Assembly (NCBI GenBank): GCA_030710605.1 | Contig: CP092876.1 | Coordinates: 91,264,890-91,328,889, forward strand | From: Cordylochernes scorpioides | Taxonomy: Eukaryota; Arthropoda; Arachnida; Pseudoscorpiones; Chernetidae | Direction: 5' to 3' | DNA length: 64,000 bases | Shown here: positions 1 through 64,000 of the stretch, one piece after another | How positions within the stretch are numbered: position 1 is the first letter of the stretch | Layout of the letters: each line of letters opens with the position of its first letter | Program-made: the position numbers and the translations under genes | Notes under the pieces: generated by a model | The model's database searches: none | Seen by the model: only the letters and a program-made list of their open reading frames with translations | What the model was told of the DNA's origin: nothing

Positions 1-1
1 C

Positions 2-326
2 ACAAATTTTGAAGCAGGTGCTTTATCTGAACCTCATTTATTAACCCAAGGAGATTTGAACGACCTCGTACGTGATTTAGATTTATCTAAAAAAAAACAG
101 AGTGAACTTTTAGGCTCTAGGTTAAAAGGCTGGAATCTGCTGCATAAAGGCACAAAAGTATGCTTTTTTCGCAAGCGTCAAGATGAATCAAGATATATCA
201 AGCATGGAGAAGCGGTACCAAGGTAAATGGAGTCCCGCTATGCTTGCCGACTACTGCTGGACACTCAAGAGGGATCTACCACAAGCAAAGTATAGAAGAA
301 AATCCACTGTCACTGCTTTTCAATAA
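2..326 (+). pseudogene. Relic of an uncharacterised arthropod protein family (internally deleted)
   Basis: Two reading frames run together. Frame 2 (from base 2 to about 188) reads EPHLLTQGDLNDLVRDLDLS and then LLGSRLKGWNLL. Frame 3 (189-326, stop TAA) reads MEKRYQGKWSPAMLADYCWT and then LKRDLPQAKYRRKS. From memory, both phrases belong to one long protein of unknown function that is repeated in many arthropod gene sets; the first comes from its front half and the second is its extreme C-terminus. Here they are joined with a frame change near base 185, so the middle, including the part that normally separates them, is gone. The gene starts outside the window. I infer a dead, probably transposon-associated copy. 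No function is assigned. Confidence 0.6.
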
Positions 327-719
327 ATAAATATGTTTCGTTCTTATATGCCTGTATATTAACAATATTTCCAAATTTCAAGTAGGTGTATCTCAGAAAT
401 ATTGCGTAATAGAAAAAAACTAATGGTATATTTGGATTCAGGACATGTAGATAAGATGCTATTTCTTTGTGGACAAAGAGAAATATTTTTTGATAAACCA
501 GTGTAATGTAATAAGGGTTATGCAAAACTGCTTACGTAAAATTGTTTGCATTTTTTACTGTATCTATCCCAATACTAAAAAAGACCGTCACGCAAAAACC
601 ATAGGTGATGTGAAATTTCTGATTAGATTTTTGAGTTCAGCATGAAAAGTTACACTAGAAACATAATCAGGTTCTCTTGTGCAAAAATCTTGTTGACCAG
701 TGACATTAGTTGATGTAAA
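327..719. other. No gene seen
   Basis: AT-rich sequence with only short chance ORFs. Nothing recognisable. Confidence 0.5.
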
Positions 720-1026
720 TATAAATATGAATGATTAGTTTATATTTATTCCAATAGATGGCGCAACTCATCAGTAATTACATTTGAACGATCTGAGTTC
801 CTTTCTTTTATTTAACCACCTGATCCTATAACAATTCCACACTTTTATACTAATCTAATTTAATTGTTTTACACTTGGAGAAAGAAATGGTACAGTCAAG
901 TTGTGAGAATCTGTCTTCATAATTTCTGGTAGATATGACTTTGAAGAACGTGTGTTTTTATTACTTTAAAGGGTTTATTAAGAATGCAATAAATAGTTAG
1001 ACAAGAAGATATTGTTTATTTCAGCC

Positions 1027-1198
1027 TTAGTCTGGCTTGCAGTAGTAGACTCTGATGTGGTTATAGCTGCAGCTGGCGTGACAGCATTATTCAACAATGC
1101 CCCGTTGAGCGCTATCATATTGTTCGCTCTCTTGTTGTCCAGGAACATTTCTGGGTCTGATAGGGCGAGAGAGTCTGGAACAGACACAAGAGTGTTAT
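1027..1198 (-). pseudogene. Insulin-like peptide pseudogene, A-chain exon only
   Basis: This is the reverse complement of the third exon of the ILP genes. It starts after an intact splice acceptor (…ctag) and keeps the C-peptide segment that reads PDSLALSDPEMFLDNKRANN. One base is missing at the Lys-Arg cleavage site, and the original frame also carries TAA where intact copies have the Glu before the Cys-Cys pair. Frameshift and stop both destroy the A chain. In the shifted frame the translation (AAAITTSESTT) has no cysteines. It is 172 nt against 176 nt in the intact genes. No B-chain exon or exon 1 is found on this strand nearby; the flank reaches only into intron-2 sequence. I infer a truncated, dead duplicate. 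Confidence 0.88.
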
Positions 1199-2845
1199 CT
1201 AGAATCTATTTTGAATACATAGTGAAATGGAACACCAAGCTGAAAATAAATTAATATAAATATAGACTGTTTAATTATAAATGGAAGCATTGAAGCAGGA
1301 ATGTTTCTTTTGCACCTGAAATATACTTCTACAATATTTGCTGCGAAAAGAAAATATTAGAAGTGCCTGGCTCATCATTGGTAAACCCTCGCAGCGGTTT
1401 CGCCAATTTAATCTACCTGACTGCATCTCAGAGTTTTAATACAGTATTAGATCATTCTGCTTGTATATCCTAAAATGGAGAGTGGACTCTTAGAAATGGT
1501 ATTTAAACGAACTAAGGACATAAGCTTTTATGACAATAGAATTACATATAAATATTTGCATAGAGCAAATATCTTCCGCAAACAATACGGACAAGGCAGT
1601 TAGGAAAATTAATTATAAGCCGATAGTGTGTCATCTATATATAAAAATTGAAGTATTAAAGAATGAATGTTTATTTTACACATAGAACTATGGAATAAAT
1701 TCCTAGAGAAGAGGGACAGCGAGTCACTGAAACGTCGGGAACAAAATATAAATAAGTGGTTGATGTAGCTTTATATCAAAACTTTTTTATTTCGACAAAT
1801 ACCTTTTTGGTAAATACTTCAGATTATAACGAATTAGCGATGCTAAAAGAATTTCAATAAGTTTAATTAGGACGTTTTTCTTTATGTGGAGATGAATCAA
1901 GAGGGTGGGGCATAATAGATTCTCATTCCGGAGGTGGAAATGGAGACAGAACCCCAACGCACCTATAGAGTATATATTCATATGTAAAACAGTTTCAAAA
2001 TTCGCATTTATATATTATATTAAAATGAAGATATATTTAAGGCGCTATTAATTTCATTTAAATAGCGAGGAGCTTCGGGATAACTTCCTTCATCTAACCA
2101 AAAGTATAAAGCTTTGATCAGTTAATGTTTTTCAGATATTTTTTTATAGCAGCGGGAGAGAAATTGATATTAAAACTACTTTATTACAATAGATATATCA
2201 ATATAAGGTTATATATGAGATTAAATATAAAATAAATATATATTTGTGAATAAATAAGATTAAATGAAGATAAATAGATGAAGAGAGAGAGTATAGTCCA
2301 TTTGATATTTAGGTTAAAAGAAAATCATGTCCAGAAAGCCGTTGCATTATTATAATTTATATTCAGGAGAAACAAATCAATTATGTTGATATGAAATTTA
2401 TCAAGTTAAAGATAATGGAATTTAACGCAATATGATATTATTATTTGAATTAAGTATGCTGCTATGAAATTTATCAAGTCAGAAATGATCAGATTTAAAG
2501 TCAAACGATATTAATTCTTATTTGAATGAAAAGAAACTAATCTTCAGCAACACACCTTGTACTATTTTAATTAACATTAAAAATTAATTTTACAGATATC
2601 TATTTAAAATAATATCTATTTCAGAGAATTTCAGAAGAATCATAGAGGCTCAGAATCCGTAAGAGAATTGGTTATCTATATAGAAGTTAGATAATAAATA
2701 AACCAAACGAGGCTCTGAAACACTTGAAGAGTAAAAGTCAAATTGTTTTCTACATGTGTGGACCTACTAGTATGATGTATATACAGTAAAAGCAGATGCT
2801 AACTACACACCATGATTATCATGGCCACGTGTACTTGAGACACCA

Positions 2846-3060
2846 TGTGCAACCCTCCTAACATGATATACAAACGCTGCCCATTCTGTATCCCTGGATA
2901 AGGAGCCCTTACAGACTACTATCAACCGGGATAGCTGAGCCCAGGTTTTTTAGCGAATTTGTTACTGTTCCCCCATCATCCTTTTTCATCTAGGGTGGGG
3001 ACCGGCAAAGGCGGAGTTATACCATTGTTGTAATTGCCCATTAAAGTTTTTTTTAAGAAA
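2846..3060. other. Non-ILP filler at the centre of the left inverted repeat
   Basis: About 215 bases of more balanced composition separate the two ILP units. The stretch ends in 'cattaaagttttttttaag', which resembles a LINE or SINE 3' end with an A/T tail. No coding is seen. It may be a transposon fragment at the inversion junction; this is inference. Confidence 0.3.
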
Positions 3061-3196
3061 GAAGAGGAACGTATTGTGATGTTAACTGTATACTTTTGTT
3101 TATGGCTTCACAAGGTTCTTCATGGTTTGTATTGCTCCAAGAATGATTCATTGGGTTTCTGGTACTATTGAAGTCTGGATCCTCGTGTGTTGATAG

Positions 3197-4008
3197 GTAT
3201 TGGTGACTCTGGTATTTACCATCACTCTCTGCGGCACCATCTCACTCCAGAAGCGCAGAAAAAAGCAATGTGGCCATTATCACGCTGAAGCTGTTTCATT
3301 GATTTGCCCAAATGGCGTCTACGAGCCGACCAAAAGAGCTCAACCCTTGTTTCCAGGTGAGTACACAGAGTCCAGTGCATTTCTCGATGCAAATATTTAT
3401 ATGTAATTTTGTTTCCCTAAAAGCTTATGTCCATAGTTTGCTTGAATACTATTTTTAAGATTCACCCTTCCCTCCATTGTAGCATATATAAAAATGATTC
3501 AATACAGTATTAGAGCGCCGAGATGCGGTCAGGTAGATTAAATTGGCGAAACCGCTGGGAGGATTTATCAATGATGAGCCAGGCACTCCCAATATTTTTT
3601 CAAGGCAGCAAAGATTGTAGAAGTATATTTTATTCGCAAAAAAAAAAAAAACATTCGTTTTTAAATGCTTCCATTTCTAATACAAACGCCTATATTTCTA
3701 TTAATTTATTTCAGCTTGGTGTTCCATATCACTATGGATATAATGTCAATTGAATTTATAAATTCTATATTTATATTAGAATATTTTTCAGCTAGGTGTT
3801 CTATTTCACTATGTATTCTTATTCGATTCTAGATAACCCTGTTGTGCGTGTTCCAGACTCTCTCGGTGCATCAGACCCAGAAATGTTCCTGGACAACAAG
3901 AGAGCAAACAATTTGATGTTGGGGATCAAACGAGGCATTGTTTAAGAATGCTGTCGCGCTCCCTGCAGCTATTACCACATCAGAGTCTACTACTGCAAGC
4001 CTGAATAG
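3197..4008 (+). pseudogene. Insulin-like peptide pseudogene, B-chain exon plus nonsense A-chain exon
   Basis: Exon 2 (3,197-3,356) follows a gatag acceptor and ends at a gtgagt donor. It encodes the end of a signal peptide and a B chain with CGHYHAEAVSLIC, then NGVYEPTKR. Exon 3 (3,833-4,008) follows ctag and keeps the full 176-nt length, the C-peptide, the Lys-Arg site, and A-chain cysteines CCRAPC…YYC. Codon 4 of the A chain is TAA (3,943-3,945) where intact genes have GAA, so translation would stop after Gly-Ile-Val. The short first exon with the start codon (ATGGCTTGTTTC) is absent upstream, and similarity to the intact gene's intron 1 begins only near 3,110. The intron between exons is about 476 bp against about 1.9-2.1 kb in the intact genes. 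It is dead by two criteria, although most of the hormone reading frame is still clean, which suggests recent loss. Confidence 0.88.
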
Positions 4009-4345
4009 GGCTGAAATAAACAATATCTTCTTGTCTAACTATTTATTGCCTCTTAATAAACTCTTTAAAGTAATTAAAACACGTGTTTTTCAAAGCCATA
4101 TCTACCAGAAATTAGGAAGACAGATTCTCACAACTTGATTGTACCAGTTCTTTCTCCAATTGTAAACAATTTAATTAGATTAGTATAAAAGTGTGAAATT
4201 GTTTTGTGATCAGGCGGTTAAATAAAAAAGGTATCTGTATCGTGCAACTGAAATAGCTGATAGGTTACTCCATCTATTGGAATAAATATAAACTAATCGT
4301 TCAGATTTATAGCAACATCAACCAAAGATTTATTTAGTTCCCGAC

Positions 4346-5094
4346 GTTCAGTGTCTCGCTGCCAGAGGAATGGCTATATTTTTCCAAAACAACTTCCAAC
4401 CAAAATATTATTTTCAAAACACCCTATTTTCATTATTAGATAATATAGACTAAATGTCTACTGCTTTCTTTAATCTAATTTTAAAAATTCAACAAGGTAC
4501 ACCTTTCGTGTTGCTGGCCCTCGTCAGCGTGGAAAAGGATGTAATCCAACTTCAGAACCAACAAATAATGTTAATGATTGATGTATTTTTATACTTATAC
4601 TTATTTACTAATTTTTATAGTTAATTTTTAAAAATATTTTTGTTGCACACCCTTATAAAGAGAAATACCAAAATATTGATAAATATATTTTATTTCTATA
4701 TATAATATTTATAAAATAGGCGAATAATTTATATTCATTGTTTCCTGACATCCCTATGATTATAATTACATATTTTAATTGATATTCTGAAATAAATTAT
4801 GACTGCTTTATCCTACACGATTTTCATAAAGAAATAGTCGCTGTTTTTACTACACGATTTTTACAAAGAGATGATCACTTTTATTTCCTCACGAATTTCT
4901 CCAAAAAATGATCAATGTTTTTTACTACATGTCTTTCTGGAAGAAATGATTACTGTTTTACTTTAAAGATCATCTCAAAGAAATTATCATTGTTTTTTTT
5001 TCTACACGATTTTATCAAAGATATAATCCAATAAGGCCATCAGCAATTTTGATTACACAATCAGGAGTCACCTATATCTTGAATATTTTCTTAT
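4346..5094. repeat. ILP 3' flank and a diverged short tandem repeat
   Basis: Bases 4,485-4,560 continue the ILP downstream sequence ('ggccctcgtcagcgtgg', also near 48,700). About 4,795-5,035 shows roughly five poorly conserved copies of a unit near 45-50 bp containing 'ctgtttttactacacgat' and 'aaagaaatgatca'. No coding is seen. Confidence 0.5.
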
Positions 5095-5680
5095 TATTGT
5101 TACGACTCTTCTCAGCCATCGATGTTTGTGTGCAAGGTTTCTGAGAAAACAATGTGGGTTCGTTTTGGATACAGTTTAGTACTATAAATTTATTCCCTGA
5201 GCTTTAAAAAGGATGTTAATAATTAGACATAGTAGATGAACTTGCCTTCAATGTCCGCCCTGGGTAGGTTCCTCCTCGTCCTTCTTTGCTCCGTCCTCCA
5301 TTTCTTGATCCACACGGTCCCGGAGCCCACTTTCCCGTCGCCAACTTGCCGCGTCTGTCTTCACCGCCGTTCTCCTTGCTGCAGGTCCAGTTGTCACCAG
5401 ACAGACTTCTCCCCCCAGACTGCCATGTTGTCTCGGCGCACAAACCCAGCCTGCAGGCCGGCTGCTATCTCAGATCCTTCCTTCACCACGGCACCAGCTG
5501 GACTCTCTGTCTCCGCCCCCTCCTCTGGAATTTGTCAATCCACACTCCCTTGTGGAGGGGCCCCTGCATACCTTCTTTTCTGGCTTTGCCCACATCTTCT
5601 CTTCCTCTTTTTGCTGCACCGCTTCATTATTATGGATTTTACTCTCCTTGAGAAAATACAAGAAATGAGATAATCTAAGC
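5095..5680. repeat. GC-rich module, copy 1 (second copy at 54,690-55,260)
   Basis: Starts 'cgactcttctcagcc' and is much richer in C and G than its surroundings. The same module, diverged, stands in the same orientation at about 54,690. Shared blocks include 'gaaaacaatgtgggttc', 'cagtactataaatttattc' (with one change) and 'gacttgccttca'. An open frame of about 145 codons crosses copy 1 (5,236-5,673), but the same frame is not kept in copy 2, and no domain is recognised. It is probably part of a transposon, possibly on the - strand. The identity is unknown. Confidence 0.45.
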
Positions 5681-5699
5681 TCTCTCTCTAAAAAAGAGT

Positions 5700-6205
5700 A
5701 ATAGCTGTTGGACATGGTTTAATAAATATATAGATCTAACTTATCACAGATTCACGAACTTGTAATTAATTATTTTTATAAATTTGGAAACATTTTCATA
5801 AAAATTGTTGGGTGATATTTAAAATAGGTATGGTATTGTGACATTTGAAAAGTAATGTAGCTAAATGAGTATAAATATTCAATCTGATGTTTTAACTGTA
5901 TCTCCCAACAACACGCATGCACAAAACTCACTAGTTGTCACTAGTCGTCTGTTTTTTTTTTTTATGAAGACAGAGGCATTTTGTTCAAACTGGGTTATCT
6001 CGTGTGTTTTCACACACACACACGCACACATTAAAAGTCACTGTGTATCAAATATTTTCAGAATTATTGTCTGAATCCTGATATACATGGTGAAAGGTGC
6101 AACTTCCTTAACTAAGTTTTGTCCATGAGTGTATATGATAAAGCTTTGTTTTAAATATATCATCTTTCAGGTACACATAATACCTTATAATTCATTATAA
6201 AGGAC
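5700..6205. other. No gene; short dispersed repeat and CA tract
   Basis: A CA-type microsatellite lies near 6,010-6,030. Bases 5,940-6,160 resemble 17,765-17,960 (blocks 'gatatacatg' and 'ttttgtccat'), so this is a dispersed repeat. Nothing coding is seen. Confidence 0.4.
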
Positions 6206-6207
6206 TG

Positions 6208-6358
6208 CGGCGGGTGATTATAAACAATACTTAAAGTTACACCGCATAAGTTTCTTTTCTATGAAAAATCAATATTTCTCTTTGAAATAAATATTGATTT
6301 TTCATAGAAAAGAAACTTATGCGGTGTAACTTTAAGTATTGTTTATAATCACCCGCCG
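6208..6358. repeat. Near-perfect 151-bp palindrome, with a partial third arm downstream
   Basis: Both arms of about 70 bases, starting 'cggcgggtgattataaac' and ending in its reverse complement, pair almost without mismatch around a short centre near 6,283. About 85 bases matching the right arm recur in direct orientation at 6,388-6,472 ('tttcatagaaaagaaac'). It looks like a foldback or MITE hairpin. No gene is involved. Confidence 0.8.
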
Positions 6359-6479
6359 AAGTATTTTTCATTCAAAAAAGTTAGAAATAGTAAATATTTC
6401 TCTTTGAAATAAATATTGATTTTTCATAGAAAAGAAACTTATGCGGCATAACTTTAAGTATTGTTTACATAATACCTTA

Positions 6480-6806
6480 TGCATTAAAAATACTACATGT
6501 TGAGTTGTAGGTGAAAAATAAAATATTAATAAATTAGAATATCAACAAGAATCGCACTGGAATCCCTCTTTTCTATAACGTTAGACAACAGACAATTACT
6601 AATGTTGAAGATCTGCATAATTTACAAATAGCAGAGAGAATAGTCAGATATTCGATCAATTTTGTAAATATATATTTAATACTATCTGTCTGAGCTGAAA
6701 TGATCAGGTTTCTAATCTCTCTCATTGTTTGATATTTTTTATATTTATTTATTATAAATTGATATAAAAATGTTGTATGTTCCACACAAATACACAACCA
6801 ACACAT
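6480..6806. other. No gene seen
   Basis: AT-rich sequence up to the gypsy LTR. Only a short chance ORF on the - strand. Confidence 0.5.
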
Positions 6807-7077
6807 TGTTGCATCAATTTTAATGCTCCTTACATTTATTCAAAAAATTCTATGATATTTAATATTTATTTAAAACAGATTATTTAGATTATCATCATTC
6901 CTTTTTATAGTTTCATTCCTTTTGTAATATTTATTGTACATATATCTTGATTGGTTATTGGAGCGAAAGAGGACCTAGAGGGAGACTGCGGATCACGACC
7001 TACGAGGAAGACCGCGAATAAATAAACACAATAACTTTAAAAGGTAATTTATTTACTTTTACTTCTATTTATTTGCT
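6807..7077 (+). repeat. Gypsy 1 left LTR and leader
   Basis: Matches 16,621-16,897 almost base for base, including 'ggacctagagggagactgcgg'-type sequence near 6,970 and 16,786. The LTR/leader boundary and the primer-binding site could not be fixed because the match runs on into gag at both ends. Confidence 0.75.
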
Positions 7078-7562
7078 TTGGATATGGAAACCCGCTCGGG
7101 AAACGTGTATAACACTAAGAAGGAAGAAACCAAGGTCGACGACCCTGCAAAGCTACAACTTAGTGCAACAATTGGTGGAGATGCTGGTTCCAACCCAGTT
7201 GCTTCGAACTCCAATATAGAAATTCCGAAATATGACTGGATAGAAGACCCTCGCTCATGGATAGAATCCCTCGAAGAGATTGGTTTCCTCTACCATTGGG
7301 CAGACTACATAATTGCCCGTTATGCCGCCATGACATGACGGGACGCCCTAAAACCTGGTTGAATTTGAACAAAGCTAGTTTCACGAGTTGGGAAAATATT
7401 AAAATCCGCCTCATTCAGGACTTTTCTCTGGACGCGAATAAAGAAGAATTAAGACTGAAGCTTAGCAGAATGTAACACTGGAATGAACCAGCAATCAGGT
7501 TCACCGAAGACATCTTAGTGTTGTGCAACAAGGTTGACCACGCAATGAAAGAAGAAACGAAA
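7078..7562 (+). pseudogene. Gypsy 1 gag fragment
   Basis: The reading frame begins at ATG 7,078 or 7,084 and aligns with the gag at 35,483: IPKYDWIEDPRSWIESLEE here against IPKYDGTEDPHPWIESLEE there. A frameshift near 7,336 moves the frame (to PKTWLNLNKASFTSWENIK), and a stop follows at RM*HWNEPAIRF. After VDHAMKEETK the sequence jumps straight to the RT linker, so the nucleocapsid zinc knuckle and protease are missing. It is the capsid-like part of gag only. Confidence 0.85.
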
Positions 7563-8104
7563 ATCTTTCACAAAAGGAACAGAAGGAGTTAAAACAAGTT
7601 TTAGAAAGGTTTGGAGATCTGTTTTCGTCGAGATTAGGGAGAACCAATTTGGCAAAACATCGGATAGACACAGAAGACGCGAAGCCAATTAAACACAAGA
7701 CTTACAGGGTAAGTGCTAAAGAACGAGATATTATAAAAGAGCAAATTGATGAGATGCTTACAGAAGGCATAATTAGGCCATCTTCTAGTCCCTGGTCTTT
7801 TCCAGTAATATTGGTCAAGAAGCGAGATGGTAAATACAGATTTTGTGTGGACTACAGAAAACTGAATAATGTGACAGTAAAAGATGTCTATCCGATCGCT
7901 AGAATAGACGAAGTTATGGATACTCTCCAAGGAGCTACATACTTCTCAACAATGGAACTCAGATCTGAATATTGGCAAATTGAAGTCGAAGAAAGAGACA
8001 AAGAGAAAACAGCTTTCACTACAGCGCATGGATTATATAAATTCAATGTGATGCCTTTTGGACTTTCTAACGCGCCTGCTAACTTTGAGAGAAATATGGA
8101 GAAT
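7563..8104 (+). pseudogene. Gypsy 1 reverse transcriptase, N-terminal half
   Basis: From about 7,575 it reads LKQVLERFGDLFSSRLG, a phrase also found at the break point of gypsy 2 (37,425-37,443). The RT fingers and palm follow: IRPSSSPWSFPVILVKKRDG, FCVDYRKLNNVTVKD and MPFGLSNAPANFERNMEN. The usual first-aspartate motif FSTLDLKSGYWQI is FSTMELRSEYWQI here, so the catalytic Asp has become Glu. The frame is cut by the copia insertion immediately after AGAAT (8,100-8,104). Confidence 0.9.
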
Positions 8105-8286
8105 TGTGAATATATATATATAAATTACCAAAAATGTTTTGACAACTCTGTATTTTGTTCTTCTAACTCGTAACTTGTAAACAAGAAGTTTATAATATTT
8201 TTTGTTCTTTCCTGTTTTTAAATTGGATCTTAAATAAAATAATGATATAAAAAGGGTTTATCTTTTTACTTCAACCCAAATTAACA
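8105..8286 (+). repeat. Copia left LTR, followed by primer-binding site
   Basis: 182 bp. The part from 'ttttgacaactctg' onward is nearly identical to 14,322-14,467. The segment after it, attggcagcagagtc (8,289-8,303), resembles copia primer sites that pair with an internal part of initiator tRNA-Met. Confidence 0.8.
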
Positions 8287-8458
8287 CAATTGGCAGCAGA
8301 GTCCGTGGTTTATTGAATATTGTAATAAAAGGAAATAATAGCAGACGACTTAAGCCGAATTGGTATTTATGCGTAAAGCAAAATAAATTTTGTTGTCTAG
8401 AGAAAATCTTCAACAAAATATTGTTTTTTTCTTTTTAATATTCAATATAAACTAAAAA

Positions 8459-9439
8459 TTGTTGGAAAATAAAATGAACGAAATATCAATTGCAAAATTT
8501 GATGGTGATAATTTTCCAAGTTGGAAATATAGGTTTGAATCGATTTTAGAAAGCAAAGATTTGATCAATTTTTTGATTGAAGATCCTCCAGAAGAAGAAT
8601 CCGAAAGACAAAAATGGAAAATAAAAGACTCACAAGCAAAAGGTATTATAACTTGTGCCATGACAGATTCTCAGGTTTCATTAATTCTCACATGCAAAAC
8701 ATCAAAACAAATATGGGCATCCTTAACCAAAAGATATGAAGGAGACATCAAAAAGAAAAGTATTGAGGCACGGAATAATGTTTCTCGTCTTCGGATGTTT
8801 CCTGAAGAAAGTTGAAAAGACTACCTTCATAGATCAGAAAAATTATTAGAAAATGCCAGAATTATGGGAGCCACCATAGATGATGAAGAATTTATCTATT
8901 CGGTAATTAAAGGCCTGCCACAAAAATACAATATTATTGCCATGCAAATAAATACTATGTATATTCCTACACTTTCAGATATTAAATCACAGTTTTCCCT
9001 GTATCAAGAAAGGTACCATGAGAAAGATTTTTCATCCTCATCTGCATATAAAGCATCACAAAGTGAATCAAAGAAATTTTATCCAAAAAATAAATATAAA
9101 TATAAACTTGAGTGTTATATCTGTAACAAAATAGGACACAAAGCTAATGACTGCTGGCATAATCCAAAAAATAAAGGCAATAATAATAGGAGAGAAGATC
9201 TTAACAAACCCAGCACAAGTGGCTATAAACCTAAATTTGGAAATCAGCAGAAACAAACTGGAAATTCACATAATGAAAAGGCAGAAAATTTTCTGATATC
9301 CAAAAATCAAGAAAAGAGTGAACAGGGATGGATAATTGATAGTGGTGCTACAAGCCATATGACATCCTGTTTTGAACTTTTAAAAGATTCAGAAAATAAG
9401 GAAAAGAAAATAATCCTTGCTGATGACACTCAAATTTAA
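8459..9439 (+). pseudogene. Copia gag and protease region
   Basis: The gag reads ISIAKFDGDNFPSWKYRFES near its start, the usual copia opening. A TGA at 8,813 breaks it. The same frame resumes and carries a CCHC knuckle CYICNKIGHKANDC (about 9,115-9,156) and the aspartic protease motif WIIDSGATSHMTS (about 9,330-9,368). A TAA at 9,437 stops it again. Confidence 0.9.
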
Positions 9440-11597
9440 TCCAAAGCTATAGGAAATGTAAAAATCAAAACAAAAGAAGAAAATTTACTTATCCTCAAAG
9501 ATGTACTATTTGTTCCACAAATCAAAGGAAATTTGTTGTCTGTAGGAAAATTAGTACAAGACTACCAAAGAATAATTTTTAGCAAAGACAAATGTACTAT
9601 AATAGATTTCAAGGATCAAGTCATATTGGAAGCTCCAAAAAAGCTCCAAAAAAGCTCCATTTTTATATAATAAACTCCTCTGATTCAAGGGATGAAGAAG
9701 ATAAAGTCTTCAAAGTTAATTGGGATATTTGGCATAAAAGATTGGGCCACCCTAATGAAAATTACATGACTATAATGAAAAACAAAAACTTAGTATACAA
9801 ATTTGATTGCATATCTAAAGGAGACTTAAATGATTGCATTACATGTATTAAATCTACAACAACAACAACAAAAAACCTTTATTAAGACACTATTGTCTTA
9901 CAAGGGGATTCCCCATAACGGTTATATATGTACATGAGTGAGGAGGAAAAGCAATTTAGAGGGGAGGGGGAGCAATCAGCCATTGTATGTGGAGTTGAGC
10001 ACTTCTTCTCTCATTTTATCAATTGCCTTGAAAAATTTAAAATATTTATAAACAAATGTTTTATCCAGCAGGAGAGAAGTAAAGATTTTATATACATGTT
10101 GTTCATTGTAGTGAGTTAGCTCCGAAAGTTCGCGAATTTCCATTCTCTTTCCATGTAGGAATGGGCAATGGAATAGATAGTGGACCAAATTGTCTTGGAT
10201 GCCAACATTGCAGAAGTAGCAATTTAAAGGGTCGCTGTTCCAAAATCCCGTGATATCCTCGCGGAAAAGTAACCATAGAATCCTTTGACGGGCTATAAAT
10301 CGTTTGATTTTCAAAGGGAGATTAGATAGTAAGTAGTCCTCCGTCATAAAGGAGCTACTTAGAAATTGGTAGTGAATAAAATGAGTTGAGTTTTGTATCT
10401 TAGCTCGGTCAAATTGGAGTATCTGGTCCACTGTGGTTTGAATAATTCTAGGCATTTCTCCTCGCACAACCATATAATCTTCACAGTTCTTAAGAAAAGA
10501 AAAACCCCTAGAGTCAATGATGCTATTCAAGTTATGAATAAAATTGTTTCCCGCTTTTCCCACAATTGAAACTTTCCAGAGCTGGGACAAGCAAAGATAG
10601 GGTAATCTTGTCCTGTCCATTTTTAAGATCCGTATCCAGAACTTTAGAATCAATTTCGTAATGTTTAATTCAAGGGACATCCTTCCGGTTTCTGTTCGTA
10701 AGATGTAGCCCGGAGTATATCTGGGAAGGTCAAGAAATCGCCGTAGGAAAATATCCTGGATCTGGTTTACAACTCCTATCTGATTTGTCGCCCACAGGGG
10801 GGCCGAGTATAACAACGTGGATAAAACTATGGAGTCAAGTAGTTTCATCACTGCTCAGAACGATTTGGTTCTTGACTTAGATAGTATTCTCCATACTGCG
10901 TTTGTAGCAACCAATGCTTTGCTTTTAAAGTGCTGCGCCACGTAAGCAGTTGGATTGTATTAAATCTAAATACTCAAGAAAACCTTTTAAAAGAATTGAA
11001 AAAATTCAAACCTCACAATCATTAGAACTTTTGCATATTGATTTAATTGGGCCCATAGAAGAGGAATCTATTGGTAAAGCAAGATTTATTCTTACTATAG
11101 TAGATGACTATTCAAGGAAATTATTCACTAGATTCTTAAAATCAAAATCAGAAACTCAAGAAATACTTAAAGAATTTATAGAATATATAGAGAACACCAC
11201 CAATAAAAGGATTAAAAAATTCAGGAGTGATAATGGTACTGAATTCAACAACCAAGAATTGGAATCCTATCTGAAAAGGAAAGGAATAGAACATCAAAGA
11301 ACTACCTTTTTTTCCCCTGCTCAAAATGGAAGATGTGAAAGAGCTAACAGAAGCCTAATAGAAGGAACAAGAGCCCTATTAATAGAATCTGGATTACCAA
11401 TAAAATTTTGGGCTGAAGCTATGAATACCTATACATACCTTAAAAACAGAACTCCTTCTTACCATAATACTAACAAGACTCCAGAAGAAATGTTAACTGG
11501 AAAAAAACCTACAGTCTCTCACTTAAAGGTTTTTGGTTGCAAAGTAGAATTCTGGACACCTAAACATAAAAGATCTAAATTTAAAAAAATTACTTGA
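9440..11597 (+). pseudogene. Copia integrase, split by a LINE
   Basis: The HHCC zinc-binding domain is visible as WHKRLGHPNENYM (about 9,727-9,765) and CITC (9,838-9,849), in a frame shifted relative to the protease. The LINE interrupts it right after this. The catalytic core resumes at 10,969: the first Asp in LLHIDLIGPI, the second in FRSDNGTEFNN, and Glu in QNGRCERANRSL. A TGA at 11,595 ends the open stretch; the following codons (GIFVGYSS) continue the family sequence. Confidence 0.9.
9857..10955 (-). mobile_element. 5'-truncated LINE inserted in the copia integrase
   Basis: An intact frame on - (10,851-9,976, 291 residues) is the C-terminal tail of a non-LTR retrotransposon ORF2. It reads LLYSAPLWA near its start and has a CCHC-like knuckle CYFCNVGIQDNLVHYLFHC near residue 215. 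There is no RT domain, so the copy is 5' truncated. The 3' end carries AATAAA and a (TTG)n tail. The insertion is framed by a 13-bp target duplication, TGTATTAAATCTA, at 9,844-9,856 and 10,956-10,968; without LINE and one repeat the copia frame joins cleanly. Confidence 0.92.
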
Positions 11598-11609
11598 ACA
11601 GGTATTTTT

Positions 11610-12789
11610 GTGGGATATTCTTCATGCAGAAAAGCATATAGAATTTGCAACCCAGAAAATTTTACAATTACAGAAACAAGAGATGTTGCCTTTTTAGAAA
11701 ATCAAAAAGGTGCAGAACTATTAACTTCTAATGAACAAGACAGCACAGATTACTCAATCATCAAGATAGATGGACCTGCAGAAGAAGAAACAAATTCATC
11801 ATCAGGAGATGAAGAATCCTCTGTTGAAATTCAGAATCCAGCATCAAATACAAGATACAACTTTAGACACACACATAGACCAGGCTTCTATTATGAACCA
11901 AGTTTGAGTGAAGAAGAATATGGAGAAAATTCAATTATTCAAGCCCCAAATGATACTCTATTAATGACTCAGTATCAAAATCATATACCAAAAACTTATG
12001 AATGCCCACAAGCAAGTAAATGGACAGAAGCCATGAAAAAAGAAATAAATTATTTATCAGAACACCATGTATGGGATATTGAACCACTTCCTAAAGGAAC
12101 AAAACCAATCAAAAGCAAATGGATTTTTACCATTAAAAATGACCCCATAATAGGAAAAAGATACAAAGCCAGATTGGTTGCAGCTGGTTATTCTCAAAAA
12201 TATGGAATTGACTACTATAAAACATTTTCACCAGTTATAAGTTCTGATACACTCAGAAAATTACTTTGTTATGCTGCAATGCAAAATTATGATTTTAAAA
12301 ATTATGATATTGAAACAGCATATTTGTATGGTGTGTGACCTCCAAGAAGAACAATATATGTTACAACCTGAAGGTTTTGAAATGGGTGATAAAAACAAGG
12401 TTTGCAAGCTCAAAAAGGCAATATATGGTCTTCATCAATCAGCCAAAGTATTTTATGACACCCTCAAAAGTCATCTTTTAGATGAAGGTTTTAAAATTCT
12501 AACCTCAGATAAATGTGTATTTATATATGAGAAGAACAATTCTAAGATAATTCTGGGAATATATGTGGATGATATTCTAGCCATATATTCAGATTCAAAT
12601 ATACTAAATCAAGCCATATCAAAAATAGAAAATAAATTCATACTCAAGGAAAATACTAAAAATACCAATTTGCTAGGAATGGAAATATACAAAGAAAATG
12701 ACAAAATATTCATTAACCAGAATTCTTATATTAAAAATATCTTAATAAAATTTGAAATGGAAAACTGCAAAACTAAGTCAACACCTTAA
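11610..12789 (+). pseudogene. Copia reverse transcriptase
   Basis: The linker is acidic and Ser-rich (about 11,700-11,960). RT begins SKWTEAMKKEINYLSEHHVW and includes KARLVAAGYSQKYGIDY. A frameshift near 12,335 is followed by CKLKKAIYGLHQSAKVFYD and the active site IYVDDILAI (about 12,560-12,586). A TAA after KSTP ends it at 12,789, while RT-connection sequence continues. Confidence 0.9.
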
Positions 12790-13504
12790 GATGTAAATAT
12801 TGATTTTTCACAATATGAAAACTCCAAGAAATGTGATCCAAAAAAATACCAAGAAATCCTAGGAAATTTGCTGTTTATAAGTGTAAAGACAAGCCCTGAC
12901 CTATCTTTTCCTCTGACACAGCTTTCAAAATATTCACAGGATCCTAGAGAAATTCCTTTTAATGCATTAAAAGGAATTTTTGGATACTTGAAAAAAAACT
13001 ATTAACTTTGCTTTATGTTACAATAAAGGTAATACCCAACTTACAGGATTTTCTGATGCTAGCTGGAGAGATGGTAAGTGCAAAAAGAAATCAGTTACTG
13101 GATATTTGTTTACTGTTGGAGACAATTTGATATCTTGGAACTCTAAATTTCAAGCACAACCTTCACTTTCTACTTGCGATAGTGAATTACAAGCATTGTT
13201 AAGTTGCTATAAGAAGTCAATCCATTTACAATACATTATTGAGGAACTATTTCAATTAGAAAATGGCTATCAACCCACTAAAATATGCTGTGACAATATT
13301 TCAGCTATAAAACTTTGTACAAATTTTAATATATCTGCTAATTCAGCACATATGATCAGAGCTATTTCTTACTTACATGAACAAATTATTTCAAATAATT
13401 TCATTTTAGAATATATACAATCTGAAAATAATCTTTCTGATATTTTAACTAAAGCTTTAACTAAAAATAAGTTGTCTAATGCTCTAGAATGTCTGGGATT
13501 TTGA
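12790..13504 (+). pseudogene. Copia RNase H
   Basis: After a frameshifted connection (PDLSFPLTQLSKYS, 12,897 on) the RNase H frame reads SWNSKFQAQPSLSTCDSE, CDNISAIKL and ILTKALTKNKL, standard copia C-terminal motifs. It ends with TGA at 13,502-13,504. Confidence 0.88.
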
Positions 13505-13819
13505 TTTTGACTGGACTTTGAAATATGTTTTTAGCTTATAAATGTTTAAATTCTAGATATATATTTAAACAGTACAATTTGTGTGATAATATTGCCATAT
13601 TATTTTTATAATTCAAAGGGACTAATATAAATATGTAATGTTATATATATATATTTTATATATTTAATTTTGTAAACAAATAAAATGGCGGTTGTTTCAA
13701 TTAGCTGTAACATTTCCTGGACTTGTCCCGCCATCTTTCGGAGTCTATTGAAACTGTTTTGAAATATGTATATAATTTGATAATCGATCATCATTTTTGT
13801 GTCATTTACTGGGGGCAAT

Positions 13820-13821
13820 TG

Positions 13822-13897
<76 letters not shown>

Positions 13898-14264
13898 ACA
13901 AAACTATGTAAATCCAAAAGATTTGTTCAAGTTGAAGATGCAGTCGTCTTGAATTTAATTAAAAAGAGAAAATCAGTCTCAAGAAGTTTATTTATGAACT
14001 CTTTGAGTAAAAAGAATATATTAAATTTAAGTAAATATAGAGTTTTAACAATTAATTCTATATCACTATTTACATATTTATATAAAATTAAATCTAACTT
14101 ACCTAACCTTACCTAAAAAACAAAACAATTTATTTATATTTAAAGTGGCGCCATCTAGTGGCCAAGAATAACAGAGTTATTTGAGACAGATTATTAAAAT
14201 AAAATAATATTTACATGCATTTATATCTATGACATTTCTATTAATTATTTTTTTTTAAATATAT

Positions 14265-14307
<43 letters not shown>

Positions 14308-14467
14308 ACCAAAAATGATTTGACAACTCTGTATTTTGTTCTTCTAACTCGTAACTTGTAAACAAGAAGTTTATAATATTTTTTGTTCTTTCCTGTTTTT
14401 AAATTGGATCTTAAATAAAATAATGATATAAAAAGGGTTTATCTTTTTAATTCAACCCAAATTAACA
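13820..14467 (+). repeat. Copia right LTR, expanded by (TA)n and an insertion
   Basis: The LTR begins at 13,820 after the short purine run TGGGGG. Its TA tract has grown to about 70 bases (13,824-13,894). Then comes about 370 bases not found in the left LTR, then a second (TA)n (14,270-14,302), and the rest of the LTR from 'gaccaaaaatgatttgac'. The extra sequence contains 'taccttacctaa'-like blocks but no ORF of note; it is probably a small transposon or microsatellite-mediated insertion. Confidence 0.75.
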
Positions 14468-14468
14468 A

Positions 14469-16637
14469 AGAATATGCTTGGAAATCTGAGATGGCAAATT
14501 TGTTTGTTTTATCTGGATGATTTTATCATATATAGCCCGGATTTTCCAACGCACCTAAAAGACTCGAAGCTGTTTTTAGATGTTTTCGTGAATCTAATTT
14601 AAGTTTAAACAACAAAAAATGCCGATTTGCTTTTGAATAATTGGAGATTCTCGGCTATATAACGAGCAAACATGGTATAGAACCCGCGGAACAAAACATC
14701 AAAGCTGTCAGAAATTTTCCTCGGCCCACAAAGGTCAAAGAAGTACAATCCTTTTTGAGAATGTGCTCATATTATAGAAAATTTATCAAAGATTTCTCAA
14801 AAATTGCTGACCCTTTGACCATCCTTATTTTAAAAAGGTGTATCATTTACCTGGACAGAAAGGCAAAAGGAAGCGTTTCAAACCCTAAAAACAGCCCTAA
14901 TAAGTCCACCAATTTTAGGTCACTTCAATCCAAATGCGCCTACTTATATTCATACTGATGCGTCCAACATCGGCATAGGTACATCACTTGTCCAAGACAT
15001 CGGTGGTGGAGTGAAGGTGATCTCATATTTGAGTCGTACCCTAAGTAAAGCAGCGCAAAATTATTCAACCACTGAAAAAGAATGTCTGGCCGTTGTCTGG
15101 TCAATGTCAAAATTACGGCCCCACCTTTATGGAAGACACTTTAAAATAGTAAAAGACCATCACACCTTATGCTGGCTCAAAAACTTGAAGAATCCAACAG
15201 GTCGATTGGCAAGATGGGCATTGAAAATTCAAGAATATGACTTCGATATAATACATAAATCAGGAAAGAAGCATCTGGACGCTGATGGCTTATCTAGGGG
15301 ACCCTTACCAGAAACTGATTGGGATGAGGATTTTGAAAGGCTATTTTTAAATCTAATAACAGACGAAGAGGATAAGTTTATCGAAAGTGTTAAGAAAACC
15401 CTTAATGGAAGCAGGCGATCAATTTCGCAAAACTTTAAAGAAGAAGATGGATGCCTCTTTAAGAAAAACCCGAACCCTGAAGGCAGGGCGTGGTTGCTTG
15501 TGGTTCCAGAGAAGAAAAATAGAGAAATTATGAAAGAATATCTCAATAATATATCGAATGGCCATCTGGGTGTCGCCAGAACCATTTACCGAATAAAGAG
15601 TAAATACTTTTGGCCATCCATGCTAAAGGATGTCTCAGAATTCGTTAAGACGTGTCACCTTTGCCAAAGTAGGAAAGGCTCAACCCAATCACCTTCTGGA
15701 CTACTACAGCTCATTCCCCCAGCCAACCTTCCTTTCGAAAAAAAATGGAATTGACTTTGTTGGTCCATTGCCATCTACGAAAAACAGGAAAAAAAGGATA
15801 ATCGTGCTGACGGACTACTACACTAGATATGCAGAAACAAGAGCAGTCTCGGAAGCAAGAGTGAAAGAAATTTCTAGTAGAGGATATTTTTCTCTGGCAA
15901 GGAGCCCCACAATTCTTATTAGTGACAGGGGCTCTCAATTTACCAGTAATTTAATGAAAGAGGTGATGAAAATGTGCAAGATTAAACATTGCTTCACAAC
16001 GAGCTATCATTCCCAGACTAATGGATTGACAGAGCGGTTAAATAGAACATTGATTAATATGCTCAGTATGTATGTGAACACTGATCAGAAGAATTGGGAC
16101 GAAATACTCCCATTTATCACTCACGTTTACGATACTATAATTCAGGAAACCACAGGATATTCTCCCTTTTTCCTTATGTTTGGAAGAGAACCCATGTCTC
16201 TTTTGGACAACAGGAATATCTCGGTGGACATTGACAAGGATGATTATGATGAATACATAAAACATCACTTAGACAAAATAGACAGAACAAAAAATTTAGT
16301 TTTTAACACCACAATAAAGACTAGAGAAAGAATGAAAAAGAACTATGACGAGAAACACATGGAAAGAAGCTATGAACCAGGAGAATTAGTAGCATTTTGG
16401 ACACCAATTAGGAAAATAGGAAAGTGTGAGAAACTTCTGAGAAAATATTTTGGTCCATATAGAATATTAAAGAAGATGTCTAGCGTTAATTATCTAATAG
16501 AACCGAAAGATAATCCGGGCCAAGACCCTCTGATAGTTCATGTTTCAAGAATCAAGCCTTATTATGATAGAATGGATGAGGTCATTCACGAGGACGTGAC
16601 AACCTCTGGAGAGGGGGAAGTGTTACGTCAATTTTAA
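14469..16637 (+). pseudogene. Gypsy 1 pol, C-terminal half: RT active site, RNase H, integrase
   Basis: RT resumes with the active site FYLDDFIIYS near 14,508-14,537 and YITSKHGIEPAEQNIKAV. After a frame change comes RNase H (15,011 on; SYLSRTLSKAAQNYSTTEKE, HHTLCWLKNL, KHLDADGLSR). The integrase zinc-binding part is GHLGVARTIYRIKSKYFWP with CHLC. A frameshift near 15,745 leads to the core: IDFVGPLPST, LISDRGSQFTS and NGLTERLNRTL supply the D, D and E. The C-terminal part ends with VHVSRIKPYYDRMDEV and a stop at 16,635. The frameshifts make it non-functional. Confidence 0.92.
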
Positions 16638-16989
16638 TGCGCCTTACATTTATTCAAAATATTCTATGATATTTAATATTTATTTAAAACAGAATATTTA
16701 GATTATCATCATTCCTTTTTATAGTTTCATTCCTTTTGTAATATTTATTATACATATATCTTGATTGGTTATTGGAGCGAGAGAGGACCTAGAGGGAGAC
16801 TGCGGATCACGACCTACGAGGAAGACCACGAATAAATAAAAATAATAACTTTGAAAGGTAATTTATTTTTATTTACTTTTATTTATTTGCTTTGAATATG
16901 GAAACCCGCTAAGGAAACGTGTATAACACCAAGAAGGAAGAAACCAAGGCGGACGACCCTGCAAAGCTGCAACTTGGTGCAACAATATA
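16621..16989 (+). repeat. Gypsy 1 right LTR followed by a stub of a second gag
   Basis: The right LTR is followed, without a break, by leader sequence and a gag start (ATGGAAACCCGC at 16,899, then an in-frame TAA) that copies 7,084-7,175 and stops at 16,989. A normal insertion ends with the LTR, so this is the beginning of a second, tandem element that is broken off. Confidence 0.8.
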
Positions 16990-17980
16990 AGGTTGATAAG
17001 TAATTAACTGTACTCTATATAAATACAAAATAAAATATTATATTTGAATAATGTTCAGGCGCTTTAGATATGTGATCAATAAATATTGAAACTTCATACT
17101 CCTCCAGTTATAGAAGCGCAAAAGAGGACAGCAAAGAAAGAGAGAGCCAGAAAAACCAGCTTGTTCATCTGTTACAGAAAATTAATATTGGGCAATTTTT
17201 ATTGTCCAAATAGAATATGTTTATAGATATGATTTACTCAAATTAAAACAAATTGTAAATCCTTTCGACACAATTTTACCAGTCTAACCAACCACACCAC
17301 TAAAAGCCAGGTCCTCCCCATGCATCGCAGTAAGATCAGCAAGATTTTTTTTTCTAAAAAAGGGGAAAATAGCGATACTAATCATTTCATTCAATCACTA
17401 TACACTTGTGGGATGGTTGCGTGATGTGTTGGTGTGGCTTGTGGAAAGGATGCTGATAAAATTATAATTTAAATTAATTTATTTAAAGCCAAAAATATAT
17501 AAGAGAAAAGAAGTAACGGTTGAAGTAACGGCAGTTGGGAGCAGGCCTTTTTGTTTACCACGCCAGTGGCTAGAAAGTTCCGGATGACGCCCACGCATGC
17601 GTAGTGACGAGTTCTCCCAGCACGTGCTTGCCGAGACATAGTGAGGCCGCCACTTTATTGCCCGTAGTAAGTGTATTGAAACTTTGTCCCAGTTCGCGCT
17701 CGCTGAAGCAAAGTCTGGTCGCCACACACTCATAGAAAAAAATGCATAAGGAAGTGTAAAGTGTTTTTTGAAAGAGACAGGCAATATTGTTCACACTTGG
17801 TTATCTAGTGTGTCTCCAATAAAGTTCTCTGCATATTAAATATCCTTCATCAAATATCCTTCTGATATACATGCTTAAAAACAAATTCTCATGTTTTGTC
17901 CATTAGTGTAGATAGGACGCTTTGCCTCATACTAAGAACATAGTAAATTTTCATTTCATAAGAGAATAGAAATATATAAT
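16990..17980. other. No gene; dispersed repeat pieces and a GC-richer patch
   Basis: 17,411-17,475 ('gatgtgttggtgtggcttgt') recurs at 22,314-22,372. 17,500-17,730 is richer in GC ('cacgcatgcgtag') and gives only short chance ORFs on -. 17,765-17,960 resembles 5,940-6,160. No coding is recognised. Confidence 0.45.
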
Positions 17981-18826
17981 ACTAGCGGATGTACCCGGCT
18001 TCGCCCGGTTTTTATCCGAGTAAAGGTTTGTCTAACGAACATTTGTTAAAACAATTCTAGAAAACATCCAATCCCTACTGAATCTATACTTGTCAAGATA
18101 ACTTTATGTTGATTATCTGCTCCACCTAGCTGTACCCGTTCAAACGTTGCTGTCTTTGAACAAAAAGGGAGTTTTAATACCTAAATAATAATTTATTAAT
18201 GATCAAATGTATACAATACATCAAAATGAAAATTAACAATAAAATTATCCCTACATAAATGTCATTTGAATATAACATATGTAAAAAATAATAATTATTA
18301 GAGTACAAACATTAAGACAGACATCCAATTTTATATATATATAGATAATTCTTGTCTCAAATAAATTGCTGTTTCATCCTGAATTTTGTCTTTCCTAATT
18401 TTATACATTACAAAATCATCATTTTATCTATTCTCCCAATATATATGTTGTAGATAAAGGATAAAACTAACTTTGACTTGTGCGCAATTAATAGGTAGAA
18501 AATCTTACTTTTGACATTATTTAAGATAATAAACTTAGTGATAATAAAACTTATAGATAAAAAACCTTGTTGGTAATCAAACTTATAGTTATAAAACTCG
18601 TTATTTCCGTCGCAATGGGGGCGCTGCTTGCGAGTTAAATCTACAAATCTGCAAATAACTCTAAGGATATTCAAGATATTCAAGAAATTATTTTTCAAAA
18701 ACCTTCCCGGGGATATACCTAATAATATCCCAAAATTTCACGGCGATTGGATGTATGGTTTTTGAATCTATAGAGTACAAAAATACAGACATACAGACAT
18801 TCAATTTTATATGTACTGTATATAGA
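17981..18826. repeat. CCCGGCTTCGCCCGG-type interspersed repeat, two adjoining parts
   Basis: Starts 'actagcggatgtacccggct'. The first part ends 'ccaattttatatatatatag' at about 18,350. The second part carries 'gggggcgctgcttgcgag', 'tatcccaaaatttcacgg' and the tail 'acagacattcaattttat'. The same modules recur at 22,379, 24,309, 28,441/33,070 and, inverted, 33,531-34,675. No ORF is present. The 3' tail style suggests an RTE-derived SINE-like family; that is inference. Confidence 0.7.
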
Positions 18827-19199
18827 TTTCATTTAAAATATAACATAACAAAATCCTCATAAAAGTGATGTGATGATAAAAAGTGATATATAAACTATAA
18901 GGAAATAGTAGTGAGAGAATTTTATAGTTCTTGATATCCTTTCAACTTTACAAAAACAGTAATTAGAAAAAATAACTGAGATTTATCGTTAACTCCTCTA
19001 CTAGATAATCGTGATTGATCATTATGGGGATATCGTTACAAGCTGGCAATAAGAGAGGATAATCAGTAACAAACCGGGTCTCAATAAAAGCTTTGTTTGT
19101 GTTTTTACCTTCTCTCCTGGAACATATCGAGCATTTACTTACTTACAACTTCTCTATATTACACGTCAGTATAATACAGGATATAGTTTTAGCCATAAA
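18827..19199. other. No gene seen
   Basis: AT-rich. Nothing recognised. Confidence 0.5.
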
Positions 19200-19615
19200 T
19201 TGACACCTGAGTTAGAGAAGAACTGAGAGTAGAATGTAGTGGAACAAGTAGAAGAGAGGAGAATATGTGGAAAAGCCAATTGAAAGAACTGAGAGGAAAA
19301 TTTGGAGAAGCCAGTTGAATTAATGAAGGAAAATGTAGAGAAGTCAGTAATGGAGAGAGTAAAATATATAGAATTAAGTAGAATACCTGAGAGTTGAAGG
19401 TGGAGAAGCCAGTAAAATAGAAGTTAAATGTGAAGAAGCCAGTGGAAAGAGTAAAATGTGGAGAGTTATTTGAATAACTGTGAGTAAAATGTGGAGAAGT
19501 CAATAGTAGAGAGAATAAAATGTGGAGAAGTGAGTATAAGAGAGAATAAAATGTGGAGAGGCCTGTATAAGAGAGAGCATGATGTGGAAAAGCCATATTA
19601 GAGAGGAAGGGGAAC
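19200..19615. repeat. Diverged purine-rich minisatellite
   Basis: More than ten irregular copies of a unit of about 25-36 bp resembling 'aaaatgtggagaagccagt'. The purine bias opens a pseudo-ORF on - (Ser/Leu/Phe-rich), which I do not regard as a protein. Confidence 0.75.
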
Positions 19616-19707
19616 CAGAGCAGTTTACTTTGAAGAGAGTTTTGTGTAAGTAAAGATTCAACGTCATATTTTATATATCTAGGACTTTTTATTTCAAATT
19701 ATATATA

Positions 19708-20155
19708 TGTCGTAAACCCGGGTAAGACAACAAGTGAGTTGGAAGCAGTCGGGGTTGAGTGGCAAGGCGTGCAGAGTGGGAAGTCCGCACGGGACAGTAA
19801 GGACAAAGTTTGGGATCAAAAACGCTCTCCTAGTACGTCTCACGTGGCACCAGGACCAGGGGGAAAGTTGAGGATTAACTGAGGAAAGCTTGGCGTCCTG
19901 CATGAAGCCTTGGAAGCAGAGAAGAGCTAAAACGGCAGCCACGAGGGCCGCCGTGAGATGACAACTGCCTAGAACTGAGCGGGGCTGTCCGGAAATATCC
20001 ACCATAACCTAACTAAATGTCAACATCTGGACCAACGCCCCTTCTTTCCCTCTCTGGATCCCCCAGGTGTCCAGTGGCAAGCTGGTGTCACTTAGAGACG
20101 ACTAGAAAAGACGTCATATTTTATTACTTACATATCACATTGTTTAAATTACGAT
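19708..20155 (-). repeat. LTR-like direct repeat, left copy
   Basis: About 450 bases beginning TGTCGTAAACCCGGGTAAG and ending 'tttaaattacgata' are repeated at 25,807-26,258 in the same orientation with modest divergence. Composition is much richer in GC than the surroundings. Read on -, the repeat ends in ...TTTACGACA, an acceptable LTR end. No purine tract or primer site was confirmed. Confidence 0.55.
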
Positions 20156-20159
20156 AGAA

Positions 20160-20484
20160 TGTGCCCCCGGTGAGAAAGCTTTGATTAGGGGAGTGAAAAA
20201 AATGGAGCGAAAAGCTAGCAAACCTATTAAATTTTAAATAATTTGGGGCACAAATTAGTTTCTAGAATAAAAATAAAGATAAAGGGGAGTAGTGGTCACC
20301 CACTGATATAATATTATAAAACTACAAAAATATATATATAAGGAGTACATAGGAAGGATACATTTAAAGTAAGCACACACAATAGCGAGGGAAAATATTT
20401 GGAGAAGGATACGAGGAGAAGTAGAGATGATAAAAGTAATATAAAATATAAAAGAAAATTGACATAAGCAATAAGTTAGGCAGT
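20160..20484. other. No gene seen
   Basis: Interior next to the LTR-like repeat. It includes 'gtgcccccggtgag'. No ORF of note. Confidence 0.4.
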
Positions 20485-22258
20485 GACGCAGTGAAGGGTA
20501 AAGGAAGAGGGTCTGAATTGGTTTCTGCAAAGGACATCTCAGGAGTCCTGCCCTGCAATACGAGCTTAGAAGCGAAGTATTGTTTTCAGGGTTCAACAAT
20601 CTCAAGATGCCCTGTAAGTAGCATTAGATCAGATGGGCAAAAAGCGTGAAGATCGAAGGAGAGGTATGTATTGAGAGAATATGGAAAAGAAAAGCTGCTG
20701 AGAGAGGTTAAAAAGAGATGGAGGCTCAAGAGCTGCGCTGCTGTCGGTGATTGAGTTCGACCAGTTAAAAAATAAAAGAAAAATGAGTGGGCGCATCATG
20801 CTGATGATGGGGATGGGTCGAGCGTGAGAAAAAAAAATATCTCGCTGATTACCCAAGCTCTCCTTTTGGAGTTAACATGGGGTGGAAGAGTGTACCAGGT
20901 CAATGAATCATTACAAAAAAAATTGTTGACGAGCAGGAGTCTCAGGAACCGTTGAAGAGGTTAGAGGATCGAGGTAGAATGTCAAAACAGGGTTCGACTG
21001 TTGCCATTGATCGATTGAACCCGGGTTTGAGGAAAAAAGAATGAAATGAAGAATGCTGGGACAGTGACCTGGGTGTAAATAAAAAATATATAAAAATAAG
21101 CCATGGATTTTCCTGAATACACCATCAGGATGGGATGGCGAGGAAGGAGTAGTCCACTGGGGCAAATCAATAAAAAAAAAAGTCGGCGAACAGGAACTCT
21201 GCGAAGAACGAGGGGTGGTTAGAACGAAGGCATAGAAGGCCTATGGAAAAGGATTAAGAGACGAGAGAAGTATAGAAGGCAGAGTTGGAAGGATCAAGAT
21301 ATGAGAAGGGACAGTTGGTAGAAAGGCGTCACTGTTAAAACAAATTTTTTAAAGTTAAATTATCTTAGACGTAGGCAATGGAAAATAAAACAAATGATGT
21401 CAAAGAATATAAGGTTTCAGATGATGTTTTATAGGTTCCTAATGGTTTAGCTGTTTAGGGATGGAAGGAAAAGAATTATCATAATGTAAAAAAAAATATT
21501 TAAAAATATATGGATTGAATCTACAATATAAAATAGCACACATCAAGGATCGTGAAAATATAAATGAATAAGATTTAAAAATATAGTGAGTATTTAGGTT
21601 AGTGTGTTCCCCACGTGATGCAATGCTTATAAACGCAAATTAGACGATGTTTGGAAAAGTCAAAAGTGGTAAATAAATTGAAATGCCATTATGGTTTTTT
21701 ATATATATAATTATAATTTCAGAGGCGTCTCACATGTTGAGAGATAGAAAAAGGAAAACAACCTTATCAAAAGTAGTAAAATGTTACTACTTATAATGGA
21801 TATCTGAAGGTTCAGAGTGACGCAGTGGTGAAAAGAGAGGAAGTTTGAGTTGATTTTTTCAATGACGTTCGGCAATGCAATACCTGCCTGTGAAAGTGAG
21901 GTATTGTTTTCCTTGACCGAACTCCCAAGACGTTCCATAATCAACATTAGATCAGACGGGGGTGGTAAGTAAGTTGAAAGTGGAGGAATGGGAAAGGTGG
22001 AGTCAAGAGTTGCTCTGTTGCAATGATGATTGAGCTCGGATGAAAATGAAAAAAAAAAATAATAATAAAATGGTAAAAATGATGGTTGTAATGATGATCC
22101 GAACGTTGAGAAAAAAAAACTCGAACTGGTCGCCTGAGCTCGCTATTGGGAAGTGCACAGCGAGGAAGGTTGAGCCAGCTGGTTGAATCAAAAATTTAAA
22201 AATAAATAAAATTTGTTTGGCGAACAAGAGACTCTTGACTAGAAGGGTGAGGATTGTA
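20485..22258. repeat. Long diverged repeat modules inside the LTR-like pair
   Basis: A module of about 450 bp at 20,485-20,960 recurs at 21,806-22,258, with partial copies at 20,995-21,240 and 24,690-24,835. Ordered landmarks are 'gtgacgcagtg', 'gcaatac', a block 'gaagtattgttttc' or 'gaggtattgttttc', 'cattagatcaga', 'gagaaaaaaaa', and 'ggcgaacaagag' or 'ggcgaacaggaact'. No coding is conserved between copies. 21,241-21,805 is AT-rich without features. It may be the non-coding interior of a large non-autonomous LTR element. Confidence 0.55.
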
Positions 22259-22378
22259 AAAGGTAAAGGGTACTGTTACCATTGATGATTGAATAACCAG
22301 ACATTGTTGAATGTGTAAGATTGTTGTGTGATGTGCTGGTGTGGCTTGTGGAAAGGCTGCTGATAAATTATAATTAAA

Positions 22379-23132
22379 ACTAGCGGATGTGCCCGGCTTC
22401 GCCCGGGTTTTACCCGAGTGAATGTTTGTCTAACGAACATTTGTTAAAACAATTCTCTTTAAACTTATAAAACGTACTCGGCTTCGCCCGGGGTTTTACC
22501 CGAGTAAAGGTTTGTCTAGCGAACATTTGTTAAAACAATTCTCTAAAAACTTATTAAAAAATAAAAAAGATATATTTTGATAATTTGAAACTCGCAAATT
22601 TGAATCTCTCGATAAAGTGAACATTTTTTCCCGGTCCCTGTGTGCCTTGCCATCCTGAATTTTGTCTTTCCTAATTTTCAACATTAGAAAATCATAGTTT
22701 TATCTAGTGAACATTTTTTCCCGGTCCCTTGAGAAATACTCGATAAGTTGAATAAAATCAATATTAATTGGTTCCCTCGGTAATTGGAAGTTAAATGAAT
22801 AGTATCTTCGCCTTGGAATTGTATCATTATTCTTGTCGCAAATAAATTGCCGTGTCATCCTGAGATAATCTTACTTTTGATAAATAATATTTAAGATAAC
22901 AAACTTAGTGATAAGAAAACTTGTTATCATCGTCACAATGGGGGCGCTGCTTGCGAGTTAAATCTACAAATCTGCAAATAACTCTAAGGATATTCAAGAT
23001 ATTCATGAAATTATTTTTCAAAAACCTTCCCGGTGATATACCTAATAATATCCCAAAATTTCACGGCGATTGGATGTATGGTTTTTGAATCTATAGAGTA
23101 CAGACAGACAGACATTCAATTTTATATATATA
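22379..23132. repeat. CCCGGCTTCGCCCGG-type interspersed repeat
   Basis: The head 'tagcggatgtgcccggcttc' occurs twice close together (22,381 and 22,471, the second shortened). Middle and tail modules follow, ending 'gacagacattcaatttta' at about 23,130. Same family as 17,981-18,826. Confidence 0.7.
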
Positions 23133-23173
23133 AGATAATATAGAAGAGTTTTAAAAATTGTAAGAAAAAAAAA

Positions 23174-23244
23174 TGCATCGGCCGGGAATCGAACCCGGGC
23201 CGCCCGCGTGGCAGGCGAGCATTCTACCACTGAACCACCGATGC
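23174..23244 (-). tRNA. tRNA-Gly (GCC)
   Basis: Read on -, it begins GCATCGGTGGTTCAGTGG, with acceptor stem GCATCGG pairing with CCGATGC before discriminator A (23,174). The anticodon stem CTCGC/GCGGG encloses loop CTGCCAC with anticodon GCC. The T arm is CCGGGTTCGATTCCCGG. Box A (TGGTTCAGTGG) and box B (GGTTCGATTCC) are good RNA polymerase III internal promoters. A T-run of nine follows on the transcribed strand (23,164-23,172) as terminator. No CCA is encoded and there is no intron. The cloverleaf is complete, so the gene may be active although it sits among repeats. Confidence 0.95.
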
Positions 23245-23494
23245 TTTAAAAAATACAAATATTAAGGTATTCATTCCATTCCGGATTAGTCCGCGTAAAA
23301 AAAGTTCTTCAAATGAAAAAAAAAAGAAATAGCCAAAAATACTAATCAAAATGCAGCCGAAAATTTTCCTCAGGTTTATAAAAAGGACATGCAAAATATG
23401 GTACCAATTGGTTCAGTAGTTTTTGAGTTTATCGCTAAACAGACAGACAGACAGAAATTGACTTTTATATATATATAGAGAGATTTACTCTTCA
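23245..23494. repeat. Second interspersed repeat family, 3' part
   Basis: Ends with 'ttggttcagtagtttttgag', then (ACAG)n and 'aaattgacttttatatatat'. The tail type is like the CCCGGCTTCGCCCGG family but the body differs. Such tails are typical of RTE-like LINEs and their SINEs; that is inference. Confidence 0.5.
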
Positions 23495-24308
23495 TATTGT
23501 TGGCTTTTTAACTTAAATTCATTCTTCATTGTTGGCTTTTTATATTACATTCACTCTTCATTGTTGGCTTTTTATCTTACATTCACTCTGTTGGCTTTTT
23601 ATATTACATTTACTCTTCATTGTTGGCTTTTTATCTTACATTCACTCTTCATTGTTGGCTTTTTATATTACATTCACTCTTCATTGTTGGCTTTTTATCT
23701 TACATTCATTCTTCATTGTTGGCTTTTTATCTTACATTCATTCTTCATTGTTGGCTTTTTATATTACATTCACTCTTCATTGTTGGCTTTTTATCTTACA
23801 TTTACTCTTCATTGTTGGCTTTTTATCTTACATTCACTCTTCATTGTTGGCTTTTTATATTATATTTACTCTTCTTTGTTGGCTTTTTATCTTACATTCA
23901 TTCTTCATTGTTGGCTTTTTATATTACATTTACTCTTCATTGTTGGCTTTTTATCTTACATTCACTCTTCATTGTTGGCTTTTTATCTTACATTCATTCT
24001 TCATTGTTGGCTTTTTATATTACATTCACTCTTCATTGTTGGCTTTTTATCTTACATTCATTCTTCATTGTTGGCTTTTTATCTTACATTCATTCTTCAT
24101 TGTTGGCTTTTTATATTACATTCACTCTTCATTGTTGGCTTTTTATCTTACATTCATTCTTCATTGTTGGCTTTTTATATTACATTCACTCTTCATTGTT
24201 GGCTTTTTATCTTACATTCATTCTTCATTGTTGGCTTTTTATCTTACATTCATTCTTCATTGTTGGCTTTTTATATTACATTCACTCTTCATTGTTGGCT
24301 TTTTATAT
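23495..24308 (+). repeat. 32-bp minisatellite, about 25 copies
   Basis: The unit is TCATTGTTGGCTTTTTAT, then MTTACATTCAYTCT, where M is A or C and Y is C or T. Homogeneous, with only a few variant positions (TAT/TCT, CACT/CATT/TACT). Because 32 is not a multiple of 3 and the unit has no stop in any + frame, all three + frames stay open for 230-268 codons. The array interrupts the interspersed repeat that resumes at 24,309. Confidence 0.95.
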
Positions 24309-24665
24309 CATATAGAAAATCATAGTTTTCTCTAGTGAACATTTTTTCCCGTGTCACATTGCCGTGTCATCCTGAGATAATCTTACTTTTGATAAATAAT
24401 GTTTAAGATAACAAACTTAGTGATAAGAAAACTTGTTATCATCGTCACAATGGGGGCGCTGCTTGCGAGTTAAATCTACAAATCTGCAAATAACTCTAAG
24501 GATATTCAAGATATTCATGAAATTATTTTTCTAAAACCTTCCCGGTGATATAACTAATAATATCCCAAAATTTCACGGCGATTGGATGTATGGTTTTTGA
24601 ATCTATAGAGTACAAACAAACAGACAGACAAACAGACAGACAGACATTCAATTTTATATATATAG
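24309..24665. repeat. CCCGGCTTCGCCCGG-family repeat, body and tail only
   Basis: Continues 'agaaaatcatagttttctct', 'gggggcgctgcttgcgag', 'tatcccaaaatttcacgg' and ends (ACAG)n with 'cattcaattttatatata'. It lacks the head module. Confidence 0.65.
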
Positions 24666-24839
24666 ATTATAATGAATGATGTTGTCGGGTGATGGATAAA
24701 AAAAAAGAATCTATGGATTTCCTGAACTCGCTATCGGGAATTGTATACCGAGGAAGGATGGTCCAATAGATGAATTAATAAAAAAAAAGGTTGGCAACAG
24801 GAACCCTATGGGAGACTGTATGAGGTTGAGAGGAAGTGG

Positions 24840-25490
24840 GTTAAGGAGGTCTGAGTGAGTGATATAGGAATATAAGTTTGGGAGATAGAAATAGACGTCA
24901 ATATGAAATAAAAATAATAAGCTAATAATAGCAATGATATAGTAAATAAGACGATCTTAAGGTAATAAAAATATTATACTGTTGAAATATACTCAAATGA
25001 TGTTTAAAAAGCTTTAATTTCTAAAGTTTCAAAATCTATATATGATGACAGAGATGAAAAAATACTCGAATAGTAATAATTGAAATAATTGCTGATGGTT
25101 GAATATTCTAAGATATAATGACTAATGATAAAAGTAACATAAAATGTTTATAATAATGGTGGGGTTTGGATAGTTTATAATGGCTGAGTGGTTGAGGTAA
25201 AGAAAAATAAAACAAAGAAATATGGCATACAAATATAAAAAGGGTGATAGCTTGATTGATTTTAAAAATGGATGGCATTGACGATGATGATTGTAATAAA
25301 GATAAAAGTAACATTAAACGATGGCATTCTAATTCAGAAAAATATTTCGCACTGGGGTTAAAATTGTGTAAAAGTAGTAAAACACACAATGATAATCAGA
25401 TATAAAATAAAGCAAATAAAATGATATGAAAAAAATAAAAGAAAATATAATAATATAAAAGAAATAAAATGATTGTTCTGGTAATAGGAT
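24840..25490. other. No gene; AT-rich, GATAA-rich low complexity
   Basis: Rich in 'aaaatgat' and 'aataataa'. Only a short - ORF by chance. Confidence 0.45.
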
Positions 25491-25499
25491 CGGGAGGCC

Positions 25500-25763
25500 G
25501 AGTTGAGCTCATTGAATTAGCGACAGGGGCTCACCTTTGAGAAGCTCGTGGAGCTTCGCAGACCTGTACATGATGTCGTTCCGGACGGCTTCCATTGCCC
25601 GAAGAAGTGTTCTGTGGATAGGTGCCATAGGAAGGCATAGGCACGTGGAGCCGTCACTTCTTTGAGGGCCTTGGTCAGTCAGTCTACCAAGGTGTCACGC
25701 TGGGCTGGATGTAAGTGGCGGGCACCTCAGAAGCGTCTACGTAGCGTTCCCCGTCTTCGTCCA
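25500..25763 (-). pseudogene. Possible gag start of the LTR-like element, broken
   Basis: Immediately inside the right LTR-like copy on -, ATG at 25,763 opens MDEDGERYVDASEVPATYIQ and stops after SVTPW (25,684). Another frame carries on with LTKALKEVTAPRAYAFLWHL, which looks like protein-coding composition. No family is recognised. Its position, right after the LTR in - orientation, suggests a gag remnant; weakly supported. Confidence 0.3.
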
Positions 25764-25806
25764 TGGTCCTTTGTCCACTGTCCACTGTCGACTTATATGG
25801 GTCTAC

Positions 25807-26258
25807 TGTCGTAAACCCTGGTAAGACAACAAGTGAGTTGGAAGCAGTCGGGGTTGAGTGGCAAGGCGTAAAGAGTGGGAAGTCCGCACGGGACAGTAAG
25901 AACAAAGTTTGGGATCAAAAGAAGCTCTCCTAGTACGTCTCACGTGGCACCAGGACCAGGGGAAAGTTGAGGATTAACTGAGGAAAGCTCGGCGTCCTGC
26001 ATGAAGCCGCGGAGGCAGGGATGAACCAAAACGGCGGCCACGAGGGCCGCCGTGAGATGACCACGGACCTAGTACCGAGCGGGCCTGCCCGAAATATCCA
26101 CTGTAACCTAACTAACTGTCAACATCCCGACCAACGCCCCTTCTTTGTCCCTCTCTGGATCCCCCGGGTGTCCGGTGGCAAGCTGGTGTCACTTTGAGAC
26201 GAATAGAAAAAACGTCATACTTTATTACTTACATATCACATTGTTTAAATTACGATAT
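25807..26258 (-). repeat. LTR-like direct repeat, right copy
   Basis: Begins TGTCGTAAACCCTGGTAAG. See 19,708-20,155. If these are LTRs, the element would span about 6.55 kb (19,708-26,258), - strand, with no recognisable pol. Confidence 0.55.
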
Positions 26259-26289
26259 ATACATATAGATAAAATTTGCGTAGCACTTC

Positions 26290-26880
26290 AGAGGATCAAG
26301 AATCTTTTAAGTCTTCTAATATTCTTCAAATAAAATAAATAAATGATAAGTTAAAAAAACACAGAAGATGCAACACACAGAAAAAAAACATTCAGCTACC
26401 ATCTAAGCCAGAAACAATACACCCTAAAATAAGATATCTTCGAACGGCTCGCCAGAAATCTACACCTGTTTTATACTCGCAGACATATTTAACTAAAATT
26501 GGCTGAAAAGTTTGAATTGAATTTTTAACAATGGACTTTCTCTATGTTATAAAAGAATATAAATAGCTCCATTTGTCAGTGCCACATGTACCCACAGATG
26601 GAGCTATTCATATTTGTTTATTAACAAAGAGAAAGTTCATTATTAAAAATTCAATTCATACATTTCACCCTATTTTAGTTTAATATATCTGCGGGTATAA
26701 AACACGTGTAGATTTCGGGCGAGTCGTTCGAAGATGTCTCATTTTAGGGCGAGTCGTTTCTGTTTACCCTGGTAGCTATATGAATATTTTCTGTGTGTTG
26801 TCATCTTTTGTGCATTTCTTAACTTACCATTTATTTATTTTCTTCAAAGACATTTAAATGTTTGAAGAATTTTGCTCCAA
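26290..26880. repeat. Foldback element of about 590 bp
   Basis: The left arm (about 26,290-26,585) is the reverse complement of the right arm (about 26,597-26,880), with some mismatches. Paired landmarks are 'atttatttattttcttcaa' near both ends, 'cgaacggctcgcc' with 'gggcgagtcgttcg', and 'tagctccat' with 'atggagcta' around a 12-base loop near 26,590. No ORF. This is a MITE or foldback structure. Confidence 0.8.
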
Positions 26881-27479
26881 TGAAGTACTACACAAATTTT
26901 TTACATCTAGATGTATTTATAAAGTCAAAAAGTTATTATTCAGCAAATTGTAAAAATAATATAACTTTACAAAACAATAATTAAGTGTGTTATTTAATCT
27001 ATGTAAATTAAATATATTGTTGTGTAACGTAGAAGATAAATTAAAACAGGAGCTGTCGATGTTTTTGTGTTGTAGTTTGTGTAGTTTTACTCTTAGCATG
27101 AATACAAAGAATAAAAATTTAAAAAAACATGCTCACCCGCACAAGCGTGGTTGGGATAAATTATCTGTTGAAAATATTTAACAAAATAAAATGTATGTTT
27201 AATAATTATTAATAAAAATGTTCACATGAGAATAAATTCCACATTTTCCCACATTTAAAAATGAACAGCGTGCTCTCCAATTGAGGTTATTGAATATTTT
27301 GCATCCTTTGAGCTCTTGATCTTGTCACAGGGCATGATATCGGTTCTTGTTCAAATAATTATTTTTCAGGACATTTTGGCGTTTGAAGTCAAATCAGATA
27401 TTTAATCTTGAAGGAATAGATCTAAATAAGGCTTTGTATCAAGTACTTGTATTGTTTCCTTTGTTTTACGTTCTAGAGA
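26881..27479. other. No gene seen
   Basis: AT-rich. Bases 27,240-27,479 may continue the gypsy relic that follows, but the frame is not readable. Confidence 0.4.
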
Positions 27480-27950
27480 GTTAGCAATGGCCTCAATTTC
27501 ATAATTGATGATGGAAAATTTCCTTTAATACGTTAAGGGGACAAAAGTATTTCTTAATTAACTTTTCCGAGGGTCCCACCTTTCTCACTGGAGTGAAGAG
27601 TCAAACAAGATCTTCCAATGATTATACACAGTTCCATGTTTCGTTATAGTATTCTCTGTCTTTTTCTTGACGGCGATAGAGATGTATTTGTGCAAGGTGC
27701 AGAGCTTCTTCAGGTGTGATAATAAGATGCTGAACATAATCACCAACATCATTGTCCTGATATGAAGGGAGTGAATCCAAAGCGGTTTAGGACTCGCGGC
27801 CATGAACTAGAAAGAAGGGGCTAAAGCCTGTAGTTTTTTGATTAGCGGTGTTATAGGCAAATGTTTCAAAAGGTAGAACTTCGTCCCATTTTTTCTGTTC
27901 CACTCTCTGCAATGAGCTATATACTGACGAATGGTCTCATACATATTTTA
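27480..27950 (-). pseudogene. Gypsy integrase fragment, degenerate
   Basis: Reading on - from about 27,910: VEQKKWDEVLPFETFAYNTA, then TTGFSPFFLVHGRES, a stop, TALDSLPSYQ, EALHLAQIHLYRRQEKDREY, and in another frame LFTPVRKVGPSEKLIKKYF. This is the C-terminal third of a Ty3/gypsy integrase and its chromatin-binding tail, similar in arrangement to gypsy 1 at 16,095-16,560 but a different family. It has stops and frameshifts and no neighbouring domains, so it is a solitary dead fragment. Confidence 0.85.
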
Positions 27951-28440
27951 GGCACATATATGATATATCTATATAATAGAAGTTCTCCGTCTAAGTAATA
28001 TTTTCATAATTCATTCAGTGTAATACCTTGTGGCATGTTTACTTTGTTATTTTTAGAATTTGTGTTCGTTAAGTTTCCTGTGTGTTTAAGATTAGTGTTT
28101 TACAAACAGTGTGAATAAAAGGTTTATAATTTATAATAAATAGACACTAGAATTTAGCGCCATTTAATGAAATTCTCCACAAACTAATGGTTTCCGTTCG
28201 GTGACAAAGCTACAACACTACTTTTGTCAAACGCCTGGAGACCCTCATCAACTTTACTGAAATTTTAGTAACATACCTATCCCATTGACATTTTAAATAA
28301 GTAAAATTACAATCTAATAAGGGTATTGTATATAAATAACAAATAGAAATGACAAATGTAAAGGTATACATGTATGACAGCGCAAGTGTCCTTAGGGGCA
28401 CATAGCGCTTTAAATTGAAATAAAATAAGTATATAAATAA
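27951..28440. other. No gene; small piece of a foldback-type repeat
   Basis: 28,190-28,255 ('tcggtgacaaagctacaaca') resembles the foldback element at 34,683-35,235. The rest is AT-rich. Confidence 0.4.
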
Positions 28441-28691
28441 ACTAGCGGACGAACCCGGCTTCGCCCGGGTTTTACCCGAGTAAAGGTTTGTCTAACGAAT
28501 CTCTCGATAAAGTGAACATTTTTTCCCGGTCCCTTTAAAAATACTCGATAAGTTGAATAAAATCAATATTAATTGTTTCCCTCGGTAATTGGAAGTTAAA
28601 GGAATAGTATCTTGCCTTGGAATTGTATCATTATTCTTGTCTCAAATAAATTGCCGTGTCATCCTGAATTTTGTCTTTCCTAATTTTCTAC
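28441..28691. repeat. CCCGGCTTCGCCCGG-type repeat, left part, split by gypsy 3
   Basis: Head 'actagcggacgaacccggct' and middle 'tcctgaattttgtctttcc'. The right part continues after the retrotransposon at 33,070 ('attacaaaatcatcg'), exactly as the undisturbed copy near 18,380-18,420 reads. Confidence 0.75.
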
Positions 28692-28895
28692 TGTAATATA
28701 CCTTATAATCATATTATAATCTACTCTGTTTCATTAATTTATTTTTGATTGTTTGGATTTGGCAGCACTGTAATGATTGTTGTTGTTAAGAATCTATTTA
28801 AAAAGTGTATGTTTGACATTAGAAAGATATATAATTAAAATTTGTTTATTAATTTAATAAAGCATATTAATTTATTTAATCGAAGAAACATCACA
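28692..28895 (+). repeat. Gypsy 3 left LTR
   Basis: 204 bp, TG...CA ends, partner of 32,858-33,069 (212 bp). Confidence 0.92.
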
Positions 28896-28898
28896 AAA

Positions 28899-29815
28899 AT
28901 GGCGCAGCCGACAGAATCGATCATCCTGCATTTTAAGAATAAAAAGGTAATTGGCTATAGCTTTAACCCTGATGCTAATGTTCTATCTATCCCTGAAGAG
29001 TTTCAATTGCCCATTTATCACGAGCTCGTGTTTAAATGTGGAAAGAATCTAACTTCTTATTATTTAGAAAGGGGGGGGGGGGATTCTAATAGATTTGTTA
29101 AAGTTCCATCAAAAATAATTGAAATATACAAAAATCGATCATTTGAAGATTTACAAATTTGCGTAATGGATGAGGAGGAATTAGATGCAAAATCTCTATT
29201 AACAGAAGACAATTTTAGCAAATTGATAACTACTGTAGCAGAACAACAAAACTAGTTAATTCTTTAGTTCAAAATTTAAGTTTAAACCAGCATGAATATG
29301 CATCAAGACATGTCGAAATGAAAGCACCTGAATTCTCCGGTAATAACTTAGATCCAGCCACTTGGATAACCCTATATGAAAATGTCTGTGCAAATAATGG
29401 TTGGGTAAAAGATCAATCCAAAATATATGGTATGAGAAACTACCTAGGGGGAACTGCACAATTGTGGTTCGATAGCAGACTTGCTGATGAATGCATCTTT
29501 AGCTGGGAAACATGGAAAGAAGATTTTGTATCCTCATTTGGGGATAACCCCATAGATAAATATGATAGGGCGTTCAAGTGGAGATATCGAGGCGGCTCTC
29601 TAATCGATTACTTCCACCAAAAACAAAGAAAAATGCGATTAGGGATGCCCGGCTTAAGTGAAAAGCTATTGATAATTGGAGTGATTCACGGGCTACCCCC
29701 AGATATGCAGAATCAGTTGTCTACTGTGAAAATCGAAAACAAAGAGACTCTTCTGCGGCTGCTGAAAAATATCCTTCCCAGTTTGGAGAAAAAACCTTTT
29801 GAATCCAAGCCCTAA
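28899..29815 (+). pseudogene. Gypsy 3 gag
   Basis: The first plausible ATG (28,899) overlaps the primer-binding site and gives MAQPTESIILHFKNKKVIGY. The frame ends at 29,253-29,255 (after VAEQQN). A shifted frame continues the capsid-like domain: MKAPEFSGNNLDPATWITLY (29,318 on), IYGMRNYLGGTAQLWFDSRL and the usual gag end-of-domain region, to a stop at 29,813. A run of twelve G (29,071-29,082) lies in the first part. No zinc knuckle is seen. The change of frame at about 29,255 is either a mutation or a read error. Confidence 0.88.
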
Positions 29816-29833
29816 CAGACAACTGGCAACACA

Positions 29834-31364
29834 GTGGTCAAAAAGCCAGCCTATTTTGCCCAACTTGATCAAATTGAGGAGGCATCACAGACAATGAACA
29901 ATCAAAATAATTCTGTCTTCTCTTCAAAAAAACTAAATTTAGAGGGTTGTTCGATCCCGATGACAAAATCGATCCTATTTTTGTCTTGCAAAAGTCCCGA
30001 TTCTATGTTGCCCGTTATTATAAATGGTGTAAAACTTGTTGCTTTCTTGGATCCAGGTTCTTCTATCAATCTAATGAGAAGAGACCTTTTGGCCAAATAT
30101 AAATGGAAAAGTTATCCATCAGAGACCACGATAACAACGATTGACGAAAGTCATGTCCGAGCTACTGAGAATATTGAGGTGGAACTTCAGGTTGACGATC
30201 AACAGAGAATGATGACGGCGACAATATTGAGGGAGATGCCATTCGAACTGTTAATAGGAAAGCCCACCATGAGGGATCTCCGAATTCAATGGAACTTTGG
30301 GACTGATGAGATTAAGTGCTTGTCTTTGCGGTCAAAAGAAGTTATTTTTACCAGTGATGACCTGATCACTATATTCCCCAAGCTTTGCAATGTCTCCAAA
30401 AAGGAATTACCATTGCACGAGATCGACTTTCTATTGAAGCCCAATAATAACATCGTGGCATGTAAACCTTACCCTATGTCAGATCACAAGAGAGCATGGA
30501 CTGCTGGAAAAATCAAGGAGATGTTAGATGGGGATATTATTACTCCTTCTACTTCTGAGTACACATCACCTTGTATTCTAGTTCCTAAAACGGACTCGTC
30601 CTACCGACTCTGTATTGACTATCGACAGTTGAATAAAGAGACCCTTTTGCATCCCTTTTCCTTTTCCTAAAATCGACTCAATCATTAATAAATTTGGGGG
30701 TTATCGATACTTTGCAAAAATTGATTTGAAGGATGGGTTTTGGCAAGTCGGTCTAACTAAAGCCACGAGAAAGTTTTCTGCTTTTGTAGTACCTGATGGA
30801 CTTTATGAGTTTAAGAGACTACCGTTCGGATGGAAAAATTCACCTCCTAGATTTCAAAGGGTTATGAGCGAGATGTTGGCTGATTTATTGGAACTCAGAG
30901 TGGTTGTTTACATTGACGACATTTGTTGTGGCGCCCCAACCCTTGAAGAATGTGCTTCCCTCACTTACAAAGTTCTCAATAGTCTGAATCAATATAATAT
31001 GACAGTGAACTTGGGCAAGTGCCAAATTTGTGTATCTGAGGTGGAACTTTTAGTTAGAATTATCAACGGTAATTCGAAGCAAATAAAGGAGGAAGTAATC
31101 GAAAAGGCTAAACTCATGAAACGCCTATATAATCTTAAGTCACTACAATGTTTTACTGGATTTACAGGTCATTTTCGGACCTATATACCAAACTATGCCA
31201 CGATAGTTCGACCGTTGGACAACCTGAAGAAAAAAGATTCTAGTTTTATGTGGTCTGATAAATGTGAAGAGGCCTATTCAAAACTTATTGATATCATCAC
31301 GTCAAAACCAATACTGGCAATCCCGGATGAGTCATTGCCTTATGAAATGTCAACAGATGCTTGA
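29834..31364 (+). pseudogene. Gypsy 3 protease and reverse transcriptase
   Basis: The protease motif reads VAFLDPGSSINLM near 30,040-30,080, with Pro where active enzymes have Thr (D-T/S-G). RT starts CKPYPMSDHKRAWTAGKIKE, IITPSTSEYTSPCILVPK and LCIDYRQLNKET. A frameshift near 30,665 is followed by YFAKIDLKDGFWQV, PFGWKNSPPRFQ and the active site VVVYIDDICCG (about 30,900-30,932). It ends with TGA at 31,362 inside the start of RNase H. Confidence 0.92.
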
Positions 31365-32845
31365 TATTATGGAACAGGGGCTATTCTATACCAGAGGGAC
31401 GTAAATAAAAGGAAGTCACTTCAACTCAGAGTGATTAGTTATTATTCATATACATTTTCCAAGGCTGAACAAAATTATTCCATCACTAAAAAAGAATGCC
31501 TTGCTGTGTTGAAGGCTGTCAAACACTTCAGATGGTATTTGGAAGGCAAGTCTTTTGTTGTCCACACGGATCATCGCGCATTGACACAGCTACTTTCCTG
31601 TGGCCATCTCCGGGATCGACTTGCGAGGTGGCAGCTGTTTCTGAGCTCATTCGAAACGAGAGTGAACCACCGTTCTGGCAGGGAGCTCAGCGATGCAGAC
31701 GCGCTGTCTAGATTGGCTGTAGAAACACCTAATTCCAGCGATCAAACCGTACTGTTTGTTAAACATCAGAGTATTCCTTTAAAATTAGAAGATCACGGGA
31801 AATATTTTGTCCCTCACGAACATCGAACTTCAATTTCATCTATGTACCATGATGATCCCTTATCAGGAGGACATTCGGGGTTTTGGAGGACATATTATAA
31901 AATGAAGCAACGCTTTGTTTGGCCTGGTATGAAGAATGACATAAGGAAATATGTATCTTCTTGTCCTATCTGTCAAAGGGTCAAGTTCAAGTATAAGAGC
32001 CGTCCTTCAAAGATGAGTTTGCCCCATCAATCAAGGGTACCTTTCCATACTGTACATGTAGATTTCGCCGAGGCTCCTTCTAACATCAAGGATAAGAATT
32101 CAACATTTCTAATAATTATTGACGAGGCTACTAGGGTGGTTCAAGCAAGGCAATGAAACAACATGGCCGTGCTCTAATAAAATATTTCAACGAACATGAG
32201 GATCTGAAATCAGTGAGAACTATAGTCTCCGATCAAGGGAGATCATTTGTGTATGGAAAATTCCCTAGGTGGGTAACCTCCAAAGACATCCGATTAATAA
32301 CTACTTCTCCTTATCACCCTGCAGGAAATGGTTTAGCGGAACGAGCTATACGAGATATAAAGACCTTTCTCTCGTGCTATCCTCACTTCAAGGGTGGATG
32401 GAAAAATGCCTTAGAAGCGGCAGTACGCTACCATAATAGATCCTACAACTCCTACCTGGGTTGCTCCCCTTTATTCAAACTTACAAAAACTTCCCCTGTT
32501 TTACCTGCCGATAAAGAGCTTAATCTTCACTGTCCCCTTTATGAAACAGAAAAAAGTCAAATTGAGCAAAACCTCTACCGACAAAGAACAAAGTTTTATT
32601 TTAACAGTCGTAAGAAGGCCCTGCCACCAGAGATGAATATCGACGATTATATTTTGGTAAGACATCAGAAGGTTGGAAAAGAATGGAAGCTATCTGGTCC
32701 GCATCGAGTGACAAGGGTAACCAAAATGGATGGCCACCCCAAATATGTTGAATATGAGTCTGATGATAAAACTCCAAGAACGGCTCACATCTCCAATATC
32801 CAACCTTATCTACATCGACATCCCAGGAGGGATGAAGTCGTTTGA
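31365..32845 (+). pseudogene. Gypsy 3 RNase H and integrase
   Basis: RNase H: YTFSKAEQNYSITKKECLAV, VVHTDHRALTQLL, DADALSRLAV (31,431-31,725). Integrase zinc-binding part: GGHSGFWRTYYKMKQRFVWP and CPICQRVK. Core: first Asp in VHVDFAEAPS, then a TGA at 32,154, then a shifted frame with VSDQGRSFVYG (second Asp) and NGLAERAIRDIK (Glu). It ends at 32,843 just before the purine tract. One stop or frameshift in integrase and one in RNase H. Confidence 0.92.
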
Positions 32846-32857
32846 AGTCGGGGAAGT

Positions 32858-33069
32858 TGTAATATACCTTATAATCATATTATAATCTACTCTGTTTAAT
32901 TGATTTATTTTTGATTGTTTGGATTTGGCAGCACTGTAATGATTGTTGTTGTTAAGAATCTATTAAAAAAGTGTATGTTTGACATTAGAAAGATATATAA
33001 TTAAAATTTGTTTATTAATTTAATAAAGCATATTTATTTATTTAATCGAAGAGAGAGAGGAACATCACA
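32858..33069 (+). repeat. Gypsy 3 right LTR
   Basis: Partner of 28,692-28,895. Flanked on the right by TCTAC. Confidence 0.92.
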
Positions 33070-33530
33070 TCTACATTACAAAATCATCGTATAATCATGA
33101 TAATATTTAGAGCAGATTGTGTTTAATTATAACAGATAAATTAGAATATTTATCTTGATTATTTTTTGCGAAAAGTTATTTCAAAAATTTTAGTTGCTAG
33201 AAACCTTCCCAGTACTATACTAAATAACTTCCCAAAGTTTCATGGCGTTCCAATGAGTGGTTTGGTCAGGCATAAAGGTCAGACACACATTCATTCAATA
33301 TAGATGAATTTTTATCGAACATTATATTAGTCAATAAAATATTTAAAATATAAATGAGAAATGTGTTTTTTGTATTTTTTAAAATATGAAACATTTTTTA
33401 TAACAAAATCTTTCTAAATTCGGTTCAATTCAACCCCAAATTCCCATTTATATCTATTGCACACCAAATCTATCTCCACACGGAATATATTCACAATTCA
33501 GAGATAAATTTACTGATATACTCTCAGCGT
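33070..33530. repeat. Right part of the repeat split by gypsy 3, then plain AT-rich DNA
   Basis: 33,070-33,305 resumes the interspersed repeat. 33,306-33,530 has no feature. Confidence 0.55.
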
Positions 33531-34675
33531 GATAATCTATATATATATGAAATTGAATTTCTGTCTGTATGTTTGTACTCTATAGATTCAAAAACCATGC
33601 ATCCAATTGCTGTGAAATTTTGGGATATTATTAGGTATATCCCCGGGAAGGTTTTTAAAAAATAATTTCTTGAATATCTTGAATATCCTTAGAGTTTTTT
33701 GAAGATTTGTATATTTAACTCGCAATCAGCGCCCCCATTGCTACGGAGATAGGCTTAGGTTTTGGCAGGAAGTATTCTCCACGCCTGATGACCTTGGGTC
33801 TTTCAGGGCTAATATATTAAGTAAAACTAATTCAAATATTAGCACTTTATAATGGCTATAAACTCTTGGCATTTCAATATTAATATATATTTAAAGAAAA
33901 TATTGTAACGTCTTTGTGTTAAATGTTAAAATGTTGCAATGTTAAAATATATTTTTACATTGTTAATATAATTTGTCATTGTTTTATAATAATGAAGATG
34001 CAAATAGAATTGTTGTTGTTGTGGAAATATCTTTATTTACGAAGCTGCTAACCAGAATGAATGATTTTTGAGCCAATTGTTGTTGTTGTTTATTATCGTT
34101 TGTTTATATAAAAAATGCATTGTATGTGATGATGAAAACAAAAATGAATTTTTAAATTAATATACATAATTCATTGAGAAAAAAAGAAATAATTAATTAT
34201 AAACTCCACAAACGCGTGACAATATCTTATTTAAAAATTAATAAATGTTTTTTAAAAAATTATGTTTCAAAAATATATTCAAACGAATATAACAATATTT
34301 ATATACGTTTATAAATCTATATATAGGTGAATTGGATGTTTTCTAGAATCGTTTTAGCAAATGTTCGTTAGGCAAACTTTTACTCGGTTAAAAACCGGGC
34401 GAAGCCGGGTAAATTCGCTGAATACATTTATTTACAAATGTTCGTTTGTGGCAAGATACTATTCCTTCATCTTCAAATTACCGAGTGGACCAATTAATAT
34501 GGATTTTATTCAACTTATCGAGTATTTTTAAAGAGACCGGGAAAATTTTCAAATTATCGAGAGTATAGACAAGTGTATATTAGTAGGGATTGAATGTTTG
34601 CTAGAATCGTTTTAACAAATGTTCGTTAGGCAAACATTTACTCGGGTAAAAACCGGTCGAAGCCGGGAACATATA
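33531..34675. repeat. CCCGGCTTCGCCCGG-type repeats, inverted, with an AT-rich interior
   Basis: In reverse orientation: tail 'aaattgaatttctgtctgta' at 33,550, body 'tgaaattttgggatattatt' at 33,611, and heads 'aaaaccgggcgaagccgggt' at 34,391 and 'accggtcgaagccggg' at 34,652. 33,800-34,320 between them is AT-rich, non-coding, with TTG-repeat tracts at about 34,010 and 34,077. Confidence 0.65.
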
Positions 34676-34682
34676 TATATAT

Positions 34683-35235
34683 ATAGAAAATTTGCCGGGA
34701 GGAAATTAATCCATGGAAGCAATAGTCGCCTCTCCCGTCAAAATAAACGTCAGAATCTGACGCCATCTATTGACCGTCGCCGCAACTAACGGCATCGGGT
34801 CGGTGACAAAGCCACAACACCAACTTTGGCAAACTGATAAGCGTCCACCTAGAGACCATGGTTTCGGGCTAATGGCCCTCGGGAGAGAGAGGCGACCATT
34901 GCTTCCATGGATTAATTTCCTCCCCGCAAATTTTCCATCTATGTTTTGCCAATAGATTTGGCCCAGCCACATTGCCAGCAAAACACCTCTTTGGTAGATT
35001 GTGAGGATTCCATTAGATCCCGTGTGAATCTCATGGAATAAAGTCCGCCCTAGACTCTGACGAGGGCCATTAGCCCGAAACCATGGTCTCTAGGTGGACG
35101 CTTATCAGTTTGCCAAAGTTGGTGTTGTGGCTTTGTCACCGACCCGATGCCGCTAATTGCGGCGATGGTCAATAGATGGCGTCAGATTCTGACGTTTATT
35201 TTGACGGGAGAGGCGACCATTGCTTCCATATATAT
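34683..35235. repeat. Nested palindromic foldback element
   Basis: Bases 34,706-34,890 recur inverted at 35,060-35,232 ('gtgacaaagccacaacacca' against its complement). The outer part 34,683-34,735 is also inverted at 34,885-34,945 ('ggaaattaatccatggaagc'). Two overlapping hairpins therefore share one arm. TATATATA flanks both ends. GC content is well above the flanks. Open frames of 60-90 codons here are by-products. Confidence 0.85.
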
Positions 35236-35482
35236 ATTGTTACATCATGATTAATGGCGTATTTCTTATATTATTTTTAATATATTTGAAATTTAAATTA
35301 TATATTTATTTATTTTCATATTCTATGATATTTATTTAAAACAGATTATTTAGATTATCATCATTTGTATTTAGGTACACGTGTGACTTCACTGCTCTCT
35401 TTGATGTGAGAAAATAAATAAATGATTCTGGAGGCTACTTAAACTAGACTTATCTCATTATTCCCTTATATAAATTTGTAGG

Positions 35483-36646
35483 ATGGTTGAAACACGCTCT
35501 TGTAAGATGCAAGACCCAGCACAGGAGAGAATCATGCCTGAAGAGTCTGCCAAGCCGCAACCTGGTGCAACAATTGGTAGAGATGCTAGTTCCGACCCAG
35601 TTGTCCTTTATCCCAACATCGACATCCCCAAGTATGATGGAACGGAAGACCCTCACCCATGGATTGAATCTCTTGAAGAAATTGGCTTCCTGTACCATTG
35701 GGCAGACTACATTATTTCTCGTTATGCTGCCATGAATATGATTGGTAGCGCCAAAACCTGGCTGAACCTACACAAGATAAGTTTCACCAGCTGGGAAAAT
35801 TTCAAGAGCCGCCTAATTCAGGATTTTGCCTCAGACGCCAACAAGGAAGAAATGAAGATGAGGCTAAACAGAATGCAGCAGTGGAATGAACCTGCAATCA
35901 GGTTCGCAGAGGATATCCTTGTACTGTGCAACAAGGTCGACCCCCAAATGGAAGAAGAGACTAAATTAAACTGGGTTATTGGAGGGTTAAAGAAAGAATA
36001 CTCTTTTGCCCTTCACCTAAACCTTCCTAAAAATACCAATGAACTTCTAGAAATTTGTAAAAAGCTGGATTTGTTCGAAAAGAATTACCAAGAACGTGCA
36101 GAAAAATCAAAAGCTCTTTATAATGGACCACGCTCTCCTCGTCCCCATCATCAAGAGCAATGGAAGAATGCTATGTCGTTCAGAAAACCATATCAGAACA
36201 CCTCCAAGCCCCAGGCCCCCGCTCCGAGGTACTACCAGAACACCTCCAAGCCCCAGGCCCCCACTCCGAGGTATTACCAGAACAAGCCTCTGCCCCAGGT
36301 ATCTGCCCCTAGACGATCTTACACTCCCAATCCTGAGCAAAAACCGGTCTACACAAGTAAAACATACAATAAGAATCCAAATTCAAATAGGAATAGGAAA
36401 GAAGACGGGAGACCAATATGTTTCAAGTGTAACAAGCCAGGACATGTAGCGCGGTATTGCAGAGTCAGGTTTGTAAGAATTGTGGAAGAGGACCCCATAG
36501 TTACACAAGACAAGGTCGAAGAAGAAATCCGAATGGATAATGTAACTCAGAAGTCGAGACCTCTGCTCTACGCTGACGTAAGTAATAGCCCGTACTCGAG
36601 TATCCCTACAAGGAATAGATATGCCGCATTAGAAGATTTAAACTAA
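35483..36646 (+). CDS. gag: Gypsy 2 gag polyprotein
   Basis: An uninterrupted 387-codon frame starting at ATG 35,483 (MVETRSCKMQ). It forms the retroelement capsid and binds its RNA. The capsid-like domain covers about residues 50-220 (IPKYDGTEDPHPWIESLEE, then TWLNLHKISFTSWENFKSRL). A proline-rich linker at about residues 233-280 contains a near-perfect repeat, QNTSKPQAPAPRYY and QNTSKPQAPTPRYY, with a weaker third copy. The CCHC knuckle CFKCNKPGHVARYC (about residues 313-326) is complete. The homologous gag of gypsy 1 is broken, so this copy shows what that one lost. The next frame, with protease, starts 54 bases later in a different frame. As the rest of the element is gone, expression would have no retrotransposition role. 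Confidence 0.9.
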   Translation: MVETRSCKMQDPAQERIMPEESAKPQPGATIGRDASSDPVVLYPNIDIPKYDGTEDPHPWIESLEEIGFLYHWADYIISRYAAMNMIGSAKTWLNLHKISFTSWENFKSRLIQDFASDANKEEMKMRLNRMQQWNEPAIRFAEDILVLCNKVDPQMEEETKLNWVIGGLKKEYSFALHLNLPKNTNELLEICKKLDLFEKNYQERAEKSKALYNGPRSPRPHHQEQWKNAMSFRKPYQNTSKPQAPAPRYYQNTSKPQAPTPRYYQNKPLPQVSAPRRSYTPNPEQKPVYTSKTYNKNPNSNRNRKEDGRPICFKCNKPGHVARYCRVRFVRIVEEDPIVTQDKVEEEIRMDNVTQKSRPLLYADVSNSPYSSIPTRNRYAALEDLN

Positions 36647-36699
36647 ACATCGCGCCTGAGTCCGTCAATCAAAGCAAGTCGACCACAAATGGAATTAAA

Positions 36700-37443
36700 A
36701 TGTTGGACCCCAAATATAAAATAAACATTAACGTGGATAGAATCGGTATCTGCGAAGCTTTGATTGATACAGGCGCCGATCTTTCAGTGGTCGACCTTAG
36801 TACAGCTCTTAATACAGGTCTTGAAATAATAAACCCTGATAAAATGTGCTCCGGACCCGATTGCAAAGAATTAGATATCGTAGGAAATATTGTTTTAAAT
36901 ATAAAATTTGATGACAAAACAATTACCCATCAATTTGTGATAATGAGAACACATTTGCGAATATTTATACTTGGACGAGATTTTCTTAAGAAAATGAACG
37001 CAAAAATTGATTGTCAGCGTGAAATAATCAAATATGACTTGACAGAAAATCGTGACGTAATCAAATATCAACAGAAGAAAATAAAAAGTGCAAAGGATGC
37101 CATTATACCAGAACTTTCTATTAAATTGATTAATGCATTTGTAGAAGCAGAGGATGGCGAATACATCATCGAGGAGAACCATAAAATGTTTCAAACAAAT
37201 GGACTTCGACTAGCGAGAAGCTTAATAAATGTTGTGAATAAGGAAACATATATCTGGATAACAAACCCTTACCCTCGACCATTAAAAATATTAAAAAACC
37301 AAACATTGTGCTTTGGAAGCCAGCCAGCCGAAGTGAATCTTATGGAAGAAAGTGAACAAAAAGAGCATGAAGAACCCCAATTTCAGATAAACGAAAATTT
37401 AGCATATAAGGAAAAGGAGCAATTGAAACAAGTTTTGGAAAGG
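36700..37443 (+). pseudogene. Gypsy 2 protease and pol linker, truncated
   Basis: Open from MLDPKYKININVDRIGICEA. The aspartic protease motif ALIDTGADLSVVD is complete (about 36,754-36,792), and ILGRDFLKKMNAKIDC is the second conserved protease block. The linker before RT runs to KEKEQLKQVLER, where the mariner junction cuts it; the final Ser-Pro and stop belong to the mariner side. Intact protease but no RT. Confidence 0.88.
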
Positions 37444-38658
37444 TCCCCATGAGATATTATACACTAGTGCCAACGGTTTTTCCAATCTTCGAAGCACTTC
37501 AAAAAATCTTTTTCAGCTCCTCCTTCGATGCCGTCTTTATCTCGTCAAGCGTAGCGTAACGTCGTCCTCTCATGGGCCTCTTCAGTTTAGGGAACAAGAA
37601 AAAGTCACAGGGGGCCAGATCTGGGGTAAACGGTGGCTGCGGCATCATTAGTGTGTTGTTTTTGGCCAAAAAGCCGCGCACAAGCAACGATGTGTGAGCA
37701 GGGGCGTTATCGTGGTGCAAAAGCCAATTTTTGTTCTTCAACAAATCCGGGCGTTTCTGGCGGATTACTTCGCGCAAATTGCGCATAACGTGCAGGTAAT
37801 ATTCCATATTGACCATTCTGCCCTGTGGCAAGAACTCATGATGCACCACGCTCCTGCAATCGAAGAAAACTGTCAGCAAAACTTTCACATTCGACTGAAC
37901 TTGGCGAGCTTTTTTCGGTTTTGTTCGTGCGGCAGCTTCCATTGAGATGATTGAGCTTTGGTTTCCACGTCATAACCATAAACCCACATTTCATCACCAG
38001 TTATGACCCTCTGGAGCAAATTTGGGTCGTCGAGGACAGAGTCCAACATCTCATTAGCAATGTTCATGCGATGCTGTTTTTGGTCGCAATTGAGCAATTT
38101 TGGTACGAATTTCGCGGTGACCCGTCTCATGCCCAAATCATTGATAAAAATCGAATGTCACGAGCCAATCGATATGTTTAGGTCCTCAGCAATTTCTCTA
38201 ACGGTGATTTGACGATTAGCCAATATCATTTTCTCCACTTCATTAATTTTTTCGTCTGTTGTTGTAGTGCTCGGGCGTCCGGCACGCCCTTCGTCGTTTA
38301 CATCTTCTCGGCCTTCTGAGAACATTTTGTACCACCGATAAACGTTGCTTCGGTCGTAGGTAGCTTCTCCGTATGCCACAGTCAACATTCGGAATGCATC
38401 CGCGCACTCAATTTCGTTTTTCAAACAAAATTTTATACAGGTTCTTTGATCCATTTTTTTAATAGGTAAAAATCGAAGACGATCCAAAACCCCTGCAAGC
38501 AAAGCAGCTGTCAAAAATTAAGTGAACATTCAAAATGGACGAGCTTGTCGGCATAAGTGAGAGACATGAGTACCAACATAAAGCCACAAAAAGATCGAAA
38601 TTCGAATATACGTAACCCGCGAAAATTCATAATTAGCGATACATTTTGAACACACCTA
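37444..38658 (-). mobile_element. mariner transposon, 3' end truncated
   Basis: On - the transposase starts at 38,454 (MDQRTCIKFCLKNEIECADA). The N-terminal helix-turn-helix region includes YRWYKMFSEGREDVNDEGRA and GRPSTTTT. A frameshift near 38,160 leads to RRVTAKFVPKLL. Catalytic motifs are TGDEMWVYGYD (first D), LLHHDNAPAHTS (second D) and PDLAPCDFFLFPKLK (third D), consistent with DD34D. It ends RWH-stop-CIISHGD near 37,446 and then runs into gypsy sequence. The right terminal repeat, TAGGTGTGTTCAAAATGTAT, is present (38,638-38,658, - strand) next to TA. The left terminal repeat is missing. Irritans-type by resemblance. Confidence 0.93.
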
Positions 38659-39056
38659 TATAGAGTATATATATTCATATGTAGAATAGATTTGGAGTCA
38701 ATTATGTAAATATCTTCATGTATATACATATTATATCTTCTCTTGATTCATTTATTCGGTAATAGCCTGTTGAAGGACGTCATACAAGTAGTTTGAGGCA
38801 TGGTCAAGATTATACCATATAAGTAAAGAATGTCATTGCCTTTTGATTTTCCTTCTTTTTCGAAATGATAACCGGCAATTCCTCTTCTAGTAAATTCACT
38901 TCTATTGAAGAAATCTAAGAGAAACGGGAATTTTAACAAATATCTATATAATTTAATATCCAAATATTTATCTCCCTCACATGTTTTGACAAGCCTCTAA
39001 GACATTAATCTGATGTACAGCTGTTCTGGTCGTCTGGAATCGATGCAGAGAACGGG

Positions 39057-39094
39057 TATATAAGATGGCGCCGCCTTCTGGCGTGTCAGTAGAC
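39057..39094 (+). promoter_or_regulatory. ILP-A core promoter: TATA box and initiator
   Basis: TATATAAG at 39,057-39,064 and the arthropod initiator TCAGT at 39,086-39,090. The A of the initiator (39,088) is 31 bases after the first T of TATA, the standard distance. The predicted leader before ATG 39,095 is only 7 nt. ILP-B has the same layout. Confidence 0.75.
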
Positions 39095-42000
39095 ATGGCT
39101 TGTTTCAGGGTAAGTCATTTCTCTCCATTGTGTTACATTTTAATTTGTGTTTAAATTTGAAACTACTGTTTATTGTGGTAATTTTTTATTCTCAGTTAAT
39201 AATAATCTCAAAAATGTATATATTCTTATCATTACTATCATTTGCAATTTCTGTTTTAATATTAGTTTGTGGCTTCCACTCAACAACTTAATTATTTTTC
39301 TTTTATCAGAAGGAGGCTATTCACCTTTAAGTTATATTTCTGGCATTGCCTTGTAAGTGGGATAACAGTTCAACTTCTAATCAACATGGGAGCCGAGTGA
39401 ATTCATGTCAGTTCGGAAGATAGTATTTCTTTATTCTTCATTTTTATAGTTTATTGATCTCCCTTGAAATTTATTGTGTTAGTGCTAAAGTAGAATTGTT
39501 CATTGGAGTATATTGGTCATTCTATGTTCATTTTTGTAAGATAATTTGGTTTTTTCCTTCGTATTAGCATGGTATAATTTTATTGTGCAAGCGCTAAAGT
39601 AGTATTGTGTAGCATCTCACGAAGGTGCTAAATATACACATTTGTTTTAAATATCTCAATGTGTAGTTGCTTAGGAATTAATATAAGCCATTGATGGCCT
39701 TGTAAGTGGGATAACAGTTCAACTTCTAATCAACATGGGAGCCGAGTGAATTCATGTCAGTTCGGAAGATAGTATTTCTTTATTCCTCATTTTTATAGTT
39801 TATTGATCTCTCTTGAAATTTATTGTGTTAGTGCTAAAGTAGAATTGTTCATTGGAGTATATTGGTCATTCTATGTTCATTTTTGTAAGATAATTTGTTT
39901 TTTTCTTCGTATTAGCATGGTATAATTTTATTGTGCAAGCGCTAAAGTAGTATTGTTCATTGGAATAGATGGCCGTTCTTTGTTCATTTTGTAATCTAAG
40001 TTGTTTTATTCATTTTATTAGCATGGTAAACTTTATTGTGTAAATGCGAAAGTAGAATTGTTCGTTGGAATAGATTGACCGTTCTTTTTTTTTATAAGAT
40101 GAGTTGTTTCATTCAAGGTAGTAACGTGGTATAAATTTATTGCGTGAGCGATAAAGTAGTATTGTGTTCATTGGAATAGATGGGCCAGACTATGTTATAT
40201 TTGTAAGCTCTATGTTTTATTCATTGTATTAACGTGTACTAGGTTTAATGTGTAAGCGATGAATAGTATTGTGTTCATTTGAATAGAGAGTAGGCAGTTT
40301 ATGTTTATTTTGTAAGCTGTATACTTTCTTACACTACCGTATTGTAGATATATATTGTGAGTACAAACCTAGCATTATGCTTATTGGAATAGTGTCACTT
40401 TTTGTAATCTAAGTAGCTTTATTTATGTCTTTAGCCTGGTAAAGTTTACTTGTGTAAAAGACAAAGTGATATCAATAATTTCAAATTTCAATTTTGTAAG
40501 CTACATTTAAAAATTCATTAAATTATCATGATTTAGGTTTATTTTGTAGAAGCAGAAAATTATTGTTCATTGGAATAGAAAGGTCTATGTTTATCTTGTG
40601 AGCTAGAAAGTTGTTTTTTCATTGATTTATCGCAGTATAGGTTTTTGTGTAAGTGCTGAAAAATACGTACTTGTAGAATTGTTCACTAGAAAAGAGTGTT
40701 CTATGTTTATTTTTAACTACATGTTCATTCATTGTATTAATGTGTAGCTTAGGTTCATTTAATTTAAAACATATAAAGAATCATTTTTTTTATGTTTGTT
40801 CGAATCCCTCCATGATATATGACTGGGACTTCTTCTAATCCCGTAAGAAACCGTTCTGATGTTTTTTATAAAAATTATCCAAAAATGCCTTTATGAGATT
40901 TTAAAAGAGAAAAAAAAACGTTTAGGGTTCTTCATGGTTTGATTGCTTCCAGAATGAGTCTTTGGGTTTCTGGTACTATTTAAGTCTGGATCTTCGTGTG
41001 TTGACAGGTGTTGGTGATTCTGGTATTGACCATCACTCTCTGCGGCGCCATCTCCCTCCAGAAGCGCAAACAGAATCTATGTGGCCATTATCTCGCTGAA
41101 GCTGTTTCAATAGTTTGCCCAAATGGCGTCTACGAGCCGACCAAAAGAGCCCTTTTTCCAGGTCAGTACACCGAGTCCTGGAAGAAATTGACCATTTGGC
41201 TCTGCAACACGGTTTTGTCTTTTAGAGCGAATATTTCTACTTTATATAAGCCACGCTAACGAGGGCCAAACAGCCCAAAATCTATAAAGTTCATGTGACC
41301 CAGGTCAGGATATGCCTTTTTGATATTATATAAATATTTATACTATATTTTAATATATATTTCATGTTGGTGGTATATATACCAAATAAACGTGGCCATG
41401 ATAATCATGGTGTGTAATTAGCGTCTGCTTTTACTGTAAGTACACCCTATGTTCACACTTTTAGAAAGCAATTCGACACCCTGCACTTACGAGTGTTCCA
41501 GAGCCTCGTTTGGTTTATTTATTATCTGACATCTATATAGATAACCAATTCTCTCGCGAATTCTGAGTTCTATGATTCTTTTTGAAATTCTCTGAAATAG
41601 ATATATAATTAATATAAATATAGATCAAAATAATACCAAAGATTACTTGAGTTGAGTTCTTTTCATTCAAATAAGAAATTATATCGTTTGATGTTAAATT
41701 TTATCATCTCTGATTCGATAAAATTTCATAAAAACATACTTGATTTAAATCTCTTGGATATAAATTATAATAATGCAACATCTTTCTGGAAATGAGTTTC
41801 TTTTTGAAAAAATATCAAATGAACTCTACTCTCTCTTTATCTATTTATCCTTATAAATCTTAGTTATTCATATATATACATTTATTTTATATTTAACTTA
41901 ATATAAAACCTTATATTAATAAATATGTAATAAAGTAGTTCCAATATCGCAATCCCTCTCTCTAATACCTAAAAAAATTTGATCTAGCTTTGTACTTTTG

Positions 42001-43270
42001 AGTAGAAGTAGGAAGATATGCCGAAAGCTAATCGCTATTTGAATGAAATTAATAGCGCATTAAATATCTCCTCATTTTTAATTTAATATAAATGCGCTAA
42101 TTTTGAATCTATTCTACATATGAATATATACTCTATATGTGCTTTGAGGATCTGTCTCCATTTCCACCTCCAGAATGAGAATCTATTATGCCCCACCCTC
42201 TTGATTCATCTCCACATAAAGTAAAACGTCCTAATTAAACTTATTGAAATTCTTTTAGCATCGCTAATTCGTTATCAGCTTAGGTATTTACCAAAAGGTA
42301 TTTGTCGAAAATACAAAGTTTTGATATAAAGCTACATCAACCACTTATTTATATTTTGTTCCCGACGTTTCAGTGACTCGCTGTTACTCTCCTCTAGGAA
42401 TTTATTCCATTGTAAAAGAAACATTCATTCTTTAATACCTCAATTTTTTATAAATAGATGACCCGTTATTGGCTCATAATTAAATTTGCCTAACTGGCCT
42501 CGTCCCTATTGTTTGCGGAAGATCATTGCTCAATGCAAATATTTATATATAATTCTACTGCGCTAAAAGCTTATGTCCATTGTTTTCTTGAATCCCATTC
42601 TAGGATTCCACCCTGCAGTATAGAATATATAAGCAGAATTATCCAATACAGTTTTAGAGCTCTAGGGAGCGGTCTAGTTGATAAAATTGGCGTAACTATT
42701 GTAAGGGTTCACCAATATTTTCTCGTCAACCGAAGATAGTAAAAGTTTGAATTATGTGTAAAAGAGACATTCATGCTTCAAATCTGCCTTTTTTATACAA
42801 CATTCTATATTTATTTTTATTACAAATATATTTACTGCCAATAGGTTACTTTTAAATAACATTAAATATAATATTTTTTTACAGACCTGTCTATAGATAT
42901 AATATTTGATATTTTTTAAAAGAAAGGTCTGTAGATGAAATATTTGATGATATTTAAAATAAACATTTTTCTAGTAAATTTATTTGTACAAAATATTAAT
43001 GATTGATGGCAATTAAATTTATAAATTCGATATCCATATTAAATAATAACCAGCTTGGTGTTCCATTTCACTATGTATTCTTATTCGATTATAGATAACC
43101 CTGTTGTGCGTGTTCAAGACTCTCTCGCCGCATCAGAACCAGAAATGTTCCTGGACAACAAGAGAGCAAACAATATGATGTCGGCGATCAAACGAGGCAT
43201 TGTTGAAGAATGCTGTAAAACTCCCTGCAGCTATAACCACATCAGAGTCTACTACTGCGCGCCTGAATAG
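39095..43270 (+). CDS. Insulin-like peptide A (three exons, intact)
   Basis: Predicted secreted hormone precursor of the insulin family, expected to act on a receptor tyrosine kinase after cleavage. Exon 1 is 39,095-39,109 (MACFR, then gtaagt); exon 2 is 41,008-41,161 (acceptor gacag, donor gtcagt, phase 1); exon 3 is 43,095-43,270 (acceptor tatag). Together 345 nt, 114 residues. Residues 6-20 (VLVILVLTITLCGAI) form the signal-peptide core. The B chain has Cys30 and Cys42 in CGHYLAEAVSIVC, the family spacing. Lys-Arg at 51-52 and 89-90 bounds the C peptide, which holds a further Lys-Arg at 79-80. The A chain GIVEECCKTPC…YYC has Cys96, 97, 101 and 111. The last interval is nine residues, not eight. 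A polyadenylation signal AATAAA lies at 43,320. The upstream in-frame ATG at 39,065 precedes the likely transcription start, so it was not used. Confidence 0.93.
39350..40760 (+). repeat. ILP-A intron 1: 347-bp tandem duplication and about 110-bp diverged repeats
   Basis: 'ccttgtaagtgggataacag' and the following sequence at 39,352 recur at 39,699. Further on, a unit of about 105-130 bp with 'cattggaatagat', 'ttgtaagct' and 'gcgctaaagtagtattg' repeats with heavy divergence to about 40,740. The ILP-B intron (51,870-52,740) holds the unit repeats but only one copy of the 347-bp segment. Confidence 0.75.
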
Positions 43271-43319
43271 AGCTGAATTAAACAATATCTTCTTGGCTCA
43301 CTATATTTATTGCCTTCTT

Positions 43320-43325
43320 AATAAA
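43320..43325 (+). terminator. ILP-A polyadenylation signal
   Basis: AATAAA 50 bases after the stop codon. The mirror-image signal for ILP-B is at 49,169-49,174. Confidence 0.6.
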
Positions 43326-43699
43326 CTCTTCCAAGTAAATTATATTAGTTGTTTTTTTTTTAAGCCAAATCTCTCCAAAATTATAAAGACAGGCCTCTAC
43401 ACTTCATTGAAATAGTAATTTCTCCAAGTGTAAAAACAGCTAAATTGGATCAGTACAAAAGTGCGGAATTGTTATATAATCAGGCGGTTAAAAAAATAAT
43501 AATACAGATCGAGCAACTGATATTGCTGATAGGTTACGCCATCTATTGGAATAAATATAAACTAATCGTTCATATTTATAGCCGCATCAACCAATTATTT
43601 ATTTATTTACTGACGTTTCAGAGTTTCACTGCCTCTCTCCTCAGGGGATTATATTTTTTCCAGACCAACTTCCAACCAACAAATTATCTTCAAAAACTC

Positions 43700-44008
43700 A
43701 TTTTTCATTAATTAAGAATATCAGCGAAATATTTACCGTGTTTTCTTTCATTGAATTTTTATATCCAACAAGGTACGCTCTAGGTGTAGTTGGGCCTAAT
43801 CAGCGTGGAATAATCTGTACTTTACCATCAGAACCAACAAATAATGTTAATGATTTATATATAGTATATGAATTGGTTTGAATATCTCCTGGACAAAAAT
43901 AGACAATGCTATAGATTTCTGTAAATAAGTTTATTTTTATTTTATTATCGTAGTCTCCAACTTTCAACCATATCTGCCATTCTAGTATAGGATTAATTAG
44001 AAGGGTCA
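43700..44008. other. ILP-A 3' flank, no gene
   Basis: Continues the ILP downstream repeat ('gggcctaatcagcgtgg' at 43,790). The mirror is at about 48,515-48,780. Confidence 0.5.
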
Positions 44009-44408
44009 CTCCAAAGGTTTTTGCAATCAATATTAAATTATTGAAATATTAAAAATGATTCGAACCATTAAAACCTTCATTAAAATAGCCTGACATAATT
44101 TTTTTCCATAAAATAGTAACAACAATGTGTCATAAAGGGCGCGACTTTGTTGACAGCGCATCTGTAATTCCTAAACATTGCATCGTGCCTAATGGAGTTG
44201 ACTAGAGAAAGTTTATGCCCATTATCTTCTATGAAATTAAAAGTAATTTAATTTCTAAAAAGCTCCTATGAAAATTCGATGAGTGCCTTAGTAGATAAAG
44301 CTCCTTCTATTAGAACAGTTTTTAATTGGTTCAATGAATATTTTTCAATTTGAAAAAAACAACTTCGAAGATGAACCTTGTTCAGGTCGGTCACCAACAG
44401 CAGAGACC
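44009..44408 (+). mobile_element. mariner-2 relic, front third
   Basis: Starts at the terminal repeat GGGTCACTCCAAAGGTTTTT. It carries the N-terminal transposase remnant: NWFNEYF near 44,320-44,345, then a GRS/GRP-type block near 44,380. Everything from the middle to the other terminus is deleted; compare the longer copies at 47,241-48,512 and 59,318-60,580. Confidence 0.75.
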
Positions 44409-44929
44409 CAAGTGTCTTAGAAAGGTGAATTATCTCGGGGTTCTATAAATCAGAAGTTGAATCGATTCCTGTCACGTCTGGAGTGTATTCTTGTGTGGTA
44501 AATTTTTTAAACATGTACTGAGGAGTATATTTACACGGTGAGGAGTCGATTCTATTGGATAAAAATATGATGAGGTATGAAATGAAAAGGCAATAAAAAA
44601 TGTAGATGTAAGTAAAGGGGAAATGAGAAAACAGAATTAAAATTACATAAATACTATATTAAAGGATAGATGAGAAATAAGAATGTATATCTTGTATCTA
44701 CCATCTGGTGTTAATTTTTCTCTATTTTAAGAAATATTTGAGCTTGTGTTTGAATGTTGGTTGAGTTTTCTTTTACAGAATAATCTTAATTTAATAGATT
44801 CATAATTTTAAAAAATAATAAATCAATTTTAATGAGAAAATTGCACTATTTATAACGCCTGTATAATTCTTTTAAAAATAAATCGATTTAATAACCAATA
44901 ATGTTCCACATATTAATATAGCCATACGT

Positions 44930-45100
44930 GATGCCCATTAGGTGATCCTGAATCCAGCAATAAATTCTGTTGACACAAAACTAACACTACCTAAAGGCGC
45001 AGTATCTGGTGAAGACATTTTATTCGATCCAATATTTATCAACAGATATATATCAAGGCATTAAATTGTGTAAAATAGAATCTGTTTATATTTTACGTCT
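44930..45100 (+). other. Unrecognised coding-like repeat U, copy 1 (partial)
   Basis: Contains 'ctgttgacacaaaactaac' and 'ggtgaagacattttattcga', in common with 46,370-46,720 (inverted), 56,990-57,130 and 58,440-58,800 (inverted). See the entry at 58,459. Confidence 0.5.
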
Positions 45101-45389
45101 TGTTCTATTGGCGAAATATTATTCCATGTTTTCTCTTGCAGAAGGGCTTCTGTGCCCGAAAGCTAGAGAAAATATGTTTTAGAAAAGATATTTTTTTCTG
45201 GAGGCCTGATATATTTTACTCAGTTTGAACTTTTATTGTTTAAGTTCGTAAAGATATTCAATGCTAAGTTTATAATATAGCCATTTTATACAACATTAAG
45301 GTGCCGGGAAAGAACGTTGATGTACCAAATGAGTCATCTCTTTCTTTAATTATACATTAGAATTATGCAATATGTTAATCTCACTAGTT

Positions 45390-46010
45390 ATAAACCTACT
45401 AGTGATGATAAATAATGAGCCACACAACACCAGTTTGGTATTTTTCAGATAAAAAGCTATCCTTCATTACATGGTTTCAGGCTATGGTTCTCATCAGTAC
45501 AGGGACGGCTCCGATTTGATGCGCGAAGGGTTATGAAATCCATTGAATTTTACAAACAGAGTTTTGAGCTGGTAAAGTGGCAATGGCCAAGTTTAAGGCA
45601 ATAATACAAGGTGAAATTATGAGAAGATGATATTAATGTATTTTTATTTATGCACATATAAAGGGAGAGGTGCCTCTTCAGGTAAATGAATATCATCCTC
45701 CCGCAACTTTAATTTGAAGTCTAGCCTGAAAATCGACCTTTGCCCTCTATCAGCTTGAACACCTGTTTGGTAAAATTGACCAATTTTTTAATCCTATCGT
45801 AGGATGTTATGAAATAGAAGCGGGCCTTATACTGATGAGGGCTAAGGCCGGAAACCATAGTATTCAGGTTGTTTGCTTTTTGTTTGAACTTGCCAAACCT
45901 GGTGACATATTCTTTATTATCGTTAGTAAAGGTTTTTAATAGGGAGACGAACAAGGCATTGTTCTGATGCATGATTGAAGATAGAGATGCCTTTATGTTC
46001 TCAAAAGTAT
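45390..46010. repeat. Centre of the spacer: foldback-like repeat block
   Basis: 45,415-45,520 ('cacaacaccagtttgg', 'catggtttcaggctatggtt', 'catcagtacaggg') and, on -, 45,830-45,985 share motifs with each other and with the foldback element at 34,683-35,235. The block recurs inverted at 57,540-58,140. The 84-codon - ORF at 45,721-45,972 is not conserved as a frame at 57,540-57,800 in any way I can verify. Confidence 0.5.
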
Positions 46011-46369
46011 TGAAATGGGTACAATTCTAATAAATATTCCTTTTTATTTGGTTCACTCTTCACCATTCTACAATATTTTCTGTTACCACCCTCAATGATT
46101 GAAAATTAGTGCACAAGAGCAGAGAATATCTTAAATATATCTAATTACTAATTCATTCCAAATTTCGATTCTCCGCAGTTCCATACTGAGATACTCAATT
46201 CGACTTTTGTTCCAGAACGATGAACAATATGATTTTTTAATGAATCCCATTTGTTGAAACTTCGTTAGTATGCTCCACAACCACCTTTGGCTCGACCTAA
46301 AAAGTTCATGGCAGCTTATCTAGAGATGATATAGTCTTCTGGTTTGTAAATCAATTCTATTTAAACTCG

Positions 46370-46720
46370 GGATTCAATCTATTCAAGATGATCTTTATTC
46401 CCACCATTCTTTTGGATGTAGCTTCAATTCTATTAATAAAAATTGGATCAAATACAACGTCTTCACGATATACTGCGCCTTTATGTAGCTCTAGTTTTGT
46501 GTCAACATAATCCATTGCTGCGCTGTTACTAAGACCAGAACTGATGATTGTAAATATTTTCTATTCATTTTTTCACGGTAACTTTTCACAACCTTTAACT
46601 TTTTGATCTTGAGACACATTATGCTGTGTGTGTGCTGTGCTGTATGTGAGAGAACAAATATTCACAGTAATAGTCATGCCACTGGATTCAGGATCACCTG
46701 ATGGCCATCACATAATACTA
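46370..46720 (-). other. Unrecognised coding-like repeat U, copy 2
   Basis: Read on - with frame changes it gives NSAAMDYVDTKLELHKGA, DVVFDPIFINRIEATSKRM and VGIKIILNRLNPEFK. Same family as 58,459-58,701, extending further at the C-terminal side. Confidence 0.5.
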
Positions 46721-47240
46721 TATTAATATGATGAACATTTGTGATTATTAAATTGATTTATTTTAAAAAGGTATACGGGCGGTATATATTGTGCAATCTT
46801 TATCAAAATAAATTATTTAATTATTTTTTTAATTATGAAACTAATAAATTGAAATTATTCTGTGAAAGAATATTCAACCAACATTCAAACACGAACTCAA
46901 ATAATTCTTAATATACAGAAAATATCACCTGCAGATGATACATACCAGAAATACATTCTCATTTCTAATCTATCGTTTGATGTAGTATTTATGTAATTTT
47001 ACTTATGTTCACTCTTTTACCATTTACTTACATCTAAATTTTTTATTGCCTTTTAATTTCATACCTCATCAAATTTTTATCTATTAGAGTCGTCTCCCCA
47101 CCGTGCAAATACTTTTCAGTACATGTTCAAAAAATTAACCAAATAAGAATACGTCGCAGACGTGACAGGAATTGAATCAACTTCTGATTTAGAGAACTCT
47201 GAGATAATTCACCTTTCTAAGTACCTAATTATTGTATCTC

Positions 47241-48512
47241 CAAGTGTCACTCCATAGGTTTTGCATTCACTCATTTTTATTAAAGCTGCAACTTTCAAAT
47301 TTCATGTTTCTCAAATTATTCATCCTTAGCACCTATGCAATATTTCATCCAAGAACACCAATTACCGAAGCACTACCATTTATCATTTTCAAAGATTGGA
47401 TTTATGGCATTGATAAAGGCTATAGTGCTTCATAATCAGTGTCTAATTTTATCCCTTTTAACATTACAATAAATTACAGATATAAAAAGGTCACAAGGTT
47501 CTAGTTCTGGTGAATATGGCTTAAGAGTCTAATGTTTGGGATGAGGTGTGCTATCTTGCATTGTCATGGTAAACAAGGACTCCTCTAAGTTGAGCTCTTG
47601 ACCTTCTTTGCTAGATTTTTTAATACTAGTGGAAGGCCTTTTGTTGTATATCAGTCATTTTCAACACTTTTTCGATCTTCTAACTTCACAATATCAATAA
47701 ACCACTTTTCTCAATGAACAAGCGACCGTTTGTTTTCAAACATAGTGAGCTCTGCGAAGTATCTTGGGAATAGGTGATTTTGAAAGGCGCAAGAGAGTAG
47801 ATTTTTTTTTCTGAATCAAAATCGTGAATCCAAGTTTCCTCACCTGTAATATAATTGAAAACAGCCTATGATTTGATTTAAACAATTTTTTCATAAAGAA
47901 ATTACCCCATTCAATGCAACCAAGTTTTTATGTTAGTCAAACTGCGAGGTGCCCATTTACTAGCAAGTTTTCTGTATATTAATTGATCACTATTGATGGT
48001 TATTGCTGCCGATCTAACATACAAACATTTATCTAATTGCTGATATGTAATTCTTCAATCTTCTCTAAGTAAAAAATCTAACCAGCTCAATTTTTTTCTT
48101 GGGTGACTGTTGTTGTTGGCCGACCTAAACAAGGTTCATCTTCAAAGTTGTTTTTTTTTTCAAATTGAAAAATATTCATTAAACCAATTAAAAACTGTTC
48201 CAATAGAAGGAGCTTTATCTCCTAAATCACCCATTTATCTTTTATTGGATCGTTAGAAGTTATATTTCTCATATTTTCATGAAAGATCATGGGGCATAAA
48301 TTATTTCTAGTCAACTCCATTGGGTTTGATGCAATATTTAGGAATTACAGCTGCGCTGTCAACAGAGTTGCGCCCTTTATGATACCTAGTTGTTACTATT
48401 TTATGGACAAAATTATGCTAGGTTAAAATTTCATGTAGGTTTTAATGGTATAATTCATTTTTTAATATTTTAATAATTTAATATTGATTGCAAAAACTTT
48501 TGGAGTGACCCT
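47241..48512 (-). mobile_element. mariner-2 relic, near full length (about 1.27 kb)
   Basis: Terminal repeats: GTCACTCCATAGGTTTTGC at the low end and the complement of GGGTCACTCCAAAAGTTTTT at the high end. On - the degraded transposase reads NWFNEYFQFEKK, DEPCLGRPTTTVTQE, LASKWAPRSL, TGEETWIHDFDSE and, near the end, YSPELEPCDLF. Many stops and frameshifts. Length and motifs fit a mariner-family element distinct from the one at 37.4-38.7 kb. Confidence 0.82.
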
Positions 48513-49221
48513 TGTAATTAATCCTATACTAGAATGGCAGAGATGGTCGAAAGTTTGACTAAAAAAATAAATTTACTTACAGAAATCTGGGGTTTTGTTT
48601 ATTTGTGTTCAGGAGATTTTTAAACCAATTCCTATACTATATATCAATCAATAACATTATTTGTTGGTTCTGATGTTGAAGTACAGATTATTCCACGCTG
48701 ACGAGGGCCAACAACACGTAGAGCGTACCTTGTTGGAATTCCAAATAATCATTGAAAGAAAGCACGGTAAATATTTCGCCGATATTCTCGATTAATGAAA
48801 AATGAAAGTTTTGAAGAAAATTTGTTGGTTGGAAGTTGGTTTGGAAAAAATATAATCCCCTGAGGAGAGAGGCAGTGAGACATTGAAACGTCGGAAAAAA
48901 AATAATAATTGGTTGATATGGCTATGAATATGAACGATTAGTTTATATTTTTTCCAATAGATAGTGTAACCTATCAACAATATTAGTTTCCCAATCTGTA
49001 TTTTTTTTTAACCGCCTGATCAGATAACAATTTTATACATTTGTATATTTAGCTGTTTTTATACTTTGAGAAATTACTGTTTCAATAAAGTGTAGAGGCC
49101 TTTTTTTATAAGTTTTGGAGAGATATGGCTTCAAAAAAAAAACAACTAATATAATTTACTTGGAAGAGTTTATTAAGAAGGCAATAAATAGTGAGCCAAG
49201 AAGATATTGTTTGATACAGCC

Positions 49222-52200
49222 CTATTCAGGCTTGCAGTAGTAGACTCTGATGTGGTTATAGCTGCAGGGAGAGCGACAGCATTCTTCAACAATGCCTCGT
49301 TTGATCGTCGACATCACATTGTTCGCTCTCTTGTTGTCCAGGAACATTTCTGGTTCTGATGCGGCGAAAGAGTCTGGAACACGCACAACAGGGTTATCTA
49401 GAATCGAATTAGAATACATAGTTAAATGCATAACCTCGCTGAAAATATTCTAATATAAATATAGAATTTATAAATTTAATTTCCTTTTATCGTTAAATTT
49501 CTCCACAAATAAATTTACTCTCAATGTGGTTATATTAAATATCATCAAATATAATATCTACAGACCTTTCTTTTATATATTATATCTATAGACAGGTCTG
49601 TCAGTATAATATTTAATGCTATTTCAAAGAAACCTATTGGCAGTAAATATATTTTTACCAAAAATAAATATAGCATGTTTTATAAGAATAGAAGGATATA
49701 TAGCATATATGAAGGTTTCTTTTACCCAAAATTCAAACTTTTACTATCTTTGCTGTGATGAGAAAATATTGGTGAACTCTTACAATATTTACGCCAATTT
49801 TATCAACTAGACCGCTCCTTAGAGCTCTAATACTGTATTGGATCATTCTGTTTATATATTCTATTATGCAGGGTGGAATCTAATAATCGGATTCTAGTAA
49901 ATAATAGACATAAGTTTTAGGGCAGTAGAATTATTTATAATTTCTTCCACAAACAATAGGTACGAGGCCAGTTAGGCAAAATTAATAATAACCCGTTACG
50001 GGTCATCTATTTACAAAAGAATTGACGTATTAAAGAATGAATGTTTCTGTTACAATGGAATAAATTCCTAGGGGAGAGTAACAGCGAGTCACTGAAACGT
50101 CGGGAACAAAATATAAATAAGTGGTTGATGTAGCTTTATATCAAAACTTTGTATTTTCGACAAAACCTTTTTGGTAAATACTTCAGCTGATAACGAATTA
50201 GCGATGCTAAAATAAACTCAATAAGTTTAATTAGGACGTTTTACTCTTTGTGGAGATAAATCAATTCAATCTCATTCCGGAGGTGGAAATGGAGACAGAA
50301 CCCCAACGCACATATAGAGTATATATTCATATGTAGAATAGATTCAAAATTAACGCATTTATATTAAATTAAAAATATGGAGATATTTAATGAGCTATTA
50401 ATTTCATTCAAATAGCGATTAGCATTTAGCATACATTCCTATTTCTACCCAAAAGTACAAAGTTATTGATTAGTTAAAGCCTTTCAGATTTATTTAGGTA
50501 TTAGAGAGAGGGATTGCGATATTGGAACTACTTTATTGCATTTTTATTAATATAAGGTTTTATATGAGGTTAAATATAAAATAAATTTATAAATATATTT
50601 GAATAAATGAGATTCATAAGGATAAATAGATAAAGAGAGAGTAGAGTTCATTTGATATTTTTGTTAAAAGAAACTCATTTCCAGAAAGCTGTTGCATTAT
50701 TATAATTTATATCCAGGAGATTCAAATCAAGTATGTTGTTATGAAATTTATCAAGTCAGAGATGATAATATTTAACGTCAAACGATATCATTTCTTATTT
50801 GAATTAAAAGAAACTCAACTCCATTAATATTTTGGTATTATTTTAATTTTTATTTAAATTAATTATAGATATCTATTTAAATTAAATATATATTCCAGAG
50901 AATTTAAAAAATAATCATAGAGCTCAGAATTCTCGAAATAATTGGTAATCTATATAGATGTCAGATAATAAATAAACCAAAGGAGGCTCTGGAACACTCG
51001 TAAGTGCGGAAGTCGAATTGCTTTCTAAAAGTGTGGACATATGGTGTACTTACAGTAAAGGCAGACGCTAACTACACACCATGATTATCATGACCACGTT
51101 TACTTGGTATATATACCACCACCATGAAATATAAATTAAAATATAGTATAAATATTTATATAATATCAAAAGGGCATATCCTGAGCTGGGTCACATGAAC
51201 TTATAGATTTTAGAGCGCCATCTAGTGGATCAGATATCAATTAAAAATTAAATCAAACGCTTAAATTAAAAATTAAACGCTCATTTAGCAGGTTCCCTGA
51301 AATTTTGTTAACCTATTTTCTTGATAATTCAAAATAAGCCAACCACGAATCAGTTTTGGGCTGTTCGGCCCTCGTTAACGTGGCTTATATAAAGTAGAAT
51401 TTTCGCTCTAAAAGACAAAACCTTGTTGCAGAGCCAAATGGTCAATTTCTTTCAGGACTCGGTGTACTGACCTGGAAAAAGGGCTCTTTTGGTCGGCTCG
51501 TAGACGCCATTTGGGCAAACTATTGAAACAGCTTCAGCGAGATAATGGCCACATAGATTCTGTCTGCGCTTCTGGAGGGAGATGGCGCCGCAGAGAGTGA
51601 TGGTAAATACCAGAATCACCAACACCTGTCAACACACGAAGATCCAGACATCAATAGTAATAGACACCCAAAGACTCATTCTTGAAGAAAAAAAACCATG
51701 AAGAACCCTAAACGCTTTTTTATCTTTTAAAATCTCATATAGGCATTTTTGGATAATTTTTATAAAAACATCTGAACGGTTTCTTTTGGGATTAGGAGAA
51801 TCCCTAGTCATATATCATGGAGGGATTCATACGAATATTTTAAAAAAAGATGAATTTTTATATATTTTAAATTTGATTAAACTATACCACACGTAAATAC
51901 AACGAATAAACTTTTTAGTTGAAAAAAAATAACATAGAACTTTCTTTTCTATTAAATAATTCTACAAGCACTTATTTTTTAGCGCTTACACAATAAACAT
52001 ATACTTCGATAATTTAATGAATGAAACAACTTTTTAGCTTACAAGATAAACATAGACCACTCTATTCCAATGAACAATAATTTTCTGCCTTTGTACAATA
52101 AATTACATGACGATAATTGAATGAATTTTACAACTTATCTTACAAATTTAGCATTTAAAATTAATAATATCACTTTGGCTTTAACACATGTAAACTATAC

Positions 52201-53080
52201 CAGGCTAATAACATGATAAAAGCTACTTAGCTTATAAAAGAAACTTTGACACTATTCAAATAAACATAATTCTACTTTAGCACTCACACTATAAATCTAC
52301 AACACGTTAAATGGAATGAATAAAATAAGTTACAAGATAAACATAGACTGCTACTCTCTTCCAATGAACTCAATACTACTTTATCGCTTACACAGTAAAC
52401 CTAGAACACGCTTATATAAATAAATAACTCAACTTAGGTTACAAAATGAAAAAGGAATGGCCAATCTATTCCAATGAAAAATTCTACTTTCGCACTTACA
52501 CAATAAAATAATACCATGCTAATACAATGAATAAAACAAATTATTATACAAAAATAAACATAGAACGGCCAATATACTCCAATGAACAATTCTACTTTAG
52601 CAATAACACAATAAATTTCAAGAGTAATCAATCAACTATGAAAATGAAGAACAAATAATTTCTATCTTTCACACTGACCTGTATTCACCCGGCTACCACA
52701 TTGATTAGAAGTTGCACTCTTATTCCACTTACAAGGCCATTAATGGCTCAAATAAATTCCTAAACAACTACGCATTGAGATATTCAGAACAAATTTGTAT
52801 ATTTAGCACCTCCATGAGATGTCACACATCTATGGCAATGCCAGAAATATAACTTGAAGATGTATAGCCACCTTCTGTTGAAAGAATTGACTTGATTGCA
52901 ATTCACGAACTAACATTAAACCAGAAATTACAAATAATCATAATGATAAGAATATATGAAAGTTTTGAAACTATATTCAACAGAGAATAAAAAACTACCA
53001 CAATAAACAAAATTTCCAATTTGAAAATAATTGAACATATAACTTGATAAAGAGAAGTGACTTACCCTGAAACAAGCCAT
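49222..53080 (-). CDS. Insulin-like peptide B (three exons, intact)
   Basis: Mirror-image paralogue of ILP-A, again 114 codons. Exon 1 is 53,066-53,080 (MACFR), exon 2 is 51,472-51,625 and exon 3 is 49,222-49,397; all splice sites follow the gt-ag rule with the same phases. The mature B chain is identical to ILP-A. The A chain reads GIVEECCRSPC…YYCKPE, with the same nine-residue last interval. Compared with ILP-A there are nine amino-acid changes (12 L/F, 26 K/R, 64 Q/P, 67 L/F, 84 M/V, 87 A/T, 98 K/R, 99 T/S, 112 A/K) and one silent change. Introns are 1,440 and 2,074 bp. Processing sites, including the extra Lys-Arg in the C peptide, are kept. No defect is visible. Confidence 0.93.
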
Positions 53081-53118
53081 GTCTAATGACACTCCAGAAG
53101 GCTGGGCCATCTTATATA
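53081..53118 (-). promoter_or_regulatory. ILP-B core promoter: TATA box and initiator
   Basis: On -: TATATAAG at 53,118-53,111 and initiator TCATT with its A at 53,087, again 31 bases apart and 7 nt from ATG 53,080. Retention of this geometry in both arms supports function. Confidence 0.75.
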
Positions 53119-53480
53119 CCAGTTCTTGGCATCGATTCCAGACGACCAGAACAGCTGCACATCAGATTAATGTCTTATAAGTTTGTCAAAACATGTGAGA
53201 AAGATGAGGCTTTGGAAAATAAATTATAAAGATATTATAACTGTTAGAATCCTCGTTCTTTTTGATTTCTACAATAGAAGTGAATTTACTAGAGAAAAAT
53301 TGCCAGATATCATTTCAAAAAAGGAGTTAAACCTAATGGCGACGACATTTTTTATTTATTTGGTATAATTTTGGCACGCTCTCAGGCTACTTGTATGAAG
53401 TCCATTAACAGGCTATTACCCGAACACAAGAATTAAGAGAATAATAATATTCATATACATGAAGATATTCATATAATTGA

Positions 53481-54340
53481 AAATATATTTTTTAAATATT
53501 TTTATGTATGTAAATGCCTGTCATACATGTATGCCATTACATTTGTCTATACATATATATATATATTAAATCCAGAAGACAAAAAATATATACAATAATT
53601 TTAGGCCGTGAATGGAATAGTCATATGATGTTAACAATGAGAAAGAGAGAAAAAAACGAGAAAAAGAATTGTGTACAAAGAGTTTTTCTGTCAACAAGTA
53701 CAATGAGAATAAAATAAATTATCAGTTTTTGAAGAGTTATTTGTTACTATATATATATAATTTAAAATATATCTACAAAAGGTATTGAATTTGATATTGA
53801 TTTCTTTCCTGGAAATAAAAATACCTGGATCTGTTACTATTAATTTTTTTCGACTCTGTAGTCTTGAAAAACAGGATAATCTAGTAAAGATAAATTGAAT
53901 TTTGTTCCTCATGTCAACAAAAACAACTCGACTCTTCCACCGTTTTAATTCTTCTTAAAAAGCTTTTGAATTTTCTATGATTAGAAATGAACTGAGAATT
54001 CTGAAAGTTGGTCGGAAATATATTGGTATGTTTTTAGGGAAGAAGTTTTTGAAAGTTTCATTTGTGTTGTTCTTCAAAGTCCCCATTTTAAATTCAATAA
54101 AATCTGTTATTATGCTTGGGACATCTAAATTATATTTTTGAATTTATACTAAATTCAAATTATTTAATTCAAATTTCATTTCTATGGATTCAATGAAATC
54201 ATTAAGCAAACGCATCTTGGCTATGCTATGTATACAATTAGAACTTGTCGATTTTTATGATTGCGTTCAACATAATAGCATTTGGTATTGAAATGAATTT
54301 AATTTATTAAGATAAAGAAGCCTTTATTTACACTTAAGAA
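53481..54340. other. No gene seen
   Basis: AT-rich with short (TA)n tracts near 53,550 and 53,745. Outside the inverted repeat. Short ORFs here have no recognisable content. Confidence 0.45.
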
Positions 54341-54690
54341 TCCAAGTACACGTGGCCATGATAATCATGGTGTGTAATTAGATCATTTAATGTATATACA
54401 CTAATGTCCACGCATGTAGAAAACAATTCGACTTTCACACTTACAAGTGTTTTAGAGTCCCGTTTTTTTTTTATTAACTGAAGGCAATATAGATAATTCT
54501 CTCGCGAATTCTGAGCTCTACGATTCTTTTGAAATTCTCTGAAATAGACATTTTCTTTAAATAGATATCTGTATTCAATTTTCAAGTTAATTAAAATAGT
54601 ACACAATATTATTGAAGATGAATTTATTTCCATTCAAATAAGAATTAATATTATTTGGCGTTAAATGTTATAATCCTTAACTTGACAAAT
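54341..54690 (+). repeat. Orphan fragment of ILP intron 2
   Basis: Matches 41,393-41,700 in order: 'cgtggccatgataatcatgg', 'acaattcgac', 'ttctctgaaatagac', 'aataagaatt'. No exon follows; the GC-rich module begins directly. Confidence 0.75.
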
Positions 54691-55262
54691 ATTGGTACGA
54701 CGCTTCTCAGCCGTCGATGTTTGCGTTCAAGATTTCTAAGAAAACAATGTGGGTTCTTTTTGCATACAGCTCAGTACTATAAATTTATTCTCAGAGCTTC
54801 AAAAAGTGGATTAATAACTATATACAGTAGACGGACTTGCCTTCATTGTCCGCCACTAGAGGGATCCTTCTTGTCACCGTTTTATCCTTGCCGCAGATCT
54901 CGATGTCACCAGACTGACGTTACTTTCCAGCCTGTGATGTCTTCTCGGCACACGAACCCCTTTCAAGCTGACTGGTATCTCGACTCTACCCTTCACACGG
55001 CACCAGCTATACTGTTTATCTCACGCCCCCTCCTCTTGGATCTGTCAATAAAAACTTACTTGTGGAGTAGGGCCCTGCATACCTTCTTTTCTTGGCTTTC
55101 CAACATCTTCTCTACATCTTCTTTGCTTCACCGCTTCACTGCCCTCTTCTCAATTCTTTTCGTCCAGAAAAAGACTGATTTCTCCAGCGGCGCTGATCGG
55201 CGGTCCGTTGATCTCCCTGACATTTCTGGCTACATAAGGCTCGTCAGCCTCCCGAAAGCGTA
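54690..55262. repeat. GC-rich module, copy 2
   Basis: Counterpart of 5,095-5,680. 'gacgcttctcagccgtcgat' opens it. A 202-codon + frame crosses it (54,655-55,263), but the frame is not shared throughout with copy 1 and no domain is recognised. Confidence 0.45.
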
Positions 55263-55689
55263 GTGACAGGATTAGCACTAACCCTTGATTGCAGAACCAC
55301 ATCTCAACTCAGGCTTTCTTTCCACTCTCAATCAGTGCCGACGCCATTGATTGGTCTATCACAGGGCGGTGATTCTCCACATGATGGCGGCCATATTTCA
55401 CCACCTAAGATGCTTTCATCTGATAATATCAATTCTCTTTGTGCACATTCCGTAGCCGAGATATACATTTCCAAAGGGTTGTGATCTTTTATATTGCGCT
55501 TTCGCCGCTTCCTTTCACGACGGGGCCGATCTTTACAGTGGATTCGCTCAGTTGATCCACGCTGTCCATATCGTGGCCTCCCAGCACGCGTTCGTCCAAG
55601 TTAAACTCCCATAGGTGGTCGGGAAAGTTCCTTTCTTCTTTCGGTGTCTCATTCTCTTGATCTAGAGGCTCTCTCTTTCCAAACCCTTC
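55263..55689. other. GC-rich continuation, unknown
   Basis: A - frame at 55,734-55,489 reads ENETPKEERNFPDHLWEFNL and DQLSESTVKIGPVVKGSGES, of natural protein composition but unrecognised. It may be the coding strand of the module. Weak. Confidence 0.3.
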
Positions 55690-56565
55690 AAACCAACTTT
55701 GAAGATGAAAGTTGTTTAGGTCGGCCACCAACATCAGTGACCCAAGAAAAAATTGAACTGGTTAGATTTTTTGCTTATAGAAGATTGAAGAATTACGTAT
55801 CAGCAATTAGATAAAGTTTGGACATTGGAACGGCAGCAAACACCATTCTAGTGAATGGGCACCTCACAGTTTGACTAACATAAAAAAACTTGGTTGCATT
55901 GAATGGTAAATTCCATTATGAAAAAAATTGTTTAAATAAAATCAAAGGCTAAAATCAAAGAAACTCGGATTCACAATTTTGATAAAGAAACAAAATCCAC
56001 TCTCTGGTGCGTTTCAAAATCACTTCCTCCCAAGATATTTCGCAAAGCTCACTATGTTCTAAAACAAACGGTCGCTTGTTTATTTAGAAAAGTGGTTTCA
56101 TTGATATTGTGAAGTTAGAAGATCGAAAAAGAGTTAATAATGACTGATATACAACAAAATGACTTCCACCATTATTTAAAAAATATATAGCAAAAAAGGC
56201 CAAGAGCTCAATTTAGAGGAGTCCTTCTTTACCATGAAAATGCAAGATTGTACACCTCTTCCCAAACATTAGACTCTAAGAACATTTTCACCAGAATTAG
56301 AACCTTTTGATTTTTTTATTACTGAGAGTTATTGTATTTTTGAAAGGGGTACAATTTGACACTGATGATGAAGCACTGCAGCCTTTATCAATGCCATAAA
56401 TTCAATCCCCGAAGATGACAAGTGTAAGTGCTTCATTAATTGGTTCCCACGGATGGAATATTGCATAGGTGCTAAGGGTGAATATTTTAAGAAAAACTGA
56501 AATTAAAATTTTCAGCTTTGATGAATATAAGTGATTGCAAAACCTTTGGTCTGACATTTGGATAT
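55690..56565 (+). mobile_element. mariner-2 relic, 5' truncated
   Basis: Begins inside the transposase at a GRP-type block ('gatgaaagttgtttaggtcgg') and runs through 'accatgaaaatgcaagattg' (the HDNAR region) to a degraded terminal repeat near 56,540-56,565. Stops throughout. Confidence 0.75.
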
Positions 56566-56989
56566 ACAATAATTAGGTGTCTAGGAAAGGTGAATTATCT
56601 CGGAGTTCTCTCAATCAGAAGTTGACACGTTTTCTGTCACGTCTGCGATGTATTCCAATGTGGTTAATTTTTTTAACATGTGCTGAGGAGTATTTGCACG
56701 GTGAGGAGACACTCTAATAGATAAAATCATGATGAGGTATGAAATAAAAAGGCAATGAAAATGTAGAGGTAAGTAAGGGGGAAATGAGAAAACATTAGTA
56801 AAATTATATAAATACTACAATAAACGATAGATAAGAAATAAGAATGTATATCTGGTATGTACCATCTGGTGGTAATTTTTTCTTTATTTTAAAAATTTTG
56901 AGCTTGTGTTTGAATGTTGGTTGAGTTTTATTTCACAGAATATTCTTAATTTAATAGATTCATAATTAAAAATATCAGAAACTATTTTA

Positions 56990-57130
56990 TGATCATCTGT
57001 TCTGGTCTTATTAACAGCGCAGCGAGGATTCTGTTGACACAAAACCAGCACTACATAAAGGCACAGTATCTGGTGAATACATTGTATTCAATCCAATTTT
57101 TATTTTTGGAATTGAAACTACATCCACAAG
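56990..57130 (+). other. Unrecognised repeat U, copy 3 (partial)
   Basis: Contains 'ctgttgacacaaaaccagca' and 'gtatctggtgaatacattgt'; then NPIFIFGIETTSTRMVGMNI in one frame, which is the C-terminal side of copy 2. Confidence 0.5.
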
Positions 57131-58458
57131 AATGGTGGGAATGAATATCCCCGCGAATAGATTGAATCCCGAGATTAAATAGAATTGATTTACAAATCAG
57201 AAGACAATATCATCGCCAGATAAGCTGCCATGAACTTTTTAGGTCGAGCCAAAAGTTGTTGTGGAGCATACTTACGAAGTTTCAACGAATGGGATTCATT
57301 AAAAAATCATATTATCCATCGCTCTAAAACAGAAGTCAAATTGAGTATCTCAGTATTAAACTTGGGAGAATCGAAATTTGCAATGAACCAGTAATTAGAT
57401 ATGTTTAAGATATTCTCTGCTCTTGTGCAATAATTTTCAATCATTGAGGGAGGTAACAGAAAATATTGTAGAATGGTGAATAGTGAACCAAAAAAAAAAA
57501 GGAATATTTATTAGAATTGTACCGATTTCAATAATTTTGAGAACATGAAGACATCTCTATCTTCCATCATGCATCAAAACATTGCCTTGTTCATCTCCCT
57601 AGTAAAAATCCTTACTAATGATAATAAATAATATGTCACCAGTTTTGGCAAGTTCAGACAAAAAGCAAAGAACCTGAATACTATGGTTTTCGGCCTTAGC
57701 CCTCATCAGTATAGGGCCCTCTTCGATTTCATAACATCCTACGAGAGGATTATAAAATTGGTAATTTTTCCAAACAGGTGTTTAAGTTTATGAAGTAGGA
57801 AAGATCGTTTTTCAGGTTATAATTCAAATTAAAGTTGCGGGAGGATGATATTCATTTACCTGAAGAGGCACCTCTCCCTTTATATGTGCATAAATATAGA
57901 TACATTAATATCATCTACTCGTAATTTCACGTTGTATTATTGCCTTAAACTTGGTCATTGCCACTTCACCAGCTCAAAACTCTGGTAAATTCAATGGATT
58001 TCATAACCCTTCGCGCATCATATCGAAGCCGTCCCTGTACTGATGAGAGCCATAGCCTGAAACCATGTAATGAAGGATAGCTTTTTATCTGAAAAATACC
58101 AAACTGGTGTTGTGTGGCTCATTATTTATCATGACTAGTAGGTTTATAACTAGTGTGATGAATATGTTGCATAATTCTGATGCATAATTAAAGTAAGAGA
58201 TCACTCATTTGGTACATGAACGCTTTCTCCTGGCAACTTAATGTTGTATGAAATGGCTATATTATAAACTTAGCATTGAATATCTTTATGAACTTAAACA
58301 ATAAAAGTTCAAACTGAGTAAAATATATTAAACCTCCAGAGAAAAATATATTTTCGAAAACATGTTTTCTCTAGCTTTCGGCCACGAATGCCCTTCTGCA
58401 AGAGAAAACATGGAATAATATTTCGCCAATAGAACAAGAGTTAAAATATAAACAGATC

Positions 58459-58701
58459 CTATTTTACACAATTTAATGCCTTGATATAAATAAACTCCAT
58501 ATTTGATATATATCTGTTGAAAAATATTGGATCGAATACAATGTCTTCACCAGATACTGCGCCTTTATGTAGCGCTAGTTTTGTGTCAACAGAATACATT
58601 GCCGCACTATTAATAGGACCAGAACATATGATCATATAATATTTTCTATTCATTTTTTCATGGTAACTTTTCACAACCTTCAACTTTTTAATCTCGAACA
58701 C
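58459..58701 (-). CDS. Unrecognised ORF, best copy of repeat U
   Basis: An 80-codon frame on -, MFEIKKLKVVKSYHEKMNRK at its start and VDTKLALHKGAVSGEDIVFD in the middle. I do not recognise the family. The segment occurs four times, always at matching places in the spacer and its inverted duplicate. The stretch from VDTKL to VFDPIF is kept in at least two copies with conservative changes (LALHKGA/LELHKGA; EDIVFDPIF/EDVVFDPIF), which suggests a real coding origin. After FDPIF the copies diverge: this one continues NRYISN, copies 2 and 3 continue to RMVG. It could be an exon of a host gene or a transposon protein carried along by the duplication. No start context or splice sites could be established. 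Confidence 0.3.
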   Translation of the reverse strand: MFEIKKLKVVKSYHEKMNRKYYMIICSGPINSAAMYSVDTKLALHKGAVSGEDIVFDPIFFNRYISNMEFIYIKALNCVK

Positions 58702-59317
58702 ACTATGCTGTTTTCGTGCTGTGCTGTATGTGAGAGAACAAATATTTAAAATAGTAGTCCCGCTACTGGATTCAGGATCACCTAATGGGCATCACATATT
58801 ACTATATTAATATGTGGAACATTATTGATTATTAAATCGATTCATTTTTAAAATAATTATACAGGCGTTATAGATAGTGCTAATTTACTTTTAAAATTAA
58901 TTTATTAATTTTAAAAATTATGAATCTATTAAATTAAGAATATTCTGTAAAAGGACACTCAACCAACATTCAAACAAAAGCTCAAAAATTTCTTAAAATA
59001 GAGAAAATATTACCACCAGATGGTAGTTACAAGATATACATTCTTATTTCTCAACTATCCTTTAATATAGTATTTATGTAATTTTACTTGTTTTCTCATT
59101 TCCCCTTTACTTACACTACATTTTTATTACCTTTTCATTTCATACCTCATCATATTTTTATCCATTAGACTCCCCACCGTGCAAATACTCCTCAGTATAG
59201 GTTTAAAAAATTGGCCACACAAGAATACGTTCCAGACGTGACAGGAATCGAGTCAACTTCTGATTTAGAGAAATCCGAGAAAATTCACCTTCCCTATACA
59301 CCTAATTATTGTATCTC

Positions 59318-60580
59318 AAAAGGTCACTCCAAAAGTTTTGCAATAACTTATTTTTATTTCAGCTGCAAATTTTAAATTCAGGGTTTCTCAAAATATAACC
59401 CTTAGCACCTATGCAATATTTCATCCGTGGAAACCAAATAACGAAGCACTTATAACTGTCATCTTCGGGAATTGAATTTATGGCATTGATAAAGGCTGTA
59501 GTGCTTCATCATCAGTGTCAAATTTTATCCCTTTCAAAAATACATTAAATTTCAGAAATAAAAAAGTTACAAGGTGCTAGTTCTGGTAAATATGGTCTAA
59601 GAGTCTAATGTTTGGGATGAGATGTGCGATCTTGCATTGGCATGGTAAACAAGCACTCCTCTGAGTTGAGCTCTTGGCCTTCTTTGGTAGCTTTTTTAAA
59701 TACTGGTGGAAGGCATTTTGTTGTATATCAGTCATTATTAACACTTTCTCGATCATCTAACGACGCAATATCAATAAACAACTTTTCTGAAAAAACAAGT
59801 GACTGTTTGTTTTCAAACATAGTAAGCTCTGCAAAATATCTTGGGAATAGGTGATTTTGAAATGCACCAGAGAGTAGACTTTGTTTCTTAATCAAAATTG
59901 TGAATCCAAGTTTCTTCACCGGTATTATATTTGGAAACAACCTTTAATTTGATTTGAACAATTTTTTCATAATGAAATAAAACATTCAATGCAACCAAGT
60001 TTTTAGTCGTTAGTCAAACTGTGAGGTGCCCATTTACTAGCAAGTTTTCTGTATATTGAAAGATCATTATTGATGGTGTTTGCTGTCGATCCAATGTCCA
60101 AACTTTTATCTAATTGCTGATGCATAATTCTTCAATCTTCTCTAAGTAAAAAATCTAACCTGCTCAATTTTTTCTTGGGTCACTGCTGTTGGTGACCAAC
60201 ATGAACAAGGTTAATCTTCGAAGTAGATTTTTTTCAAATTTAAAAATATTCATTGAACCAATTAAAAGCTGTTCTAATAGAAGGAGCTTTATCTACTAAA
60301 GCACTCATCGAATTTTCATAGGAGCTTTAGAAATTATATTACTTTTAAATTCATAGAAGATAATGGGAATAAATTTTCTCTAGTCATTCCATTGGGCTCG
60401 TTGCAATTTTTAGGAGTTACAGCTGCGCTGTCAACAAAGTCGCGCCCTTTATGATACATTGTTATTACTATTTTATGGAAAAAATTATGTCAGGTTATTC
60501 CATGTAGGTTTAATGATATAAATCATTTTTAATATATCAATTATTTAATATTGATTGCAAAATCTTTTGGAGAGACCCTT
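59318..60580 (-). mobile_element. mariner-2 relic, near full length
   Basis: Terminal repeats GGTCACTCCAAAAGTTTTGC (59,323 on) and the complement near 60,555-60,578. The clean - frame 59,940-59,728 reads LGFTILIKKQSLLSGAFQNH and corresponds to the block after the first catalytic Asp. Otherwise interrupted. About 1.26 kb. Confidence 0.8.
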
Positions 60581-60590
60581 GTTATTAATC

Positions 60591-61059
60591 CTATACTACA
60601 ATTTTATTTATTTATTTATTCATTACAAAACACACGCTATATCCTATGTAAATATTTGCATGTAAATGTTTAAACTATTTTATGTACATAGTTTTAAATA
60701 TATATATACAAATTATTTATATTTTTAGAGAGAGAGTAAAGTTATTCAAATTATAAAACTATTTTAAAGGCGTAATATTCTTTTTAAAATAAAACGATTT
60801 CTACTGTCCTTACTGCGATGGAAAAATTAAAGGGAGGGCCTGGCTCATCAGTGGTGAACCCTCCCAGCGGTTTCGCCAGTTTAATCTACCATACCGCTGT
60901 TATATTGCATTTTTGGAACTTCCTTTTATAGGTGACTGTTGTAAGACTCTTGGAATGGGTATTTTAGAAGAACTATAGACATAAGCTTTTAGGACAGCAG
61001 AATTAAATATAATTATAAATATATAATATGCTTCGAGCAATCGTAGTAAAGTTATTCAA
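60591..61059 (-). repeat. Orphan ILP intron-2 fragment, inverted
   Basis: 60,833-61,020 matches 1,365-1,530 and, inverted, 3,400-3,590 ('cctggctcatcagtgg', 'cagcggtttcgcc', 'acataagctttt'). 60,601-60,830 is AT-rich with an (ATTT)n tract and nothing else. Confidence 0.7.
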
Positions 61060-64000
61060 ATTTACATTTTAGAACAATAAATTATACAAGAAACAAAGAT
61101 TATTTACATACATATCATCAAAAGTCCAATATATATTTAGAATTACAACCACTAAACCAGTGGCACAAATATTCTAATTAAAACTAGAGATTTCAATTCT
61201 TAATGTAATTCAAGTCCACGGCATTTGAGATAGAGTCTACAAAACTTGTTAAATTTTCTATATTCTTCTTTACTGGAAACCATTTGGCTTAAACTAGAAC
61301 TGTTCATTTGACATTGTACTCTAAAATCAGCAACAAGTGGGCACCGGATTAAAATATGCTCAGGGTTGTGATCTTCTTGGTCACATAGGCAGATTGAAGA
61401 ATCAATTCTGCCAATTCTATATAAATATGTGTTAAAGTCTCCATACCCCGTAAAGAATTGTATATTATAAAAATTTGGCTGGATAAATTTGGGTAATCTT
61501 GAGTTTTCAAAAAATTCTCTGAAATTATCATTTGAATCTTCATAGTATTTTAGAATCTTTTCTTTATAAAGTTAGATATTATCATTCTTTTGGCTGTATC
61601 ATTTCTATTATAATCTATTTCAACTTTAAGTATGTTTGACAGAATGAAATCCGTAATGTTATGCATTCTTGCCAGAACATGTGTACAATTCGAAGATGTT
61701 GTATTATAAGCATGTATACAGTGTTTAAAAATTTTATACTGTAGTGAATCTATTTTGTTTTTTGATCTCGTGTTTATGTATGGGTACCAGATTGTTGAAC
61801 CATAAGTTATTGTGCTTCTAAATAAGGTCTTATATAATGTTAATAATCGCCTACTATCCAATCCCCACGATTTCTTTGTTAAACCAAGAAGATATCCACT
61901 AGCTCTATTTGTTTTTGTGCAATAACACTGTCGATGTGAGGCATAAAATCTAATTTGTTCTTGTTTCGGTGATTCTTGAAAGTTAATCCTAGTATTTTTA
62001 GGTTTTCAACTGGTTTGACAAGACTATCATGCAGGGTAATTACATACTCTTTGCAGTTGGATAAATATAAAATATTTGTTTTCTGTCTTGATATTTTAAG
62101 TTTGTTGTTTTCACACCACATATTTATTTTCCCTATTGAATTTTCAATTGTAATCTTAAGATTTTTTACATCTGTATTCCAACATATTACCGTTAGATCA
62201 TCTGAATATCCTATAATTTCGCTATTAGATTCCTGAAAGTTGGTTGATAGATCATTCATTATGATGTTCCAAATTGTCGGAGATAAGGGTCCTCCTTGCG
62301 GACATCCTTTACTTAGTTTTTTGGTGAATTCATTCGTAGAGTACTTAAATCTTATCTTCTGGTTAGTGAAGTAGGATTTCATGAGTTTTATTATTGATGC
62401 TGGTATATTATCCTCTTCGAGTCTTTTTATCACCATTGGCCACCAGGTATTGTCAAAAGCTCCACTAATATCTATTGCAATTATAGCCGTATACTCCTTG
62501 GCTTTGTGTTCTAATGCAGTGTGAATTATTTCAGTTAATGCAGTTATGGTTGATCGAGATTTTGTGAAGCCATGTTGACGATTACTGAATAATTTCATTT
62601 CCTCGTAGAATTTGATGATTTTGTTGTTTATTATATATATATTCTTTCAAAAATGTTTGAAAGATTTGAATTTAGACATAGAGGTCGATAGCTGACACAA
62701 TCTTTATAATCGGATTTACCCGGCTTTGGAATGATCAGCGCCTCTGCTCTTTTCCATTCATCAGGAAAGTAACTCATATCCAGACACTTCTGGTAGATTT
62801 TAGTTAATAGTGGTACCGCGAATTGTTTTGCGTGTATTATCATATTATTAGTAATGTTATCTATTCCTGGAGATTTTTTCGGATGCAATTTTTCAATAAT
62901 AGTATTTACTTCATTGATTGTGATTATTGGTTCTGTTGTATTCGAAAGTCTTAATGCATATTTCCTTATAATTGTATGTGTATTCTTATCTTCACCTGGG
63001 TTGTCATCAGGAAATAGAGTGGCTATTAATTCCTCAGTTTTCTGTTGTTGTTCTTGATATGTGTTTGTTTCTAATATTTGTAGTTGTTTATTCAAGTTAC
63101 ATCTTAATTTTTTATATATTTTGTATGAATTCCCATAAGGATTGGTAGAATTATTTTCTTCTAGAAAGGTCCTCCACGATATTCTTTTGGCCTTTTTAAT
63201 CTCTCGTAAATATGTATTTCTTGTTCTTTTAAATAACTCTATTAAATATTCTGAAGGATTCCGAGTTCGGTAATAAAGATTTCTTACATAGTGAAAGTAG
63301 GTTTTTAAAATCTCCAGTTCTGTATTCCACCAGTTAGCTGAACCACATTTTGGAGCTACATTATATTTTAGATTCAGTGCGAAATAGGCAGATTCAATTA
63401 GAATCTCCTAAAGTTATTTTATTATTTGATCAACCTTTTCTGGTGTGGATATATTAACCGATAAGCTTTCAATCTTTTTTTTGTCAGCGTCATTCTTATT
63501 CTGTGTAAATCTTGGCTAATCTGCTTTTTTTCTCATTGAATTTCCAAGTTGTATATAGCGTTGTGGTTGAAAATTGTTCAGTCATACATACATCAAATAT
63601 TATCGCAACGTGATCAGATATTTGGGATATTTGTTGTGTAAACCATTTCATTATAGTTTTAGAGCTTTTTTATTTGTCAATGTTAAATCAATTACACTGG
63701 AATTCCTGCAGGTTGGTGTTTTATCATTGTGTATAATTAGATTAGTTACATCGATAATGGGAAATAACCTATGGCCGATATAATTTGTCTTTAAATCATA
63801 CCATAGCGGAGATCTCGCATTGAAGTCTCCACATAGAATCAGAGGTGTATTCCTGAAATTGGTACTTAATTCTTTTAAAAATGATTCGTGGTCTTTGTTC
63901 ATAGAGTTAGAATGTATATATATGTTAGAAATTATTAAATATTTTGTTTTAGTGTAAACTATAATAGTTGTTGCGAAAGAATTAGTAAATTGTGTAATTA
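61060..64000 (-). mobile_element. Non-LTR retrotransposon (LINE, R1-like), degenerate
   Basis: Order on -: endonuclease (63,902-63,651; LILCGDFNARSPLW, then SSVIDLTLTN), RT (63,095-61,879) and C-terminal domain (to a stop at 61,200). RT motifs are KSPGIDNITNNMI, IPKPGKSDYKDCVSYRP, HGFTKSRSTITALTEI, AIIAIDISGAFDNTWW, KGCPQGGPLSPTIWN and the active site GYSDDLTVIC (about 62,184-62,210), with Ser where R1 elements usually have Ala. A knuckle-like CLCDQEDHNPEHILIRC follows near 61,330-61,395. Frameshifts near 61,870, 62,610 and 61,540, and an unreadable stretch at 63,100-63,650, show it is dead. The element continues beyond the window. Confidence 0.9.
61879..63095 (-). pseudogene. LINE reverse transcriptase domain
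   Basis: Two frames (63,095-62,631 and 62,598-61,879) cover fingers, palm and thumb. The join at about 62,600-62,640 lacks the end of the SNLSKIFERI-type motif (here LSNIFERIYI) and contains (TATA)n. The palm Asp residues are present in AIDISGAFD and YSDD. Confidence 0.9.

Follow-up and report, generated by a model that had tools for sequence, protein, structure and literature searches.

A chromosome-end array of three-exon insulin-like genes in the pseudoscorpion Cordylochernes scorpioides, probably amplified for hormone dose

In this study, two intact three-exon insulin-like genes, A and B, are placed within an array of about a hundred paralogous units at the end of sequence C14 of the chernetid Cordylochernes scorpioides. 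The array appears best read as a dose-amplified hormone gene set under purifying selection. It is probable, in our judgement, that the array arose by repeated segmental duplication from a conventional insulin ancestor and that its function is the dose of one secreted hormone. The two genes were found in a 64,000-nt stretch of DNA (the window; C14:91,264,890-91,328,889) near the end of this 91.49-Mb sequence. An earlier note on this DNA had treated them as a pair on their own, a view that the array and two more decayed copies in the same window do not support. The features concerned are as follows (positions in the window unless stated otherwise).

39057-39064, plus strand: TATATAAG box, gene A
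39086-39090, plus strand: initiator-like TCAGT, gene A, with the ATG 7 nt past its A
39095-39109, plus strand: gene A exon 1, coding MACFR; ATG and GTAAGT donor shared by 11/11 intact copies
41008-41161, plus strand: gene A exon 2, with signal peptide core, LQKR, B chain and KR; pair divergence 2.1% (pair mean over 11 intact copies)
43095-43270, plus strand: gene A exon 3, with C-peptide, KR, A chain and stop; pair divergence 3.9% (pair mean over 11 intact copies)
43320-43325, plus strand: AATAAA poly(A) signal, gene A
53118-53111, minus strand: TATATAAG box, gene B
53080-53066, minus strand: gene B exon 1
51625-51472, minus strand: gene B exon 2
49397-49222, minus strand: gene B exon 3
38698-45046, plus strand: left arm of an inverted duplication, bearing gene A; 78-95% complementary blocks against 53480-46429
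46429-53480, minus strand: right arm of the inverted duplication, bearing gene B
3197-3356, plus strand: exon 2 of decayed copy C, which is of the AQPLFP subtype
3833-4008, plus strand: decayed copy C, exon 3, with in-frame TAA
1027-1198, minus strand: remnant of exon 3 of decayed copy D, carrying a frameshift and a stop
C14:8.79 and 8.88 Mb, same genome: single-exon insulin, at these two loci only

The structure of genes A and B was borne out in every coordinate and length that the earlier note had given. Exons of 15, 154 and 176 nt are found in both genes, all introns are GT-AG, and the 345-nt frame is open in each. Naive ORF finding misses them, as had been claimed: no ORF of at least 120 aa in the window spans their exons. 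The 114-residue products differ at nine residues, and 13/345 exon bases differ between the genes as against 435/3303 aligned intron bases (Fisher p 2e-8). The genes lie on opposite arms of a 14.8-kb inverted duplication, which the earlier note overlooked together with decayed copies C and D. The earlier note also took them for the only convincing host protein genes in the window; of nine long ORFs of the window scanned with Pfam, eight matched mobile-element domains and the ninth had no match.

By profile and homology, the array peptides are of the insulin-superfamily type, with a putative insulin fold and putative receptor binding. Product A matches PF00049 with an E-value of 2.3e-12 and 48.1 bits, above the Pfam gathering cut-off of 23, and a predicted signal peptide, dibasic sites and a C-peptide between the B and A chains can be read from the product. 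The B chain carries C-x11-C in 11/11 intact copies. The usual insulin-superfamily A-chain signature is CC-x3-C-x8-C, but all 11 intact copies have CC-x3-C-x9-C, one residue more. The x9 spacing is also seen in 16/20 further array members examined (3 of those 20 are without one Cys of the pair), whereas both proximal-edge genes keep x8, as does the single-exon insulin. Despite x9, the array peptides are placed in PF00049 because of the profile match and their homology to the x8 edge genes. In arthropod relaxins (dilp7-like), the B chain bears a relaxin receptor-binding motif that includes two Arg; the B chain of the intact copies, QNLCGHYLAEAVS(I/L)VCPNGVYEPT, is without Arg. Similarly, the arthropod aIGF is described as defined by a long C-terminal extension beyond the sixth Cys (PMC7357564), and unlike spider aIGF, the intact copies have no such extension, with three residues and then a stop after the last Cys.

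Across the whole genome there are 144 matching stretches for the A-chain exon and 126 for the B-chain exon. Exon-2/exon-3 matches combine into 121 gene-like units, and the last 4.3 Mb of C14 (87.18-91.49 Mb) holds 110 of these. Matched stretches are without a stop in 118/121 exon pairs. When look-alike units are collapsed, 56 remain under loose criteria (intron-2 length and identities) and 85 under strict ones. The PF00049 profile finds only four places in the whole genome, since the exons are split. Two genes at the proximal edge combine the canonical A-chain spacing with an exon 2 clearly related to the array. For receptor L domains, the genome has only about four matching places, so that at this resolution receptors were not amplified along with the array. 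One unit on C12 (L001) is without intron 2 and was considered as a spliced retrocopy, which would have been proof of splicing, but it retains the end of intron 1 and its exon 3 is missing the initial 24 nt; this reading was dropped, as a deletion between two TTCCAG repeats would do as well.

The last 225 kb of C14 holds 17 loci, of which 11 are intact and six broken or incomplete. The three-exon structure and splice sites are conserved in all 11 intact copies, and exons diverge by 2-4% among them while introns mostly diverge by 9-15%. In a conservation scan of these copies, none of 4144 windows of 154 nt and none of 3990 windows of 176 nt outside exons 2 and 3 reached the conservation of these exons. 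Every intact copy also has TATATAAG 38 nt before the ATG, TCA(G/T)T constantly 7 nt before it, and AATAAA at most 50 nt past the stop. We take TATATAAG to be a TATA box and TCAGT to be initiator-like, with a presumed promoter role. The A/B pair alone, with dN 0.045 above dS 0.020, had raised positive selection as a candidate, which was dropped after all 55 pairs of intact copies gave mean dN 0.023 and dS 0.062. Weighing against the favoured reading, mean dN in the A chain (0.021) lies only a little under dS (0.034), and the two are equal for the signal region. The 11 genes encode ten precursors but only four distinct mature B/A pairs, near-identical to one another, and seven of the 11 copies share the same one. 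Variable residues number 4/48 in the mature chains and 11/36 in the C-peptide (Fisher p 0.011). Conservation is also seen at the start of intron 2 (4.6% over its first 100 nt), so gene conversion may contribute to exon homogeneity. Promoter and intron-1 sequences fall into two classes (A, E, G, M, R and S against B, F, H, N and O; support 1.00), a split that the coding tree leaves unresolved; these classes show duplication following an old split. A chains are divergent in other subfamilies, and thus not all of the array makes one hormone.

The mechanism that we favour would start from a conventional insulin gene, still present at the proximal edge; a three-exon gene derived from it would have been multiplied through successive segmental duplications, most of them inverted. 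The many resulting genes would then be transcribed, each from a putative TATA promoter of its own, and their products processed to supply one secreted hormone to a receptor. Since the mature hormone is almost the same in the intact copies examined, dose would be the simplest function. A 7-nt leader would be unusually short, which counts against the explanation. As a first guess, the place of use would be reproduction and growth in an embryo-feeding mother.

Copy number itself might be mainly an assembly effect: a local family of modest size, of a few tens of genes perhaps, would look larger because haplotypes were left unmerged and blocks misplaced. One and the same succession of copies does occur three times, at C8:87.98-88.09 Mb, at C14:90.37-90.51 Mb and at C14:91.37-91.49 Mb. 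Over 3174 nt, copy R is 100% identical to its C8 counterpart; the figure is 99.6% for M and 96.7% for O. Copies E and S share 99.5% identity along 10.1 kb, and S is the last copy before the end of C14, which shows no TTAGG repeat. Part of the copy number may therefore be unmerged haplotypes. However, collapsing still leaves the 56 to 85 units given above, and across the continuous 225 kb the intact copies differ mostly by 6-12% in intron 2 and by up to 18% in intron 1, with pairwise distances below 1% in E/S and G/R only. Such intron distances probably far exceed any plausible allelic difference, and we regard an effect chiefly of assembly as doubtful. Decay within the array (the six damaged loci of the last 225 kb, and the stray copies on C10 and C12, which are decayed) would also suit a relic, a young amplicon expressed from only a few master copies while the others drift. 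This is quite unlikely given that exon divergence lies several-fold under intron divergence in the 11 copies and that the conserved windows are exons 2 and 3 only.

Venom families show amplified arrays and divergent subfamilies, and this counts toward another explanation, in which the amplified peptide would be a prey-directed insulin from the venom gland of a venomous arachnid, as in cone snails. The recruitment of insulin into venoms is described elsewhere (PMC6372279, PMC10972341, PMC10819828), and A-chain residues do differ between array subfamilies. Yet in the 11 intact copies it is the mature chains that are conserved and the C-peptide that varies. This is the opposite of venom peptides, which usually diversify. 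Furthermore, in a paper on the venom-gland transcriptome of a pseudoscorpion from another family, the word insulin appears once, for a binding protein (PMC5983263). We consider a venom role very unlikely.

As for amplified dose, regulation rather than dozens of gene copies is the usual way for an animal to increase hormone output, the best-known exception being the silkmoth bombyxin clusters. The bombyxins of Bombyx mori, tallied at 37 genes, form a large insulin-like family clustered in pairs and triplets, with pseudogenes and a preproinsulin layout, which the array resembles; they are described as mostly without introns and with C-peptides of low similarity (PMC3745042). In contrast, the array has 121 exon pairs (56-85 collapsed), retains introns, carries the extra A-chain residue and has a C-peptide core still recognizable across subfamilies. 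Published accounts of ticks and spiders (IsILP1, 3-5; aIGF) offer likenesses, with tick genes of 2-4 exons and local duplications of spider aIGF, but describe only a handful of insulin-like genes and no array of this size (PMC6536706, PMC7357564). Putative pseudoscorpion sequences from databases also served as queries in the tick study, and insulin-like peptides are therefore not in themselves a novelty in pseudoscorpions. The single-exon insulin resembles the array in its B and A chains, dibasic sites and PF00049 match, and differs in its x8 A chain and in having both chains in one frame. In the protein database, product A matched three hypothetical C. scorpioides models only, and the joined exon-2/exon-3 peptide of a proximal-edge gene gave 11 candidates, none at E <= 0.01. 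No relative from another arachnid that would place x9 beyond this genome was found in these searches. A literature search by title found no insulin-like array in a pseudoscorpion.

In summary, this array is much larger than that of the bombyxins, intron-bearing and alternately oriented, and it belongs to a live-bearing arachnid and encodes near-uniform mature peptides. The deposited gene models that overlap it are hypothetical proteins, which illustrates how annotation may miss such a gene family. More speculatively, this could be one of the largest animal insulin-like families known, its amplified hormone dose serving mother-embryo exchange in a matrotrophic arachnid. Its site of production or of action would then be the ovary and oviduct, which are hypertrophic and secretory, or else the hormone would reach embryos in the nutritive fluid. 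We give this proposal only a small chance of being right; if it were true, a conflict over maternal provisioning, or else selection acting on variable male growth, would account for the high copy number and its instability. Two questions are now made testable: whether insulin dose tracks copy number, for example in body size and male growth, and whether the array has a role in feeding embryos.

The earlier note had described two intact insulin-like genes, tail to tail, at window positions 39057 to 53118. Both were borne out (genes A and B) at the positions given, each with an open frame over the joined exons and GT-AG introns, but the picture of a lone pair was too small: 121 units of paired exons 2 and 3 were found genome-wide, with 17 loci in the last 225 kb of contig C14.

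Features of the window (positions, strand, description)
39095-39109, 41008-41161, 43095-43270, +, exons of gene A; joined frame open, introns GT-AG
53080-53066, 51625-51472, 49397-49222, -, exons of gene B; joined frame open, introns GT-AG
39057-39097, mirrored at 53118-53078, TATA box and initiator-like motif, each at a constant distance from the ATG
3197-4008, +, decayed copy C; exons 2 and 3 with an in-frame TAA
1198-1027, -, decayed copy D; exon 3 only, broken
7538-8170, 10929-12335, 14834-15751, 30633-31361, 35474-36643, 37499-37966 (-), 61882-62646 (-), mobile-element remnants (Pfam)

The products of A and B, each of 114 residues, differ at nine positions. In a profile scan, product A matched Pfam Insulin at 48.1 bits (cut-off 23), and a search of solved structures returned human insulin (E 1.6e-5). 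Product A also matched three unnamed protein models of Cordylochernes scorpioides (Pseudoscorpiones, Chernetidae), and part of one, P0001, is contained letter for letter in the broken copy J. Each gene occupies one arm of an inverted duplication whose arms (38698-45046 and 53480-46429) flank an unmatched centre. Between the arms, divergence is 17.0% for intron 1 and 10.3% for intron 2, against 1.3% for exon 2 and 6.3% for exon 3. A second palindrome (55690-60602) resembles the centre and inner arms of this one (43979-48535) at 82-91% identity and carries no exons of the insulin-like gene. Elsewhere the window holds the debris of several retrotransposons, with domains for reverse transcriptase, integrase and gag, and a partial transposase; eight of the nine window ORFs scanned had Pfam matches, and the ORF at 9979-10854 (-) had none. 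A predicted tRNA-Gly(gcc) at 23174-23244 (-) adjoins a tandem repeat (23483-24313) with a unit of about 31-33 bp and three open frames.

Across the genome (2.62 Gb, 24 contigs), the exon-3 peptide of A matched 144 stretches at E <= 0.01 (150 of 152 candidates scored), distributed as C14 126, C8 9, C5 3 and C12, C10 and C3 2 each; the exon-2 peptide matched 126 (131 of 131 scored), with 115 on C14, 9 on C8 and 2 on C12. All C14 matches of both exons fall within 87.18-91.49 Mb. Pairing exons 2 and 3 on the same strand no more than 8 kb apart gave the 121 units, leaving 23 exon-3 and 5 exon-2 stretches unpaired; 118 units have no stop within the matched sequence, and 91 of the 118 belong to the main type. 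On C12, a stray copy (L001 1440-2120, at 33.64 Mb) lacks intron 2, keeps the end of intron 1 and is broken by an insertion; 21 kb from it is another, similar pair of exon matches.

Intactness was read in the last 225 kb of C14 (91,489,810 nt), which comprise the window (C14:91,264,890-91,328,889) and the remaining 161 kb; 11 of 15 paired units there are intact. Exon searches there placed intact three-exon genes at 11 of the 17 loci (A, B, E, F, G, H, M, N, O, R and S). Of the other six, four are broken (C, D, J and Q), one (I) has exons 2 and 3 with no exon 1 found, and one (K) has exon 3 only. With D, C, I, J and K left out of the count, strands alternate between neighbours (five tail-to-tail, five head-to-head and one tandem interval). 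As far as the end of the contig there is no sign of a TTAGG repeat, and the array may therefore extend past it. Upstream sequence and intron 1 divide the intact copies into two classes (A, E, G, M, R and S; B, F, H, N and O) with support of 1.00, and intron 2 gives the same classes with 0.99; the 3' flank supports them weakly, and the coding tree leaves them unresolved. Copy Q combines a first-class promoter with an exon 3 resembling the second class. Recent duplications include the inverted pair E/S, 99.5% identical over 10.1 kb, and G/R, about 99% identical.

The chief doubt on copy number is haplotype duplication. The same series of copies recurs in three blocks of about 110-130 kb (C8:87.98-88.09, C14:90.37-90.51 and C14:91.37-91.49 Mb), and over 3174 nt R and its counterpart on C8 are 100% identical. 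These blocks may be either recent segmental duplications or unmerged haplotypes; when units are collapsed on exon gap and identities, 85 remain under strict and 56 under loose criteria.

Between pairs of the 11 intact copies, exons 1 to 3 diverge on average by 3.6%, 2.1% and 3.9%. For intron 1 the figure is 11-15% across three segments, and for intron 2 it is 9.4% and 13.4% in two segments but 4.6% in its first 100 nt. In the flanks, divergence is 8.1% over the last 60 nt upstream of the ATG, 29% farther upstream and 9-12% past the stop, and in sliding windows exons 2 and 3 stand out from all other sequence. Over 55 pairs, means were dN 0.023, dS 0.062, intron 2 0.094 and intron 1 0.122; by segment, mean dN/dS was 0.018/0.019 (signal), 0.012/0.094 (B), 0.039/0.101 (C) and 0.021/0.034 (A chain). 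The A/B pair alone gives dN 0.045 above dS 0.020. With assumed chain ends (27-50 and 91-114), only 4 of 48 mature residues vary, against 11 of 36 in the C-peptide; seven of the 11 genes encode the same mature B/A pair, and there are four distinct pairs overall. The most deviant copy is A. C-peptides usually diverge fast, as shown for bombyxins in PMC3745042. Among 11 representatives compared across subfamilies, a C-peptide core around FLDxKRANN (e.g. window 43095-43200) stays recognisable and A-chain residues change. All 11 intact copies share a TATA box (TATATAAG) 38 nt upstream of the ATG, an initiator-like TCA[GT]T with its A 7 nt upstream, and AATAAA within 50 nt past the stop; if the initiator-like motif serves as the start, the leader would be 7 nt long.

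The A chain reads CC-x3-C-x9-C in all 11 intact copies, and the x9 spacing recurs in 16 of 20 further members picked for divergence, including two on C5; three of the 20 lack a cysteine. Both genes at the proximal edge of the array (C14:87.18-87.21 Mb) have x8, and the first of them has a clearly related exon 2 (CGSHLSETIALVCNHRYYEPSKRAFPS, compared with CGHYLAEAVSIVCPNGVYEPTKRALFP). This suggests an insertion in the A chain after these genes had split off. Single-exon insulin genes with x8 spacing occupy two further C14 loci (8.79 and 8.88 Mb), in opposite orientation, 98% identical and about 86 kb apart:
C14:8794186-8794470, +, single-exon insulin gene
C14:8880890-8881174, -, single-exon insulin gene

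Receptor L domains, with insulin and EGF receptors pooled, gave 11 matching stretches in about four places, one each on C2 and C19 and two on C9. Gene structure, copies, constraint and the near-uniformity of the mature peptide are directly shown. By analogy with the insulin family, the products would be secreted, cleaved at dibasic sites, joined as disulfide-linked chains and bound by a tyrosine-kinase receptor. Where the array is used is a guess. In chernetids the mother feeds the embryos from her ovary and oviduct, which are hypertrophic and polyploid (PMC9018881, whose main text contains neither "insulin" nor "hormon"). The silkmoth has 37 bombyxin genes by the chromosome tally in PMC3745042. 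The main doubt over function lies at the RNA level; the pattern of copies and constraint suggests that the array may serve hormone dose. Insulin itself is no new kind of molecule; what makes this array a striking variant is its scale, together with the added A-chain residue and a product that is nearly uniform.
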